From: Herpetosiphon geysericola
Lineage (GTDB): Bacteria > Chloroflexota > Chloroflexia > Chloroflexales > Herpetosiphonaceae
Reading direction: 5' to 3'
Assembly (NCBI RefSeq): GCF_001306135.1
Contig: NZ_LGKP01000003.1
Location: forward strand, 62,001-126,000
Length of the DNA stretch: 64,000 nucleotides
Shown here: positions 1-64,000 of the stretch, piece after piece
How the letters are laid out: each line of letters starts with the position of its first letter
Position numbering within the stretch: position 1 is the stretch's first letter
Position numbers and translations under genes: made by a program
Notes under the pieces: generated by a model
Seen by the model: the letters and a program-made list of their open reading frames with translations, nothing else
Databases searched by the model: none
Told to the model about the DNA's origin: nothing

Positions 1-713
1 ACTGTGAAACAAGCAACGCCTTCGCTAGCAACGAAAGTTGGCACATTGCTCACAAAATGCTCGATCATGTCGGGCAAATCATCGGTAAAGCTAGCTGCAT
101 CTTCGGCACTAAGCTCGCCATCGCTTACCAATTGATTGATGTTGGCAGTTTCAGCAGCCACAATTGCATCGATAACCGCTTGTTTGCTAACGCCCTTGGC
201 AGCTGCTTGGTCGGCAATGCTTTGGTTTGCTTCGATGCCTGCATGCAGTTCATCGGCGCTCAGGCCAATTGTTTCAGCAGCTAGCTCAAACCAATCGATT
301 CCAATAGCTACTGCCATACCACAATCGCTTGATTCGTCATCAGCATTGCTTAGCATGGCCAATGGTTTGGTATTTTGGGTAGCGGTGAACTGAGTGGTTA
401 TTTCAAGCTGATCAACGGCGACAGCCGCAGCACTGTGCCGATGGAGTGTAGCGCTGCCAATCGGTTGGGCTGGCATTACCATAGCAGGTTGGTTGCTCGC
501 TGCGATTTCGCCGTGCAGCATAGGCATGAGCATTCCTTCGCCGCCAGTCATACTACATTCAATGGTAACTTCCTCAGGATTTGAGGTAATCGTAATGGTT
601 TCGGCTGGCTGATCGTTTTTGTTGGCAGCAAAAGCTGCGGTGTTGTTCGTCCAGAGATAGCCACCGCAGGCCAATGATACCACCCCAACCGCCAGCGCTA
701 AATGTTTACGCAT
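1..713 (-). CDS. Exported protein of unknown function, partial (C-terminus off the left edge)
   Basis: The start is the ATG at 713, with AAGGAGTT eight bases upstream. The visible 237 codons begin MRKHLALAVGVVSLACGG, a positively charged N-terminus plus a hydrophobic stretch that suggests a signal peptide or anchor. The middle is Met/Ala rich. From about residue 145 there is a helical block (LSADELHAGIEANQSIADQA, then AAKGVSKQAVIDAIVAAE) resembling the 'LGLTxEELxAxLxxGxSLAxIAxxKGVS' blocks common in Chloroflexota and Firmicutes exported proteins; their role is not known. The gene is transcribed away from the acyl-CoA dehydrogenase gene, so 714-876 holds two divergent promoters. The frame stays open to base 1. 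No function is assigned. Confidence 0.75.
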   Translation of the reverse strand, partial: MRKHLALAVGVVSLACGGYLWTNNTAAFAANKNDQPAETITITSNPEEVTIECSMTGGEGMLMPMLHGEIAASNQPAMVMPAQPIGSATLHRHSAAAVAVDQLEITTQFTATQNTKPLAMLSNADDESSDCGMAVAIGIDWFELAAETIGLSADELHAGIEANQSIADQAAAKGVSKQAVIDAIVAAETANINQLVSDGELSAEDAASFTDDLPDMIEHFVSNVPTFVASEGVACFT

Positions 714-876
714 GTCCGAACTCCTTGTCAATCGCTAATTGGTTTCAATGGCGCTACTATAAAAAACGATTGTGATACAAATTCGACAATTGGCCATGCA
801 AAGTTAATAATTTGATGAGTTGCTGGCGGTTTGTGCTAAGCTTTGGATAGTGTTTTGTTGATTAAGGAATAAAGCA

Positions 877-2055
877 ATGGCGATAGATGTATTACATGCT
901 GGCTTGACTGAACGCCAGCAAGCCTTTGTTGCGCTTGGTAGGGAAATGGCGGCACTGGTCAAGCCAACCGCAGCGCAGCATGATCAGGCTGCGAGCTTTC
1001 CCTTCCAGCATTTGCCAGCCTTTTTTGCTGCTCGGTATCAGGCCTTGAGCATTCCAACCGAATTTGGCGGACTTGGCGCTAGCTTGTTCGAGGCAATTTT
1101 GGCCCAAGAACAACTGGCCTATGGCGATGGCTCAATTGCCTTGGTGATGGCAATGCCAATTCATGTGCTTGGCGGAATTATCGAAGGCCGGGCATGGCAA
1201 CCAAGCCAGATCGAGCGGCTCAGTCGTTTGGTGGTTGAGCAGCCAATCTTGCTTAATTCGGCGGCCAGCGAACGTGAAATGGGTAGCCCTGCCCGAGGCG
1301 GTTTGTTTGCCACAACTGCCCAGCCTGTCGCAGGCGGTTGGCTGCTGAATGGCCGCAAAATCTATACAACTGGCGCACCTGCATTAACCCATGCCTTGAT
1401 TAGCGCCACGATTGTTGATACCAGCGATACAGCGATCTTTTTGGTTGATCTCACGCAAGCAGGCGTGACGATTGAGCCAACTTGGCATGGCACGGCGATG
1501 CGTGCAGCCCGCAACGATGATATTGTGCTTGAAGACGTAGTTGTTGCTGAACAAAATTTGTTGCAACGTCGCCAAGCTGGCTTGGTTGATCCGAGCCGTA
1601 GCAATGCTGGGGCATGGTTTCAATTGACGATGGCGGCGGTTTATTTGGGAATTGCTCAAGCTGCCCGCGATGTTGCCAGCAACTATGCTCGCGAGCGTCG
1701 TCCGACTGCGTTGGCTGGCAAGGCCATTAGTGAGCTTGAATCGATTCAGCGGCAGCTTGGCAAGGTCGAGCAATTACTGCTGAGTGCGCGCAGTTTGCTC
1801 TATCAAACAGCCCAAATTTGGCAGCAAGCGCCTGCCGAACGAGGTAAGTTACGTGCCTTGATTGCCACCACCAAAGCAACCGCGATTGAGCATGCAGTTG
1901 CTGCGGTTGAACAGGCCATGATTGTGGTTGGTGGGGCTTCGCTCTCACCAGATTTAGCGCTCGAACGTTATGCGCGCGATGTGCGGGCTGGCCTATTTCA
2001 CCCGCCCACGTTGGATGCAGCTTTGGTTGGCTTAGGGAGTTGGTTGGTCGAATAA
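877..2055 (+). CDS. Acyl-CoA dehydrogenase family flavoprotein
   Basis: This 392-residue protein has the usual length and layout of the FAD-dependent acyl-CoA dehydrogenase superfamily. An N-terminal helical domain (about 1-115, with IPTEFGGLGAS and AQEQLAYGDGSIA) is followed by a central beta domain with the FAD/substrate segment around 130-175 (ASEREMGSPARGG, GWLLNGRKIYTTGA) and a C-terminal helical bundle (about 240-392, with YARERRPT and ATKATAIEHA). The start ATG is preceded by AAGGA. It stands alone: the next gene converges from the other strand right at its stop. The substrate cannot be told; the group also contains DszC-like flavin monooxygenases, so oxidation of a non-CoA substrate is possible. 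Confidence 0.85.
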   Translation: MAIDVLHAGLTERQQAFVALGREMAALVKPTAAQHDQAASFPFQHLPAFFAARYQALSIPTEFGGLGASLFEAILAQEQLAYGDGSIALVMAMPIHVLGGIIEGRAWQPSQIERLSRLVVEQPILLNSAASEREMGSPARGGLFATTAQPVAGGWLLNGRKIYTTGAPALTHALISATIVDTSDTAIFLVDLTQAGVTIEPTWHGTAMRAARNDDIVLEDVVVAEQNLLQRRQAGLVDPSRSNAGAWFQLTMAAVYLGIAQAARDVASNYARERRPTALAGKAISELESIQRQLGKVEQLLLSARSLLYQTAQIWQQAPAERGKLRALIATTKATAIEHAVAAVEQAMIVVGGASLSPDLALERYARDVRAGLFHPPTLDAALVGLGSWLVE

Positions 2056-2847
2056 CTATGTTTGGTGGCGACTGGCCCAGCCTTCAATCGCATCGGCAAC
2101 CAACGGCCAAGCAGGGTCAAACATCAAATCGTGGGCTGCCTGCGGCACGATAATTAATGGCGCTTGATAGGCATTAGCCAACGAACGCTGCTCGGCAAGT
2201 GAAAATACGCGATCACGCTCGGCGGCAATCACCATTATTGGGGTTTTGATTTGGCTTGGGTTGGGTTTATGGATGAGTGCATCAAGCAAAGCCCTCAGTG
2301 ATTCGCTGCCAAGTTGGCTGTGAATAGCGTGGGTTTGGGCGGCGGAAGCGTTATCACGTAAAAACAAATATTTTACCAAGGCTGGAGTGCGCATAAAACT
2401 ATCAGCATTGGCAGTTGCCAAGGCTCGTAATGCAACATATGGTTGCCTGCGTAGGCTGCGCAACGCAAAGCCCAATGGCCCGGTATGCGGCATGCTGGCC
2501 AGCAAAACTGCTGCGGGAAGCGGGCGCTGCATCGCAGCATGTTGCAGAATGTAGCCGCCGAGGCTATGGCCCACGACGATTGGCGCTGGGTTGAGGGTTT
2601 CAACCAGCGCCAGCAAATCATCGAGATAGTGGTTTAAGCCAACCATGTTGAAATAGCGCGGCATGCTGCTATGGCCATGGCCACGCAAACTCAGCGTATG
2701 CACCACAAAGCCGCGTTCAGCAAAATCGTGAGCTGTGTGCTGCCAGCACCAAGCTCCATGCCAAGCGCCGTGGAGCAGCAGCAAAGGTCGCTGATACAGC
2801 AGCCTTTGTGGTTCATAGCAGCGATGTTCAAGCGTGTTGCTGCTCAT
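2056..2847 (-). CDS. Alpha/beta hydrolase
   Basis: This is a serine hydrolase of the alpha/beta fold, 263 residues from the ATG at 2847. Visible hallmarks are the oxyanion segment LLLLHGAWHGAWCW near the N-terminus, the nucleophile elbow VVGHSLGGY, a likely catalytic Asp in AAERDRVF and the catalytic His in QAAHDLMF. The open frame runs further upstream to 3102, but that part lies inside the preceding gene, so I place the start at MSSNTLEHR, where the two genes overlap by 20 bases. This implies translational coupling to the upstream helical protein. The substrate is unknown; the HG-W-H-G-A-W pattern resembles plant-esterase and PHB-depolymerase-like hydrolases of small esters. Confidence 0.85.
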   Translation of the reverse strand: MSSNTLEHRCYEPQRLLYQRPLLLLHGAWHGAWCWQHTAHDFAERGFVVHTLSLRGHGHSSMPRYFNMVGLNHYLDDLLALVETLNPAPIVVGHSLGGYILQHAAMQRPLPAAVLLASMPHTGPLGFALRSLRRQPYVALRALATANADSFMRTPALVKYLFLRDNASAAQTHAIHSQLGSESLRALLDALIHKPNPSQIKTPIMVIAAERDRVFSLAEQRSLANAYQAPLIIVPQAAHDLMFDPAWPLVADAIEGWASRHQT

Positions 2848-3460
2848 TGGCTTCCTCTTGAGCCGCCGCCCGATCCCGCTCCTCGCGGATGAGTCGCAAG
2901 GTTGTGGTTTTATCATCGAGGGCATGGAAAATTGCTTGCATGATAACGCTATCAGTTGTGTCAAGATCGGCCAACAGCCGTTGGCGATTGCTATCGCCTG
3001 CGACGAGCAAGCGAATGCGTTGAGCCAAGGTTTGCCATTGAGTTTGAGCTTCAAGCTGCGGCAAGAAACCGTCGAGATCGGTGTAGGCGTGCTGAACCCC
3101 AAAGTAGGCAGCGGCTACCGTCAAAATAATTGGCCGCCATTCGCCGATCAGTTTGCTTAACCGCGCTTCTTCAGGGTCGGGCGTTTGGCTGGCCGCAACC
3201 AAAATTGCCTGCACGATGGCCGCGCTATTGGTATCCAGGCCAGCGCTAAGTTGGGCGAAATCACGTTCGCCAGCCCAAATCTGCTCAACTGCCGCCTGAA
3301 TAATCCAGCCGTTGTTATCAATTTGGGGCAATAAAAACTCGACCTCGGCGCGGCGGGTATCATCGCCATGGGCAATCGCGGCAATGACCTCAATCAAGGG
3401 TGCAAAATGGGCAACCGCATCGCTGGTAGCACGTTCAAAGGTCGGGTGTAGATCGAGCAT
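2828..3460 (-). CDS. Helical protein of unknown function
   Basis: A 210-residue soluble, predicted mostly helical, acidic protein, starting MLDLHPTFERATSD. The ATG at 3460 is preferred over the longer frame (to 3523) because AGAAGGAT stands eight bases before it. No family was recognised. It contains three loosely similar helical stretches with W or Q plus AI/IVQA segments (QAAVEQIWAGERDFAQLSAG, AIVQAILVAASQ, VIMQAIFHALDD), which suggests an internally repeated helical fold. The C-terminus is Glu/Gln rich. It overlaps the downstream hydrolase by 20 bases, so the two are probably translated together. Confidence 0.65.
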   Translation of the reverse strand: MLDLHPTFERATSDAVAHFAPLIEVIAAIAHGDDTRRAEVEFLLPQIDNNGWIIQAAVEQIWAGERDFAQLSAGLDTNSAAIVQAILVAASQTPDPEEARLSKLIGEWRPIILTVAAAYFGVQHAYTDLDGFLPQLEAQTQWQTLAQRIRLLVAGDSNRQRLLADLDTTDSVIMQAIFHALDDKTTTLRLIREERDRAAAQEEANEQQHA

Positions 3461-3631
3461 GTCGAATATCCTTCTAGTAGTTCGCAACAGAATAGCCTTA
3501 GGTCGCTGCACGCGCACAATCACGGCTAAGTGTATGATATGCGATTGTATGACTTTGTGTCAATATAACACCTATTAGCAACAATAAAACAACGAGCCAT
3601 CCTCATTGATGCCTCGTCGTTTGTGGCTGGT

Positions 3632-3916
3632 TTAAGTGTAAACCACCGAATTCGCACCGCCAAACTCGTTTGGCTCGTAGCGATCTGCGCTCCAATCGTT
3701 CAGCCAGCGTCCATCGGCAAGATAGCGATACTGGTAACTGTGATTGGGTGGCAGATCCATGGTGGTGCTCCAGCCTTCCCCGGAACGCAACAGCGGGGTC
3801 GCCGTTTCGCTCCAATTATTGAACTCGCCAACAAGTGTGATCGTCTGGGCGGTGAGTGGGGCTGGGATGTTGAAGGTTACCCGCACGACCGTACCCTCGA
3901 GGCGTTTCTTCAGCAT
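3632..3916 (-). CDS. CBM48/AMPK-type glycogen-binding-like small protein
   Basis: A 94-residue protein from the ATG at 3916, which has AAAGGAG upstream; the longer frame to 3994 lacks a site. It reads VRVTFNIPAP, TITLVGEFNNWSETATPL, then YQYRYLADGRWLNDWSADRYEPNEFGG. The GEFNNW and YRYLADGRWxxDW pattern is that of the isoamylase N-terminal/AMPK-beta glycogen-binding domain (CBM48, E-set fold). Such stand-alone domains in bacteria are thought to bind alpha-glucans such as glycogen, but no glycogen gene is nearby. It is a single-domain protein with no signal peptide. Confidence 0.75.
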   Translation of the reverse strand: MLKKRLEGTVVRVTFNIPAPLTAQTITLVGEFNNWSETATPLLRSGEGWSTTMDLPPNHSYQYRYLADGRWLNDWSADRYEPNEFGGANSVVYT

Positions 3917-4110
3917 TCTAGCACTCCTTTGTGCGTTACAAAATACAACGGCTTCGTTGCATTTCCTCTGCGTCCGAATCCTTGTATCTACCATCCTACA
4001 TGGCTTTCAATGCAAGATCAATACCCAAAGCATTGGCATTTCCTAAGAAATCTAGGCCATCTTGGTCGGTACGACACAGGACTAAAGAGCTAGCACCACT
4101 ACTTGCGATT

Positions 4111-6576
4111 TTAGGTGAAGGGCATCACCTCTGCGAGGAATTGCCGTGGTTCAATCTGGCCAGCTTTGAGCTGTTCAAACAAGCTAAGATTCGTTTGGTT
4201 CATCGTATTCTGTTGTTGAAAATGGGCGATACTTTGGGTAAACTGGGCAATTGCCTGTTCAAACTGATCAAGCCACAGTAATGCTATGCCGTAATACCAT
4301 TGGCAATAGGCAACATGAAATTGATAATTAACCTGACTGAATAAGCGAATTGCTTGCTCAAAATAGGCAAGTGCTTCAGCATATTGCGCTTGATCTATCA
4401 ATATTTCGGCTAGATTAACTGCTGCTGCTGCTTTCGAGATTCCATCATCATATTGCTCGGCAATTTCAGCAGATTTTTTGATAAACTCCAACGCTTTATC
4501 AAATTTGTCCATTCTTCGGTACATATTGCCAATATTGCCATAATGTAGAGCCATATCAACCCCAATATTCGTATCAATACCAATTTTTATAACCTTTAAG
4601 TAGTAATATAACGATAGATCAGCATTTTGTAATCTTGCGTAAATTGTAGCCATGCTATTGATTAGCGGTATATTATTATAGGCTCTAAGCAGTTCAGCTT
4701 CTTGATTGTTGCATAAAAATGCAGCAACAGCATAGGATAAACCAGTTTTTAGATCATCAGGTGTCCCTAACTGATGATGACAATAGGCAAGCTGAATATA
4801 AGAACTTGTATGATCGGTTATGCCATGTCTTTCAGCAAGCTTAATTGAGCGCAGAATAATCGGGATTGCCTCGCGCGTTTTGCCAAACTCACGATAAAGA
4901 TTGGCCTGATGACCCAAAACCCTGGCAAGTAATGGCTCATTATTGAGTCTCGTTGCAGCTTCAATCGCATGGTTGATATAGGCGATTCGATATACTTTTG
5001 ATGGATAATAATTACTTCGGTTATACACCGTGCCTAAGACGAGATCGATTATTAGTTGATCACCCCGATCTATTCCTAGTTGGGTTGGTGCATACTGAAA
5101 GACCCAATTAACATGTTTTTCTTCGCGATCAAACACTTGTCTTGCCCGCAGTTTGCCGCCAATTTCGTTAAGATACAGCTCGTGCAGCGATTGGGCCAAA
5201 TCTCGAATAGTTTCGCAATAACGCCATGTTGCAGCTTCAACTTCTTGTTGTTTCACCAATTGCTGCAGCGCAAAGCTGCGAATTAAATCGTGCATGCTCC
5301 AGCGTTCATTATGCCCATCGTAGTGTAATAAATTATGCCGTAATAAATAATAGAGTTCGTTTTCTGCCGTTAAATTATTTGGCAATTCGAGCATAGCCAA
5401 GCCCATTGAGCTAGAAAAATCGGCAACCAACACCGCCAATTGGCGCACAAAATATTGCTGTTGAGCACTAAGTTGGGTGTAACTCAAGGCCAGCGAGGCT
5501 TCAACATTCAATTGTTGATCGTCAGGGTCGCGCAAAGCCTGCAAGCGCTGGTTTTGATCGGCAAGTTGCGCCAAATAATCCTCTGGCTTGAGCGCTGGGT
5601 TATTCTGCAAAATACTCGCGCTTACCCGCAAGGCTAAGGGCAAATACTGGCAAGCACTGGCTAATCGTTCAGTATCTGGCTGATCAAGCCGTGGGCAAAT
5701 TTCTTGGATGAGCTTGCTTGAATCTTCAGTATTGAGCGCCTCAAGCTGGACGCTGGCCATCGCTGGTAAGCTAAATCGTTGGCGACTGCTGATAATCAAA
5801 CAGCACCCAACAGGCGGAATGAGGTCGCGTACATGCTCAGCATCACGCGCATCATCTACCACAATCAAGACTTGTTTGTTATGCAGAATGTTGTGATAGC
5901 GAGCCAGTAATTGCTCGCGTTTTTCAGGCAGGCGGGTTTTGGGATCAAGCGCGTTAATGACCAAACCAAGGGCTTGCTCTGTGGTGAGCGCATGGTCACG
6001 CGCTCCATACAAATTGAGCATCAATTGAGCATCAGGATACAAATGCACAATGTTTTGGGCAACGATCAGGCTTAATTCGCTTTTACCTATGCCACCCATG
6101 CCATGAATGCCAACTAATGCTGCTCCACGCTTGGCTTCGTGCGCAATCTCAATCGCATTGGTTAGGCGCTTAACCTCGGATTCTCGCCCAACAAAATCTC
6201 CAACTGCGGGCCGCAATTGGTGAATTGGCGCGCGATCAGTAGCAGAATTTGGATCGTTTGCGTGGGCCTGATGTGGTTGGTTGAGCAATGTGGCAAGCTG
6301 CTCGAACAAGGCTTTTTGGTAGCGATGATAGGTTGCTTGATGAATATTCAACATCTGACAATAACTATCGACTGGCGCGCCAGGATAGGTTGTAAGCACC
6401 TTGAGCAGTGATTGCTGCGGCTGTTCGAGCGGTAATTGGCCGAGCCAATGATAAAAATCGCCTAAACCACCAAATGTTTGTAAGCGTTGTCGCCATGTTT
6501 GGTTTGCCAAAAGGCGTTCAGGCCGCTGAATTAATGTCTGAATTGATTTGGCTGTCCAAATGTGATCGTCGCTCAT
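4111..6576 (-). CDS. NB-ARC ATPase with C-terminal TPR repeats, regulator-like
   Basis: An 821-residue STAND-class NTPase. Residues 1-120 include a possible winged-helix segment (PVDSYCQMLNIHQATYHRYQ). The NB-ARC core begins DFVGRESE (127-134), with the P-loop GIHGMGGIGKS (156-166), Walker B VLIVVDDA (236-243), the sensor-like IISSRQR (261-267), the YLPLAL motif and the MHD-type motif MHDLIRSFA near 450. From about 530 to the end are tetratricopeptide-like helical pairs (AIEAATRLNNEPLLARVLGH, ALEFIKKSAEIAEQYDDG, ALAYFEQAIRLFSQV). The family uses ligand-gated ATP binding to switch signalling or transcription; here no effector domain is recognisable, so the output is unknown. The gene is transcribed divergently from the cold-shock gene. 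GC content is lower in the TPR part than in the NTPase part. Confidence 0.85.
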   Translation of the reverse strand: MSDDHIWTAKSIQTLIQRPERLLANQTWRQRLQTFGGLGDFYHWLGQLPLEQPQQSLLKVLTTYPGAPVDSYCQMLNIHQATYHRYQKALFEQLATLLNQPHQAHANDPNSATDRAPIHQLRPAVGDFVGRESEVKRLTNAIEIAHEAKRGAALVGIHGMGGIGKSELSLIVAQNIVHLYPDAQLMLNLYGARDHALTTEQALGLVINALDPKTRLPEKREQLLARYHNILHNKQVLIVVDDARDAEHVRDLIPPVGCCLIISSRQRFSLPAMASVQLEALNTEDSSKLIQEICPRLDQPDTERLASACQYLPLALRVSASILQNNPALKPEDYLAQLADQNQRLQALRDPDDQQLNVEASLALSYTQLSAQQQYFVRQLAVLVADFSSSMGLAMLELPNNLTAENELYYLLRHNLLHYDGHNERWSMHDLIRSFALQQLVKQQEVEAATWRYCETIRDLAQSLHELYLNEIGGKLRARQVFDREEKHVNWVFQYAPTQLGIDRGDQLIIDLVLGTVYNRSNYYPSKVYRIAYINHAIEAATRLNNEPLLARVLGHQANLYREFGKTREAIPIILRSIKLAERHGITDHTSSYIQLAYCHHQLGTPDDLKTGLSYAVAAFLCNNQEAELLRAYNNIPLINSMATIYARLQNADLSLYYYLKVIKIGIDTNIGVDMALHYGNIGNMYRRMDKFDKALEFIKKSAEIAEQYDDGISKAAAAVNLAEILIDQAQYAEALAYFEQAIRLFSQVNYQFHVAYCQWYYGIALLWLDQFEQAIAQFTQSIAHFQQQNTMNQTNLSLFEQLKAGQIEPRQFLAEVMPFT

Positions 6577-6627
6577 CTCTAGCTCCTACTAATGTGTGCA
6601 GACATCATTTTAACATGAGCCATGGGC

Positions 6628-6665
6628 TTGACAAGGTATATATTTAATGATACTTTGTATCATTA
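6628..6665 (+). promoter_or_regulatory. Promoter with embedded 21-base palindrome (candidate operator)
   Basis: A perfect TTGACA at 6628-6633 is followed after 17 bases by TACTTT (6651-6656), a plausible -10 box. Across the -10 lies a perfect inverted repeat, TAATGATAC-TTT-GTATCATTA (6645-6665). A repressor bound there would block the polymerase, so this is a likely operator for the cold-shock-like gene that starts 62 bases downstream. Alternatively the palindrome could form a hairpin in the 5' leader. The regulator is unknown. Confidence 0.55.
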
Positions 6666-6726
6666 TAAAGCGTGATTCGGCACTAGGTTGCTGCCGAGCA
6701 TCAATTCCAACATGGAGACATGGGTT

Positions 6727-7311
6727 ATGAATGAGCGTAGTACTGGCACGGTGGCGTGGTTTGATCCTGAAAAATCGTATGGTTTTATTACAACTCATGC
6801 AGGAGCATCGTTGTTTGTTCATCGACGGGCGCTTGGTGATGGACGACGCTGGTTAGTTGAGGGCGAAGAAGTAAGTTTCGTGGTAGTTCGGGGCATGAAA
6901 GGTGATGAAGCTAATGATGTTTTAGTGACCAACGCCTTACCGCCAACGCCGCGCATTCGGGCCTATGAGCAACGCGACGCTGGTGGCTATGGGGTCGAGC
7001 GGCGTGAGCGTTTTGCTACTCAAGGCCGCCCAAGCAATAACGGCCCGCGCCGCGAGTGGAGCAATGGCCCGCGCGAACGTAGCCGTTCGTTCAGTGGTAG
7101 TGCTCCTGTTGGTGTCATTAATGCGCGGGTTGATTATATCGATCCCCAAGGGCGCTTTATGTTTGTGGCGCTCAGCGATAATTATGGCGATGCCTATGTG
7201 CATTCGAGCTTGTTTAATCATGCTGGCAATCGGGTGCAAGTTGGCGATAGCGTCCGCGTCAGCGTTTCGGCAAGTGATCGTGGCTTGCGCGCCAACTCAC
7301 TTGAGATCTGA
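6727..7311 (+). CDS. Cold-shock-domain protein with a divergent second OB-like domain
   Basis: A 194-residue protein from the ATG at 6727 (GGAG nine bases upstream). Residues about 5-65 form a cold shock domain: GTVAWFDPEKSYGFITT carries the RNP1-like K-S-Y-G-F-I and LFVHRRAL the RNP2-like V-F/V-H. A Gly/Arg/Asn/Pro-rich linker follows (about 75-130), typical of flexible RNA-binding tails. Residues 133-194 (GVINARVDYIDPQGRFMFVA, AYVHSSLFNHAG, VQVGDSVRVSVSASDRG) look like a second, diverged OB/CSD module. Expected role: single-strand RNA or DNA binding, RNA chaperone. It has its own promoter and palindrome and ends at a bidirectional terminator. Confidence 0.8.
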   Translation: MNERSTGTVAWFDPEKSYGFITTHAGASLFVHRRALGDGRRWLVEGEEVSFVVVRGMKGDEANDVLVTNALPPTPRIRAYEQRDAGGYGVERRERFATQGRPSNNGPRREWSNGPRERSRSFSGSAPVGVINARVDYIDPQGRFMFVALSDNYGDAYVHSSLFNHAGNRVQVGDSVRVSVSASDRGLRANSLEI

Positions 7312-7340
7312 ATTTGAGTTTTGCATATCCACTCAAGCAG

Positions 7341-7368
7341 CAAGGCCGACTCTGATGAGTCGGCCTTG
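7341..7368. terminator. Bidirectional intrinsic terminator
   Basis: A perfect 12-base-pair stem, CAAGGCCGACTC / GAGTCGGCCTTG, with loop TGAT, lies between two convergent genes. It sits 29 bases after the cold-shock gene and 3 bases past the stop of the minus-strand YtxH-like gene. The T-tracts on either side are short. Confidence 0.7.
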
Positions 7369-7371
7369 GTG

Positions 7372-7566
7372 TTATTGGAGAAACAGCTCGAAATTTGGTT
7401 TATGATCGCGGCCTGTGAGGCGGCGGAACCCGCGCCCGATAGCTTGCATCGTATCGTCACTTAGCGAAGAAGCCAAGATCGAACCGAGAATCAAGCCTAA
7501 GGCGCTGCCTGCTGCTGCTCCAAGTGCAAAGACGACATAGCGTTCGCGTTGTGTAGATTTGTTCAT
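7372..7566 (-). CDS. YtxH-like small membrane protein
   Basis: A 64-residue protein with one glycine-rich membrane segment, YVVFALGAAAGSALGLILGS, followed by a basic helical tail (AIGRGFRRLTGRDHK). This matches the layout of YtxH-like general-stress membrane proteins (N-terminal GxxxGxxxG transmembrane helix). The start ATG has GAGG seven bases upstream. It is the last gene of a minus-strand run kbl-rsfS-ytxH-like. The family's biochemical role is unknown. Confidence 0.65.
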   Translation of the reverse strand: MNKSTQRERYVVFALGAAAGSALGLILGSILASSLSDDTMQAIGRGFRRLTGRDHKPNFELFLQ

Positions 7567-7602
7567 GATGTACCTCGCACGTGATCGTCCTTGACCCGCC
7601 GA

Positions 7603-8001
7603 TTACTGAAGAACGACAACTGGCGTAGCTTTTTGCCACAATTTATCGAGCTTGTAAAAATCGCGTTGTTCAGGGCTAAAAATATGCACAACCACATCGC
7701 CAAAATCGAGCAAAACCCAGCCAGTTTCGGGTGAACCTTCGACTTTGGGTGTCGGTGCGCCTTCTTGGACTAACTGATCATCAATTTCTTTTACGACTGC
7801 TCGTACCATGCGCTCATTGCCAGCGGTACAAATCACCAAAAAATCGGCGAACGTGGCTAATGGGCGAACATCAAGCATGATAATATCATTTGCCTGCTTC
7901 GAGTCTGCTAAATCAACAGCACGGCGGGCAAGAACTTGCGCTTCGATAGGTAGACCTCCACAATTTCCTAGAACAGACTTTTTCTGCTTCCAATATACCA
8001 T
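7603..8001 (-). CDS. rsfS: Ribosomal silencing factor RsfS
   Basis: RsfS (YbeB/Iojap family) binds ribosomal protein uL14 and blocks 30S-50S joining when nutrients are scarce. The family core is evident: ANDIIMLDVRPLATFADFLV, ICTAGNERMVRAVVKEI, GWVLLDFGDVVVHIFSPE and RDFYKLDKLW. The ATG at 8001 is six bases after the stop of kbl, giving 132 residues; only an AAGG four bases upstream supports it. The conserved fold starts near IEAQVLARRAV, about 18 codons further in, where a strong GGAGGT stands six bases before an ATC codon (7947-7945). The true start is therefore uncertain; starting at ATC would give 114 residues, closer to the usual family length. Confidence 0.9.
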   Translation of the reverse strand: MVYWKQKKSVLGNCGGLPIEAQVLARRAVDLADSKQANDIIMLDVRPLATFADFLVICTAGNERMVRAVVKEIDDQLVQEGAPTPKVEGSPETGWVLLDFGDVVVHIFSPEQRDFYKLDKLWQKATPVVVLQ

Positions 8002-8007
8002 GAAACC

Positions 8008-9207
8008 TTAAATTAGCTGCATCTTGCGCCCAACATGTTCGAAGATGCTGAGGGCTTCCGCCAAATCTGCATTGCTATGGCTGGCAGTTACGATTGTGCG
8101 TACCCGACCTTTATCGCGGGCCACGGTTGGGAAGGCGATGCCTTGGGCAAAGACGCCTGCTTGAAACAGTTCATCGGAGAATTGCATGGCCTTGGCGCTC
8201 TCGCCAACAATCACTGGGGTGATTGGGGTTTGCGAGATGCCAGTGTTAAAGCCAAGTTGTTGCAATCCCGCCTTGAAGAACGTGGTATTTTCCCAAAGTT
8301 GTTGATGCAATTGCGCGCCTTCAGGGCTTTGCAAGAGCTTAACTGCGGCAATACAGGTTGCAGCCACCGCTGGCGGATGTGAGGTGCTGAACAGAAATGG
8401 GCGGGAGCGATGTTCCATCAACTGGCGCAATTTGCTCGACGTTGCCACATACCCGCCCAAAGCTCCAATTGCCTTGGAAAGCGTGCCAACCTGAATATCC
8501 CAATCGGTGATGCCATAATGGCTGACCGTGCCGCTGCCGTTGCTGCCAAGCACGCCCGATGCATGGGCATCATCGACCATCGTGATTGCGCCGTAATGCT
8601 TGGCTAGCTCAGCGATCCGTGGCAAAGGCGCAATATCGCCATCCATGCTAAATACGCCATCGGTCACAATCAATGTATTACGATATTTCCCTTGATTATC
8701 CTGCAACACCCGTTCCAAATCGGCCATATCGTTGTGGCGATAGACGGCGCGAGCTGCTTTGGTTAGACGAATGCCATCGATGATCGAGGCATGGTTCAGC
8801 TCATCGCTGATCACCAAATCGCCATCGTTGAGCACAACTCCCAAAACCGCTGCATTGGCCGTAAAGCCTGATTGGAGCACCAAAACCGCCTCGGTATGCT
8901 TGAATTCGGCCAAGCGTTGTTCAAGCTCCTCGTGGATGCTCATTGTGCCAATAATTGTGCGAACTGCACCCGAACCAACCCCCAACTCCTCGATTGCTTT
9001 GATTGCTGCTGCTTTCAAGGCTGGATGATTGGCCAAGCCCAAATAATTATTTGATGAGAGATTGATCACCGATTTGCCATCGATGGTTGAGCGTGGGCCG
9101 GTTGGGCTTTGCAATTCGCGCAATCTGCGAAAAACCCCTTGCTCACGCAAACTATTCAGTTGCTCATCAAGATATGCTTCAAACGAATGCGGCATCATCG
9201 CCCCCAT
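8008..9207 (-). CDS. kbl: Glycine C-acetyltransferase (2-amino-3-ketobutyrate CoA ligase)
   Basis: A PLP enzyme of the alpha-oxoamine synthase family, 399 residues. Kbl joins glycine and acetyl-CoA to 2-amino-3-ketobutyrate, or runs the reverse in threonine breakdown. The PLP lysine lies in [15 protein letters not shown]; other hallmarks are [50 protein letters not shown] and [11 protein letters not shown]. The closest family I recognise is Bacillus-type Kbl; BioF and other oxoamine synthases share most of these motifs. No threonine dehydrogenase gene is nearby. The start could be 9207 or, more in line with the family N-terminus [13 protein letters not shown], the ATG at 9195 behind GGGGG. 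Confidence 0.8.
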
Positions 9208-9253
9208 ACATAGCTATTCGCAACTATGGCTCAACGCCATATGTTTCAGATGC

Positions 9254-9281
9254 ATTATAGTGCATAAGCGCGCTTTGTAGA
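9254..9281 (-). promoter_or_regulatory. Predicted promoter of kbl-rsfS-ytxH
   Basis: On the minus strand TCTACA (9281-9276) is followed after 16 bases by a perfect TATAAT (9259-9254), about 50 bases before the kbl start. This fits a sigma-70-type promoter for the three-gene run. The rest of the 9208-9473 gap shows nothing else clear. Confidence 0.5.
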
Positions 9282-9473
9282 TGCGCCTGAGAGCTGATTT
9301 ATGGGCTTTGAAAGTTTAGCGTGAGGATTGATACCACCGTTCCGTGCGCCTCAAGTACTATTGGTAGATTCCAGGCGTGGTGCGATGATTATGCTGGTTG
9401 GCGTGCGAGAATTGCGGATAGGTTTAGGTTCTATCTATCCAATTGGTGCGCTCAATTACGAAATGGAGTTGTC

Positions 9474-9914
9474 ATGGTACGCGTGATTCGCGAAGTAGCT
9501 AAATTTTCACTTGCGGGTTTGTTGGTTGTTGGCAGTTGCATTGGGCTGGCATTTTGGGTTTGGGAGCCGCCACTACCCGAGGATAGTGGTTATTCTGTAG
9601 AATGGCAACAAATTGTCTCGGATAATCCGACGCAACTCTATTTTGAAGTTAGGTTTCAGACTTCTGAAGCATTTACCCAAGTTTGGGTTGAGGCACTGAG
9701 TAAACCAACGCTTGAACTATGGTTTGAGCCATTAGTTACAAACACCATTCAACCATTTGTGCCATTTGTTATACGTGGGTCGGTATCCCTAGAACTTGCC
9801 GCACCTGGAGATTCAATTGAGTTTGCCTTGCATAGAATGAAAGGGGAAACATCACGGACAATTAATCTCAACCATCCAGCCAATTTTAATGGCACGGTGC
9901 TCATGGTGCGCTAG
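9474..9914 (+). CDS. Small membrane-anchored protein, first of a tandem paralogue pair
   Basis: A 146-residue protein starting at the ATG at 9474, with TGGAG just upstream; the longer frame to 9321 has no such site. It has one N-terminal membrane segment (FSLAGLLVVGSCIGLAFWVW) and a predicted beta-rich extracellular part. It is clearly related to the next gene: both share LLVVGSCIG-x-FW-W-PP, DPT/NPT-x-LYFEV, KP-L-L-EPL, FV-RGS and AAP-DSIEF-LH-M. No known family was recognised. The pair probably arose by tandem duplication. Confidence 0.7.
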   Translation: MVRVIREVAKFSLAGLLVVGSCIGLAFWVWEPPLPEDSGYSVEWQQIVSDNPTQLYFEVRFQTSEAFTQVWVEALSKPTLELWFEPLVTNTIQPFVPFVIRGSVSLELAAPGDSIEFALHRMKGETSRTINLNHPANFNGTVLMVR

Positions 9915-10079
9915 CAGAGCTAGGCTGATGCTTAAACCTCTAAGATTCGTTATTCAATAAATTTTAATCACAATTGCAATGATTATGCTGCATTGCTGCG
10001 AGGATTGGGCATGGTGCAAACCCGATCGCAGGCTACACTCAATCCAACCCGTATTGGAATGGTGTGAAATGAGGATGTT

Positions 10080-10529
10080 GTGCGAGAACTGATTAAATTT
10101 TTGATTGCATGCTTGCTCGTAGTTGGCAGTTGTATCGGTATCTCATTCTGGGCATGGGGGCCGCCAATCCGTGATGATCTGCCTGTTACGCTCCACGAAG
10201 GTGATTTGTATGATAAGTGGCAGCAAAGCGAATCAGCTGATCCGACACGTCTCTATTTTGAAGTTACGCTGTATCAAAGCAAATTTTGGAAGGATGTTAA
10301 CGTCGAGCTACGCAGCAAACCAGCGCTTGATTTGCAACTCGAACCACTGGATAGCAAGCGGATTCGACCATATGAGTCGTTTGTTGTCCGCGGGTCGATT
10401 TTGCGCGAATTTGCCGCGCCTGAGGATTCAATTGAGTTTATCTTGCATGGCATGCATGGCCAAAAAGCCCGCACACGCTGGCTTGATAGCCAATTGATGC
10501 TTGATGGCAATACACTGATCGTGCGCTAG
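10080..10529 (+). CDS. Small membrane-anchored protein, second of a tandem paralogue pair
   Basis: A 149-residue paralogue of the preceding gene. I use the GTG at 10080, which has TGAGGA seven to nine bases upstream; no ATG is in frame near it. It has an N-terminal anchor (FLIACLLVVGSCIGISFWAW), then a beta-rich domain with DPTRLYFEVTLYQS, SKPALDLQLEPLDS, FVVRGSILREFAAPEDSIEF. It carries a short acidic insert after the anchor that the sister lacks (DLPVTLHEGDLYDKWQQ). The function is unknown. It is followed by a convergent STAS gene; the 165 bases between the two paralogues look empty. Confidence 0.7.
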   Translation: MRELIKFLIACLLVVGSCIGISFWAWGPPIRDDLPVTLHEGDLYDKWQQSESADPTRLYFEVTLYQSKFWKDVNVELRSKPALDLQLEPLDSKRIRPYESFVVRGSILREFAAPEDSIEFILHGMHGQKARTRWLDSQLMLDGNTLIVR

Positions 10530-10582
10530 CCTAATTGTTCCCTCTCCCACTTTCTCACTGAATGCAGGGGAGAGGGGATTTT

Positions 10583-11611
10583 CTAATAACTCGGTTTGCT
10601 TGTTGCGTAAGCTAAGCCACTTTGCACATCGCGGAAGGTGCGAATATGGGCAATGTCGATGCCTGTATCCAGCAGCGCTTGCACGGTTTCGCTGCGTAAG
10701 CCAACCACGACTGGCTCGGTGCCAAGCAAGCGTACTGCACTCAAGGTTTGCACCAACGATTCGGCGACTGCTTGATCGATCGTGTTAAGTCCAGTCAAAT
10801 CGATCAAAATCGTATGTGGGCGACGCTGATAAATCGTATTCAGCAATTCATCGCTCAGCAACCCAGCCCGCGTCAGATCGATACTGCCGACCAGTGGCAA
10901 GACCAAGACCCGCTCGGCAATTGGCAGCACTGGCACGCTCATTTGGCGAATGGTTTCGCTGGAGCGTTGCAGTTCGTCGAGTGCTTTTTCTAGGTAGAGT
11001 GTGCGTTTTTGCACCCGCTCCTCTAGCACGGTTTGGTTGCGTTCAAGCGCTTTGCTATGTTCGATGCTACTTTTCAGCAGTTGGCGTAAGCGCCGCGCCG
11101 TAAACGAGGTTGTGGCTGCTGCGGTGCCAAAACAGCCGCCAGCAAACAGCAGATTGAGAATCGTAATATTTAATGAAAATGGCTGAGGACTAAGCAGATC
11201 GGTGCTGACGAACACAATCACAGCAATAATCGCATAAATTAAACTCCAACGTGCTGGCAACAATAACGCCGCCGCTACAATTGGAATAAACAGACCATAC
11301 ATCCCGCGACTAGTTACCCCAACCGGGATGGCGACGACCAAAATAAGCGCAAAATAGGGAATAAACATCGCATGAGTTGCTAGCTCTGGCTGATCGATGC
11401 TGACCAACCAGCCAGAAACTCCGGCGGCAACCAGAATGCCAACCAAACAGCCAAGCGCTATTTGATTGCGTCCAACGCTGAGATCAACTCCTAAAACATA
11501 GTACAGAATCAGTAAAACAATAAAACTACTGCCAGTGATCAAAATACGGCGTAAGGCCCGCTTACGCTGTTCACGTTCTTCGTTCCATAATGCAATTGGT
11601 GGATCGGCCAT
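10583..11611 (-). CDS. Membrane STAS-domain protein (RsbR-like)
   Basis: A 342-residue protein from the ATG at 11611 (AGGT upstream); the longer frame to 11725 overlaps ruvB and its promoter, so I reject it. Order: about six hydrophobic segments (residues 20-190), a coiled coil (SKALERNQTVLEERVQKRTL onward), then a C-terminal STAS domain (VPVLPIAERVLVLPLVGSID, ILIDLTGLNTIDQAVAESLV, VRLLGTEPVVVGLRSE). STAS domains of this RsbR type scaffold stress-signalling complexes or sense ligands. The residue after the conserved Asp, Ser/Thr and phosphorylated in SpoIIAA/RsbV and RsbR, is Gln here (TIDQAVA). A paralogue with the same layout lies at 35750-36784. No kinase or phosphatase partner is adjacent. 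Confidence 0.8.
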   Translation of the reverse strand: MADPPIALWNEEREQRKRALRRILITGSSFIVLLILYYVLGVDLSVGRNQIALGCLVGILVAAGVSGWLVSIDQPELATHAMFIPYFALILVVAIPVGVTSRGMYGLFIPIVAAALLLPARWSLIYAIIAVIVFVSTDLLSPQPFSLNITILNLLFAGGCFGTAAATTSFTARRLRQLLKSSIEHSKALERNQTVLEERVQKRTLYLEKALDELQRSSETIRQMSVPVLPIAERVLVLPLVGSIDLTRAGLLSDELLNTIYQRRPHTILIDLTGLNTIDQAVAESLVQTLSAVRLLGTEPVVVGLRSETVQALLDTGIDIAHIRTFRDVQSGLAYATSKPSY

Positions 11612-11723
11612 GTGCGGTACCTGTGTAAAGTGGCTATGGCGCATTATATCAGGCTTTTTTTCTGATGATTCAATTGCTGCCAGCATGCGACCGTCTGTGC
11701 TATAATCGCTGTAGGAGGATGCC

Positions 11724-12785
11724 ATGTCGGATGCGTTTGATCAAGCTCAACGAATGATTTCACCCAAGCCTCGCGAAGAGGATCAAGTGGTGGAGAAAAG
11801 TTTGCGGCCAAAAAAATTGGCTGAATATATTGGCCAAGAAAAAGTGCTAGCCAACCTCAAAATTGCGATTGCTGCGGCGCAACAACGCAAGGAGCCGCTT
11901 GATCATACGTTGTTTTATGGCCCGCCTGGCTTAGGCAAAACCACGCTTTCAACCATTTTGGCCAATGAAATGGGCGTGAATATCAAAATTACCTCTGGCC
12001 CAGCAATCGAGCGGGCTGGCGATTTGGCAGCAATTTTGACTAACCTCAAAAAAGATGATTTGCTGTTTATTGATGAAGTCCATCGCTTGAATCGCGCCGT
12101 CGAGGAAGTGATGTATCCGGCGATGGAAGATTTTGCGCTGGATATTATTGTAGGCAAAGGCCCAAGCGCCCGCAATTTGCGCCTGAAATTACCGCGCTTT
12201 ACCGTGGTTGGAGCGACGACGCGGCTTGCATTGCTCACCTCGCCCTTGCGTGATCGTTTTGGCTCGGTGCATCGGCTTGAATTTTACTCAGTTGAAGCCA
12301 TGACCGACATTGTGCGCCGTTCGGCGGCCTTGCTCAAATCGCCAATTGACGAGGCTGGAGCCTTGGAGATTGCGCGGCGGGCACGCGGCACGCCACGGGT
12401 GGTCAATCGATTGCTGCGGCGGGTGCGCGATTTTGCCTTGGTCATGGCCGATAATCACATTACCCTCGACGTTGCCAAAGCCGCCCTTGCTAGCCTCGAA
12501 ATCGACGATTTGGGGCTTGATGAGAATGATCGGCGGGTTTTGCGCACCTTGATCGAAACGTTCAATGGTGGGCCAGTTGGTTTAACCACCTTGGCCGCTG
12601 CCACTGCCGAAGAAGTTGATGCAATCGAGGATGTTTACGAGCCATATTTGTTGCAACTTGGTTTTCTTCAGCGCACGCCACGCGGAAGGATTGCTACGCG
12701 CCGCGCCTATGACCACCTCGGCGTGAGCTTCCCCGAAGCACCGCGCCCAGTTGATAGCCAACAATCAACCTTTAACTTGGAATAG
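11724..12785 (+). CDS. ruvB: Holliday junction branch-migration ATPase RuvB
   Basis: A 353-residue AAA+ motor that drives RuvA-bound Holliday junctions in recombination repair. Motifs: [16 protein letters not shown], Walker [12 protein letters not shown], Walker [17 protein letters not shown], sensor I VVGATTR, arginine finger region [17 protein letters not shown], sensor [17 protein letters not shown], and the C-terminal winged helix with [12 protein letters not shown] and [18 protein letters not shown]. The ATG has TAGGAGG upstream and TATAAT only 18 bases before it (11701-11706), so the leader must be very short. It is divergent from the STAS gene; ruvA and ruvC are not in the window. Confidence 0.97.
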
Positions 12786-12804
12786 ATTTTAATAGTTGAC
12801 ATAA

Positions 12805-12840
12805 AAATCGGGCTGCTCATAACTATGAGCAGCCCGATTT
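12805..12840. terminator. Bidirectional intrinsic terminator of ruvB and sod
   Basis: A perfect 16-base-pair stem, AAATCGGGCTGCTCAT / ATGAGCAGCCCGATTT, with loop AACT, sits between the convergent ruvB and superoxide dismutase genes, 20 bases past the ruvB stop and 11 bases past the sod stop. Confidence 0.85.
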
Positions 12841-12850
12841 CGCTTTGGGC

Positions 12851-13618
12851 TTACTTGGCAATGGCCAGATCGTAGCGTCGCCCGACCTCGCTCCAATTAA
12901 TCACATTCCACCAAGCGCTCAAAAATTCGGCGCGTTTTTGGCGGAATTTCAAATAGTAGGCATGTTCCCAAACATCAACCCCAAGCAATGGAGTCAAGCC
13001 TTCCATATACGGGCTATCTTGGTTGGGGTAGCTAGCGAGGTAGAGCGTGCCTTTGCTATCGGTTGAGAGCCAGCCCCAACCTGAGCCAAAGCGCCGCGAA
13101 GCAATATCGTTATAGCTATTTTGGAAGCTACCGAACGAGCCATATTTGGCATTAATTGCCGCCGCCAACGCCCCGCCAGCGCTGCCGCCACCTTTGGGCG
13201 AAAGCGTTGCCCACCAAATTGAGTGATTGGCATGGCCGCCAGCGTTGTTGCGCACTGCGGTCTGAATTGCGCTTGGTAAGTTGCTCAAGCCATGCAAAAG
13301 TTCAGCCACATTCATGCTTTGCAATTTTGGATAATCAGCCAAGGCCGCATTTAAATTGGTAACCATCGTATTGTGATGTTTTTGGTGATGAATGTACATC
13401 GTTTCTGCATCGAGTTGCGGTTCCAATGCACCATAATCATAGGGCAAGGCTGGCAGGGTGAATTTGCCGTTGGTTGGCACGGTTGCCATATCAAACGTTT
13501 TGCCAACTCCGCCATATTTTTTGGCGCTTGCCTCTTTGTTGCCCCAAATTGCGGCCAAACTGCCTAAGCCGATTGCGCCCAAAAATCCCCGCCGCGATAA
13601 ATTGAAACGTTCTGACAT
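12851..13618 (-). CDS. Superoxide dismutase (Fe/Mn), Tat-exported
   Basis: A 255-residue enzyme from the ATG at 13618 (GGAGG nine bases upstream); the frame extends far upstream but without a site. The N-terminus has a twin-arginine signal, NLSRRGFLGAIGLGSLAAIWG, so the folded metalloenzyme is exported. The SOD domain follows: metal ligands in MYIHHQKHHNT, GGHANHSIWW and GVDVWEHAYYLKF; also FGSGWGWL. It converts superoxide to peroxide and oxygen outside the membrane. A Gly-rich GGGSAGGAL loop is typical. Mn versus Fe cannot be settled by eye, although the DVWEHAYYLKF context is common to both. Confidence 0.92.
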   Translation of the reverse strand: MSERFNLSRRGFLGAIGLGSLAAIWGNKEASAKKYGGVGKTFDMATVPTNGKFTLPALPYDYGALEPQLDAETMYIHHQKHHNTMVTNLNAALADYPKLQSMNVAELLHGLSNLPSAIQTAVRNNAGGHANHSIWWATLSPKGGGSAGGALAAAINAKYGSFGSFQNSYNDIASRRFGSGWGWLSTDSKGTLYLASYPNQDSPYMEGLTPLLGVDVWEHAYYLKFRQKRAEFLSAWWNVINWSEVGRRYDLAIAK

Positions 13619-13728
13619 TATCACAACCTCCACTAGACCATGCGTTGGTATTGCTCCATTCGTTGAAATTGGCGCTTTGGTTTTAGCAAAATCATGATAA
13701 TTATTAAATAATTGATTAAAAAACGAGC

Positions 13729-15063
13729 TTAATTGACGAGGATTTGCTGGGTGCTTGAAGCTGCATGCGGTTGAACTGTTTGGCGAATTGTATAGCCCAA
13801 ACAGAGCAAGCACAAGGGCAAGACGAACCACGATTCCCAAGCGAAGTTGCTGGTTTGCAGCGTATTGAGTGGCATCCCTTGAGCTTGGGCAGTAAGGCCG
13901 AGCGCGACCCACCGCGAGCCAATCAGCCCAAACATCGCTGTGCTGAGGCCAATTTTGCCCCATCGGCCAAGCGTTGGCCAAACCAAACTGAGCACAATTA
14001 ATTCAATAAATGAGAACGACCAACCAACAGGCCTACCCCAATAGAATAAAATAAAACTTATGCCGTACAGCAATGGAAAACCAACCTGCTTGCGCCAAAC
14101 TAGCCAACAACTTGCAGCCAACCCGAGCAACCATAGGCCAAGCGCCAATATTTGAGCGCTATTTGGCTTGAGGCCAAGATTGATTAAGCCTTGCAATGGC
14201 GTCCGATTCCACATGCTCATTGGGCTTTGCTCAGCCACCGCAAAATTAAACCATTGGTATTCGAGGGTATTGGCTAAATACGAGAAGGTTTCGTGACGTA
14301 GCGCGCTATCCCAGCGCCAAATTTCAAGCCCAATCAGCCCCAAGGCCAGCACTGTAATGCTGGCAATTCGTTTAATCAAGGCTTGGCGCGCCGCTGAATT
14401 AGCCATATTGCAATAGGCCAGCGCTGCTAAAGCCACGAAAAACAGAGCATAGAAGGGCTTAATCAACAGCAGCAGGGCAATAATTAGCGCCGCAGCCAGC
14501 CGCGAATGATAGAGCGCCCAATAGCCGCCAAGCAAACTGCCGAGAAGCAACAATACTTCAACATTGCCCGAAACGATGCCCAGCATACACTCCAAACTAA
14601 GCATTACCAAGATTGTCCAAGCGCTGCTTTGCTTGGTCAGATAGAGCCAAAATCCCACGAAGAGCAACGTTGCCATACTCAAAATTGCGGCCATGCCAAG
14701 ACTGTTAATCTGCAAAATTGTGACCACATTGGCCAACGTTGGCGGGTACAGATATGGCCCCACAATCTGACCAACCTGATCATATTGCGCCTTGACTGCC
14801 AGCTTGGCCGCCTGATCGGGCGCGTTGAGCATCCGTTGTTCCCATAGATGCACGCTGCGCCACATCGCTTGCGCCTCGGCAATTGCTGGATAGGGATTGG
14901 CGTGATGTTGCATGCGTTCGGCAGCCAACGCATAGCTTTGAAAATCGACAGCGGCGATGCCTTTTTGTTGGTTTTGGCTGACGATCTGATACCCAAAAGC
15001 GACCCACAGACCAAAGATAACCCAGCCAATCATTGTAGCTAGCGTGTGCCAAGCAAATCGCAT
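13729..15063 (-). CDS. GT87/DUF2029-like membrane glycosyltransferase
   Basis: A 444-residue polytopic protein with roughly ten hydrophobic helices. The start is the ATG at 15063, with GAAAGG six bases upstream. After the first helix comes the extracytoplasmic loop VDFQSYALAAERMQHHANPY, then YLYPPTLANVV; the D-F-x-x-Y-x-x-A, NPY and YPP signatures are those of GT-C fold GT87 polyprenol-phosphate-mannose-dependent transferases. The expected role is transfer of a sugar onto a lipid- or surface-linked acceptor outside the membrane. The acceptor is unknown and no other glycan gene is adjacent. Confidence 0.7.
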   Translation of the reverse strand: MRFAWHTLATMIGWVIFGLWVAFGYQIVSQNQQKGIAAVDFQSYALAAERMQHHANPYPAIAEAQAMWRSVHLWEQRMLNAPDQAAKLAVKAQYDQVGQIVGPYLYPPTLANVVTILQINSLGMAAILSMATLLFVGFWLYLTKQSSAWTILVMLSLECMLGIVSGNVEVLLLLGSLLGGYWALYHSRLAAALIIALLLLIKPFYALFFVALAALAYCNMANSAARQALIKRIASITVLALGLIGLEIWRWDSALRHETFSYLANTLEYQWFNFAVAEQSPMSMWNRTPLQGLINLGLKPNSAQILALGLWLLGLAASCWLVWRKQVGFPLLYGISFILFYWGRPVGWSFSFIELIVLSLVWPTLGRWGKIGLSTAMFGLIGSRWVALGLTAQAQGMPLNTLQTSNFAWESWFVLPLCLLCLGYTIRQTVQPHAASSTQQILVN

Positions 15064-15523
15064 ACTCAACCTTTCGCGCATTAAGCCTTTGGATCGACTA
15101 TGTTGGACTGCTGCAATGCAAGGGCGAACTGAAACTATAAAGCGGAATCTTTGGCTAGAGGTTTACAAACGGCGTTGATCTGACAGTTTTGGCTGGGGTT
15201 GGGGTTTTTGCGTTGCTAAAGCTGCTGGAACCAAAATGCTACCTCGTTGGAACAGCCTTTGGAACTAGAGCTTGCTATATTAAGCCTACACACTCTCATT
15301 GCGGCGCTCCTGTGGTTTGGAAGCATCAGGGCAGTTGGCCGCTTGGTAAACGTGGGACTTTACCAAGCGGCCAGCACCGCATTTAAAAAACATTCTTTAA
15401 CGCCAAAACCCCGCAGTTGCGGGGTTCTAGCGAGAGAAGAGAGGAGAAGGAGATGCATTAAGTATAGGCCATTGCTCCTATGCTGACATTCCCTATAATG
15501 GGTGATTTAGCGGGTGACTTAAG
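15064..15523. other. Intergenic gap with two perfect inverted repeats, no supported gene
   Basis: This 460-base stretch holds only short frames without ribosome sites. Two structures are clear. One is a 15-base-pair inverted repeat, TGGCCGCTTGGTAAA (15336-15350) with its complement at 15359-15373 and an 8-base loop, not followed by a T-tract on either strand. The other is a GC-rich hairpin, AACCCCGC-AGTT-GCGGGGTT (15407-15426). A small RNA or the tail of an untranslated transcript is possible; no known RNA family was recognised. Confidence 0.5.
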
Positions 15524-16207
15524 TCATGCCAAAGCGGCGACAAAACCATCCCACGCTTGGTGAGGCGTGATGGTGGCAGAATAAAAGGCCGAGCCTGCAA
15601 TTAGATTAGTCGCCCCTGCCTGCACAATCGTGGCGATATTACTGGGCTTAACCCCACCATCGACTTGAATCACCGCCTCATGCTTGCGTTGATCGAGCAA
15701 AGTGCGCACGGCGGCAATTTTTGCCAAGCTGCGTTCAATGAAACTTTGGCCCCCAAAGCCAGGATTAACCGACATAATTAGCACCAAATCGAGATCTTCA
15801 ATTATATCTTCAAGGCTGCTGACTGGAGTAGCCGGATTGAGCGCTACGCCCGCAGTGCAGCCAAGCTCATGAATGCGTTGAATTGTGCGGTGCAAATGTA
15901 CGCTGGCCTCTTGATGCACCGTTATGTGGTTTGCTCCGGCTTTGGCATATTCCTCAAGCAGCGCATCGGGATTACTCACCATCAAGTGAACATCCAACGT
16001 GCCCTTGAAATATGGCCGAATCGCCTTGATAACTGGTGGGCCAAAGGTCAGGTTGGGCACAAAATGGCCGTCCATCACATCAACTTGAATCCAGCTACAA
16101 CCTACTTTGTCGGCGGCCTGAACATCGGCTCCAAGGTTGGCAAAATTGGCCGATAAGATCGATGGGGTCAGCTCGATGGCGCGGCCAGCGTGGTATCCGA
16201 TTGGCAT
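15524..16207 (-). CDS. rpe: Ribulose-phosphate 3-epimerase
   Basis: A 227-residue TIM-barrel enzyme interconverting ribulose 5-phosphate and xylulose 5-phosphate (pentose phosphate pathway). Hallmarks: LTPSILSANFANLG, WIQVDVMDGHFVPNLTFGP, LDVHLMV, HITVHQEA, GVALNPATP, LVLIMSVNPGFGGQSF and IQVDGGVKPSNI. The two metal-binding Asp and His residues (DVMDGHF, DVHLMV, VDGG) are present. The ATG has GAGGAG five to seven bases upstream. It is a single gene on the minus strand. Confidence 0.96.
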   Translation of the reverse strand: MPIGYHAGRAIELTPSILSANFANLGADVQAADKVGCSWIQVDVMDGHFVPNLTFGPPVIKAIRPYFKGTLDVHLMVSNPDALLEEYAKAGANHITVHQEASVHLHRTIQRIHELGCTAGVALNPATPVSSLEDIIEDLDLVLIMSVNPGFGGQSFIERSLAKIAAVRTLLDQRKHEAVIQVDGGVKPSNIATIVQAGATNLIAGSAFYSATITPHQAWDGFVAALA

Positions 16208-16274
16208 AAAACTCCTCGTTGTGTTTAATCATGCAGCTCTATTAAAACACAAATCGAAGGAGCCTTGGTCACGA

Positions 16275-17042
16275 TTAAAATTCAATTTTCAGCAAGCGGG
16301 TTGGGCTATACATTCCAGCCCGTTGCAAGGTTTTTTTGGAGTTATGGTTGTAGTACCAACAGCCAGCGATTGGCTGAAGTTGTTGGCGGTGGCAATGGCG
16401 AATTAATGCTTGAATGAAGCGCGTGCCATAGCCTTGCTGGCGATAGGCCACATTAATCTGCATGCCAATGCTCGCAACCTGTTGATAAATGCTGCTTAGC
16501 TCGATAATCCCAAAGCCGACAAGCTCGTCACTGATGCTAAAACAAAACAGCTGTTGCCAGGCTACTCGTTGCGGAATTTGATCAAACAAATCGCTGGCCT
16601 GCTCAGTAATCAGCCTAATATCGGCTTCAGTTGCCAAGCGTAGTTGTTCGTTCGCACTTGCTTCGGGCAAAACTTGGTGATTGGCTTGGAAAAAATAGGC
16701 CTGTTTATGCAGTTGGCGATGCTGATCGAGCGCATGGCTGAGCAACCATTGATCGTTGGTTGGCACAAAGGCTCCTTGCACAGTAGCTAATTTTTTGGCT
16801 TGCTCAAAGGCAATTTGGCCATACTGCTGATAGCCAGGCTGCAATGAAAAATGCACCAGCATGCTTGCATCGTGTACTGCGGCGAGGCCAATCGCTGTTT
16901 GAGCAAGCGCAATCTGATACCACACTGCATGGAGTAAACGATCCTCAAAGAATGAATCGACATGGGTTGGCAGCTGAACATAATATTCAACGATTATTGG
17001 TTTGATTGCAGCGAAATCAATTGGTGTAAAGCGCAATTGCAT
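16275..17042 (-). CDS. GNAT-family N-acetyltransferase, two-domain
   Basis: A 255-residue protein. The C-terminal half (about 125-255) is a GNAT fold: LRLATEADIRLITE, FSISDELVGFGIIELS, then the acetyl-CoA loop VAYRQQGYGTRFIQALIRHC and GCWYYNHNSKKTLQRAGM. The N-terminal half resembles a degenerate GNAT copy (YQIALAQTAIGLAAVHDASM). The substrate is unknown. The YN-x-N-S-K-K-T-L motif near the end is common to proteins annotated as GNAT acetyltransferases acting on small molecules. Confidence 0.75.
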   Translation of the reverse strand: MQLRFTPIDFAAIKPIIVEYYVQLPTHVDSFFEDRLLHAVWYQIALAQTAIGLAAVHDASMLVHFSLQPGYQQYGQIAFEQAKKLATVQGAFVPTNDQWLLSHALDQHRQLHKQAYFFQANHQVLPEASANEQLRLATEADIRLITEQASDLFDQIPQRVAWQQLFCFSISDELVGFGIIELSSIYQQVASIGMQINVAYRQQGYGTRFIQALIRHCHRQQLQPIAGCWYYNHNSKKTLQRAGMYSPTRLLKIEF

Positions 17043-17190
17043 TGGTTTGCGATCCTTATCTTCTGGCTAAGCCACGGTTTGTTGCTCAGAATGATACCCC
17101 AATGCCTAAGCGAGGATTTTCTAGGAGTAAGCAGGGGCAACAGCTAGCTGGTTGTGATTGAAAGATAGAGGGCTAGCTGTCGAATAACCC

Positions 17191-17592
17191 TTAGATCTGC
17201 TGAGCTAGTTCCCAGAGGTGGCCTGCAGGGTCGGCAAAACTGGCGGTGCGCACGCCCCATGAGCGATCGATTGGCCCATTGATAAACTCAACGCCGCGCT
17301 CACGTAATTCTGCATAAACTTGATCGGTATTAGCAACAGTGATTGTATACAAGGCGCGTGCATCGGCTTTGGGCACAGCCATCGGCGCAAGCAATTCAAC
17401 CGCTGCGCTTTCGGTGAGCAAGTTAATGAATGTTGAGCCAAATTGAAAAACCATTGAATTCTCGTCGCTGAAGACCATTGGCAAGCCAAATGTTTGCTGA
17501 TAAAACTGGGTTGTGCTTTGCATAACGACATCGGGCACGAAGAGGGTAATTGCGCTAATTGCTCCGTCAGTCCAGCTAGCTTGGTCGTTCAT
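17191..17592 (-). CDS. VOC-family (glyoxalase/bleomycin-resistance-like) protein
   Basis: A 133-residue single-domain VOC protein. Two beta-alpha-beta-beta-beta modules are visible: ITLFVPDVVMQSTTQFYQQT, FGLPMVFSD at the front and ALYTITVANTDQVYAELRER, SWGVRTASFADPAGHLWELA at the back. The DPAGHLWE end is characteristic and supplies the likely metal-binding Glu. The ATG follows AAGGAGG. Substrate and function are unknown; such proteins may bind drugs or act as dioxygenase or glyoxalase-like enzymes. Confidence 0.8.
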   Translation of the reverse strand: MNDQASWTDGAISAITLFVPDVVMQSTTQFYQQTFGLPMVFSDENSMVFQFGSTFINLLTESAAVELLAPMAVPKADARALYTITVANTDQVYAELRERGVEFINGPIDRSWGVRTASFADPAGHLWELAQQI

Positions 17593-17651
17593 TCGTTCCT
17601 CCTTGAAAACACCGCCCTAGTATAGAACATATTTTCGTTTTTGGATTGAAT

Positions 17652-17676
17652 AAAAAACCATCTGTTGGAGATGGTT
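17652..17676 (-). terminator. Intrinsic terminator after the small coiled-coil membrane protein
   Basis: On the minus strand the stem AACCATCT-CCAAC-AGATGGTT is followed by a run of T (TTTTTTATT), a classic intrinsic terminator, 17 bases past the stop of the 17694-18062 gene. Confidence 0.8.
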
Positions 17677-17693
17677 GCTGATGTTTGATTGAA

Positions 17694-18062
17694 TTATTGC
17701 TGTTGCTGATTTTGCTGTTGCCATTCGGCGTAGGAAGTTGGGCCTTGGTTGCGTTGGTGGCGGCTAATAACGAGCTGTTGTTTTGCCCGCACCAGCTCTG
17801 CATCAACCTGCCATGTAGACTGATCATTGTATACACGTTGACGGCGCTCAGCCTCAAGCAGTTCAATATACTTCTTGCCCCGCGTTTGGGCTAGGTTTTG
17901 TGAACTGGCAGCGTCAGGGTTTGTCCGAACTTGATGTAACGCTTGTTGGTAGCGCTGTTTGGCGGTTTGTTTGGCTTCTTCTTGCTTGGATAGATAAGCT
18001 AAGTGGACTGCGATGATCAGGCCAATAACCGCAAGCGCAATGCCCCAAAACAGTGTATCCAT
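17694..18062 (-). CDS. Small single-span membrane protein with a long helical tail
   Basis: A 122-residue protein with one N-terminal membrane helix (LFWGIALAVIGLIIAVHLAY) and a highly charged, Gln-rich cytoplasmic helical region with likely coiled coil (SKQEEAKQTAKQRYQQALHQ, ELLEAERRQRVYNDQ). It ends in a Gln tract. I choose the ATG at 18062, with GGGAGA six bases upstream; an ATG two codons earlier (18068) is also possible. No family was recognised. It has its own terminator. Confidence 0.6.
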   Translation of the reverse strand: MDTLFWGIALAVIGLIIAVHLAYLSKQEEAKQTAKQRYQQALHQVRTNPDAASSQNLAQTRGKKYIELLEAERRQRVYNDQSTWQVDAELVRAKQQLVISRHQRNQGPTSYAEWQQQNQQQQ

Positions 18063-18120
18063 AAACATTCTCCCTGCATTGTTTGGTTTTAATACGCCAG
18101 GATTTGGGCAAGGTTACAGG

Positions 18121-18624
18121 CTACACTGCATCAAAGGCTGGGTGATAGGAAATTGTGCCATCCAAGCCTGCCAAGGCGTGCTCCACTAATTCTTGGGCCA
18201 TAAAAAACTTGGCATCAACCGGATAATGGCAGCGCAAATGCCAAGTGGCAGCAGGCCGAAAGCCAAAGCGTTGATAATACTCAGGCCCACCCGACACAAC
18301 CAAGGCCTGAATTTGCGCTTGGCGACAAGCTTCAATGCCAGCTTTGACCAAGGCCGAACCAACGCCCTTGGCTTGCTGGCTTGGCAACACTGCTAACGGG
18401 CCTAAGCCCCAAATTGTGATCCTGCTTGGCGCTTGATCATAGTGCACAGGGCTGAACAAAATATGCCCAACCAGCTGATCATCCAATTCGGCAACCAAGG
18501 AAATGATGGGCATTACTTGACGTAATTGGTTGACTAAATCGGACTCGCCAGCGCGGCCAAAGGCTTGTTGATTGATCGTGGTGATGGCTGCAATGTTGGC
18601 GCTGGTTTCAGGGCGAATTATCAT
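18121..18624 (-). CDS. GNAT-family N-acetyltransferase (YhbS-like)
   Basis: A 167-residue acetyltransferase. The fold is clear: MIIRPETSANIAAITTINQQ, LVAELDDQLVGHILFSPV, GLGPLAVLPSQQAKGVGSAL with the acetyl-CoA-binding Q-x-x-G-V-G, ALVVSGGPEYYQRFGFRPA. The GPL-AV-P-Q-G-G and GDP/GGPEYY-RFGF pattern is that of the YhbS group, whose substrates are mostly unknown. The ATG has AGGAG eight bases upstream. It follows metK by 66 bases on the same strand, but a hairpin lies between them. Confidence 0.82.
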   Translation of the reverse strand: MIIRPETSANIAAITTINQQAFGRAGESDLVNQLRQVMPIISLVAELDDQLVGHILFSPVHYDQAPSRITIWGLGPLAVLPSQQAKGVGSALVKAGIEACRQAQIQALVVSGGPEYYQRFGFRPAATWHLRCHYPVDAKFFMAQELVEHALAGLDGTISYHPAFDAV

Positions 18625-18645
18625 TATTTGGCTCCTAAAATGCCA

Positions 18646-18670
18646 AGAGCTACCTACAAATGGTAGCTCT
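18646..18670 (-). terminator. Hairpin downstream of metK, probable terminator
   Basis: The stem AGAGCTACC / GGTAGCTCT with a 7-base loop lies 20 bases past the metK stop. The T-tract after it on the minus strand is weak (TTGGCATTTTAGG), so it may be only a partial terminator before the acetyltransferase gene. Confidence 0.5.
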
Positions 18671-18690
18671 CGACCAGAATTTGCTGAAAT

Positions 18691-19908
18691 TTACAGGCCA
18701 GCTTCGGCGCGCAAGGTTTCGGCTTTGTCGGTGCGTTCCCATGGCAAATCGACGTCGGCACGGCCAAAGTGGCCGTAGGCAGCGGTTTGACGATAGATTG
18801 GGCGGCGCAGATCAAGGTCGCGGATGATCGCGCCTGGGCGCAAATCGAAGTGCTTGTTGATCAATTCCAACAATTTTTCGTCGCTGACTTTGGCGGTGCC
18901 AAAGGTTTCGAACGAAATTGACAGTGGCTTTGAAACGCCGATTGCATAGCTCACTTGCAATTCGAAGCGCTCGGCCAAACCAGCGGCAACAATGTTTTTG
19001 GCAACGTAGCGGGCAGCATAGGCAGCTGAACGGTCAACCTTGGTTGAATCTTTGCCTGAGAATGCGCCGCCACCGTGGCGAGCAACGCCGCCGTAGGTGT
19101 CAACGATAATTTTGCGGCCAGTCAAACCCGAGTCGCCCATTGGGCCGCCGGTCACGAAGCGACCAGTTGGGTTGATGAAAATTTTGGTGTTTTCATCGAG
19201 CATGCCTTCAGGAATGACAGGCTTGATCACCAAATCGATCACATCTTTGTGGATGCGTTCGTTATCGACGTTGGGATCGTGTTGGGTTGAGATCAACACG
19301 GTATCAACGCGCACGGGCTTGCCGTGGCTATATTCGACGGTTACTTGGCTCTTGCCGTCTGGGCGCAAGTAGCCGACTTCGCCAGTTTTGCGCACTTTGG
19401 CCAAGCGGCGGGTCAATTGATGGGCCAAGGAGATCGTCAAAGGCATAAATTCATCGGTTTCGTTACAAGCAAAACCGAAGACCATACCTTGGTCGCCAGC
19501 GCCGACTTTTTCAATTTCAGCTTCGCGGCTCGCTTGATCATCGCGCACTTCCAAGGCCACGTCAACGCCTTGGGCGATGTCTGGCGATTGGCCGTGCAAG
19601 GCAACGATAATCCCACAGGTTTCGGCATCGAAGCCGAACTTGCCACGGGTGTAGCCGATGTCGCTGACGACTTTGCGCACAATGTCTTGAACTTCAACAT
19701 AGCCCTTGGTGGTAACTTCACCGAGAACCACAATCAAGCCAGTCGTGGTAGCGGTTTCGCAAGCCACCCGCGACATTGGATCTTGGGCCAACAATTCATC
19801 CAAGATCGCATCGGAAACTTGGTCACAAATTTTATCGGGGTGTCCTTCAGTCACCGATTCTGAGGTGAAGAAGAACTGTGGAGCACGCATAAATGTTGTT
19901 GCGTCCAT
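18691..19908 (-). CDS. metK: S-adenosylmethionine synthetase
   Basis: A 405-residue enzyme making SAM from methionine and ATP. Signatures: [20 protein letters not shown] with the catalytic His, [32 protein letters not shown], and the ATP loop [19 protein letters not shown]. The ATG is preceded by AGGAG at 11 bases. It is the last enzyme of the minus-strand SAM-cycle block, separated from ahcY by a 445-base gap full of inverted repeats; no SAM riboswitch was seen in that gap, so metK may have its own unregulated promoter or depend on read-through. Confidence 0.97.
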
Positions 19909-20052
19909 TGAGTTTTATCTCCTAAATCTATGGTTAACCAATCTTGAAATTCCATACTCATTGGGTTCTCTGAGGATTGGTTTGATTGCTCGTGCTTCGA
20001 TTCCCTCACCTCGTTCTTTCAAGGGTAGGTTTTTTCCAATCATGGGTGATCA

Positions 20053-20120
20053 CCACCCTTCCGTCCCGCCTCAAGGCGGGAAACGCAGGGGGCTTTAATC
20101 CCCCTGCACCCCCTCAAGGG
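20053..20120 (-). repeat. Dispersed two-hairpin repeat, copy 1 (subtype CCGCC)
   Basis: On the minus strand: CCTTGAGGGGGTGCAGGGGG, then ATTAAAG, CCCCCTGCGT, then a second hairpin CCCGCC-TTGA-GGCGGG, then ACGGAAGGGTGG. It differs from the 63.4 kb copy at one position of this core (GTTT against GTCT). Non-coding; no ribosome site or frame. Confidence 0.85.
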
Positions 20121-20251
20121 CATGGATCGGCAGTCATTCATCCACCGATGAACCAGCATATCCGTGGTTTGCAGCGAAAATCTACCCTTGAAAGCTCATC
20201 CCATTCCCGCCCCCACTGCGGCGGGACGGAGGCTAGTGGGGGCGGGAATAT

Positions 20252-20307
20252 TGCTAATACTGAAGCCGAAGGCGGATTAATGCACTTCGGCCTCAGTCAC
20301 ATTAGCA
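20252..20307 (-). terminator. Long hairpin downstream of ahcY
   Basis: Nested stems TGCTAAT / ATTAGCA and CTGAAGCCGAAG / CTTCGGCCTCAG (one mismatch) form an extended hairpin 46 bases past the ahcY stop. It probably ends or attenuates the ahcY transcript, although no clean T-run follows. Confidence 0.5.
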
Positions 20308-20353
20308 TAAGATCGTTGAACTAGCCTGAACCAGCCTCAAACGATCGATTAGA

Positions 20354-21643
<1,290 letters not shown>

Positions 21644-21728
21644 TCAAAGGGATGAAGGATGAACTGCATCCCTGAATACCTGAATCGTAAGCTACAAACG
21701 TAGCATTACTGACATGACCATGGTTGAT

Positions 21729-22685
21729 TTAGCCGAATAATTCAGCTAAGAGTGGTTCGGCACCAAAATTTTCTTCGTAGCGAGCTACGAAATCGGCTTT
21801 GGTGTAGCGATGTTCTTGCGTGCCGTGATGCTCGATGGCATAACATGCCGTCAAGCTGGCGATCCGACCGGCGACTGGCATGGGCAAACCTGCCAAGTAG
21901 CCTCGCACAAATCCGGCGCGGAAGGCATCGCCTGCTCCAGTTGGGTCGGCAACCACGGTTGCCTTGGCCACTGGAATCTCATAAACTTGGCCATTGTGGT
22001 AGATTGTAGCACCTTCGCCGCCTTTGGTAACAACCGTTAGGCCAACGACTTGATGCAATTCTTCCTCAGTGCAGCCAATTTTTTCTGCCATCATGGCAAA
22101 TTCATAATCGTTGCCGATCAAGGCTGCGGCGCTGCGGCAGCCTGCCAGCAATTCAGGGCCGTTCATGCGGGGGGCTTGCATGCTTGGGTCATACAAGTAG
22201 GGAATATTGTTGGCTTGGCATTCGATCACCAACTGCGCCATGGCAGCAGGATCGTTGGGCGCAATAATCACAAAATCTGGGCGATGGCCATCGAGTGGCA
22301 AGCGCTGGCGATGGGCTTGGGCCATTGCACCAGGGTAGAAGGCGGTGATTTGGTTGTCGGAAAGGTCGGTGTTGATAAAGCACGAGGCGGTGAAATCGCC
22401 TTCAATAACTTTGATCAAGCCAGTATCAACCCCAGCGTTTTCGAGCCAGGTGCGATATTCGCTGAAATCTTCGCCGACGGTTCCCATGACGGTGGGGCGT
22501 TCGCCAAGCAAGGCCAAGTTATAGGCAATATTTGGCCCTGTGCCGCCCCGCATGCGCTTCATCGACTCTACCAAGAAGCTCACGCTCAAAACGTGAACTT
22601 TATCGGCCAAAATATGATCTTTGAATTGCCCAGGAAACACCATAATGTAATCGTAGGCAATTGATCCAGCTACAACAATCCGCAC
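21729..22685 (-). CDS. PfkB-family carbohydrate/nucleoside kinase, probable adenosine kinase
   Basis: A 318-residue ribokinase-fold kinase. Motifs: N-terminal IVVAGSIAYDYIM, substrate glycine pair RMRGGTGPNIAYNLALLGE, the central VGEDFSEYRTWLE, and the PfkB signature ADPTGAGDAFRAGFVRGYL with the catalytic Asp. I choose the GTG at 22685 because GGAG is seven bases before it; the TTG two codons earlier is too close. Its place directly upstream of ahcY suggests phosphorylation of the adenosine released by AhcY, so adenosine kinase is the best guess; other PfkB sugars cannot be excluded from motifs alone. Confidence 0.82.
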   Translation of the reverse strand: MRIVVAGSIAYDYIMVFPGQFKDHILADKVHVLSVSFLVESMKRMRGGTGPNIAYNLALLGERPTVMGTVGEDFSEYRTWLENAGVDTGLIKVIEGDFTASCFINTDLSDNQITAFYPGAMAQAHRQRLPLDGHRPDFVIIAPNDPAAMAQLVIECQANNIPYLYDPSMQAPRMNGPELLAGCRSAAALIGNDYEFAMMAEKIGCTEEELHQVVGLTVVTKGGEGATIYHNGQVYEIPVAKATVVADPTGAGDAFRAGFVRGYLAGLPMPVAGRIASLTACYAIEHHGTQEHRYTKADFVARYEENFGAEPLLAELFG

Positions 22686-22742
22686 GAACAAACTCCTAGT
22701 ATGAGTAACGATATCGCCGCTATGCTACGTGGATAGCAGCGC

Positions 22743-23762
22743 TCACTGCAATTTATAGTGCGTCCGAATGACGCGGCTAACCTCGGCCAACAGGCCAAGC
22801 GCGTGATCGGCGTGGCTTGGCTCGTGTTGAGCAAGGCCCTGCGCAATCGTTAATAACGAGCCATCAAGAATGCGACTGTTGAGAATATCGCGATCGAGTG
22901 CATCACGTAATAATTCAGTCCATTCGTTGACCACAGTACTGACCGTGATTTCGGCCAGCTGAGCGGGATCGCTGGGCAAACATTCCCAGATAATCGCCCC
23001 GCCATTTTCTAAATACTCATTGATACACTTGCCACAGGCCAGCAACTCTTGGCGTTGCTCTTTGGCACAAACCAACACCCGCATGCCACTTTTGATCAAC
23101 AGCTGCCAATCGACAGCTACTCCAGTGGGTGCGATGCCACAGGCAATTGGGCTATGCTGAATGGTTTCGGCCAACAGGCCATAGGCTTCTGCTTGGCTGA
23201 TTGGGCTAAATGGTTGGGCTTGGGCATTCCAAAATGGCTCAATCAAACAGACCCAGCCTTGGATGTCGTGAATGCGTAATTCACGAGCCAGCCAACCAAT
23301 CCGTAAGTGTAAGTGCTGTGTCAAGACCTCGCGCAAGCGTTGATCGGCCAATAATGGCCGTTCTTGATCGTCAACCAAGGTCAGGCCCAAACTTAACGGG
23401 CCATACAAGCCAAAACCCAAAGCTTGGGGCCGTAATTGGCGATCATTGAGCCACGGTGTATGATCAAGCAATTGTTCAACGCTGTCAACTGCCACATGGC
23501 CAACCGTATTTTCGAGATAGGCCAATTGATGGGCTTCAAGCTGACGTTCGAGTTGGGCAAGCTCAAAATGTGGGTCACTGTTCAAGCCAGGAAAGCCATG
23601 GGTGCTCAAGCTCCACAAGGGTTGAGCGACAAAGGTTGGCGCAATTGGATAGCCCTGCGTCCAACGCATTTGGGCTGCCCATGCACTTGCCTGATTGGTG
23701 TAAGGCAGATCAAATGGCGCAATCGCTTGGCAACGCAACTCACTGGCGAGCGTTGGCGGCAT
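22743..23762 (-). CDS. MetE/UROD-like protein in the SAM-cycle operon, function unknown
   Basis: A 339-residue protein starting at the ATG at 23762 (GAGG six bases upstream), overlapping the mtnA stop by 23 bases, so the two are translationally coupled. The layout resembles the cobalamin-independent methionine synthase / uroporphyrinogen decarboxylase TIM-barrel superfamily: an N-terminal APFDLPYTNQASAWAAQM and GFPGLNSDPHFELAQLERQL, a central GFGLYGPLSLGLTLVDDQER, then GWVCLIEPFW. The usual catalytic zinc ligands of MetE (HxC...C) are not visible: the only Cys cluster is CAKEQRQELLACGKCINE. Its place between mtnA and the adenosine kinase suggests a job in methionine or SAM-linked metabolism. 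Family assignment is moderate; activity is unknown. Confidence 0.55.
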   Translation of the reverse strand: MPPTLASELRCQAIAPFDLPYTNQASAWAAQMRWTQGYPIAPTFVAQPLWSLSTHGFPGLNSDPHFELAQLERQLEAHQLAYLENTVGHVAVDSVEQLLDHTPWLNDRQLRPQALGFGLYGPLSLGLTLVDDQERPLLADQRLREVLTQHLHLRIGWLARELRIHDIQGWVCLIEPFWNAQAQPFSPISQAEAYGLLAETIQHSPIACGIAPTGVAVDWQLLIKSGMRVLVCAKEQRQELLACGKCINEYLENGGAIIWECLPSDPAQLAEITVSTVVNEWTELLRDALDRDILNSRILDGSLLTIAQGLAQHEPSHADHALGLLAEVSRVIRTHYKLQ

Positions 23763-24816
23763 TGGCAGCCTCGACCATGGTGTGTAATTGTTCGGCAAAG
23801 GGCGGGTAGGCGATGCCTTGTTCGGTAATAATTGCCGTAACCAAGTGCGCAGGTGTTACATCAAAGGCTGGATGCGCCACCTTAATGCCTTCAGCAGCAA
23901 TTGCCTGTTGCCCAATATGCGTCACTTCTTGGGTTGAGCGTTGCTCGATTGGAATCGCCGCACCATTGGCGGTCTGCAAATCAATGGTCGAGGTTGGCGC
24001 TGCAACATACAGTGGAATGTTGTGCGCTTTGGCCAAAACCGCTAAGCCATAGGTGCCAATTTTGTTGGCAACATCGCCATTGGCTGCAATCCGATCCGAG
24101 CCGACAATAATGCAATCGACATGGCCTTGCTGCATAAAATAGGCTGCCATATTATCGGTAATTAAGGTAAGATCGATGCCTGCCTGCTGCAATTCCCACG
24201 CGGTGAGGCGTGCGCCCTGCAAAAATGGCCGCGTTTCATCAACCCAGACGTGAATTGGCTGACCATCTTCATGCACCGCCCGAATTGGGGCCAGCGCTGT
24301 GCCATAGGCGGCAGTTGCCAAGCCACCAGCATTACAGTGGGTCAATACATTGCGCGTTTGGGCCAAAAGCGTTTTGCCATGTTGACCAATGGCGCGGCAC
24401 ATAGCCTCGTCTTGGTCGCGAATAGTTTCGGCTTCGGCCAATAAACGCTGGCGCAATTGATCAGGTTCAAGCTGGGCATTTGCCTGTGCTATATCGAGCA
24501 TCCGCTGCGTAGCCCACGCCAAGTTGATTGCGGTAGGACGGGCTGCATCCAGCAGGCTTTTGGCCTTAACAAGTTTTTCGATCAATTTGCTGCTGGTTTG
24601 GGCTGTGCTGCGTTTGGCCGCGAGCGCCATGCCATATGCCGCCGTAATGCCAATTGCTGGAGCGCCTCGCACTTGCATAGAGCGAATCGCTTCAATAACG
24701 CTGTTTAAATCCTCACAACGCACAATATCCAGCATTGCTGGCAAGCGCAATTGATCGATCAAACAGGGCACGTCGTCCCACCAAACAGTTTTTGGTACTT
24801 CATTCATGGGTTGCAT
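23740..24816 (-). CDS. mtnA: Methylthioribose-1-phosphate isomerase
   Basis: A 358-residue enzyme converting 5-methylthioribose 1-phosphate to methylthioribulose 1-phosphate, an early step of methionine salvage from methylthioadenosine. Motifs: MQVRGAPAIGITAAYG, LTHCNAGGLATAAYGTALAP, the WVDETRPFLQGARLTAWEL segment, LITDNMAAYFM and GSDRIAANGDVANKIGTYG with the catalytic Asp. The start is the ATG at 24816 or the ATG at 24807. The only purine-rich sequence upstream is GAGAGG, which is the 3' arm of the riboswitch terminator, so hairpin formation would also hide the ribosome site. It is the first gene behind the SAM-I riboswitch. Confidence 0.95.
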   Translation of the reverse strand: MQPMNEVPKTVWWDDVPCLIDQLRLPAMLDIVRCEDLNSVIEAIRSMQVRGAPAIGITAAYGMALAAKRSTAQTSSKLIEKLVKAKSLLDAARPTAINLAWATQRMLDIAQANAQLEPDQLRQRLLAEAETIRDQDEAMCRAIGQHGKTLLAQTRNVLTHCNAGGLATAAYGTALAPIRAVHEDGQPIHVWVDETRPFLQGARLTAWELQQAGIDLTLITDNMAAYFMQQGHVDCIIVGSDRIAANGDVANKIGTYGLAVLAKAHNIPLYVAAPTSTIDLQTANGAAIPIEQRSTQEVTHIGQQAIAAEGIKVAHPAFDVTPAHLVTAIITEQGIAYPPFAEQLHTMVEAANAANARQ

Positions 24817-24821
24817 TACAC

Positions 24822-24954
24822 AAAAAAACCTCTCAAAAGAGAGGCCCGCATGCGTCTACTCATCTATCAGGCCGAACCTGCAGGATTTTGCACCTTCCAA
24901 AAAATTGGGGTTGCCGGGCTTCGTCGGGCCAGTCCCTCCGCCCATCTCGATGAG
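24822..24954 (-). promoter_or_regulatory. SAM-I (S-box) riboswitch with terminator, upstream of mtnA
   Basis: The aptamer spans 24954-24859 (minus strand). P1 pairs CTCATC with GATGAG; between them are the hallmark GGCGGAGGGACTGGCCCGA, CGAAGCCCGGCAACC, GGTGCAAAATCCTGCAGG and GATAGATGAG. The expression platform is a short hairpin, CCTCTC/GAGAGG (24829-24844), followed by seven T (24828-24822), which is an intrinsic terminator. High SAM should stop transcription before mtnA. This is a textbook S-box layout and is the regulator of at least mtnA and the coupled MetE-like gene. Confidence 0.95.
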
Positions 24955-24992
24955 AATCGCGTATTCACTGATATTCCACAGTTCGGTTGGCG

Positions 24993-25021
24993 ATTATAGC
25001 ATAGTCAATTGCTTGTGACAA
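24993..25021 (-). promoter_or_regulatory. Promoter of the SAM-I-controlled operon
   Basis: TTGTCA (25021-25016) and a perfect TATAAT (24998-24993) are separated by exactly 17 bases on the minus strand. Transcription would begin about 30 bases before the aptamer's first P1 strand. Confidence 0.75.
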
Positions 25022-25062
25022 ATGGCTTTTAGCGCGCTTTGGGCAATCTGCCCAAGTTGGCT

Positions 25063-26268
25063 TCAATGGCGATCGAGCCGAAAGATCGCTGCATCAGGGT
25101 TTGGGCGTTGACACAACCGATCGCGCAGCAGTTCGGCAGCCACGATGCTGTAGGTAATGCCATTGCCACCATAGCCCAGCGCAAGCAAAATCCGCGGTTG
25201 GTCGGGTAAATGGTCGATATAAGGCAAGCCATCGCTGGTTTCGCCAAATGTGCCAGCCCAGCGATAATCAACGTGTAGCGGAATATGCGGGAAAAAATCA
25301 TTAAAACGTTTGCTTAATTTGGCTGCTTTACGTTCAAGCAAGGCATCGCGCTTGGCTGGAATATCAATTCGATCATCTTCACCGCCGATAATCGCCCGAC
25401 CTTCACTGGTGGTGCGCATGTAGACATAGGGGCGGGCACTTTCCCAAATTAAACACTGCTCATACCAGCCATTGAAATCGCTCAACAGCTCGCTGGCAAT
25501 TGCATAGCTGCTGCGAAATTTCACCAATGATTGTTTGATATAGTTTTGGGCTTCGTAGCCAGCAGCCAAAATCAAATATTTGGCATGAATCCGGCAGCCT
25601 GTATCAGTCGTTACGGTTACGCCATCACTATTGGCCTGCCATTCCTTGGCGCTCGTGCGATCGAATATCTGTGCGCCATGTTTGGCCGCATGCCTGAATA
25701 AGCCGTGGGCCAGTTGAAAGGCATCAACTTCGCCTGCATTGTAGGAATATAAGGCTGCGGGAGCACTAAAACTAAAGCGTTCGCTAATCGCGCCTTTTTC
25801 CAAAAAATCCAAATTAAAACCTTTAGCTTTGCGCAGTTCATATTCTTGCCGTAATTGTTTGACATGCCAACGCCTGCTGGCAAGATATAAACTTGTTTTA
25901 TATGAAAAATGGTCTGCTACACCGACTTTTTGGGCAACTTCGGCGACTTTATCGATTGCATCGCGACAAAGTTGATAGGCCCGAACGGCGTTTTGCTCGC
26001 CAACCAACTTAACTAATTCGGTCAGGGGCGTATCGATTTCATATTGCAACAAGGCGGTGCTGGCGCTGGTGCTGCCGCCAGCGATCTCGCGTTTTTCGAG
26101 CACAACGGTTTCGATATTAGCTTCAGTCAGATAATGGGCGATCAGCGCGCCGCTAATGCCGCCACCGATCACTACCACTTCACAAGTTAAATCGTTTTCT
26201 AAGCGAGGATACGTGCTCAATAAACCACTTTTAACTGCCCAAAATGGATAACCACTATTCAAATCCAT
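25063..26268 (-). CDS. FAD-dependent oxidoreductase (DAO/DadA family)
   Basis: A 401-residue flavoenzyme from the ATG at 26268 (AGGAG ten bases upstream). N-terminal Rossmann site: CEVVVIGGGISGALIAHYLT with the FAD-binding GxGxxG, then VVLEKREIAGGSTSASTALL. Other segments: ADHFSYKTSLYLAS, GEVDAFQLAHGL, AKYLILAAGYEAQ and near the end RWAGTFGETSDGLPYID, LALGYGGNGITYS. This is the pattern of the glycine oxidase/D-amino-acid-dehydrogenase-like group. The substrate is unknown. It stands 42 bases from the riboswitch promoter and is probably transcribed independently. Confidence 0.82.
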   Translation of the reverse strand: MDLNSGYPFWAVKSGLLSTYPRLENDLTCEVVVIGGGISGALIAHYLTEANIETVVLEKREIAGGSTSASTALLQYEIDTPLTELVKLVGEQNAVRAYQLCRDAIDKVAEVAQKVGVADHFSYKTSLYLASRRWHVKQLRQEYELRKAKGFNLDFLEKGAISERFSFSAPAALYSYNAGEVDAFQLAHGLFRHAAKHGAQIFDRTSAKEWQANSDGVTVTTDTGCRIHAKYLILAAGYEAQNYIKQSLVKFRSSYAIASELLSDFNGWYEQCLIWESARPYVYMRTTSEGRAIIGGEDDRIDIPAKRDALLERKAAKLSKRFNDFFPHIPLHVDYRWAGTFGETSDGLPYIDHLPDQPRILLALGYGGNGITYSIVAAELLRDRLCQRPNPDAAIFRLDRH

Positions 26269-26348
26269 GGTTTGTATGCTCCTGATATGTGCGCTTGGGC
26301 TGGCATTAAGCAAGCGGTATGCCGCTAAAATCGACTGATTGCTGCTCT

Positions 26349-26804
26349 TTAATCATGGGTTGCTAGCGGATACATGGCCACAATTCGACCATTCGCATCG
26401 CAGGATTGCTCCTGAAAGCCTAAAGATTGATACAAATAACGGGCTGCATGGTTGTGCTCGCGATAGCTTAGCCAGACCTGATCGATCGTGCCCAACGCTG
26501 CTGCCTCAGCCAAAATCGCCTGCATTGCAGCGCGACCATAGCCTTGGCCTTGAAAAGCCTGATCGATCATCAAGCGCGCGACCCGATATTGATCTGTGTT
26601 TGGGCTAAGGCCATACACCGCCAAGCCAACTAGCGTATCAGCTTGGGTCATAATTGCCCGAACATGCATGGTTGGGTAAAACTGGGCCTCGGCAATTGAA
26701 TAAAGGTTGGAGGCAACGAAAGCTTGTTGCTCTGCGGGCAAGCTCAATTCGCAGCATGCCTGCCAATTTTCGCTGGTAACTGGGGCTAAATGAACGATTG
26801 TCAT
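26349..26804 (-). CDS. GNAT-family N-acetyltransferase (polyamine type)
   Basis: A 151-residue acetyltransferase, starting at the ATG at 26804 with AAGGA eight bases upstream. Motifs: VTSENWQACCELSLPAEQQA, FVASNLYSIAEAQFYP, YRVARLMIDQAFQGQGYGRA with the acetyl-CoA site Q-G-x-G-Y-G-R, VWLSYREHNHAARYLYQSLG. The FVA-N-SIAEA and R-LMID-QGQGYG pattern is that of spermine/spermidine or diamine N-acetyltransferases (BltD/PaiA-like). The exact substrate is not proven. Confidence 0.75.
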   Translation of the reverse strand: MTIVHLAPVTSENWQACCELSLPAEQQAFVASNLYSIAEAQFYPTMHVRAIMTQADTLVGLAVYGLSPNTDQYRVARLMIDQAFQGQGYGRAAMQAILAEAAALGTIDQVWLSYREHNHAARYLYQSLGFQEQSCDANGRIVAMYPLATHD

Positions 26805-26848
26805 CACTATTTCCTTAAGTAATGATCATGAGATTGTATTAAACTAGA

Positions 26849-26875
26849 AAACCCTGCTGCACTGCAACAGGGTTT
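26849..26875 (-). terminator. Intrinsic terminator of the polyprenyl synthase gene
   Basis: The stem AAACCCTG / CAGGGTTT with an inner TGC/GCA pair is followed on the minus strand by TTTTCTAGTTT. It lies 212 bases past the stop of the polyprenyl synthase gene, beyond a dispersed repeat. Confidence 0.6.
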
Positions 26876-26944
26876 CGATTAGGTTCTAGATTTGTGTTCA
26901 CTCAACCAAGAATAATTTCGATAGTTTCTTTAGGCTCAAATTAT

Positions 26945-27026
26945 CCACCAATTGTGCTTTAGGGGGTGCAGGGGGATGAAAACCCCCTGCGTTTCCCTCC
27001 GCCGGAGGGACGGAAGGGTGGCGAAC
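26945..27026 (+). repeat. Dispersed two-hairpin repeat, copy 2 (subtype CCTCC)
   Basis: An 82-base element: CCACCAATTGTGCTTTAGGG, GGTGCAGGGGG, ATGAAAA, CCCCCTGCGTTT, the hairpin CCCTCC-GCC-GGAGGG, ACGGAAGGGTGGCGAAC. It matches copy 3 (29457-29538, opposite orientation) at 81 of 82 positions by direct comparison. It lies between convergently unrelated genes and is not coding. Confidence 0.88.
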
Positions 27027-27087
27027 CAAAAGTTCACTAATGAGCCATGAGAATCCATTAATTCTAAGGCAACCAAGCTAGCACAGC

Positions 27088-28068
27088 TTAGAAATGGCGG
27101 TCGAGCACATAGTCTGCGATTTCGCGCAACAGCTCTTTGGCCGCCGATGGTGGGAAGATATCGAGGGCTGCGAGGCCGCGTTGGGTAATGCTGCGAGCTT
27201 CAGCGATTGCTTGATCGATGCCCCCAAGCTGCTTAACTTGGCTAATTGCTTGTTCAACTTGGGCATCGCTTAGCTGCTCGTAGCGATCAAGCAAATTGAC
27301 CAAAGGATGCTCGTGATGATCCTTGACTGCCAAGATTAATGGCAAGGTAATGGTGCCTTCGCGCAAATCGTTGCCAGCAGGCTTGCCAAGCGTTTCCTCG
27401 GTGCTGACGAAATCGAGAATATCATCGACAATTTGGAAGGCCAAGCCAATATCGTAGCCATAGCGCGCAGCAGCTTCAATTTCTTCTGGGCTACCACCGC
27501 CACAAACCATGCCAGCAGCGGCAGCTGCTTCAAACAAGGCTGCGGTTTTGCCACCGATTTTGGCATAATATTGTTCGAGGGCTGTGGCTGTGGGCAGCGT
27601 CGCCATGACGGGGTGCAATTCAGAGGCCGAAATTGTCATAACCGATTCGGCAAAAATCTGAATCACCCGTGGGTCGGGAGCTAGCGCCATTTCGCCAGCA
27701 GCAACCGCAAACAGGTAATCCCCAACCATCAATGCTACGCCCTGATCCCATTTGGCATGGACTGTAACTTTGCCTCGGCGGCGGTCGGCATCATCGACTA
27801 AATCGTCGTGAACCAAACTGGCTGCATGAATTAACTCAACCGCAGTTGCTGCATGCAAGCTATCGCTCAAGCGGTAGCGGCCTAATTGTGAAGCAAGCAG
27901 AACCATCATGGCCCGCAACCGCTTACCACCAGAGCTAACAAGGTGTTGACCAGCAGCCGTGATCAGCGCCGATTGGGATTCGACTCGGTGCATAATGCGA
28001 TCTTCGACGGCTTGCAGATCATGGCGTAACGTGCTTGGGATTTCCAATTGTTTTAATGTGTGCGTCAT
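27088..28068 (-). CDS. Polyprenyl diphosphate synthase (isoprenoid chain elongation)
   Basis: A 326-residue trans-prenyltransferase. It condenses isopentenyl diphosphate to a long allylic diphosphate, most likely for the menaquinone side chain. Motifs: SGGKRLRAMMVLL, the first Asp-rich motif HAASLVHDDLVDDADRRRG, ALMVGDYLFA, YYAKIGGKTAALFEAA, and the second Asp-rich motif AFQIVDDILDFVSTEETLGK with GNDLREGTITLPLI. The small residues before the first Asp motif suggest a long-chain product, but chain length cannot be fixed by eye. It is divergent from fabZ. Confidence 0.9.
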   Translation of the reverse strand: MTHTLKQLEIPSTLRHDLQAVEDRIMHRVESQSALITAAGQHLVSSGGKRLRAMMVLLASQLGRYRLSDSLHAATAVELIHAASLVHDDLVDDADRRRGKVTVHAKWDQGVALMVGDYLFAVAAGEMALAPDPRVIQIFAESVMTISASELHPVMATLPTATALEQYYAKIGGKTAALFEAAAAAGMVCGGGSPEEIEAAARYGYDIGLAFQIVDDILDFVSTEETLGKPAGNDLREGTITLPLILAVKDHHEHPLVNLLDRYEQLSDAQVEQAISQVKQLGGIDQAIAEARSITQRGLAALDIFPPSAAKELLREIADYVLDRHF

Positions 28069-28241
28069 AGCACGCTTCCTACATAAATTCGGTGTTTGTG
28101 AAAGTTATCGCGTAGCCAAAGCATACCCGAAAACCATAGCAGCGTCAACGGATTTGCCGCTGGCTTTAGGCTCGGTTACACTAGGGGCTAGGCTATCTGA
28201 GAGCTTTGTGAGAGGTTTTGAAAGCCGTTAGGAGTGTTGCG

Positions 28242-28667
28242 ATGTTTAATATTGAGGATATTTTGGCCACCCTGCCCCACCGCCCGCCATTTCTTTTGAT
28301 CGATCGTATTTTGGAGCTTGAAGATGGCGTGCGCGCGGTTGGTCTAAAAAACGTCACCATGAACGAGCAGTTCTTTGTTGGCCACTTTCCTGGGCGGCCA
28401 GTGATGCCTGGCGTGTTGATTGTTGAAGCCTTGGCCCAAGTCGGGGCATTCATCATTTTGCGCCAGCCAGAGTATGCTGGCAAGATTGTGATGTTTGCAG
28501 GGATTGATGATTTTCGTTTCAAGCGCCCAGTTACACCTGGTGATACACTGAAATTAGAAGTAAGCCTCGATAAAATGCGCCGCCGCATTGGTAAGGGCCA
28601 AGCCAAAGCCACGGTTGATGGCACGTTGGTTGCCGAAGGTGGGCTGATGTTTGCAATTATTGATTAA
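28242..28667 (+). CDS. fabZ: 3-hydroxyacyl-ACP dehydratase FabZ
   Basis: A 141-residue hot-dog enzyme of type II fatty acid synthesis that removes water from 3-hydroxyacyl-ACP. The start is the ATG at 28242 with GGAG seven bases upstream. Family motifs: [17 protein letters not shown], the catalytic loop [20 protein letters not shown] with His and Glu, [25 protein letters not shown] and the R[10 protein letters not shown] end. The next gene follows after 39 bases and may be cotranscribed. Confidence 0.95.
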
Positions 28668-28706
28668 GTATTGCCTTTAAACATTCGCCTACAGAAGGAG
28701 TCTGTT

Positions 28707-29438
28707 GTGGATACGTTCAATGTTGAGCTACGTGATAAGCTCATTCTGGTGGTTGATGACGAACCACGGCTGGTCACATTTATGCGCGTAAACCTCGAAG
28801 CAGAGGGTTGCCGCGTGATTAGCGCCGAAAATGGCCGCAAAGCGCTGGAAAAAGTGCGCGAAGATATGCCCGACGCTGTGCTGTTGGATATTATGATGCC
28901 TGGCTTGGATGGCTACGAAACCTTGCGCCGCTTGCGTGAGTTTTCTGCAATTCCGGTCATTTTTCTCACCGCCAAAGACGAAGAAGATGATCGGATTCGT
29001 GGTTTGGAGCTTGGCGCTGATGATTACATTGGCAAGCCGTTTAGCCATCGCGAGTTGGTAAGCCGTTTGCGGGCTGTGTTACGCCGCCATTATGTGACGC
29101 CAACTCAAGCGGTTTCAACCACCAAAATCGACGATCGCTTGACGGTCGATTTTGATCGGCGTGAAGTGTTGGTCAATGGCGAACGGATTAGCTTGCGCCC
29201 AACCGAATATCGCTTGCTCTACCATCTGGTGCAAAATGCTGGCTTTGTAATGCCGCACGAAACCTTGCTTGCCAAAGTTTGGGGGCCAGAATATCGTGAT
29301 GAAAGCCATTATTTGCGTTTGTATGTAACCTACTTGCGCCAAAAAATCGAACAAGATCCAGCAAATCCGCACTATATTTTGACCGAGCGTGGGGTTGGCT
29401 ATCGCTTCGTCGATTTCAAGAAAAAGGCCGAGGAATAG
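28707..29438 (+). CDS. OmpR/PhoB-family response regulator, orphan
   Basis: A 243-residue two-domain regulator starting at GTG 28707 with AAGGAG six bases before it. The receiver has the acidic pair VVDDEPRL, phosphoacceptor [11 protein letters not shown], the switch Thr in [12 protein letters not shown] and the Lys in DDYIGKPF. The C-terminal winged helix has [36 protein letters not shown] and [10 protein letters not shown]. It binds DNA when phosphorylated. No histidine kinase gene is next to it; the KdpE-like [14 protein letters not shown] stretch is noted but no kdp genes are present. Confidence 0.93.
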
Positions 29439-29456
29439 TCTTATTCGGATAGTCAA

Positions 29457-29538
29457 GTTCGCCACCCTTCTGTCCCTCCGCCGGAGGGAAACGCAGGGGG
29501 TTTTCATCCCCCTGCACCCCCTAAAGCACAATTGGTGG
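29457..29538 (-). repeat. Dispersed two-hairpin repeat, copy 3 (subtype CCTCC)
   Basis: An inverted copy of the 26945-27026 element with one substitution (ACAGA for ACGGA). It begins 19 bases after the stop of the response-regulator gene and may also serve as its transcript end. With copy 2 it forms an inverted pair flanking the polyprenyl synthase, fabZ and regulator genes. Confidence 0.88.
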
Positions 29539-29591
29539 AGCACCATGATGTTGCTGAAAAATATAAGTTCCACCTAGAGAAGCGAGTTAAG

Positions 29592-30152
29592 ATGGATCAT
29601 CAAGCTGTTGATCAGCTACTACAACCAAAAAAGATTTTGCCTGTGGTTAACTTTTTAGCTGCGCCTGAGCTTATTCCAGCGCAGCCTGGGATCTATGGCT
29701 GGTGGTTTAAAACGATTCCGCCGCAAGTTCCAAATGTAGGCTGTTTACACATTGCTGGCTGGACATTGCTCTATCTTGGAATTTCGCCTGCTAGGAATAA
29801 CCCTACTTCGCGCCAGAATCTGCGCAAACGGTTGCGCGACCATATGCTTGGTCGGGCGAATAGTTCAACCTTGCGCTTGAGTTTGGGGTGTTTACTAAGC
29901 GAACAGCTTAATCTAAAGTTGGCTGCTTATGGCCCGAGCAAGTACGTGGCTTTTGGCGAAGGCGAAAAACGCCTATCTCAATGGCTAGCGGCAAATACTG
30001 GCCTTTCGTGGCTTGTACATCCTCAGCCTTGGTTGATTAAGCCTGAGCTTCTCCAACACTATGTTTTGCCACTGAATATCAAAGGCAATGACCACCCGTT
30101 TGTTACCACGCTCGAACAGATCCGGGCACAAGCAACACTTGAAGCTAGATAA
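29592..30152 (+). CDS. GIY-YIG-like nuclease-fold protein
   Basis: A 186-residue protein, start probably the ATG at 29592; no strong ribosome site is visible. The core reads PAQPGIYGWWFKTIPP, then LLYLGISPARNNPTSRQNLR and KRLRDHMLGRANSSTLRLSL. The paired G-I-Y-G-W and L-L-Y-L-G-I-S segments followed by an LR-RLRDHM helix and STLR-SLG fit the GIY-YIG fold of homing, repair and restriction nucleases. The C-terminal part (SWLVHPQPWLIKPELLQHYV) is of unknown type. It precedes a gene of unknown function by 59 bases; the pair sits between a dispersed repeat and a terminator like a small inserted cassette. Confidence 0.65.
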   Translation: MDHQAVDQLLQPKKILPVVNFLAAPELIPAQPGIYGWWFKTIPPQVPNVGCLHIAGWTLLYLGISPARNNPTSRQNLRKRLRDHMLGRANSSTLRLSLGCLLSEQLNLKLAAYGPSKYVAFGEGEKRLSQWLAANTGLSWLVHPQPWLIKPELLQHYVLPLNIKGNDHPFVTTLEQIRAQATLEAR

Positions 30153-30211
30153 AATACGATAACGATCAAGTTTTTATTGGCTGTGGCTATCAAATTTTGG
30201 AGGGAAAAGGA

Positions 30212-30709
30212 ATGGAGATTAAACCCTTGCTGATTGGTTTGGGTACTCCACAGCGGCTCGGCTTGCATTTTGTTGAGCTCGATTTCCGTGAGCAACGCGT
30301 CTTGGTGCACATTCGGATCAAGGATCGTTGGCTTCAGGTTGATCATTTTGATTGTTGGTTTAATCGCGCGACCCTTAAGCGCTTTGCTGAACAGCTTAGG
30401 CCGTGGCTGACGCTGCGCACCCATGATGCAGAATTGAACAGCGATTTTGCCTATATGGAAATTAATAATTTTAGCTTGAAGCTTCAAGTACAGGGCAGAA
30501 GTGGCGATATTCAGGTAGTCTATGCGTTAAGTTCAGCTGATCATGCTAGGATTGAAGCGGCTGGCGATTTTGCGTTTAATAATGATTTTCTGCTGCAATT
30601 GATTGATGAAACACAACACATTAATGAACTATTTGATCAGATCTGGAATGATCCTGCACTTTTAGCCGCGTATCCTGAGTCGTATCCCTTATTTGAGCCA
30701 TTTGATTAA
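30212..30709 (+). CDS. Protein of unknown function, cassette partner of the GIY-YIG-like gene
   Basis: A 165-residue soluble protein starting at the ATG at 30212, with GGAGG eight bases upstream. No family was recognised. Visible features: an N-terminal stretch of beta character (RLGLHFVELDFREQRVLVHI), an aromatic patch WLQVDHFDCWFNRATLKRF with one Cys, and an acidic C-terminus rich in Pro and Tyr (YPESYPLFEPFD). It ends at a terminator. Its closeness to the GIY-YIG-like gene suggests a shared transcript; whether they act together is unknown. Confidence 0.6.
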   Translation: MEIKPLLIGLGTPQRLGLHFVELDFREQRVLVHIRIKDRWLQVDHFDCWFNRATLKRFAEQLRPWLTLRTHDAELNSDFAYMEINNFSLKLQVQGRSGDIQVVYALSSADHARIEAAGDFAFNNDFLLQLIDETQHINELFDQIWNDPALLAAYPESYPLFEPFD

Positions 30710-30721
30710 GCTTGCTCAGCG

Positions 30722-30754
30722 AAGCGGCTTCCATGAATTTTATGGAAGCCGCTT
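30722..30754. terminator. Bidirectional intrinsic terminator
   Basis: A perfect 13-base-pair stem, AAGCGGCTTCCAT / ATGGAAGCCGCTT, with loop GAATTTT, lies between convergent genes. Confidence 0.78.
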
Positions 30755-30759
30755 GACCA

Positions 30760-32034
30760 TTAATATTGCTCGACCTGAACCGGTTGTTGTTCAATGCGCA
30801 AAATGTTGGGCGATAAAAACCCGAGCATACACACGAGCGTTGCCAGAAATCCGCCTGCAATAAAAATCATGCGAATGCCGATTAATTCGCTGAGCGGCCC
30901 GACAAAAATCAAGGCGATTGGCCCTGCTAGCCCAATCATGGTTGAATAGAGCGAGAGCACGCGGCCTTGCAGTTGGTTGGGCACAATTGTTTGAATGATG
31001 GCAATAATTGGTGCATTGCCGATTGTATAGGTTACGCCGCTGATAAACCACAGCACAACCGCGATCCAAAAGAGTGAGCCTGGAACCATGCCAGTGAAGC
31101 CGACCATGGCCGACGAAAGCGCAAACATTACCAACACCAGCACAATTCGGCGCATTGGAAACTGAATCAGGCTAATCAGCACGCCGCCAATCAACATGCC
31201 TAATCCGCCTACTCCTTCCATCAAGGCAACCCGTTCAACGCCGCCGCCAAATTCCTGCTGAATGAGCAGCGGGGTGAGCACGAAGCCTGGAATTAAGACC
31301 GCCACCATCAACAAGGTAACGCCATACAGCAGCACTAAGCCGCGATTGCTCATAACCATGGCAAGGCCGCTGCGGAAATCTTGCCACATGCTCACTTGCT
31401 CTGCGCTGGTTTGCATGGTTTGGGGAATTTTATAAAACAACAACGGTGTAATTGCGAGCAGCGCCGTGACCACATCGATCATCAATGCGCCTTCGAGCGA
31501 AAAAACACTCATTGCCAAGGCCCCAAGTGGTGCAGCGGCCACGCTCATCAAGCCATAAATCATCTGATTCATGCCAGCGGCGCGAGTGAGCCAAGCGGGC
31601 GGCACAAGTTGGCTGGTGCTTGCGGTTGCAGCAGGGCTTTGAAAGGCTTGCATCGTGCTGCGCAGAAACATCAACGTATAAATATGCCAAAGCTGAATCT
31701 GATCAGTGGCAAACAGCACAATCAAAACAACCATACTGAGCGCTGAGATCAAATCGCTGCTAATCATAATCAAGCGTCGATTCCAGCGGTCGGCGATAAT
31801 GCCGCCGATTGGCCCAAAGACTGCTTGGGGCAGCAGCGCCATCATGCCTGCGATTGCCAACGATTGAGCTGAGCCAACGGTTTGGGTAATCCACCAGATC
31901 AGCACAAACTGGGTGAGAGCGCTGCCAACCAAGGAGCTGGCTTGGCCAAGCCAAACCGCAAAAAAGCGCGGCTTCCAATGAATGTGCGACCAATCTTCGC
32001 TTGAATTGTTTGCTGTGAGCGGTTCAATGCTCAT
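30760..32034 (-). CDS. MFS efflux transporter
   Basis: A 424-residue, twelve-helix major facilitator. The N-terminal segment FFAVWLGQASSLVGSALTQF, FGPIGGIIADRWNRRLIM (the loop 2-3 motif G-x-x-D-R-x-x-R-R), SPAATASTSQLVPPAWL and later NAPIIAIIQTIVPNQLQGRV fit the drug/macrolide efflux (MefA-like) group. Its start (GAGG seven bases upstream) overlaps the end of the TetR gene by 11 bases, so the two form an operon. The substrate is unknown; it should be the compound sensed by the repressor. Confidence 0.88.
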   Translation of the reverse strand: MSIEPLTANNSSEDWSHIHWKPRFFAVWLGQASSLVGSALTQFVLIWWITQTVGSAQSLAIAGMMALLPQAVFGPIGGIIADRWNRRLIMISSDLISALSMVVLIVLFATDQIQLWHIYTLMFLRSTMQAFQSPAATASTSQLVPPAWLTRAAGMNQMIYGLMSVAAAPLGALAMSVFSLEGALMIDVVTALLAITPLLFYKIPQTMQTSAEQVSMWQDFRSGLAMVMSNRGLVLLYGVTLLMVAVLIPGFVLTPLLIQQEFGGGVERVALMEGVGGLGMLIGGVLISLIQFPMRRIVLVLVMFALSSAMVGFTGMVPGSLFWIAVVLWFISGVTYTIGNAPIIAIIQTIVPNQLQGRVLSLYSTMIGLAGPIALIFVGPLSELIGIRMIFIAGGFLATLVCMLGFLSPNILRIEQQPVQVEQY

Positions 32035-32575
32035 AGGTTAACCTCAATAATTCGGCGTAAAGTGCCTGTTGGGTTGCTGAGGGCATACTTGGCAAGCCAA
32101 TTAATTCGCTAAACCACAGTGCATCACACGCCAGTTGAATTGTTAATGAACGGCCTAAGGCTAGGCGATCGTTGGCTGGCACTGGTATAGGTTGGGCATA
32201 CGCTTCGCGCCAAGCCTCAAATACATTCGGATAAATTGCCACAACCCGCCGCATAGCATGCAAAATTTGAATATCTTCAGGCGATTGGTTGAAGCTGGCA
32301 TGGATATAGGCGCGATGCCAATAGCCCGACTGATCGCTTGCTTCTTTGCTTAGTTCAACAGCCAAGCACGCCTCCCACGCCTGTTTGCCTAGCTCTAGCA
32401 AGCCATAAAACAAAGCCTCTTTGGTTGGAAAATGATGCAGCAAGCCACCTTTGCTCACCTGCGCTGCTTTGGCAACTGCTTCAAGGGTCAGATTGGCCGC
32501 ACCATCAGCCATAATTACCGCAACCGTGGCATGTAAAAGCTTGGCTTTCGTTGCGTGCGGGTCTTTTTTGGTCAT
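32024..32575 (-). CDS. TetR-family repressor of the adjacent efflux pump
   Basis: A 183-residue regulator from the ATG at 32575 (GGAG six bases upstream). The N-terminal helix-turn-helix is evident: ATVAVIMADGAANLTLEAVA, KAAQVSKGGLLHHFPTKEALFYGLLE. The ligand domain contains a divergent C-terminal part with several Trp and Tyr (AWEACLAVE, SGYWHRAYIHASF), suggesting an aromatic or lipophilic ligand. Two near-identical palindromes overlap its promoter, so it very probably represses itself and the MFS gene. Confidence 0.9.
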   Translation of the reverse strand: MTKKDPHATKAKLLHATVAVIMADGAANLTLEAVAKAAQVSKGGLLHHFPTKEALFYGLLELGKQAWEACLAVELSKEASDQSGYWHRAYIHASFNQSPEDIQILHAMRRVVAIYPNVFEAWREAYAQPIPVPANDRLALGRSLTIQLACDALWFSELIGLPSMPSATQQALYAELLRLTYEH

Positions 32576-32586
32576 AGAATACTCCA

Positions 32587-32634
32587 TACCGTCTATGTAG
32601 ACGGTACTATACCGTCCGAACAGACGGTTGTCAA
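32587..32634 (-). promoter_or_regulatory. TetR promoter with two operators
   Basis: On the minus strand TTGACA (32634-32629), 17 bases, then TATAGT (32611-32606). Operator O1 is TACCGTCTATGTAGACGGTA (32587-32606), overlapping the start side of the -10. Operator O2 is TACCGTCCGAACAGACGGTT (32610-32629), filling the spacer between the boxes. Their centres are 23 bases apart, about two helical turns, so two repressor dimers could sit side by side. Confidence 0.85.
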
Positions 32635-32651
32635 GAGTAAATTTTTTGGCG

Positions 32652-33022
32652 CATTTTATCCACGAAGGACACGAAGAGCACGAAGCATGAAACCGCGAAG
32701 AGCGCGAAGGTTAATTTCTTTGGCCACAGATTGGCACAAATTGTTGGGATTGTGTTCCTCCTACACCCAAAGCCCTGATCGCGCTGCGCCTCCGGATTAA
32801 GCAATTGATCCATGAAGGACATGAAGAGCACGAAGCATCAAACCGCGAAGGACGCGAAGATTAATTTCTTTGGCCACAGATTGCACAGATTATGTTGATT
32901 GGATTCTTGCTGACCCAACGCATCACTCATGAATCTTAGCTCCTTCATCCCTCATCCTTCATCCTTCTCTGCGCCGCTGCGTTAAACATCTGATCCACGA
33001 AGCCCACGAAGGAACACGAAGA
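32652..33022 (+). repeat. Imperfect direct repeats of the CACGAAG type
   Basis: Copy A (about 32655-32740) and copy B (about 32806-32893) share TTAATTTCTTTGGCCACAGA, AGAGCACGAAGCAT and AAACCGCGAAG segments; a partial third copy (about 32992-33022) has CCACGAAG blocks. This accounts for most of the 559-base gap between tetR and the epimerase gene. No promoter, RNA gene or credible frame was seen inside. The AGGACACGAAGAGCACGAAG text is typical of decayed intergenic minisatellite-like sequence. Confidence 0.75.
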
Positions 33023-33134
33023 TGAGGTTTTGACTTTTGCTTTCTGACTTTTGATTTTTGACCTGCCTTTACGTTTGATTGGGGTGGCGGTACACTTCTA
33101 CAATACTGATTTTGGATGTGTTTGTGAGGCTGCA

Positions 33135-33557
33135 ATGGAGCAATTGCTCACGCGGGTTGATCATCTTGGTTTGGCGGTGCACGATTTGGAGCAAGCAATT
33201 GCCAGCTATCGTGACCAACTAGCGCTCGATCAATGGGAAATTATCGAAATGCCCGAACGCCATATGCGGGTTGCGGTTGGCAAAGTGGGTGATACATTGC
33301 TAGAATTAATTGCCCCAACTAGCCCAGAAGCTGCGTTTGCCAAATTTTTGGCCGAGCGTGGCGAGGGCATTCATCATATTGCTTACACGGTTGAGCATAT
33401 TGACCATGTGTTGGAGCGCTTACAAGCCCAAGGCGTGCGTTTGATTGATCGTGAAGCGCGGCCTGGAATTCATGGAACTCGGATTGCCTTTTTGCACCCC
33501 AAAGCCCTGCATGGCGTATTAACCGAGCTGGTGGAACATCCCAAGCCCATAATCTAA
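33135..33557 (+). CDS. mce: Methylmalonyl-CoA epimerase
   Basis: A 140-residue VOC enzyme that interconverts R- and S-methylmalonyl-CoA, used in propionate and odd-chain or branched acid breakdown. The ATG at 33135 is preceded by GAGG; an upstream in-frame extension is not supported. Metal ligands are visible in RVDHLGLAV, GEGIHHIAYTVEHID and VLTELVEHP; the N-terminal TRVDHLGLAVHDLEQAI is the family signature. No mutase gene is adjacent. Confidence 0.88.
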   Translation: MEQLLTRVDHLGLAVHDLEQAIASYRDQLALDQWEIIEMPERHMRVAVGKVGDTLLELIAPTSPEAAFAKFLAERGEGIHHIAYTVEHIDHVLERLQAQGVRLIDREARPGIHGTRIAFLHPKALHGVLTELVEHPKPII

Positions 33558-33696
33558 CGCAGTGTGCCAACATGGTGCGTCATAATGGCCTATTTTAGCA
33601 ACGAATGTTGGGCAGCTTATGTTACAATGACACACCAATCAGAATTTTTGAGGCAATGTCGCCTCAGCTTTGTTCTAAGCTTTTAGGAGGTCGCTG

Positions 33697-34980
33697 GTGA
33701 CTAACAGCTTGACGATCACCGATAATCGTACTGGGAAAACTTACGAATTGCCCATCGTCGATGGCACCATCCGCGCCCTCGACTTACGTCAGATTAAAGC
33801 CGATGCCGAAGATTTTGGGCTTATGACTCACGATCCAGGCTTCAATAACACCTCATCATGCCGTAGCGCAATTACCTATATCGACGGCGACGCTGGGATT
33901 CTCCGCTATCGCGGCTACCCAATTGAGCAATTGGCTGATAGCAGCAGCTACCTCGAAACCGCCTACTTGATTCTCAACGGCGAATTGCCAACCAAACCCC
34001 AACTTGATGGCTGGGTGCATGAAATTACCCATCGCACCATGGTCCACGAAAATATCAAAAAGTTGATGGATGGTTTCCACTTTGATGCCCACCCAATGGG
34101 GATGTTGATTAGCACGCTAAGCGCGATGTCAACCTTCTATCCTCAAGCGAAAAACATCAAAGATCCAGCTACTCGCCGTTTGCAAATTGCCCGTTTGATT
34201 GCCAAAGTAACCACGATCTCGGCGTATGCCTATCGCAAACGTATGGGCTTGCCCTATGTCTACCCCGATAACTCGCTGAGCTATACTGGCAATTTCTTGA
34301 AAATGATGTTCCAAAAGGCCGATCCCTATCAACCAGATCCAATTATGGAAAAAGCCTTGGATGTCTTGTTCATTTTGCATGCCGACCACGAGCAAAACTG
34401 TGGCACGAATGCAATGCGCTCGGTTGGTAGCTCAAACGTCGATCCCTATTCGGCGATGGCTGCTGCTGCTGCTGCGTTGTATGGCCCGCTGCATGGTGGC
34501 GCCAACGAGCAAGTGCTGCGTATGTTGCAAGAAATCGGTTCTGCCAGCAATGTCTCCGATTACATTCGTCGGGTCAAGAATCGTGAAGTCTTGTTGATGG
34601 GCTTCGGCCACCGCGTCTACAAGAACTACGATCCGCGCGCTGCAATCGTGAAGAAGTTGGCCTACGATGTGTTTGAAGTCGTTGGGCGCAACCCAATGAT
34701 CGACATTGCCTTGGAACTTGAAAAGATTGCGCTTGAAGATGAATATTTCGTTTCACGCAAACTCTATCCGAATGTCGATTTCTACACGGGCATTATTTAC
34801 CAAGCAATGAAATTCCCTGTCGATATGTTCCCTGTGTTGTTTGCCATCCCACGCACGGTGGGTTGGTTGGCCCAATGGGATGAAATGCACAACGACAAGG
34901 AAACCTCGATTGCGCGTCCCCGCCAGATCTACACTGGCTACGATGCCCGCGATTTCGTCCCAGTCGAAAAACGCGGCTAA
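33697..34980 (+). CDS. gltA: Citrate synthase
   Basis: A 427-residue type I citrate synthase that condenses acetyl-CoA and oxaloacetate. It begins at GTG 33697, with TTAGGAGG just upstream. The N-terminal beta extension (ITDNRTGKTYELPIVDGTIR) is typical of the bacterial form. Catalytic segments: LFILHADHEQNCGTNAMR, YGPLHGGANEQVL, LMGFGHRVYKNYDPRA and YPNVDFYTGIIYQ with the catalytic Asp. The C-terminal RPRQIYTGYDARDFVPVEKR is also characteristic. Confidence 0.97.
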   Translation: MTNSLTITDNRTGKTYELPIVDGTIRALDLRQIKADAEDFGLMTHDPGFNNTSSCRSAITYIDGDAGILRYRGYPIEQLADSSSYLETAYLILNGELPTKPQLDGWVHEITHRTMVHENIKKLMDGFHFDAHPMGMLISTLSAMSTFYPQAKNIKDPATRRLQIARLIAKVTTISAYAYRKRMGLPYVYPDNSLSYTGNFLKMMFQKADPYQPDPIMEKALDVLFILHADHEQNCGTNAMRSVGSSNVDPYSAMAAAAAALYGPLHGGANEQVLRMLQEIGSASNVSDYIRRVKNREVLLMGFGHRVYKNYDPRAAIVKKLAYDVFEVVGRNPMIDIALELEKIALEDEYFVSRKLYPNVDFYTGIIYQAMKFPVDMFPVLFAIPRTVGWLAQWDEMHNDKETSIARPRQIYTGYDARDFVPVEKRG

Positions 34981-35003
34981 TTTTAGATTGCAACGGTGAT
35001 CGT

Positions 35004-35034
35004 AACGCCCGCTGGAGAGTGCTCCGGCGGGCGT
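35004..35034 (+). terminator. Intrinsic terminator of citrate synthase
   Basis: A stem AACGCCCGC / GCGGGCGTT with an inner GGAG/CTCC pair, followed by TTGTTGTTT, 24 bases past the stop. Confidence 0.85.
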
Positions 35035-35223
35035 TTGTTGTTTATAGAAGGTTGATTTGCTATGCTCGCCCGGTTTTGTTGCTTATGGTTATTGATGAGC
35101 ATCGCGTCGTCAAAAACCTTCTCGAATTGACCAATTTGGCTCAAAATGAGTAGTTAAGTTTGTTAAGCGCTACGCTAAACCATGCTATCATAGCGCCCTC
35201 GTTGTTTAGCTGTGTGAGGTCGT

Positions 35224-35622
35224 ATGCGCTGGATTATGCACAACATGAAGTGGATTATGCTGGTTTCTGGAATATTGACATGCTCAATGATCATGGCAGC
35301 AATTAATCCCCAATGGGCTTTGCAATCGAACTTTGGCGAGACCATGAGCGGGCCATTGGTCGAAGTGGTGGTGCGGAATTGGGGTGCGTTGATTACGCTG
35401 ATTGGGATTTTATTGCTGTATGGGGCTTGGAATGTGGCTCAGCGTCCGTTAATTTTGTTGATTGCTGGGAGCAGCAAGTTGGTGTTTATTGGCCTGGTTT
35501 TGGCCCAAGGTTCGCGCTATCTAGGCCAACAAGCAGGCATCGCTATCGCTATCGATAGTGTGATGGTGCTGCTCTTTGGGATCTATTTGGTGGGTGTGCG
35601 GCGTGGTTTGGCGCTCCGCTAA
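35224..35622 (+). CDS. Four-helix membrane protein of unknown function
   Basis: A 132-residue protein with about four hydrophobic segments (MLVSGILTCSMIMAAINPQW; ALITLIGILLLYGAW; LILLIAGSSKLVFIGLVLAQ; DSVMVLLFGIYLVGVR). The ATG has GAGG three bases upstream. It resembles the general layout of DUF4345/DoxX-like small membrane proteins (NxxAL-LIGxxLLYGA), but the assignment is loose. It stands alone between the terminator of gltA and a convergent STAS gene. Confidence 0.65.
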   Translation: MRWIMHNMKWIMLVSGILTCSMIMAAINPQWALQSNFGETMSGPLVEVVVRNWGALITLIGILLLYGAWNVAQRPLILLIAGSSKLVFIGLVLAQGSRYLGQQAGIAIAIDSVMVLLFGIYLVGVRRGLALR

Positions 35623-35749
35623 CTAAAAGCTGCTTGCGGCATCAGGCAGCTTGGTAGGTTACTCGACCCGGACAAAGCTACTAAGCTCAAGCCCGGGCTG
35701 GCGGGTAATTTCATTGAACCCAACATCAGCGCAGGTTAATGCTTGGCCT

Positions 35750-36784
35750 TTATGCTGTTTGGACGAGGCTATACACGACGCTTTGCAAATCTTTTTCGCT
35801 GCGAATTGAGCGCAAATCAAGCCCAATGCTCACCAGCATTTCGGCCACATCGGGCCGCACGCCGATCAGGGTCGTGCTTGCTCCCAACAGGCGAGCTGCA
35901 TTGCTCACTTTGAGCAACGTTCGGCCTGCATCACGATCCAAGGTTGGCACGCCAGTAATATCGAGAATCAAATTGCGGGTGCGTTGGCTTTTGAGATTGG
36001 CTAAAATTTGCTCGACCAACGTGCTCAAGCGCTCTGCATCCAAGGCTCCAACCAAGGGTACAACTAAGCTATGTTGGGTAATTGGCAAAATTGGCACGCT
36101 GAGGTTGCGAATGGTGGTTTGTTGTTCGGCCAGTTGTTGGGCCAATACCGCTTGGCTATCTGCTTGGGCTTGGACATCGCGCAAGGCCCGTTGCAAGGCC
36201 GAGGTTCGTTGCTCAATTTGCTGTTCGAGCGATTGTTGGCTGGCGCGCAAGGCTTGGTTGGCGCTGTTGCTGGCTTGCAGGCTGGTGGTCAATTGGCGGT
36301 GAATCTGCCAAAGCAAGCCCATAATGATCAAAATCGAAAGCGAGTTGAGGATAACGCGAACTGGCATCTCAGACCCAGCAACTTGATCGATTCGCAGGCG
36401 ATTGGTGATGCTGACGATGCTGACGACCCAGGCTAAACCGCAAATTCCCAGCAAGCGCTTACTATCAACAAACGGCAGTACGAGCACAATTGAAATAATT
36501 GTCACGGTGGCGATTGAGAGCAAGGTGAAAAAGCGAAACGAACCGACAATCACCAAGCTCAAGGCTGCCATGTTCATCAAGACCACTGCTGCTTGGTTGT
36601 ATTGGCGTTTGATCAGCCAAAATGCTGTGGCCAACAGCCCGCTAGTAACCGTAAAGCTGGCAACCGCAACCAAATCGCCCATAAATAGATACAGAAATAA
36701 GGAGATTAAGGAGCCGCCAAGCAGCCAATAGACTGTGGTTTTAAGCCGTTTGGTAACCAGTTCTTGCTCTGTGGGTTGCGACAT
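35750..36784 (-). CDS. Membrane STAS-domain protein (RsbR-like), second paralogue
   Basis: A 344-residue protein from the ATG at 36784, with AGGTAGGT upstream; the frame extends to 36868 without a site. Order: about six membrane segments, a coiled coil (RASQQSLEQQIEQRTSALQR), and a STAS domain (VPILPITQHSLVVPLVGALD, LILDITGVPTLDRDAGRTLL, ARLLGASTTLIGVRPDVAEM). It shares layout with the 10583-11611 gene. Here too the residue after the conserved Asp is not Ser or Thr but Arg (TLDRDAG), so it cannot be phosphorylated there. Possible role: stress or membrane-state sensor without the usual phospho-switch. Neighbours give no hint. Confidence 0.8.
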   Translation of the reverse strand: MSQPTEQELVTKRLKTTVYWLLGGSLISLFLYLFMGDLVAVASFTVTSGLLATAFWLIKRQYNQAAVVLMNMAALSLVIVGSFRFFTLLSIATVTIISIVLVLPFVDSKRLLGICGLAWVVSIVSITNRLRIDQVAGSEMPVRVILNSLSILIIMGLLWQIHRQLTTSLQASNSANQALRASQQSLEQQIEQRTSALQRALRDVQAQADSQAVLAQQLAEQQTTIRNLSVPILPITQHSLVVPLVGALDAERLSTLVEQILANLKSQRTRNLILDITGVPTLDRDAGRTLLKVSNAARLLGASTTLIGVRPDVAEMLVSIGLDLRSIRSEKDLQSVVYSLVQTA

Positions 36785-37046
36785 TGCGCACCTACCTTTG
36801 CCGTTGGAAGGGGAGAATCGCTCTAAGCATACAGAGTTTTGCAGCTGGATGCAAGAGCGATTTGACAAAGCGCGGATTATAGATTTATAATCGCTCCGAG
36901 CGTTTGAAGATAGAGGATTGAAGGGTTATCATTAATCCCCCTTTAACCTTTCCCCTAAATCAAAGAATAATGGTTTCTAGGCGGCATGTTGTGCTGCTAT
37001 GAATCATTAACGCTCATGATCACTTTCTTTTATTGAAAGGTCATGT

Positions 37047-40000
37047 ATGAAGCGTTCGTTGGCTCGCCCGTTTCAGGGTCTCATGCTATTAAGCTTATGC
37101 TTAAGCATGGTTTCACCTGCTGCCATCTCCCCAGCGGCAGCCCAATCGAAGCCACCATCGGTTGATAATCGCACCAATTCAGCTACGCCTGAACAATCGA
37201 TCCCCGATGCTGCGTGGCGACCTGCTGGCAGTAGTCCTTTATTGAAGCAAGATGTTTCGATTGCTGCACCAGAGCGTGAAGCAGTTGCTCCTACGACAAT
37301 TGCTGGCTCGCCGCCATTCGAGCTTTCTGAAGTTATCGACACCTATGATGAATATAGTACTGGTTTTGCTACTGCCAACGGGGTTGTGTATACCGTTGTT
37401 GGTGGCGCAGTTGTAGCCCGGTCATTAACCACCAAACAACAGCTTTGGTCGCGGCCTTTGCCTGTTGGTTATCCAACGATTTCTACCAAGATTTTCGTCT
37501 ATCAATCAGTTGTCGTGGTGACTTACCAAGGGTTTGTATTTGGCGATAATCCTGGATCTCTATCATCTGTCTATGGATTCCAAGTGGGTGATGGATCTGA
37601 CGCTTGGCCTGCCCGATCTTATCCTACAGACTTAACTGGTAGCTATCAGTATGAAAATCTCGTTTATTTTCAAACAGATAGCAGCTATGAGGGTCCTCAA
37701 AACCGATTACATGCTGTGAACATGCTCACTGGTGCTGAGGTGCTTAATAGCTCTATTCCTGAACTCGATGGATTGTTGGGTGTTTTCTCCTCGGTTATTG
37801 CTTTAAGTAACCGTTTAGTAAACCGTCAAACCCTAGCAACGGTGGTAACCCTTCCTACGCCATTGCTATCAACTGTGCGTTTTTATAGCACCGCAACTGC
37901 CGATGGCGCAATTGCCTTCTCAGAACAAAAGCCTGTCGATCTTAATACTAATACGTTTCAAACCAAAGTTGGCCTCTATAGCCAAACTGGCAGTGCAGGC
38001 AATACCTTCACGCTCAAGGGGCGGATTACCTCGGATATTTATGCTTCCGGCAATAAAATCTTTTTGCTTACCTGCGAATTCTGTAACCGAGCGACTTGGA
38101 CTGACATCATGCCGAATTTTGTCGCTACCCTGCATGTTTTCAGTACTAATGGCACAACTCTTACCCGTGAAGCAAGCGTAAAGATCCCGCAGCATGGTAA
38201 TTATTCAAGCATGACGGTTGCCGATGGCTATCTCTATATCGTTCCAGACGCCTATGGTGCATTTGATCAAAGCCCATTAATCGTCGCCTACGACATTGCC
38301 GCCAAAGCCCTTGTTTGGGAATCGAGCATTACCTTAAGCGATGGCTGGGGACACAAAGTTGCCCGTGAAGGTGCGTATCTTTTAGTTGGGATGACACAAC
38401 CTAGTAGCGGTGATATGTCGATTGTAGCGCTGCGCCAAGAAGCCCGTTTCAGCGACCAAGACCGCACCGATTGCGATTGTACTAAGAACGATGATTATCA
38501 ACGCTCAGCAAGTGTTAGCGACGAGAGCGATATTAACACCGCAACTGGGAACTATAACTATGGTACCCAGAGCATCGAAGTTGAATCGCCTGATGGAACC
38601 TTGCATGGTGGGCTTGAATACAATAGCCAAGCGGTGCATCCATCGACCCCAACTCCCCAACGTGGGCTATCGGCTGAACCATCGAGAGGGTTAGCAGCAG
38701 GTTGGACTCACAGCTACAATATGTGGCTTGATACCACAAGCGAACCAAATACTGTTATTTACAATGGTTCTGGCGGGGCGCGTTTACGCTTTACTGCTGG
38801 TGGCCCACTAGTGCCTGGAGTTCTTTTAGCTCCAAAATCAGGCATTTTTGCCGCACTTGATTTGGTAGCAAGCACTGATCCGCTTTTGCCTGCTGAAGTC
38901 TATGTATTTACAACCCGTCACGACACAAAACTCTATTTCAATCTTGAAGGTCAACTTTTATTGATTGAATCTGATAAAGGTCAACGAGTAAAAGTTATCA
39001 ATAAAGATTTCGGCAATGGCGTATGGGCGGTTGATCGGGTTGAATCCGTCACTGACCCCAGCATTCGGCTCAATTTTAGCTATACGAATGGCTATTTATC
39101 GTCAATCAGTGATCAAAACAGCCGGAGCATTACCTTCAACCATAATACGACGACTGGAAAGTTGACTAGCTATACCGATTTGGCCAATGCCCAAGAAACG
39201 TTTGGCTATAGCAACGACTTGTTGAGCGAACGCACGAATGCTTTGGGTCAATTGATCGAGCGCACGACCTTTATTTCGAGCACAATCAATAACGAACCAA
39301 TGTTTCGGGCAACAGCGCAACAAAGTTTCCCTAATAGCACCGATGGCACCAGCCGTAAGTTGCAATTCAACTATAACAGTGCCGATCGTCAAATTCAGTT
39401 GGTCAATCCTAGCACCAATGCTGTGCTAGAAACCCGCGTTGATCGTTATGCTGCCAACAACACGATCGAATCGCAAACCTTGAATGGGATTAAGCTGAGC
39501 GATGCAACGATTGGCACAAACTTGGTTGGGACTGGCAAGACTGATGCTTTAGGCCGTGTAACCAAGCAAACTAGCAATCGCATGGGCCGGATTACTAGCA
39601 CCACTGATGCTTTGCAACGCACTACCGTTATTACCTACGATGCAAAGTTCCGTCCAATTGCCCGGCTTGATTCTAATAATATCCGCAGTTTGCTCACATA
39701 CGATAATGCCAATAATGTCATTCGTGAAACCAATGGGATTACAACAATTTCACCTTTAGGTCAGACAACAATCTATACCTATAATGTGCGCTATCCTGGT
39801 AAAAATTGGCTTGAAATCTTACATAATCCCAATAATGTGCGCACGTGGTATGAATACAATACCAAGGGCCAAGTTACCAAACAAATTGATGGCTACGAAA
39901 GTGGCAATCCCCAAACCACAACCTATGAATATGATAGCCTTGGGCGCCAAATTAAAGTAACGACAGGGTTTGGTTCAGCTTCACCATTAACCACCAAGAC

Positions 40001-43000
40001 GGACTATCGCGCAGATGGCCAAGTAGTCCGAACGATTGTTAATCTGGTAGGCGATGGCTCAGTTCGGACTGCTAGCCAAAACATTACGACCGAATATGGC
40101 TATGATGCTTTGGGTCGTAAGCTTTGGACGAAGCTTCCCGATGGCAGCTATGATCAATATGTTTCCTACAATCAAGCTGGCCAAATTCGTTGGGTGGTTA
40201 AGAATCCAATCAACAGCAGCGGTAAACCTGCGTTGCCAACGTCTGATGTTACGGTTCCAACCTTCTACCCAGCCTTCCCAACCGGAAATCTTGTTACCAG
40301 CTATGGTTATGATGTGCAAGGCCGTACTAGTACAACAACGGTTACTGGGATCGTAACTGGCACCTTTAATCTGCAAACCATGCAATGGTCTGCAGCAACC
40401 GATCGTACCACGTTGGTCGAGTACGATGCGTTGAGCCGCCCAGTTACTACAACCTTGAACTATCGCCCAACGATCAATAATGGTCAATATAGCGCTACCT
40501 ACCCTGATGTAAACCTTAAGAGCTATACCTATTATGATGCAGTTGGTAATCCTGTATGGTACAAGGATCTCTTCCATCGCTGGACGAAAACTGACTATGA
40601 TGCCTTAAATCGCCCAGTGACAGTAACCTTGAATTATGAAAATGGGAATCCAGCGACAATCGATGCTGGCAACCTTTCGTGGGCCTCGCTCAACGATACC
40701 GACATTATTCAAGTTACCAAATACAATCAATTTGGGGTTGATCGCGTTATCAACAATTATGATCTACGCACCACTGGCGTATGGTCGGCTTCAGCTCCAA
40801 TTACCAATCTTGTAACGCTCAATAACTACAACAGTGCCGGGATTCAAATTGGCACAACCCAAAACAGCGCTCCAGGCGTTACTGGCCGGACTGATGTTAA
40901 CCGCACGACCACAACGAAGATTGATCTGGTAACTGGCCGAACATTGGCTTCCCAAGACGTGCTTGGGCAATGGAACGTGCCTGAATATGATACCCAAGGT
41001 CGAATCATCAAGACAATCAAGAACTGTCGGCAGGGAAGTACGATTGCCTTTACAAATTGTGCCACCAGCGCAGGTTCAAGCAGCGGCACGGTTGATCGGA
41101 ATGTGCCAAGTGATACAACCCTTTATGACTTCTTGGGCCGTGATTACGAAACCGTTTCACCAAATGGTACGGTAACCCATACCAATTATGATGTGCTTGG
41201 CCGTGGCTATCAAACCATTCAGAACTATGTTCAATCTCCAAACGGCAGCACCGCAACTCCCTATAATGTCACAGCGAGCGCAACCTATCTTGACGCTGGC
41301 GGTCGGCGTTGGAACACCACTGATCCAACGGGCAAAGTAACCCAATACGAAGCTAATGCACTTGGTCAAACGATTGCAGTAACTGATACTGCTGGCTTAC
41401 GCACTAGCTATGGGTTTGATGGTAGTGGTGCGCAACGCTGGATCAAGTTGCCAAATGGTACGGTTAACTTGACCTATGTTGATGGACTTGGCCGAACTGT
41501 CAAACAATTTACCAACTATCAAAATGGTACGAATGACGCTGGTGACGGCACGGTTAAGGATCTTGTCGTTACCAATACTTATAATGGTGCTGGCAATTTG
41601 GTGGCAACCATTGATCAAATTGGCCGCAAAACCAGCTATGGTTATAACTTACGCGGCAACTTGGTTAAGGTCGTCCAGAACGATTCACCTAGCTGTGTTG
41701 CTACTGCAAGCGATTGTCGGGTAACGACTGTGTATCGCTATGATCGGCTTGGCAACCAAACCGCGATTGTTGATGCTCATGGCAAAGTGCGCAGCAAAAC
41801 TTATGATGCTGCTGGCCGGATCGTAAGTGATACCGATGCTACAGGGCTGGCAAATCGCACGATTAACTATGAATATGATCTGCGCAATTTGCTAACCAAG
41901 ACAATTGGCTTCGGCACTGGCACCAATCGCCCAGTTATTGCCGTTAGCTACGATGAGCTTGGCCGCCAACGCACTGTTAGCACCGCGCCAACGACGGTTG
42001 CTGGCTTAACAGTTGTCCAAGAATATACCTACGATGTCCTTGGGCGCCGAACATCGTTCTTTGATGTTTCAGCAGTTGATGTTGCTAATAGCCGTACCGG
42101 GCTTATGACCTACAACTTCGATGCCTTGAATCGGATTACTGGCGAACAACGCTCGGTTGTTGGTGACCCAGTTGCCAACCAATGGACACTTGGCTATGGC
42201 TACGACGCTGCTGGCCGGGTAACCAACGTTGGTTCAACCAACTATGAATATGATACTGCTGGCCGCCCATGGAAAGTGCTACGTGGTGCTTCACTGGTCG
42301 CCGATTATAGCTACGATACTGTTGGTCGATTAAGCCAAACGCGCAATTATGAAAATAGCGTTGAACGGGCTAAAACGATCCGCGGCTATGATGAAATCAA
42401 CCGCATCAGTAGCTTAACCACAACGGGGATCAATAATCTCGGGGCTAATAGCCAATTATCGGCCTACACCTATACCTACAACCGTGCCAACGAACCTGAA
42501 ACCTTCGTTTCAAACCAACGTTTGACCAATGGTACGGTAACAAATGCAAGCCATACCTACACCTACGATAAATTAGGCCGCTTAATCACTGAGCTTGATA
42601 ATGGATTAAGCACAACCTCACAATACGCTTACGACAAACTTGGTAACCGCACAAGTGTCACGGTCAATGGTGTTAACAACACCAGCTTGAGCTTTGATGA
42701 TGCAGGTCGAGTGACAAACAGTGGTTGGAGCTATGACGCTTGGGGTAATGTGCTGAGCGACGGGGTTGGTAAAAATACCTATACCTACGATGGCTTGAAC
42801 CGCATGTTGACTACCACCAAAGCTGGCTCAACCTATGGCTACAAGTATCATGGCGAAACCATGATTTTGCGCTCGGTTGCCAACTCGGCAAATGGCAACG
42901 TGATGACTCCGCAAACCGCCTTGTTGCACAACACGATTACTGGTGGCTATAGCAGCCTCTTACGGATCTATTCGTTACCAGGTGCTGCAACCTATACAAC

Positions 43001-44234
43001 CTATGCCTATGGGCCATATGGTGGTTTGTTGTGGTCGGAATATACCAACACCAATCCAGTTCGACGCATGGCCTTCTTTAGCGATGCCCAAAATACCCTG
43101 CGCCAACAAGTTAACCTTACCGATGGCGTAACTAGTAACCAAGATACTGATGCTTGGGGTGTTTTGACTGGCGCAACTACGCCAATGTCATCGTTGCGCT
43201 ATACCGGCGAGTATACCGACTTTGATACGGGCTTAGTCTTCTTGCGCGCACGTTGGTATAACCCTGCTAATGGTACCTTCCAAGGCCGCGACCCGTTTGC
43301 TGGCTTTGCCGAACAACCATATTCGTTGCACCCATACCAATATGCTTATAGCAGCCCAACGGTCTATGCCGACCCAAGTGGCCGTACGCCTGGTACAGGC
43401 GAAGCGAGCAGTGGTGGGCGTGTGCCTCGCCCTAATGAAGGCGGCGAAAAGAAACAAGGTCCGCGGGAGAAATCGCTGGAAAGACAATTAGACAATGAAT
43501 TATGTGATCGTATCGTATCAGAAGATCTAACTATTTCTGTCACGGCCACTAAGGTTCGCTATGCGGATATGTATTCAGCCGCAAATGCTGCACGTGCAAT
43601 TGAGGGGGCATTTTTACCGTTTGGGCAGGGTTTGATAACTTATACTTATACATCCGCGTTGGAACTTCAGGGAGGTGCTACAGGAACCGTTGGAGGAAGT
43701 GGTAATATTGGTATTCCGGGGGTTGCTAATGGTAGTGTGAATGCCGAATTACAAACTAATGGGGTTATCAAATTCGTTTTTACCTCAGCAGATGCTGCCG
43801 CATTTAATCAAGCTGAGTTGACATATACACCGGGTTATGTGGGTCTGTTAAAAGCAATTGGAGTCAATCTTGCTAAAGTAGGCAGAACTGATTTATTTGA
43901 TGGCGCAAAAAACTTGAATATCTATCACCTAAGATATACATTCACAGTAGATAAGTGGGGTGATGATGAGAGATTTGAGGCGATTAAGGTTGGGTACGAG
44001 TTGTGTGTTTATTATAATCCTGTCTGTGATAATAATGAAACGGCTCTTATTGCTCCACCACGTGCCGAAGCAGTTGCTACCTCATTGGGTATGCGAGTAG
44101 AACATACATATGGTAGAAAACAACAAATAACAGAAGTTAATCTGACCGACATTAATGATTCTGCTGATCGAATATTATCGGTAGGAGGTCCAGGACAAAT
44201 AAGTCAGTTTACCAAAGAATATAAGTCGAAGTAG
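37047..44234 (+). CDS. Giant secreted YD/RHS-repeat protein with variable C-terminal tip
   Basis: A 2395-residue protein. ATG 37047 has GAAAGG upstream. A signal peptide (residues 1-33, MLLSLCLSMVSPAAISPAAA) exports it. Residues about 95-470 look like a PQQ/WD-like beta-propeller (GVVYTVVGGAVVARSLTTKQ). A Cys-rich joint DRTDCDCTKNDD (about 470-480) follows, then a cap and long arrays of YD repeats (YDAKFRPIARLDSNN type, about 860-1960), which form the RHS cocoon shell. The conserved RHS core RYTGEYTDFDTGLVFLRARW, YNPANGTFQGRDPFAG is at about 2051-2085, followed by an AT-rich tip (about 2118-2395) of unknown fold. In polymorphic toxins the tip is the toxic part; here no toxin motif was recognised and no immunity gene follows. 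Confidence 0.92.
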   Translation: MKRSLARPFQGLMLLSLCLSMVSPAAISPAAAQSKPPSVDNRTNSATPEQSIPDAAWRPAGSSPLLKQDVSIAAPEREAVAPTTIAGSPPFELSEVIDTYDEYSTGFATANGVVYTVVGGAVVARSLTTKQQLWSRPLPVGYPTISTKIFVYQSVVVVTYQGFVFGDNPGSLSSVYGFQVGDGSDAWPARSYPTDLTGSYQYENLVYFQTDSSYEGPQNRLHAVNMLTGAEVLNSSIPELDGLLGVFSSVIALSNRLVNRQTLATVVTLPTPLLSTVRFYSTATADGAIAFSEQKPVDLNTNTFQTKVGLYSQTGSAGNTFTLKGRITSDIYASGNKIFLLTCEFCNRATWTDIMPNFVATLHVFSTNGTTLTREASVKIPQHGNYSSMTVADGYLYIVPDAYGAFDQSPLIVAYDIAAKALVWESSITLSDGWGHKVAREGAYLLVGMTQPSSGDMSIVALRQEARFSDQDRTDCDCTKNDDYQRSASVSDESDINTATGNYNYGTQSIEVESPDGTLHGGLEYNSQAVHPSTPTPQRGLSAEPSRGLAAGWTHSYNMWLDTTSEPNTVIYNGSGGARLRFTAGGPLVPGVLLAPKSGIFAALDLVASTDPLLPAEVYVFTTRHDTKLYFNLEGQLLLIESDKGQRVKVINKDFGNGVWAVDRVESVTDPSIRLNFSYTNGYLSSISDQNSRSITFNHNTTTGKLTSYTDLANAQETFGYSNDLLSERTNALGQLIERTTFISSTINNEPMFRATAQQSFPNSTDGTSRKLQFNYNSADRQIQLVNPSTNAVLETRVDRYAANNTIESQTLNGIKLSDATIGTNLVGTGKTDALGRVTKQTSNRMGRITSTTDALQRTTVITYDAKFRPIARLDSNNIRSLLTYDNANNVIRETNGITTISPLGQTTIYTYNVRYPGKNWLEILHNPNNVRTWYEYNTKGQVTKQIDGYESGNPQTTTYEYDSLGRQIKVTTGFGSASPLTTKTDYRADGQVVRTIVNLVGDGSVRTASQNITTEYGYDALGRKLWTKLPDGSYDQYVSYNQAGQIRWVVKNPINSSGKPALPTSDVTVPTFYPAFPTGNLVTSYGYDVQGRTSTTTVTGIVTGTFNLQTMQWSAATDRTTLVEYDALSRPVTTTLNYRPTINNGQYSATYPDVNLKSYTYYDAVGNPVWYKDLFHRWTKTDYDALNRPVTVTLNYENGNPATIDAGNLSWASLNDTDIIQVTKYNQFGVDRVINNYDLRTTGVWSASAPITNLVTLNNYNSAGIQIGTTQNSAPGVTGRTDVNRTTTTKIDLVTGRTLASQDVLGQWNVPEYDTQGRIIKTIKNCRQGSTIAFTNCATSAGSSSGTVDRNVPSDTTLYDFLGRDYETVSPNGTVTHTNYDVLGRGYQTIQNYVQSPNGSTATPYNVTASATYLDAGGRRWNTTDPTGKVTQYEANALGQTIAVTDTAGLRTSYGFDGSGAQRWIKLPNGTVNLTYVDGLGRTVKQFTNYQNGTNDAGDGTVKDLVVTNTYNGAGNLVATIDQIGRKTSYGYNLRGNLVKVVQNDSPSCVATASDCRVTTVYRYDRLGNQTAIVDAHGKVRSKTYDAAGRIVSDTDATGLANRTINYEYDLRNLLTKTIGFGTGTNRPVIAVSYDELGRQRTVSTAPTTVAGLTVVQEYTYDVLGRRTSFFDVSAVDVANSRTGLMTYNFDALNRITGEQRSVVGDPVANQWTLGYGYDAAGRVTNVGSTNYEYDTAGRPWKVLRGASLVADYSYDTVGRLSQTRNYENSVERAKTIRGYDEINRISSLTTTGINNLGANSQLSAYTYTYNRANEPETFVSNQRLTNGTVTNASHTYTYDKLGRLITELDNGLSTTSQYAYDKLGNRTSVTVNGVNNTSLSFDDAGRVTNSGWSYDAWGNVLSDGVGKNTYTYDGLNRMLTTTKAGSTYGYKYHGETMILRSVANSANGNVMTPQTALLHNTITGGYSSLLRIYSLPGAATYTTYAYGPYGGLLWSEYTNTNPVRRMAFFSDAQNTLRQQVNLTDGVTSNQDTDAWGVLTGATTPMSSLRYTGEYTDFDTGLVFLRARWYNPANGTFQGRDPFAGFAEQPYSLHPYQYAYSSPTVYADPSGRTPGTGEASSGGRVPRPNEGGEKKQGPREKSLERQLDNELCDRIVSEDLTISVTATKVRYADMYSAANAARAIEGAFLPFGQGLITYTYTSALELQGGATGTVGGSGNIGIPGVANGSVNAELQTNGVIKFVFTSADAAAFNQAELTYTPGYVGLLKAIGVNLAKVGRTDLFDGAKNLNIYHLRYTFTVDKWGDDERFEAIKVGYELCVYYNPVCDNNETALIAPPRAEAVATSLGMRVEHTYGRKQQITEVNLTDINDSADRILSVGGPGQISQFTKEYKSK

Positions 44235-44266
44235 CCTTAATCATTCTTAATCGAATAATTAGTGTG

Positions 44267-44304
44267 AACCCCACCTATACCTGCACAGAGGTATAGGTGG
44301 GGTT
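44267..44304 (+). terminator. Strong intrinsic terminator of the YD/RHS gene
   Basis: A perfect 16-base-pair stem, AACCCCACCTATACCT and its complement, with loop GCACAG, followed by TTTATTTT. It begins 33 bases past the stop. Confidence 0.9.
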
Positions 44305-44350
44305 TTATTTTGTGTTGGGCTAGAGGTGTGATTATACTTAGCCGATACTT

Positions 44351-45316
44351 TTAGATACTATTGACCAATTGTTGGCTTGAACTGGTCTTTGCTGTATGTG
44401 AACTGGTTTTGAAGCCCTTGGCGATCAACCAAATTGCCAAACTCATTTCGGTAAGCGCCACTGGAATCGCCAAGAGTGCGCCCCAAGTCGAAAGTTGCTC
44501 GATAATTCCAAACATTTCCAACAGCGATGCAAGAAAAATGAGGCTTGAGCCAACCAAGCCCAGCGTGGCGATTGGCCGGGGAATTTGGCGGGTTTGAAAG
44601 AAAATGTAACTATACATAATTGTGTTGAGGCCAAGCATGAAATTTGGCCCAAGCATAAATGTCCAATCGTGGATGGCAATTAATGCGCTGCCAACCACGC
44701 GGTAGCTTTGCTCATCGGCGGCAGTTGTGCTGCTAAATTCACGGCTGATGCTAAGCAAAGCTAACATGCCCACGATCCCGATTGTAATCACCACTGCTTC
44801 GAGAAAGCGGAAACATAGGTGCGCCAAGGCAATCCGTTCGCTATATTGACGTAAGATTGGAAACATGGTGACGGCTGTGCCAACGGCGGTGGTGACGAGA
44901 ACCAGTTCCATGAGCGCTGCAACAACAATTTGGTTGGCATTGGCTGCGCCTGCGCGCAAATAGTCGCTTTCGGTTAGCAATGGTGCATACCACAGTAGGC
45001 CAAGAATCGAGCTGACTGCTGCTAAGATAAAAAAGATTCCAATGAGAATGGCGTGGCGGCGTTGGTTGGCCATGGTGCTTGCTCCTTGTGAAATGTTGAT
45101 TGGTTGCTCAAGTGGCACGACTGCAATCAAGCTCAAGCCTGAATCGCGAATTTTGCGCAAAACCCGATAGAGCGCTGCCTGATCAACGATTGAGCCAGTG
45201 AGCAGCGTATCGCCTTGCGGCGTATGGCTGATGGCTAAATCATCGAACCATTCAGCCCAACTTGGGTCAAGCTGGCCTTTGATCTGAATCTGATAGCGCA
45301 GCGATGAATTTGCCAT
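44351..45316 (-). CDS. DUF4386-type membrane protein fused to an N-terminal small domain
   Basis: A 321-residue protein from the ATG at 45316. Residues 1-80 form a small soluble domain (LRYQIQIKGQLDPSWAEWFD, GDTLLTGSIVDQAALYRVLR, KIRDSGLSLIAVVP) that in many Chloroflexota and Actinobacteria is a stand-alone protein. After a linker comes a second start-like MANQRRHAILIGIFFILAAV, then seven or so membrane helices of the DUF4386 family (to 321). An AGGAG seven to eight bases before the internal ATG at 45073 is retained in the frame, so the two parts look like neighbouring genes fused by loss of a stop. Biochemical role unknown. Confidence 0.75.
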   Translation of the reverse strand: MANSSLRYQIQIKGQLDPSWAEWFDDLAISHTPQGDTLLTGSIVDQAALYRVLRKIRDSGLSLIAVVPLEQPINISQGASTMANQRRHAILIGIFFILAAVSSILGLLWYAPLLTESDYLRAGAANANQIVVAALMELVLVTTAVGTAVTMFPILRQYSERIALAHLCFRFLEAVVITIGIVGMLALLSISREFSSTTAADEQSYRVVGSALIAIHDWTFMLGPNFMLGLNTIMYSYIFFQTRQIPRPIATLGLVGSSLIFLASLLEMFGIIEQLSTWGALLAIPVALTEMSLAIWLIAKGFKTSSHTAKTSSSQQLVNSI

Positions 45317-45443
45317 ACCTTCCTGCTTTGAACTATGCGTCGTGTGCGATCTGCGAGCAGGATACAATTCTGGTCGCGGCCTGTCATACCTCAAATGAGT
45401 TATTCGACGAGGTAGGCTGCATATTTATTGTTGGTTCTAGGTT

Positions 45444-48050
45444 TTAGGTTTGGGGCAGGATGCCGAGGCTGCGAGCACGGGCAACTGCTTGGGTGCGATT
45501 CGTGACTTCAAGTTTGGCATAAATATTACGGGCATGCACTTTGACCGTGTAGATCGATAAATACAGCCGTTCGCCAATTTCGCGGTCGGTGTAGCCAGCG
45601 GCAATCTGTTGTAGCACCTCAATTTCGCGCTCGCTCAGGCGCTCAACCTGTTTGGCTTGGGGTTTTATTGAGGAACTATGGTTAAATAGCGGAAGCGCCT
45701 GATCGATTAACGATGAGTGCAGACTATGGGTTTGGGCCAGTTGCAAAAGCTGTTGCATTGCAGGGCCATAATCAAGCAGGGTGCGAATTAATTGATTGGC
45801 CTCAGCCAGTGGTAATGCCTGTTTGAGCCATTCGATTGCCTGTGCGTTTTGGCCTTGGGCTACATAGGCCAGCGCCAACAAGCAGCAGGCTTGTACCAAC
45901 TGGTCGGGCCAATTGTTGGCTTGGGCTTGCTGCTGAAGCGGGGTTAGGATGGCAATTGCCGCTGCTGGCTGGGCTTGAGCCAACGCACTCTGGGCTTGGC
46001 AGAATGCAAGTTGATGGCTGGTGGCAAGTTGCTTGGCGTTGCTCAATTTGGTTTCGCGCAACAGCAATTGAATTCGCAGATGGGCAATTTCAGCAAAGCG
46101 TTGATTAAAATTGTGCTGGCGCGCTAATTGTTCAGTTTGATCAAGCAGCCGTTTGGCTCCTGCGAGATCGTTGTGGGCTAGCTTAATCTGGGCCAACATC
46201 AATTCGCATAATATAAAACGATCGATGCCTTGCTCGTATTGCAGTGCAAGTTGCAGGCTTTGCTGGGCATGCTGCTCGGCGGCGGCCAAATCATTCCATT
46301 GATAGGAGATTCGTGCTAAGCCAAGTTGGGCTTCGTAGATGATTTGCTGTGGCTGCTCGCCCGCCAATTGCAGCACATGACGATAGGTTGCGGCGGCCCG
46401 ATACAGCTCTAGGTTGCTTTCTTGCAATTGGCCCATGCCGATTGAGGCCAAAATCAGCGTAAAGGTATCATTGGCTTGTTGGCTCAATTCGATTGCTTGG
46501 CTTAGGGCAAGCTTGGTATTGTGGCGTTCGCCGCGTACTTGATAGGCATAGGCCAAAGCCCAATTAGCCGTCGCCCGAAAGGGCAAATTGTGGGGATGCA
46601 AATAGGCAAACGCGCGTTGAGCTTGGCCAATAATCGTCTCAATTTGATATTGGGTTAAGGCGATGGTTGTCCGCGCGGCGGCAATTTGGCCGCTTAAATC
46701 GCGAGTGTATTCATTATTTGGCTGCTGCTCAAGGCCCCGTTCTGCTGCTTGCAATTTTGCTTCAACGCCGCTGGTTTGGCCCATCACCAGCAAAATTGCT
46801 GCATAGCGCACCCACAACGAAGGCTGCTGATCAAGCACTGTATTGGGTAAACTCGCCAGCCAATTCAGCATTGCCGAGACAAAGCCATTGGCATGCAGCG
46901 GCATTTGGATCATCAATTCTTCGGCGCGCTGGTAATCGTGGGCAAGCGTGGCATGTTGAAAGGCTTCGAGCACTAAATCGTGTTGTTGATACCAGTGGCT
47001 GGCCCGTTGATGCAGGGCCACAAGCTCTTGCTGGGTGAGCTGTTGGGCCAACCGCTGACGCAGTAAATCGCTAAATAACTGATGATAGCGATACCAAGCG
47101 CGTTGCTGATCGAGCGCCACAATAAATAAATGAGCCTGATCGATTTGGGCGAGTATGGATTGGCTGTTGGTTTGGTTCAAAACTGCATCGCACAACGGCC
47201 CAGTCATGCGCTCAAGAATCGAAGTTTGCAGCAAAAATGCTTGAATTGCAGGCGTTTGCTGGTGCAGCACTTCGCTGAGCAAATAATCTAAAATAAATTG
47301 ATGCTGGCCACTAAATGTTTCGATAAAGCTATTTGGATCGTGCTGGCCTTGCAGTGAGAGCGCCGCGAGTTGTAGCCCAGCAACCCAGCCTTCGGTACGG
47401 GTTTCGAGCTTGGCAATCGCCTGATCTGGCAAGTGCAAGCCCATGACTGTATTCAGAAATTCGCTGCTTTCAGCCAAATTGAAGCGTAAATCGGCAACCC
47501 TCAATTCGTTGAGTTGGCCGCGAGCGCGTAACCGAGCCAAGGGTATTTGGGGATCTTCGCGGGTTGCCAACACAAGGTGCATCGAGTTGGGCATATGCTC
47601 CAGCAAAAAATTGAGCATATCATCAACTGCTTGGTTTTCGATTACATGATAATCATCGAGCACCAGCAGCATTGGTTGCTTGATTCGATGAATCTCATTG
47701 ATTAAGCTAACCAGCAGTTGCTCGCTTGGGGCTGGCTGAGCCGCTTGCAATGCTTGCTGCACACTTTGGCCAAGGGTTGGCTCGATGGTTTGCAACGCTG
47801 CCACCAAATAACTTAGCCAGCGCAAGGGATCATTATCGCGCTGATCGAGGGTTAGCCACGCTTTGGCATGGCTGGTTTGGTGCAGCCATGTGCTTAGCAA
47901 GGTTGTTTTGCCAAAGCCTGCTGGTGCTGCAACGAGGGTTATCCGCCGATCAAGGCCGCGCTGAAGCAGCGCCAATAGCTGGCTGCGGTTAACGACGCTC
48001 GTTCGCGGGCTTGGAATCATCAGTTTGGTTGCTAAAATTGCAATTGCCAT
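45444..48050 (-). CDS. MalT-like LuxR-family ATP-dependent transcription activator
   Basis: An 868-residue regulator from the ATG at 48050. N-terminal STAND ATPase: LATKLMIPSPRTSVVNRSQL, P-loop VAAPAGFGKTTLLSTWL, Walker B MLLVLDDYHVIE, the sensor LATREDPQIPLARLRARGQL and GWVAGLQLAALSLQG. The middle is a long TPR-like superhelix (about 400-770). The C-terminal LuxR helix-turn-helix is LSEREIEVLQQIAAGYTDRE, IGERLYLSIYTVKVHARNIY. MalT-type proteins bind a small inducer and ATP before activating a regulon. The target and inducer are unknown; it is divergent from hisD. Confidence 0.92.
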   Translation of the reverse strand: MAIAILATKLMIPSPRTSVVNRSQLLALLQRGLDRRITLVAAPAGFGKTTLLSTWLHQTSHAKAWLTLDQRDNDPLRWLSYLVAALQTIEPTLGQSVQQALQAAQPAPSEQLLVSLINEIHRIKQPMLLVLDDYHVIENQAVDDMLNFLLEHMPNSMHLVLATREDPQIPLARLRARGQLNELRVADLRFNLAESSEFLNTVMGLHLPDQAIAKLETRTEGWVAGLQLAALSLQGQHDPNSFIETFSGQHQFILDYLLSEVLHQQTPAIQAFLLQTSILERMTGPLCDAVLNQTNSQSILAQIDQAHLFIVALDQQRAWYRYHQLFSDLLRQRLAQQLTQQELVALHQRASHWYQQHDLVLEAFQHATLAHDYQRAEELMIQMPLHANGFVSAMLNWLASLPNTVLDQQPSLWVRYAAILLVMGQTSGVEAKLQAAERGLEQQPNNEYTRDLSGQIAAARTTIALTQYQIETIIGQAQRAFAYLHPHNLPFRATANWALAYAYQVRGERHNTKLALSQAIELSQQANDTFTLILASIGMGQLQESNLELYRAAATYRHVLQLAGEQPQQIIYEAQLGLARISYQWNDLAAAEQHAQQSLQLALQYEQGIDRFILCELMLAQIKLAHNDLAGAKRLLDQTEQLARQHNFNQRFAEIAHLRIQLLLRETKLSNAKQLATSHQLAFCQAQSALAQAQPAAAIAILTPLQQQAQANNWPDQLVQACCLLALAYVAQGQNAQAIEWLKQALPLAEANQLIRTLLDYGPAMQQLLQLAQTHSLHSSLIDQALPLFNHSSSIKPQAKQVERLSEREIEVLQQIAAGYTDREIGERLYLSIYTVKVHARNIYAKLEVTNRTQAVARARSLGILPQT

Positions 48051-48166
48051 GTTGGCATTATAGCCCAAACCTACGAGCTGCAAGGCACGATTCGAATTGG
48101 GCATTTGCGCTCAAGCCTGAATTTGGTAGCATGCTAGGGCCTTGACCTTGGATAGATGGAGCCATT

Positions 48167-49501
48167 ATGCCGATTAAGCTTTATACCGATCTTGCGTTGG
48201 CCAAACAAGGGCCACTTGCGCGAGTTGCCTTCGATACGGTCGAAATTCCTGAGCGTTTGCAACACAGCCTCGATACAATGTTTGGTGCTGGCACAACCCC
48301 AACCGCTGCGGTTGACCAGATTTTGGCCAGTGTGCGCCGCGATGGCGATGCAGCCTTGCAGCACTGGAGCAGAACCATCGAAGGTGTTGCCATCAACGAG
48401 TTTGAGGTTGATCGCTTGGCAATCGAAGCTGCTTATGCCTTGGTTGATCCATTATTGATTGAGGCCTTGCGGGTTTCTGCCGCCGAAATTGAGCGCTTTC
48501 ACCGCAAGCAAACCCGCCAAAGTTGGGTCGATTGGAGCGATGAAGGTGCGCTGGGCCAAATTGTGTTGCCACTGGATCGGATTGGAGCCTATGCGCCTGG
48601 TGGCACTGCGCCGTTGCCTTCATCGCTGTTGATGGGCGTGATTCCTGCCAAGGTTGCTGGGGTGCGCGAGATTATTGTTTGTTCGCCGCCACAACGGGCT
48701 ACTGGCGAGATTTCGCCGCTGGTGCTAGTTGCTGCCGATATTGCTGGGGTCGATCGGATTTTTCGCTTGGGCGGGGCGCAGGCGATTGCGGCGATGGCCT
48801 ATGGCACCAACAGCGTGCCGCATGTTGATAAAATCATTGGGCCTGGCAATTTATTTGTGGTGCTGGCCAAAAAAGCGGTCTATGGCACGGTTGATATTGA
48901 AGCCTTGCCTGGCCCAACCGAAACTATGGTTATTGCCGATGCTGACGCTAACCCTGAGTTAGTGGCCGCCGATTTGTTGGCTCAAGCGGAGCATGATCTG
49001 TTGGCCTCGGCGATTTTGCTTACGCCCTCGTTGGACTTGGCCGAAAAAGTGCAGGCTGCGGTCGGGCGCCAACTAGAGGAGCTAGACCGAGCAGAGATCA
49101 CCGCCCAAGCTTTGGCCAATCGTTCAGGGATTGTGCTTGTGCCAGGCTTGGATGCTGCCTTTGAAATTAGCAATGCCTATGGCCCCGAACACCTCTGCTT
49201 ATTGCTAAACGATCCTTGGCAATATGTTGGCAAGGTGCGCAACGCTGGTGGCATTTTCATTGGCGAACGTTCATTTGAAGTTTTGGGCGATTATGTGGCT
49301 GGGCCATCGCACATTATGCCGACTGGTGGAACTGCGCGCTACGCCTCGCCAGTCAATGTTGATCACTTTCGCAAGGTGATTTCGCTGGTGGGCTTAAACG
49401 AAAAAGCCTTACAACGCCTTGGCCCAATTGCCCAGCGTTTGGCCGAGGCCGAGGGCTTAACCGCCCACGCCGCTGCGGTGCGTCGCCGTTTGGTGCAATA
49501 A
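48167..49501 (+). CDS. hisD: Histidinol dehydrogenase
   Basis: A 444-residue zinc enzyme oxidising L-histidinol to L-histidine in two NAD-dependent steps. Motifs: GAYAPGGTAPLPSSLLMGVI, PAKVAGV, FRLGGAQAIAAMAYGT, VDKIIGPGNLFVVLAKK, DIEALPGPTETMVIAD, QAEHDLLASAIL (with the zinc-binding Gln and His), YGPEHLCLL and GPSHIMPTGGTARYASPVNV. The ATG has GGAG five to six bases upstream. It stands apart from other his genes. Confidence 0.96.
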   Translation: MPIKLYTDLALAKQGPLARVAFDTVEIPERLQHSLDTMFGAGTTPTAAVDQILASVRRDGDAALQHWSRTIEGVAINEFEVDRLAIEAAYALVDPLLIEALRVSAAEIERFHRKQTRQSWVDWSDEGALGQIVLPLDRIGAYAPGGTAPLPSSLLMGVIPAKVAGVREIIVCSPPQRATGEISPLVLVAADIAGVDRIFRLGGAQAIAAMAYGTNSVPHVDKIIGPGNLFVVLAKKAVYGTVDIEALPGPTETMVIADADANPELVAADLLAQAEHDLLASAILLTPSLDLAEKVQAAVGRQLEELDRAEITAQALANRSGIVLVPGLDAAFEISNAYGPEHLCLLLNDPWQYVGKVRNAGGIFIGERSFEVLGDYVAGPSHIMPTGGTARYASPVNVDHFRKVISLVGLNEKALQRLGPIAQRLAEAEGLTAHAAAVRRRLVQ

Positions 49502-49507
49502 CCTAGG

Positions 49508-49540
49508 GCAGAGAACATAGAACATAGAGCATAGAACATA
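49508..49540 (+). repeat. Short tandem AGAACATAG/GCATAG repeat
   Basis: Four near-identical units (AGAACATAG, AACATAGAG, CATAGAACATA) directly follow the hisD stop. Seen in sequence; meaning unknown. Confidence 0.6.
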
Positions 49541-49550
49541 CAATTGTTTA

Positions 49551-49602
49551 GATTTCCTCAGCCCGCGCACCAACTGGACGTGGGCAAGGGGCTGAGGAAA
49601 TC
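49551..49602. terminator. Bidirectional hairpin between hisD and the HD gene
   Basis: Arms GATTTCCTCAGCCC and GGGCTGAGGAAATC (14 bases, perfect) enclose a 24-base loop between convergent genes. No clear T-run on the plus strand (CGTCAACTC follows), so it may act mostly as an mRNA end. Confidence 0.65.
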
Positions 49603-49610
49603 GTCAACTC

Positions 49611-50195
49611 TTAGTTGCTGGTTGGAAACTGCGCTTGCCATGCGAGGCGCTGATCAGATTGTGCTGCCAAAGCCTCGATTAACTCATCGACGAAAAGCAG
49701 TATTTCCCACGCTTGCTCGGGGTAGTGCACTTGAATGTGGGTAATCAGCTGCTCCTCAAGTGCTTGCTGGCGCTTGCCTTTCCAACATGTGTCGGCAAGC
49801 GCCACTAGCAAATCTTCTAGTGCAAGGCTTTGGGTGCGCCATGCTGCATGGGTAAGGCAAAAACGGGCGAGCTGAGCATCAATCCCCGCTGCAATCAACA
49901 TGGCTTGGCCTGCTGCTTCGTGCAAGTGGCCCGGGCTACTGAGTTCTTCAGGATAATGAATTTTGCCAATATCATGCAGCGCAGCCCCAAATGCCACCTG
50001 ATCACGATCAATTGCTACCTTTTGCCACTTCTCCCTCAACGCACTAACCAATTGTTGGGCTACATCGTGAACTACAATTGCATGGGCAATTAAGCGTGGC
50101 GATGCCTGTAATTGATCAAGCAGCAAGCTTGCTTGATTTGGTAAGCTATGCAATTTTAGTTGCGCACGATAGGCATCTGGATTCATGTTGCTCAT
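49611..50195 (-). CDS. HD-domain phosphohydrolase-like protein
   Basis: A 194-residue protein with an HD fold: an early His in AHAIVVHDVAQQL, the HD pair AALHDIGKIHYPEEL, a following HLHEAAGQAML and a later ARFCLTHAAWR with His, then the Asp in LADTCWKGKR. These are the ligands expected of metal-dependent phosphohydrolases. The substrate is unknown. It starts 12 bases after the stop of the 33-residue lipopeptide, so the two are likely cotranscribed. No strong ribosome site is visible. Confidence 0.8.
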   Translation of the reverse strand: MSNMNPDAYRAQLKLHSLPNQASLLLDQLQASPRLIAHAIVVHDVAQQLVSALREKWQKVAIDRDQVAFGAALHDIGKIHYPEELSSPGHLHEAAGQAMLIAAGIDAQLARFCLTHAAWRTQSLALEDLLVALADTCWKGKRQQALEEQLITHIQVHYPEQAWEILLFVDELIEALAAQSDQRLAWQAQFPTSN

Positions 50196-50207
50196 TGATC
50201 TAATTAA

Positions 50208-50309
50208 TCAGTCTCTTGGCTGCGGCGTGGCTGTGCTGACTGCTTGACTGCCACAGCCGATTAATCCTAATAATAACGAACCCACTACAAAACTGCGACG
50301 TATGTTCAT
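50208..50309 (-). CDS. Small lipopeptide of 33 residues
   Basis: This short frame is easy to miss. ATG 50309 has a strong AAGGAG six to seven bases before it. The peptide begins MNIRRSFVVGSLLLGLIGC: two Arg, a hydrophobic run and a lipobox (L-I-G-C), followed by 14 mostly polar residues (GSQAVSTATPQPRD) ending at TGA 50208. The signal peptide is complete but the mature part is tiny. Either it is a functional small lipoprotein (compare lysis or entericidin-like lipopeptides) or the remnant of a truncated lipoprotein. It lies just upstream of the HD gene and 22 bases beyond the stop of the Type ISP gene. Confidence 0.6.
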   Translation of the reverse strand: MNIRRSFVVGSLLLGLIGCGSQAVSTATPQPRD

Positions 50310-50331
50310 GAAACCAACTCCTTTTGCTCAC

Positions 50332-53300
50332 TCAGGCTAAAACTGGTAATTGTTTGATAATCGCGACTGTTTTGAGGCTGACGTTGATCACCTGTTTGAT
50401 CAAGCGCACAATCGCCTCCGGATCATCAAGGTTGTTGGGATCGCTCAGAATACCGCTGCGCTTATCGCTGCTCACTTGGTATTGATCAAGCACCCATTCA
50501 AGCGCCGAGCGGTTGCCCAAACGATATTCGTAAACTTCTGGCGGAATTCCTTCAAGGGTTAAGGCTTGGTTGTAGATAATCGCGCTTTTGTCGCGACTGA
50601 GCCGCATTTTCTCAACTCGCCACGTCCATGGCACGGCGCGATTTTCCACATGCTTCAGCTTATACTCGGCCTGTTGCTCGTAATTCAGATGCAGTTCGGC
50701 CAATTGCCTGCCTGCTGCACTCAGTTGCGCGAACTGCGCTGGCGCAAGTAATGGGATGCGCGGTAGTTCTAGTTTGAGGTTGGCGGCGTAGCGCTCGCGA
50801 TAGCTCGGGACGTGCAACAAGCCATACACGTAGTAGAAAATATCCCATTTATCGAGCTTGCTGTTGCCTGTGTGGGCTTGAAATCGCTGCAAGGCCCAAT
50901 CGCTAATGTTCTCCCGCCGATTGCTGCCATCTTCATCGTAAATGTAGAATGGAAAGCATTGATTAATAGAATTGCCAGTAATTCCACATTTTGCATCTGG
51001 AATAATATTTGATACAAATATCGTCCAATGATCTGCTCCAATACTCGCAACACAAATGCTAATATTTTCATTTTCAGCATCTGAATTAGGGTAAATTTTA
51101 TGTTGGCTATATCTACGTTGATTTAAAATCGAATCAAAATAAATCAATTTTTTTGTGAATGGTCGATATAATGATTTACGAACTTTTGTATTAGCAAAAT
51201 TAATATCAATATCTTTTATTAGTGCATTTTTTAGTAGATCACTCCATTTTATTTTTGTTTCATCATTATTTACAAATCTATCAATATCGATTTTATCACT
51301 TTTTTTCCAACGAATCTTCTCATATTCATAAAATATTAATAAATTCCTTATATTTATTTCTAGTGCTTGACTATTGAAGTTATAAACCCAAGAATCACGA
51401 CTAGTAAGAACCCCTACAGAATAATCTTTGAAAATTGTTGGCTCAGCACCGACGCTGCCGGAGCGTGCTTCTTTGCTGCCGATCGGAATAAATGCGGCAA
51501 AATCGTCGCTCATGCCTTCGGTAATCCAGGTGCCATTGCTGGTGGGCTGCAACTGTTGCCAAGCAATGCTGCGGTAATCGGTGTGTTGGTTGAGATAGCT
51601 ATATTTCTCGCCGCGCCGCCACCATTCATCCAACCGAGCATACAGCAACTCTGCTTGCTGGCGTTCGGGATATTTGGCGCGATTGCGAATCAACAAGGTA
51701 ATGGCAACACTGACCTGAATGCCAAACACATTGTGAGTTGTGCCCGAAAGTTTCGGATTTTTGCGCACATTGCCGCCCAGATCCAACACATAAATGCTGG
51801 TAAAATCTTTGAGCAACTCTTTGCGCATCCCATCGAAGGCAATTTGCTCAACAAACGAGCCATTGCTGACATAGGCAATCACGCCATCGTTGTCGCCAAG
51901 GCGGTCGGTGGCCCAGCGAAAAAAGCGCGAATACATATCGTAGAGCTTGGTTTGCAACGAAGCTTTTGACGATTTTGCATAGGTTTGACGAATCCGCGTA
52001 TCGACATGTGGATATTTGCGATTTTTATTATTATCATTTTCGTTTTGCTGGCCGACGTTATAGGGTGGATTGCCAATAATCACAAAAATCGGTGCATCTT
52101 GCTGTTGTTGCACCCGTTGCGAATTTTCTGCTACAAACATCGACGTTTGCGGCTTATTAGCTTCCATTTCTAAGGTGTCGGCAAAACAAATTCCATCAAA
52201 TGCTACATAATTCTGCATACGATCATAAAATTCGTGTTCGATATTTTGGGCTGCAATATAATAGGGCAGCAGCAAAATCTCATTACAATGTAATTCATGG
52301 CGATATTTATGCTCAAGCGTACTATTTTGCAACTGATTCAGAATTTCGAGCATAAACGTACCAGTACCGACACATGGATCGAGCACGTGCACGCCTTTAT
52401 CGCTCAAACTTGAATCAAACTGATCGCGCAATAATTGCTCGACTGATGCGACCATCCAACGCACAATGGGCGCAGGCGTATAGACAATTCCATGCGTATC
52501 GGCAATATTGGTTGAATAACCCTGAAAAAACTGCTCATAGACTGTATTCAAAAAGGTTGATTTTTCGCTATAATCGCTGATGGTACGCGCCGAATTTTCG
52601 ATCGCTTTATAAAAATAATCGAGACTTGCCAAAAACTTATCGCGGCTAAATGCCCGTTTGGTCAACACCGTAATAACTTTTTCCAATTCGGCGGCAATCG
52701 CATTGCGGCGCACAAAATCGGGGTTATCAAACACCGAGCGGAAAATGCGTTCAGTCAGCAAATGCTGAATTAACATCTCTTCGACTTGCTGCTCGGTTGT
52801 TTGCGGATTGAGCGAACTGCGGCAAAGCGCCACAAAACTTGCAAACGCTAGCTTAAAATCACGGCTATGCTTTAATTCATTGGCAATAATTTCAGCAACA
52901 CTAGCGGCCAAATCGGGAATTTCCCGCCGAAAACGGGCAACTGCCTGGTGAAAATCATCAACTTGTGGCTCGCTATAGCTAAAAAACGTCTCAAGCAAAC
53001 GCAGCAATTGACGGTCATCGTGCATATCGATGCTTAATGCGCGCTGATTATTTTGGTATAACACTGCATGGCGACTATTTTCAAACAAGGTGTTTTTGGT
53101 GGGATAGCCCGCTTGGATCTTGCTGGTAATTTCTCGTTCCAAATCATCGGCGGGATCTTTTGCTTCCCAGATGCCACGGCGCAAATTTAAGCTATCGCGT
53201 AACTCGCCATCGAAGCGCAATGATTTGCGCGAACCGACTAAGAGCGTTTGTTCGGCAACCACAGTCATGCCCCAAGCACGGCCTGCATCGCCCAACAAAT

Positions 53301-53406
53301 TTTGAAAGGCAATGCGAATCGCTCCCTCATTGACTCCACCTGCCTTTAGCACCCGCGCTAATTCCGATCGATAAGCGTTTAACACTTTGGGGGCAATCGT
53401 CGGCAT
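50332..53406 (-). CDS. Type ISP/IIG-like restriction endonuclease-methyltransferase
   Basis: A 1024-residue fused enzyme. N-terminal PD-(D/E)xK-like nuclease: FDGELRDSLNLRRGIWEAKD (about 66-85, with D and E-A-K) and GYPTKNTLFENSRHAVLYQN. From about 340: N6-adenine methylase with the SAM motif LDPCVGTGTFML (about 343) and the catalytic NPPYN (about 445). The C-terminal block YYVYGLLHVPSYRERYAANL, KLELPRIPLLAP is the Type ISP specificity domain. The middle of the specificity part (51020-51380) is strikingly AT-rich. No helicase domain is seen between nuclease and methylase, unlike LlaBIII/LlaGI. It should cut and protect the same site; target unknown. No other restriction gene is nearby. Confidence 0.88.
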   Translation of the reverse strand: MPTIAPKVLNAYRSELARVLKAGGVNEGAIRIAFQNLLGDAGRAWGMTVVAEQTLLVGSRKSLRFDGELRDSLNLRRGIWEAKDPADDLEREITSKIQAGYPTKNTLFENSRHAVLYQNNQRALSIDMHDDRQLLRLLETFFSYSEPQVDDFHQAVARFRREIPDLAASVAEIIANELKHSRDFKLAFASFVALCRSSLNPQTTEQQVEEMLIQHLLTERIFRSVFDNPDFVRRNAIAAELEKVITVLTKRAFSRDKFLASLDYFYKAIENSARTISDYSEKSTFLNTVYEQFFQGYSTNIADTHGIVYTPAPIVRWMVASVEQLLRDQFDSSLSDKGVHVLDPCVGTGTFMLEILNQLQNSTLEHKYRHELHCNEILLLPYYIAAQNIEHEFYDRMQNYVAFDGICFADTLEMEANKPQTSMFVAENSQRVQQQQDAPIFVIIGNPPYNVGQQNENDNNKNRKYPHVDTRIRQTYAKSSKASLQTKLYDMYSRFFRWATDRLGDNDGVIAYVSNGSFVEQIAFDGMRKELLKDFTSIYVLDLGGNVRKNPKLSGTTHNVFGIQVSVAITLLIRNRAKYPERQQAELLYARLDEWWRRGEKYSYLNQHTDYRSIAWQQLQPTSNGTWITEGMSDDFAAFIPIGSKEARSGSVGAEPTIFKDYSVGVLTSRDSWVYNFNSQALEINIRNLLIFYEYEKIRWKKSDKIDIDRFVNNDETKIKWSDLLKNALIKDIDINFANTKVRKSLYRPFTKKLIYFDSILNQRRYSQHKIYPNSDAENENISICVASIGADHWTIFVSNIIPDAKCGITGNSINQCFPFYIYDEDGSNRRENISDWALQRFQAHTGNSKLDKWDIFYYVYGLLHVPSYRERYAANLKLELPRIPLLAPAQFAQLSAAGRQLAELHLNYEQQAEYKLKHVENRAVPWTWRVEKMRLSRDKSAIIYNQALTLEGIPPEVYEYRLGNRSALEWVLDQYQVSSDKRSGILSDPNNLDDPEAIVRLIKQVINVSLKTVAIIKQLPVLA

Positions 53407-53724
53407 ACCAACTCCTTATGCAGTGCTCAAATTCGTGCCGATTATAGCATAGCGGGAAAAGTGGGCTAGTTTTTGCTTGAGAATCTGTTGAAATTCACGC
53501 AAAATAGCCTAAATGTAGTATGTGTTTCAATCGTAATGCGTATTAGTATAGATGAACGAGTTGAAGCAATTGAATGAGAGGAGGAATAACCATTTAGCTC
53601 ATGGCGCTACAAACAGTTTGATGTAACTCGAAGCGTGAAATTATGGCGTGAACAATTATTTGCTATCCGTTGGTTTCCAACGGATAGCAAATTCGCGAAT
53701 ATTTCGATGTAGTGAGGTAGTGGT
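53407..53724. other. Intergenic gap with a long hairpin before the first CSLREA gene
   Basis: No supported gene lies here. The only structure is the palindrome at 53658-53692, described separately. A GGAGGAATAACC string (53578-53594) looks like a ribosome site but is followed by no open frame of any length. Confidence 0.6.
53658..53692 (+). promoter_or_regulatory. Perfect 16-base-pair palindrome upstream of the first CSLREA gene
   Basis: ATTTGCTATCCGTTGG and its exact complement flank TTT, ending 33 bases before the start codon. It may be an operator, a 5' leader hairpin that controls translation, or the terminator of an upstream non-coding transcript. The tandem paralogue at 55785 lacks it. 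Confidence 0.6.
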
Positions 53725-55506
53725 ATGCGATTTTTTCGCTGGGTAGGGATTGCAAGTTTGGGGTTGGCACTCAGTTGGCAAGCGGCGGCGGCGACCATCA
53801 ATCAGCTGCACGCTGTGCACACGACAATTACGGTTAATACTGTTGTTGACGATTTTACGCCCAATAATGGCACATGTTCGTTGCGCGAGGCGATTTACGC
53901 GGCCTCTAGCGACCTTCCGTTCGATGCGTGTCCTGCTGGTTCGGCCAGCGATACGATTCAATTGGCCGCAGGTAGCTATCAATTAAGCCTGACTGGTGCG
54001 GAAAGCCCGCAGACTGGCGATCTTGATCTGAATGGCACAATTCAGATTACTGGCGTGACCTCAGCAACCAGCATTATCGATGCGAATGGCATTGATCGGG
54101 CCTTGGAAATTACTGGTGGCAACGTGAGCTTGCGCAATCTGCAAGTGCGCGAAGGGTTTCGCCCAGGAACCACTGAAGAGTTCACCGTCTATGGCCAAGG
54201 CATTTTGCAGCATGCAGGCTCATTGACGATCGACAATAGCATAATCACGACCAATGGCCGGAGTGCTAGTGGCGATATGTATGGTGGTGGCATTGCCTCG
54301 CTGACTGGCTATTTGACAATTACCAATAGTTTAATTGCAAATAACCACCTTCCCTATGTCTATCTGGAGACGAGTGGTGCTGGAGCAGGGCTGTACATCG
54401 ATGCAAGTACGGTAACCATCAATAATTCCCAATTTAGTCAATCGCGTGCGGGAACTGGCGCTGCCATCTATAACAGCGAAGGTCATTTGACCGTCAGCAA
54501 TTCGCGCATCGACCACCATATTAACGATGGTAGTTATTCAGCAGCAATCGTCACCGACTTGGGCCAGATGCAGATCAGCAATAGTTTGTTTAGCAATAAC
54601 GCCCCTAGTGCGCTGTGGCTGCATCGCGGCTCGGCGAGCGTCGTAGGCAGCACATTTGCTGGTAACGGCGGCAATGGCACATTCTATTGCTCGAATGGTG
54701 GAGCGATTGGTATCTTTAAAGGGAATTTAACTGTCAGCAATTCGCGCTTTATCAATAATTGGGCGAATACAGCTGGGGCAATTGGCATTTTGACCGGAAC
54801 CCTAAACATTGACCATAGTGAATTTAGCGGCAATGATGCGCGTGAATTCATGGCTGGCCGCGACATGTGTATTGGCGATGGTGGGGCAATCAGCACGGGC
54901 TATGGCGGCCAAGTGCGGCTTGATTCCAGCACGCTGGCCTATAATCGCGCCGATGGTTTTGCCGCCGCAATCTATCACAATAATAATTCCAGCCCATTGA
55001 TTATCACCAACTCAACGATTGTGTCGAATACCAATAGTTTGCTCAACCCCGAAGATCAGTCGATTGTAGTAAACGATGGGCCGGGGATTGCAGCACTACG
55101 CAATGCGACCGTGCAACTGAGCAACACCATTTTGGCGGGCAACCGTAACGAGGCCAGCAATGTGGCCCGCGATTGTTCGGGCCTGTTCTTCAGTCACGGC
55201 CATGTCTTGATTGAACATGCAGATGCAGTCTGTGATCTGACCCAAGCCACAGGCGATTTGCTTGGCGTGCAGCCGCAGTTGGACAGTTTTGATTTTCATG
55301 GTGGCTTCACCCGCAGCTTTAGCCTAGATCCAGCCAGTCCTGCAATTGATGCAGGCTCCAGCGATTGTGGCGCAACCGATCAACGCTATTTCCCACGGCC
55401 TGTCGATGGTGATAACGACGATCAAGCATTGTGTGATATTGGGGCTTTTGAATTTGGTGCGGCTGCAATGCAGCATAGCATTTATCTTCCCATGACAATC
55501 AAATAA
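53725..55506 (+). CDS. CSLREA-domain secreted parallel beta-helix protein A
   Basis: A 593-residue exported protein. Signal peptide: MRFFRWVGIASLGLALSWQA. Then the CSLREA N-terminal domain: ITVNTVVDDFTPNNGTCSLR, EAIYAASSDLPFDACPAGSA. Many short TI-NS-I-NN turns follow (SLTIDNSIITTNG, HLTVSNSRIDHH, LTVSNSRFINNWANTAGAIG), the signature of a right-handed beta-helix. It ends QHSIYLPMTIK, a YLPxTxK tail also present in the next gene. Such proteins are thought to be surface adhesins or carbohydrate-binding or polysaccharide-modifying proteins; no catalytic residues can be assigned. The ATG is preceded by GTGAGGTAG. Confidence 0.85.
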   Translation: MRFFRWVGIASLGLALSWQAAAATINQLHAVHTTITVNTVVDDFTPNNGTCSLREAIYAASSDLPFDACPAGSASDTIQLAAGSYQLSLTGAESPQTGDLDLNGTIQITGVTSATSIIDANGIDRALEITGGNVSLRNLQVREGFRPGTTEEFTVYGQGILQHAGSLTIDNSIITTNGRSASGDMYGGGIASLTGYLTITNSLIANNHLPYVYLETSGAGAGLYIDASTVTINNSQFSQSRAGTGAAIYNSEGHLTVSNSRIDHHINDGSYSAAIVTDLGQMQISNSLFSNNAPSALWLHRGSASVVGSTFAGNGGNGTFYCSNGGAIGIFKGNLTVSNSRFINNWANTAGAIGILTGTLNIDHSEFSGNDAREFMAGRDMCIGDGGAISTGYGGQVRLDSSTLAYNRADGFAAAIYHNNNSSPLIITNSTIVSNTNSLLNPEDQSIVVNDGPGIAALRNATVQLSNTILAGNRNEASNVARDCSGLFFSHGHVLIEHADAVCDLTQATGDLLGVQPQLDSFDFHGGFTRSFSLDPASPAIDAGSSDCGATDQRYFPRPVDGDNDDQALCDIGAFEFGAAAMQHSIYLPMTIK

Positions 55507-55527
55507 AAAACTCGTGCTCTGCAAACG

Positions 55528-55562
55528 TGCCAGTTGGATGTTGCATCCAGCTGGCATTTTTT
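55528..55562 (+). terminator. Intrinsic terminator of CSLREA protein A
   Basis: Stem TGCCAGTTGGATG / CATCCAGCTGGCA (one G-U pair) with loop TTG, followed by TTTTTT. The same terminator recurs after the paralogue. Confidence 0.9.
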
Positions 55563-55784
55563 GTTGCGTGCCTACGGATAATGCCTGATAACTAGGAGCC
55601 AGTATTTGCACACCAACTCCATAGACAGATATATAGTGCGCACAAGTACAATCGGCGATGCTAGGATACCCGTTGATTGAGTGAATGCATAGTTTAGGTT
55701 TGCTGGATCTGGTTAATCAGAGCAACCTTAACACTTCATGATCTCGTTCTTTGCTAGTGTATTTTGTTGTAGTGAGGTAGGGAT

Positions 55785-57578
55785 ATGCGATTTCTGCATT
55801 GGATTGGGCTTGGGAGTTTGGGATTGGCACTCAGTTGGCAAGCAGCGGCGGCGAATAGCAATCAACCGCAAGTGTTGCACACCACAATTACCGTCAATAC
55901 TGTTGTTGACGATTTTACGCCCAATAATGGCACATGTTCGTTGCGCGAGGCAATTCAGGCTGCCAATACTGATTTGGCAGTTGATGCATGTCCTGCTGGT
56001 TCGGCCAGCGATACGATTCAACTGGCCGCAGGTAGCTATCAATTAAGCCTGATTGGTAGTGATGGCCCGCAGACTGGCGATCTTGATCTGAATGGCTCAA
56101 TTCAAATTACTGGCGTGACCTCAGCCACCAGTATTATCGATGCCAATCGGATTGATCGGGCTATGGAAATTACTGGCGGCAATGTACGTTTAAGCAATCT
56201 GCAAGTGCGTGAAGGTTTCCTTGATGGCATTCCCGAACAATCAACAGTTTATGGGCATGGCATTTTGCATCATGCAGGTTCATTGACGATTGATAGTAGT
56301 TTAATTACGACTAATGGGATTATTACCAGCCCGGCTACCTTTGGTTACAATAATTATGGTGGTGGCATTGCCTCGCTGAGTGGCTATTTAACGATCACCA
56401 ATAGCCTAATTGAGCGCAATCGGGTGCGTCATGTTTATATGGGTGGCATTGGCTCGGGCGGTGGGCTGTATATTGATGCAACCAGCGTGAATATGAGCAA
56501 CTCGACGTTGCGCGAATCGCAAGGTGCTGCTGGTTCGGCTATTTATAATAGTCGTGGACGCTTAAACATCAGCAATTCCACAATTGCGGGCCATGTTGGC
56601 ACATTCGACGGTTCAGCTGCTATCGCCAACGTGCGTGGAGAGCTGACGCTGAGTGATACCAACTTAAACAACAATACCCCAAAAGCACTCGTTCTTGGTG
56701 GCGGCTCAGCGACGATTCGCAATAGTAGTTTTATTGGCAATGGTGGCGGAGGCTCGTTCTATTGCTCATATGGCGGCGCGATTGCAAGCTATGGTCAATT
56801 GGCGATAAGCAACTCACGCTTTGTTGGCAATTGGGCGAATGAAGCTGGGGCAATTGGGGTTGTGACTGGGACAACAACGATCGATCATAGCGAATTTAGT
56901 GCGAATTACGCCCAAATAACTTCAACCGGACGCGATGAATGTCGCGGCAATGGCGGGGTCATTCAAACAGGCAATAATGGCAAAGTTAGCATTGATTCGA
57001 GTACACTGGCCTATAACCGCGCCGATGGCTATGCAGCCGCAATCTATCACTCCTACAACCCAAATCCCTTGATCATTCACAATTCGACGATTGTTTCGAA
57101 TACGAACTCCTTATTGCACCCTTACACCCAAGAAATTGTCGAGGATGATGGACCGGGCATTGCGGCGCTTAACAGCTCAAGCGTGCAACTGAGCAACACC
57201 ATTTTGGCGGGCAACCGCAACGAGGCCAGCAATGTGGCCCGCGATTGTTCGGGCCTGTTCTTAAGTCACGGCTATGTCTTGATTGAACATGCAGATGCAG
57301 TCTGTGATCTGACCCAAGCCACAGGCGATTTGCTTGGCGTGCAGCCCAAGCTGGAGAGCTTTGCTTTCCATGGTGGTGCGACTCGCAGCTTTAGCCTGAG
57401 CGCCGCTAGCCCTGCAATTGATGCAGGCTCCAGCGATTGTGGCCCAACCGATCAACGCTATGTTCCACGGCCTGTTGATGGTGATAACGACGATCAAGCA
57501 TTATGTGATATTGGGTCCTTCGAATTTGCTGCAGCTGCAATGCAGGATAGCGTCTATCTTCCCATGACAATGAAATAA
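55785..57578 (+). CDS. CSLREA-domain secreted parallel beta-helix protein B
   Basis: A 597-residue paralogue of the previous protein, with the same order: a signal peptide (MRFLHWIGLGSLGLALSWQA), CSLREA domain (NNGTCSLREAIQAANTDLAV, DACPAGSASDTIQLAAGSYQ), beta-helix turns and the tail QDSVYLPMTMK. The ATG follows GTGAGGTAGGG, nearly the same leader as gene A. Long stretches at both ends are almost identical in DNA to gene A while the middle (about residues 170-400) has many changes, which suggests duplication plus gene conversion. Function as for A: surface or secreted protein, unproven. Confidence 0.85.
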   Translation: MRFLHWIGLGSLGLALSWQAAAANSNQPQVLHTTITVNTVVDDFTPNNGTCSLREAIQAANTDLAVDACPAGSASDTIQLAAGSYQLSLIGSDGPQTGDLDLNGSIQITGVTSATSIIDANRIDRAMEITGGNVRLSNLQVREGFLDGIPEQSTVYGHGILHHAGSLTIDSSLITTNGIITSPATFGYNNYGGGIASLSGYLTITNSLIERNRVRHVYMGGIGSGGGLYIDATSVNMSNSTLRESQGAAGSAIYNSRGRLNISNSTIAGHVGTFDGSAAIANVRGELTLSDTNLNNNTPKALVLGGGSATIRNSSFIGNGGGGSFYCSYGGAIASYGQLAISNSRFVGNWANEAGAIGVVTGTTTIDHSEFSANYAQITSTGRDECRGNGGVIQTGNNGKVSIDSSTLAYNRADGYAAAIYHSYNPNPLIIHNSTIVSNTNSLLHPYTQEIVEDDGPGIAALNSSSVQLSNTILAGNRNEASNVARDCSGLFLSHGYVLIEHADAVCDLTQATGDLLGVQPKLESFAFHGGATRSFSLSAASPAIDAGSSDCGPTDQRYVPRPVDGDNDDQALCDIGSFEFAAAAMQDSVYLPMTMK

Positions 57579-57600
57579 AAAAACTCGTGCTCTGCAAACG

Positions 57601-57635
57601 TGCCAGTTGGATGCTGCATCCAGCTGGCATTTTTT
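57601..57635 (+). terminator. Intrinsic terminator of CSLREA protein B
   Basis: TGCCAGTTGGATG-CTG-CATCCAGCTGGCA followed by TTTTTT, a duplicate of the terminator after gene A. Confidence 0.9.
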
Positions 57636-57786
57636 GTTGCGTGCATGCTCATTCTACCTGATCATACTTGCCAAGAATGCTATAACAGTGGTGGTAGGCT
57701 CGCGTGTTGCCGAGCGATGCAAAGGCCTGCCTGAGAGCAACGAGGGGTTTGGTTGCCAGTTATTTACCTTTATAGGAGTAGCAATC

Positions 57787-60099
57787 ATGATTCGTAAACG
57801 CTATCTCGTGGTGATCGGCTTGGTTTTAGCGAGCACATGGCTTCTGCCTGCTGCCGCACGCGATCAAGCTAACCAGCAACCAGCGGCAGTTTTAGCGCCC
57901 TCTGGCGAAACGATTACGTACCAAGGGATGTTACGCGAAAGTGGTAGCGTCGCCAATGGCGTTTTTGATTTTCAATTTGGTTTGTATTCGACCGCAACAG
58001 GTGGCACCGCCTTAGCAACGATAACCCAAGACGATTTGAATGTGAGCAATGGGCTTTTTACAACCCAACTTAGCTTTGGCGAAGATTTCTTTAATGGTGA
58101 AAGCCGTTGGATTGAGCTAGCAGTCAAGGCCGATACGAGCACGAGTTATACGATCCTTACGCCGCGTCAGCAGGTGACAGCTGCTCCCTTGGCTTTGGCC
58201 TTGCCTGGCTTCTGGACGCGCCAAAACGTATTTAGCCCCAACATAATTGGTGGTTACGAAGGGAATACTATCACAAGTAATAGCATTGGTAGCACGATTA
58301 ACGGTGGTGGCAACGTTGATAATGTAAATAGTGCCTACGATAGCTATAGCGCAATTGGCGGTGGCGCTGGTAACCGTGCTGGTAGCGATGATGGTGCACC
58401 GAGTAATGATGGCTATTCCACGATTGGCGGTGGGATCAACAACATTGCGAGCCAAGAATATGTGGTGATTGGCGGTGGTCAAACGAACAATGTTAACGGC
58501 GCTTGGTCAACGATTGGCGGCGGCATCAACAATACGATCAGTGGCCGTTATAGTGTGATTGCTGGTGGCGGCGGCCCAACTGGCAATACAATCTACGACG
58601 ATTATGGCACGATTGCTGGGGGCAGCGAAAATAGCGCTGGCTTAACCGGCGATGCAGTCAGCCAAATGTATGCAACTGTTGGCGGAGGCCGCGCCAATCT
58701 GGCCAGCGATAATTATACGATTGTTGGCGGTGGCCGCAGCAACAGCGTGAGCGACGACTATTCGACAATTGCTGGTGGCTACAACAATAGTATTGTGGCG
58801 CAATTTGCCACGATCAGCGGCGGCGGTAGTGCTACTAGCACTCAAGCCAATCGGGTTTACGACAATTATGGCACCATCGGCGGTGGGACTAATAACGCCG
58901 CAGGCCTTAGTGGCGATACCATCAATCAGCAATATACCACGGTCAGTGGTGGCACAAGCAACATTGCTAGCGAAGATGCAGCTACGGTTGGCGGTGGTAG
59001 CGGCAATACTGCCAGTGCTAATTACACCACGGTTGCTGGGGGCACAAGCAATACTGCTAGCGGCGATACCAGCAGCATCGGCGGTGGCCAACTCAATGCA
59101 GCGAGTGGAAGTTACTCGGTGATTGCTGGAGGCCGTGGCAATACCGCTTCTTCCAATATTGCAGGGGTCGGTGGTGGTCAATCGAATCAAGCTACCAACA
59201 CTGGAGCTTTTGTTGGTGGCGGCCAGACCAACACAGCGACTGGCCAATATTCAGTTGTCGCTGGTGGCGTTAATAATGATGCAACCAATACCTATGCTTC
59301 AGTCGTTGGTGGCATCAACAACCAAGCTGCTGGGGCTGGCACCTTCGTTGGTGGTGGCCAGAACAACAACGCCAATAGCACACTCTCGGCAATTCTTGGC
59401 GGGAGCGGCAATACAACCTTAGCCGATTATACCGTTGCCGCTGGCGAGAATGCAGTTGCGGCCCATGCTGGAAGTTTTGTCTGGGCTGGGCAACAAACCG
59501 ACAAAAAAGATACAGTTTCGACGACTGCACCCGGCCAGTTTATTGTGCGTGCTCCAGGCGGAGCGTGGTTTGGGAGCAGCACCAAGGTTGATATTCCCGC
59601 TGGTGCAATCTTGGCGACTGAAAGTGGCGCTTTTCTGAGTAAAGGTGGCACATGGTCCAATTCATCAGATAAAAATCTCAAATCGAATTTTACCGCAATT
59701 GACCCTCAGCTGCTGCTCGATCAGCTGGCTGCGATTCCCGTTCAAGCGTGGAACTATACCAGCGAAGGCTCAAGCGTGCGCCATATTGGCCCAACGGCCC
59801 AAGATTTTTATACAGCCTTTGGCTTAGGCAGCGACGATCGGCATATAGCTACGGTTGATGCAGATGGCGTGGCGTTGGCAGCGATTCAAGGCTTGCATAG
59901 TTTAGCCACAGCCCAAGCCAAAACCATCGATCAACAGGCCGATCAATTGGCTGCCTTCGATGAGCGACTTGCTGCCTTGGAGCGTGGTCAACCAGCCCAA
60001 AACGGGTTTTTCTGGCTTTGGCTGCTGCCACTATGCGGATTAGCACTTGGCTTAGGTTGGCTGCTTGGGCGGCGGAGCGCCAAGGGTCAACGTATATGA
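57787..60099 (+). CDS. YadA-like head protein with Peptidase S74 chaperone domain and C-terminal anchor
   Basis: A 770-residue protein from the ATG at 57787 (GGAG eight bases upstream). A signal peptide and short beta domain ([20 protein letters not shown]) lead into a head of Gly-rich repeats of about 14 residues ([34 protein letters not shown]), roughly residues 160-600, like trimeric autotransporter or tail-fibre beta-rolls. Then comes the S74 intramolecular chaperone: [20 protein letters not shown], with Ser627 and Lys632 spaced as in the self-cleaving dyad. A coiled coil ([20 protein letters not shown]) and a membrane segment ([20 protein letters not shown]) end it. It should form trimers and self-cleave before Ser627, unusual because the anchor lies on the far side. 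Overlaps the next gene by ATGA. Confidence 0.85.
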
Positions 60100-60710
60100 A
60101 AAAGCGCTTAATCTGGTCGATCTTTCCATTGGTGATCATTATGCTGGCGATTCGGCTGGCTCAAGCTCAATCGGGCGGCGTTTTTAGCCTTGAGTGGACG
60201 ACAATCGATAGCGGTGGCGGAACGAGCAACGGTGGTGATTTTGAAGTGCATGGCTCGATTGGTCAAGCTGATGCGAACGCTGCTAGCACTGGCGGCGATT
60301 TTAGCCTTGAAGGCGGCTTTTGGGTTGGCGTGCCAACCTTGACCCCAACGCCAACCAATACGCCAACCAACACGCCGACGAATACGCCGACGAATACGCC
60401 AACGAATACGCCAACTAACACGCCGACGAATACGCCAACTGAAACAGCGACGAATACGCCGACGAATACACCAACCGCAACCGCGACGAACACGCCAACC
60501 GCAACTGCGACTAAAACAGCGACGAATACGCCAACCGTCACAGCGACGAACACAGCGACGAATACGCCAACCAACACACCAACCGCAACCGCGACGAATA
60601 TACCAACCGTTACAGCGAGTACCACGCCAACCAATCCTACCTCGCTATATCGTGTGTATTTACCTCAAACAATGCGGGCTGAAACTGCGCTACGCCACAA
60701 CAAGCGCTAG
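60096..60710 (+). CDS. Secreted protein with proline-threonine linker and YLPQTMR tail
   Basis: A 204-residue protein, its ATG overlapping the previous stop (ATGA at 60096-60099), so it is translationally coupled. Signal peptide [20 protein letters not shown]; then [43 protein letters not shown], a domain seen in many secreted proteins of this phylum. Next is a TNTPTNTPT linker of about 90 residues. The tail [20 protein letters not shown] matches the YLPxT tails of the CSLREA proteins. Likely a surface-exposed stalk protein. The linker DNA (60347-60640) is a 12-base period ACGCCNACNAAT-type repeat prone to slippage. Confidence 0.75.
60347..60640 (+). repeat. 12-base tandem repeat encoding the PTNT linker
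   Basis: Units of ACGCC(A/G)AC(G/C)AA(T/C) with ACAGCGAC variants give a proline-threonine-asparagine linker in frame. The variation is mostly silent, so the peptide is under selection rather than being recent slippage only. Confidence 0.9.
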
Positions 60711-60804
60711 CACGCACGCAACGAGCTTGATCAAACAGAATAAATCTGTTTGATCAAGCTTCAACCTTCATCAAGCGCTGCTAACTGGTTTTGGCCCGAT
60801 TGAC

Positions 60805-60832
60805 TTGACACATTATTAAATTGTGTTAATAT
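60805..60832 (+). promoter_or_regulatory. Promoter of the GH5 gene
   Basis: TTGACA (60805-60810), 16 bases, TAATAT (60827-60832). It lies just before the palindromic operator. Confidence 0.65.
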
Positions 60833-60842
60833 TTGTTTTATC

Positions 60843-60866
60843 GGTATCGTTTCCGGAAACGATACC
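60843..60866 (+). promoter_or_regulatory. LacI-type operator upstream of the GH5 gene
   Basis: A perfect 24-base palindrome whose left half is GGTATCGTTTCC and right half its complement. A central TTTCCGGAAA with CG steps is typical of LacI/GalR family operators. It is centred about 22 bases downstream of the -10 box, so a bound repressor would block elongation or initiation. Sugar-responsive control of the glucanase is the natural reading; no LacI gene is in the window. Confidence 0.75.
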
Positions 60867-60939
60867 AGAACGTTCGCGCTTTTCAAGTTGTCCAACCGAT
60901 GCTACTCGACAGACAGTCCATCGTTCAAGGAGGAACAGG

Positions 60940-62961
60940 ATGCACAAGCTGCCTAGGCTGATGGTTTTACTGACGCTTCTTAGCACAATTGTCGCCCAAT
61001 ATTCAGCAGCGCCAGCTGCCCAAGCTGCATTTGGCGCTGGCGATTTTCTTAAAGCCAATGGCCCAACTGTGCGCAATAATTCCGGCAATGGCACAGTTGT
61101 GACGCTCAAAGGCACCAATCTTGGTGGTTGGTTGCTGCAAGAAGGCTGGATGTCGCCCTTGGGCTATCCCGCGCTACCACGCACCAACTGGACTGCCAGC
61201 GGATCGGCTGCTGGTGCTAGTGCCGCCATCGATGGCAACCCTGCTACTCGCTGGACAAGCAATGCCCCCCAAGCCAATGGCCAGTGGTTCCAAGTTGATC
61301 TTGGGGCCAATCAAGCTGTCGAACGGGTCACGATCGACGCTGGCTCCTCGACTGGCGATTATCCGCGCCAATACCAAGTGCAAGCCTTTATCAATAATGC
61401 TTGGTTGACGGTTGGCAGCGGCAGTGGCACGAGCCAAGTTGTGACGGTTCAATTTAATAGCACCCAAGTAACCCGTTTAATTCGGGTCTTGCAAACAGGC
61501 TCAAGCGGCAGTTGGTGGTCAATTCACGAATTTAATGCCCAGATTGCTGATGAATTTAATTTGCGCCAAGCCTTGACCAGCCGTTTTGGCAGCAGTACCG
61601 CCGATAGTTTGATTGCAGGCTATCAGGATACGTGGATTCAAGCCAGCGACCTCGATACTATCAAGGCAATGGGCCTGAATATGGTGCGCGTCCCGATTCA
61701 CTGGCTGGTGTTGATGAATCCTAACGGCACGATGAAATCGGATGCTGAGGCCTTTCGCAAGCTTGATTGGCTGATTAGTGAAAGCAGCAAGCGCAATTTA
61801 TATGTGATGCTCGATTTGCATGGCGCGCCTGGTGCTGCTTGCCCATGGCACTCGTGCGGCCAAACAGGCACCAACCAACTCTGGACTAACGCTACCTATC
61901 AAAATTGGACAGTGCAAATTTGGGAGCGCTTGGCGACGCGCTATCGCGGCAACCCAACTGTAGCCGCCTACGACTTGCTCAACGAGCCATTATTGAGCAA
62001 TGGCGAAGCAGAAACTGCCCAACAAATTCGCCAAAAATTTGATTTCTTTGATCGACTGTATGATGCAGTGCGAGCGAAAGACCCCGACCATATGATTGTT
62101 ATGGCTGCCTTCTACGACTGGTATCAAGCGTTATCGCCAGCAACCTATGGCTGGACAAACGTGATGTATCAATTGCATCACTATAACTTTGATACAGTCA
62201 ATGATTGGAATGTGACCAACAACTTCATCCAAAGTGCTTTAGACAAATACGCGACCTTCATCAACGATTGGAACGTCCCTGGTTTCGCTGGTGAATATTG
62301 GTTCTCGACCCACTACGATTTGTATGAAAAATTTATGTCGGGCCTCAACGCCCTGAACGTTTCATGGACGAACTGGACGTATAAGGTTAATGGCGGCGGC
62401 AACTGGGGCTTTTATCAAAACAATACCCAAGCTATACCCGACCTTTTAAATGATAGTGCACCAACAATTGCCGATAAATGGTCACGCTTCAGCACCAATT
62501 ATTTCCAGCCAAATACCCAGTTTCAAAATACGGTGCGAGCTTATGCGCCTGAAGGTTCATGGGTTGCGCTGCAAGCTGGTGCCAACAGTAATTATGTAAG
62601 TGCCGATAATTATGGCAATAATCCCCTCGTTGCCAATCGCCCAACCATCCAAGGCTGGGAAAAATTCCGCATGATCACAAATCCTGATGGCACAGTTTCG
62701 TTCATGGCAATGGCCAACAACAAATATGTCGTTGCCGATTTGAACCAAGGCGGGCGACTCGTTGCACAATCACGTGGGGTTTTGGGCTGGGAGAAATTCC
62801 GCCGCGTTGAGCTTGGCAATGGCACGTTTGGTTTACAAGCAATGGCCAATAACAAGTATGTCACTACTGATTTGAATAGCGGCTCACCAGTGCTGATTGC
62901 CAATCGCGATGCAATCGGTGGCGCATGGGAGGCCTTTACCTTCGTTGCGACTGCTCCTTAA
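60940..62961 (+). CDS. GH5 glucanase with inserted CBM32 and C-terminal beta-trefoil-like domain
   Basis: A 673-residue secreted enzyme; ATG 60940 behind AGGAGG. A signal peptide (1-30) is followed by the GH5 exo-beta-1,3-glucanase-type start LKGTNLGGWLLQEGWMSPLG (57-76). An F5/8-type C (CBM32) module (about 83-201, ASGSAAGASAAIDGNPATRW onward, WWSIHEF end) is inserted in a loop of the barrel, which resumes at EFNLRQALTSRFG. Acid/base Glu349 (YDLLNEPLL), nucleophile Glu452 (GFAGEYWF), and HGAPG. C-terminal domain (about 540-673, VALQAGANSNYVSADNYGNN and two MANNKYV repeats) is fascin/ricin-like beta-trefoil. It should cleave beta-glucans outside the cell. Control by the LacI palindrome is likely. 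Confidence 0.9.
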   Translation: MHKLPRLMVLLTLLSTIVAQYSAAPAAQAAFGAGDFLKANGPTVRNNSGNGTVVTLKGTNLGGWLLQEGWMSPLGYPALPRTNWTASGSAAGASAAIDGNPATRWTSNAPQANGQWFQVDLGANQAVERVTIDAGSSTGDYPRQYQVQAFINNAWLTVGSGSGTSQVVTVQFNSTQVTRLIRVLQTGSSGSWWSIHEFNAQIADEFNLRQALTSRFGSSTADSLIAGYQDTWIQASDLDTIKAMGLNMVRVPIHWLVLMNPNGTMKSDAEAFRKLDWLISESSKRNLYVMLDLHGAPGAACPWHSCGQTGTNQLWTNATYQNWTVQIWERLATRYRGNPTVAAYDLLNEPLLSNGEAETAQQIRQKFDFFDRLYDAVRAKDPDHMIVMAAFYDWYQALSPATYGWTNVMYQLHHYNFDTVNDWNVTNNFIQSALDKYATFINDWNVPGFAGEYWFSTHYDLYEKFMSGLNALNVSWTNWTYKVNGGGNWGFYQNNTQAIPDLLNDSAPTIADKWSRFSTNYFQPNTQFQNTVRAYAPEGSWVALQAGANSNYVSADNYGNNPLVANRPTIQGWEKFRMITNPDGTVSFMAMANNKYVVADLNQGGRLVAQSRGVLGWEKFRRVELGNGTFGLQAMANNKYVTTDLNSGSPVLIANRDAIGGAWEAFTFVATAP

Positions 62962-62980
62962 GCCTTATTTGCTTACCCCA

Positions 62981-63014
62981 ACCCCTCTTCTGGCCAGCAG
63001 GAGAGGGGTTTTTG
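62981..63014 (+). terminator. Intrinsic terminator of the GH5 gene
   Basis: ACCCCTCT / AGAGGGGT with a loop, followed by TTTTTGC. It lies 20 bases past the stop. Confidence 0.8.
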
Positions 63015-63019
63015 CTTGA

Positions 63020-63091
63020 TATTTCCTGTGACCCGTCGATGGCGATAACGCCGACCAAGCCCTGTGTGATCTTGGAGCCTTCGAGTTTGTG
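63020..63091 (+). pseudogene. Fragment of a CSLREA beta-helix gene (C-terminal part)
   Basis: The DNA matches the ends of the two CSLREA genes: TATTTC, then CTGTGA where the intact genes have CCACGG, then codons for PVDGDNADQALCDLGAFEFV, like PVDGDNDDQALCDIGAFEF in gene A. An in-frame TGA replaces an Arg codon and the tail YLPMTxK and the upstream part are absent, so this is a dead remnant, probably of a third copy lost from the surface locus. Confidence 0.75.
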
Positions 63092-63390
63092 TGGCAACAA
63101 TTCATCTCAGGCCAAGCAGCATGGTCACCTGACCTGAAATTAATTGCCAAATCGTGTCCGAATTCAACCGACCCATTTAAAGCGGAAATGTGTGTGCTTG
63201 AACTCCAACCCTAAGCACGAGAAGCTCCGACCCTATTGGAACAAAGCTATGCGCCTACTCGTTAGCTGTAATGGTTCATTAGGGTATCAATCGTGGCATT
63301 CCCGCACCCCAGCTGCTTCTATGGAGCGGTTTTCACTGCGCACCACGCATCCGCAGGTTCATCAATACATGCGGTCTGGTCGCGGATTGT

Positions 63391-63458
63391 CCTTGAGGGG
63401 GTGCAGGGGGATTAAAGCCCCCTGCGTCTCCCGCCTTGAGGCGGGACGGAAGGGTGGT
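63391..63458 (+). repeat. Dispersed two-hairpin repeat, copy 4 (subtype CCGCC)
   Basis: CCTTGAGGGGGTGCAGGGGG, ATTAAAG, CCCCCTGCGTCT, hairpin CCCGCC-TTGA-GGCGGG, ACGGAAGGGTGG. One base differs from copy 1 in the shared core. Confidence 0.85.
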
Positions 63459-63570
63459 GCGCAATCCATAGATGAACAACGAACCCTTGGATGGTATGGA
63501 AAGCGTATTGTTAATGCTACGAACCATTACAGTTAGCAGCAAAAGCTAACCCTAGCGCGAGGTGCAAGCG

Positions 63571-64000
63571 ATGCGTCGATTTGACTGGATGATGTTATTG
63601 GTGCTCATGGTCGGATGCAGTGGTAGCTCAGATCGTAAGCTGCCATCGCCAATTATCAGCGAGGATGGTGCAAGTGTCACCGTCTTTCCCGATTACATTG
63701 CGATTGTTGTGCCTGGCTATGAACTAACATGCTTTACTAATTCAATTTTGTCGATTCAGACTGCTGCTGGCTGGCAGCCGCTTGAAGATTTTATTATGCA
63801 GCCGCATTATCTTGATGATAAATTCAAGTTTGTTGTCGGAATGTGCGATTTAGTTGGCTGCGGCAAGATCGATCATACACATCCATTGGCAGTTAATTTA
63901 CCGCTCTATGAGTATGTTGGCGAGCGTAAACATTTGTCCGATCTGACTGGTGGGATCGAAATGCTTCCAGCCTATCGCACGGTCTATCCAACTCAGTTGG
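63571..64000 (+). CDS. Lipoprotein of unknown function, partial (C-terminus off the right edge)
   Basis: ATG 63571 is preceded by GAGG eight bases upstream. The 143 visible codons begin MRRFDWMMLLVLMVGCSGSS: a signal peptide with a lipobox L-M-V-G-C, so the protein is lipid-anchored. The rest is beta-rich with scattered aromatic residues (VTVFPDYIAIVVPGYELTCF, AGWQPLEDFIMQPHYLDD) and four further Cys. No family was recognised. It is the only gene after the CSLREA relic and may belong to the same surface locus. Confidence 0.7.
   Translation, partial: MRRFDWMMLLVLMVGCSGSSDRKLPSPIISEDGASVTVFPDYIAIVVPGYELTCFTNSILSIQTAAGWQPLEDFIMQPHYLDDKFKFVVGMCDLVGCGKIDHTHPLAVNLPLYEYVGERKHLSDLTGGIEMLPAYRTVYPTQL

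What the first reader, a model, noticed from the sequence alone, without database searches (positions are those of the whole stretch)
43400..44234. Foreign-looking toxin-like tip on the YD/RHS protein with no immunity gene
After the RHS core (ends near 43330) the composition drops: sample blocks of 60 bases have 23 and 17 G+C, against 29 in the core. The tip is about 280 residues with no recognised motif. Polymorphic toxins gain tips by recombination, normally with an immunity gene just after; here a strong terminator and a convergent gene follow directly. Either the tip is not toxic to the producer (acts outside) or the immunity is elsewhere.
Basis: partly seen in the sequence, partly recalled or inferred. 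Interest (0 to 1): 0.52.

Follow-up and report, generated by a model that had tools for sequence, protein, structure and literature searches.

The report
Orphan tip on secreted Rhs protein
A soil bacterium carries a large exported shell-type protein ending in a one-of-a-kind tip with no protective gene beside it; the tip may be a weapon against other organisms, but similar unprotected tips turn out to be common in this genus.

Summary
The 2395-aa Rhs/YD gene (37047-44234) looks like a Sec-exported protein: signal peptide, PQQ_2 propeller, Rhs core. The conserved core ends at DPSG (43382), and a 283-residue tip follows. Tip G+C is 43% against 47% in the core; third-position G+C is 30% against 44%. 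A 17-pair terminator hairpin and a convergent DUF4386 gene come next; the 116-base gap has no room for an immunity gene.

The tip matches nothing in Pfam, NCBIfam, PHROGs, PADLOC, PDB sequences or the public genomes searched. The host is a Herpetosiphon, and the whole gene is an islet missing at this site in 5 of 5 other genomes of the genus.

Controls weaken the "foreign, unusual" reading. Across 29 Rhs C-termini in the genus, the tip is lower in G+C than the core in 29 of 29, and only 15 of 29 have a same-strand gene within 250 bases. Another unprotected tip is conserved in three genomes.

Best reading: an autocleaved effector tip on a WapA-like exported Rhs shell, probably aimed at non-kin. 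Toxicity is not shown, and AlphaFold models without homologues were unusable. New member of a known kind.

The parts
36863..44357 (.). One-gene islet: stretch without homology in the sister genomes, between the STAS gene and the end of the DUF4386 gene
   Evidence: Homology to G003 and G005 stops at 36862 and resumes at 44358; no rhs gene at this site in 5 of 5 other genomes of the genus
37047..44234 (+). Rhs/YD-repeat gene, 2395 aa
37047..37145 (+). Likely Sec signal peptide (aa 1-33)
   Evidence: Basic start, hydrophobic stretch from aa 9, Ala-rich end; cleavage site by eye, no predictor run
37353..37763 (+). PQQ_2 propeller match (aa 103-239)
   Evidence: PF13360, E 9.2e-8, above cut-off; aa 41-474 has no relative in 157 other class genomes
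43149..43382 (+). Rhs-associated core, aa 2035-2112, with DPFAG-X22-DPSG
   Evidence: TIGR03696 E 3.1e-13; both Asp kept, codons at 43290 and 43371
43383..44231 (+). Orphan tip, 283 aa, of which the first 30 or so are a Gly/Pro/charged linker
   Evidence: No family or homologue found
44266..44305 (+). Terminator-like hairpin
44351..45394 (-). Convergent DUF4386 gene, older than the islet
   Evidence: PF14329 E 1e-46; present in 6 of 6 genomes of the genus
35750..36868 (-). STAS-domain gene, left neighbour of the islet
   Evidence: PF01740 E 1.9e-11; kept in the sister genomes

Best explanation
The gene encodes a WapA-like Rhs protein. It is exported through Sec, carries a PQQ_2 propeller in front, and has a YD-repeat shell that encloses its own C-terminal tip and cuts it free with the Asp pair of the DPFAG-X22-DPSG motif. 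The tip is an effector released towards other organisms. Because its usual victims are not close kin, no adjacent immunity gene is kept. Shown: the domain order, the sharp core/tip boundary, both Asp residues, the islet and the missing neighbour gene. Inferred: export, shell folding, cleavage, effector activity and target.
For: Signal peptide, propeller and Rhs core; sequence match to solved Rhs shells including Tse5; motif with both Asp (mechanism from PMC10684867 passages); Sec-exported relatives exist (WapA, PMC12704120 passages). Tip ends are exchanged in this genus (L080/L088 are 89% identical over 114 aa, then unrelated), and some carry nuclease or HINT domains. No ORF in the 116-base gap. 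Zhang et al. 2012 read tips without adjacent immunity as aimed at distant organisms (PMC3482391 passages). An unprotected tip conserved in three genomes shows the arrangement can be stable.
Against: No toxin family, catalytic motif, fold or homologue for the tip. The tip is in one genome only, so selection on it cannot be tested. Missing neighbours are common in the genus (14 of 29), so absence alone is weak evidence about the target.
Confidence: 0.42

Rival explanations
1. An ordinary kin-directed polymorphic toxin whose immunity gene is unlinked, or was lost when the tip was acquired.
For: Several Rhs genes of the genus do have a close same-strand gene (15 of 29), so kin-directed pairs exist here; Zhang et al. 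mention distantly located immunity genes (PMC3482391 passages).
Against: The islet ends right after the hairpin and brings no second gene. The neighbours on both sides are older than the islet. No search for an unlinked immunity gene was possible without a known family.
Confidence: 0.25
2. A non-toxic extracellular domain (binding, adhesion or shell plug) that happens to sit at the tip position.
For: Strand-rich look in two unreliable predictions; other Rhs tips of the genus carry LysM, a cell-wall binding domain; no catalytic motif and no toxin family.
Against: The position after DPSG is where toxin domains sit in Rhs proteins, and the autocleavage Asp pair is kept.
Confidence: 0.23
3. A decayed tip that has lost its activity, so that no immunity gene is needed.
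For: No homologue, so purifying selection could not be tested; a dead tip would need no immunity gene.
Against: The frame is intact to the stop, with a coding-type position bias (G+C 0.52/0.43/0.28 at positions 1/2/3), and a terminator follows.
Confidence: 0.1

Closest known systems
WapA of Bacillus and Streptococcus (Sec-exported Rhs polymorphic toxins)
   Same: Signal peptide, large N-terminal domain, YD-repeat shell, variable C-terminal tip (WapA from PMC12704120 passages)
   Different: PQQ_2 propeller in place of the wall-binding region; tip without a family; no adjacent immunity gene
Type VI Rhs effectors RhsA, Rhs1 and Tse5
   Same: Core sequence matches the solved shells; Asp-pair motif at the core end
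   Different: Signal peptide and propeller instead of a PAAR-type front; spacing X22 with DPxxG instead of DPXGX18-19DPXG; unrelated tip
Rhs tips without adjacent immunity genes (Ntox43, latrotoxin-CTD in Zhang et al. 2012)
   Same: Polymorphic-toxin layout without a neighbouring immunity gene (PMC3482391 passages)
   Different: No Pfam match to any such family; their domains were not compared one by one
Unprotected tip of Herpetosiphon L077/L078/L082
   Same: Linker plus tip of similar length, convergent gene directly after, no immunity gene
   Different: No detectable homology to the window tip (hhalign probability 0.2%); present in three genomes, the window tip in one

Membership tests
Rhs/YD-repeat shell proteins | RHS repeats and Rhs-associated core | tested here: met
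   PF05593 E 1.3e-33; TIGR03696 E 3.1e-13; solved Rhs shells matched
Rhs/YD-repeat shell proteins | Asp-pair autocleavage motif DPXGX18DPXG at the core end | tested here: inconclusive
   Both Asp present as DPFAG-X22-DPSG; spacing differs, and cleavage was not tested
Polymorphic toxins | Constant body with exchanged C-terminal tips | tested here: met
   Sharp boundary at aa 2112; window tip unlike 25 other tips of the genus
Polymorphic toxins | Linked immunity gene | tested here: not met
   No ORF in the 116-base gap, convergent older gene after it
Polymorphic toxins | Tip is toxic | not testable with these tools
   Needs an expression assay; no toxin family matched
WapA-like exported Rhs | Sec signal peptide | tested here: inconclusive
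   Hydrophobic stretch and Ala-rich end by eye and Kyte-Doolittle; no signal-peptide predictor available

The most novel reading that the evidence does not exclude
The tip is the first member of a new effector domain carried by a Herpetosiphon Rhs shell with a propeller front, released outside the cell against non-kin such as prey or competitors, so that the usual toxin-immunity pairing has been dropped; the genus holds several such unprotected tips beside protected ones.
Probability: 0.3. Interest if true: 0.5.

Novelty: new member of a known kind. Interest (0 to 1): 0.27.

Why it matters
If true, it adds an unclassified tip domain to the Rhs repertoire. The genus also offers a natural comparison: 29 Rhs C-termini in six related genomes, roughly half with and half without a close same-strand gene, which would let one ask whether unprotected tips are the ones used against other species.

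Tried and rejected
Homologue searches that gave nothing: relatives, 60 genomes (14 weak non-self rows, E 0.033-0.68, read as unrelated genes or antisense frames); phylum, 400 genomes (one extra row, G197, E 0.006, with three stops inside and not reproduced by tblastn); class, 158 genomes (five weak rows already seen); GTDB pattern scan (reaches close relatives only); IMG/VR; phages; plasmids (one row, Robbsia, E 0.9, dropped as chance). PDB sequences: best E 1.3.

Structure: two AlphaFold runs without homologues, pLDDT 31 and 33; not sent to a fold search, because a low-confidence model gives meaningless matches.

Similarity of the window tip to the L077/L078/L082 tip: tested and rejected; best phmmer value among genus tips 0.19.

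Helical pore-former: no strongly hydrophobic 19-residue stretch in the tip, maximum 0.92. Mobile-element ends at the islet edges: no shared direct repeat of 8-14 bases and no inverted repeat of 9-16 bases between the two edge stretches searched. DUF4386 as immunity protein: rejected, present in 6 of 6 genomes of the genus while the tip is in one.

A second genome-contig scan with the Rhs core found nothing; plasmids with the core or the N-terminal domain likewise. Pfam on six putative neighbour immunity proteins gave no known immunity family; one weak HEAT match and one weak YqgU match, both below cut-off.

The count of 15 of 29 is rough. In two of the 14 'without' (G001 1668k, G002 494k) the script picked an antisense ORF where searches show a same-strand 155-aa gene; one (G005:C155) reaches the contig end after 202 bases. 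Without those three, 11 are left, the window among them. Of the 15 'with', one is a truncated cassette and two share a 500-aa gene despite different tip ends, so the neighbour need not be immunity.

Full report
Check of the observation. The reading frame 37047..44234 encodes 2395 aa. Its N-terminus looks like a Sec signal peptide, followed by a PQQ_2 propeller match (aa 103-239, E 9.2e-8), a weak DUF6531 match at aa 496-582 (below cut-off), RHS repeats (E 1.3e-33) and an Rhs-associated core to aa 2112. The core matches solved Rhs shells (7q97 E 2.9e-20; 8cp6, Tse5, E 4.7e-9). After DPSG (43382) comes a 283-aa tip of lower G+C (43.0% against 47.4%; GC3 29.6% against 44.3%). A strong hairpin (44266-44305, z -5.6) and the convergent DUF4386 gene follow, with no ORF in the gap.

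What the tip is. No family in Pfam, NCBIfam, PHROGs or PADLOC (weak Pfam rows below cut-off only) and no PDB sequence (best E 1.3). Apart from the producer itself, no relative in 60 relatives, 400 phylum or 158 class genomes (overlapping sets; weak rows inspected and rejected), in a GTDB pattern scan, IMG/VR, phages or plasmids. It has no transmembrane stretch, 2 His, 1 Trp and 3 Cys. AlphaFold without homologues failed (pLDDT 31 and 33). The N-terminal domain (aa 41-474) is equally alone among the 158 class genomes, so both ends of this protein are private and only the middle is shared.

Where it sits. One sister Rhs gene is identical over 7125 bases to a plasmid of Herpetosiphon aurantiacus DSM 785, which names the genus. 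In G003 and G005 the STAS and DUF4386 genes that flank the islet lie next to each other with about 190 and 315 bases between; homology to the window stops at 36862 and resumes at 44358. In G002 and G004 two other genes lie between them; in G001 the order differs; none of the five stretches read has an rhs gene there. The gene is thus a one-gene islet in a variable spot. No direct or inverted repeat was found between its edges.

Controls from the genus. All Rhs-core C-termini in six genomes gave 29 sites, counting split matches once and leaving out one weak fragment with two stops, G004:C40. Tip G+C is below core G+C in 29 of 29. A same-strand ORF of 60 aa or more starts within 250 bases in 15 of 29 (caveats in Tried and rejected). 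Of 20 other tips scanned (of 28), 6 have a Pfam family above cut-off: PT-HINT in four, one of these with a WHH nuclease, and LysM in two. The low G+C, the lack of a family and the lack of a neighbour gene are therefore each common here. Tips of L077, L078 and L082 form one family (41% and 79% identity to L078) followed by the same convergent gene: a stable tip with no neighbouring immunity gene. It shows no homology to the window tip. Two further tips, L080 and L088, are 89% identical over the first 114 residues and then diverge, which suggests that tip ends are exchanged in this genus.

Mechanism. Rhs shells enclose the tip and cut it off with an Asp pair in a DPXGX18DPXG motif (PMC10684867, passages). 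The window has DPFAG-X22-DPSG with both Asp. WapA proteins are the Sec-exported version (PMC12704120, abstract and passages). Zhang et al. 2012 (PMC3482391, passages) state that linked immunity separates polymorphic toxins from conventional ones, and read tips without adjacent immunity as aimed at distant organisms. On that basis an exported, autocleaved effector aimed at non-kin is the most likely reading, but toxicity and target are inference. Hidden immunity and a non-toxic surface domain remain open. That Herpetosiphon preys on other bacteria is recalled and was not read in a paper here.

Literature. Searches for Herpetosiphon with Rhs (one paper, unrelated by its title), with YD repeat (none), with predation and toxin (19 papers, 12 listed, none on Rhs by title) and Chloroflexota with Rhs and polymorphic toxin (two, neither on this by title) showed no description of this gene. 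That covers only the open-licence library.

Verdict. Observation confirmed; interpretation partly supported; an ordinary kind of gene with an orphan tip.

Noticed in passing
window 37167-38469: The propeller-bearing N-terminal domain of the same Rhs protein (aa 41-474) has no relative in 157 other class genomes, so the front end is as private as the tip.
   Followed up: partly
window 50332-53406: A 1024-aa Type ISP restriction-modification enzyme (Type_ISP_C, ISP_coupler, N6_Mtase) covers the lowest-G+C stretch of the window, down to 36%.
   Followed up: no
window 53725-60099: Two tandem genes of about 595 aa that match the same sister protein at about 75% and 69% (Beta_helix in the first), then an 830-aa gene with a Peptidase_S74 endosialidase-chaperone domain.
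   Followed up: no
window 4111-6576: An 821-aa NB-ARC plus TPR protein over a second low-G+C stretch.
   Followed up: no
L106 and L123 (G009:C2, about 288 to 322 kb): At least a dozen Rhs-core ends in about 33 kb of one genome of the same order, mostly in short frames, resembling an array of spare tip cassettes.
   Followed up: no
L080 and L088: Two Rhs genes with LysM-bearing tips share a first tip half and the same downstream gene but have different tip ends.
   Followed up: partly
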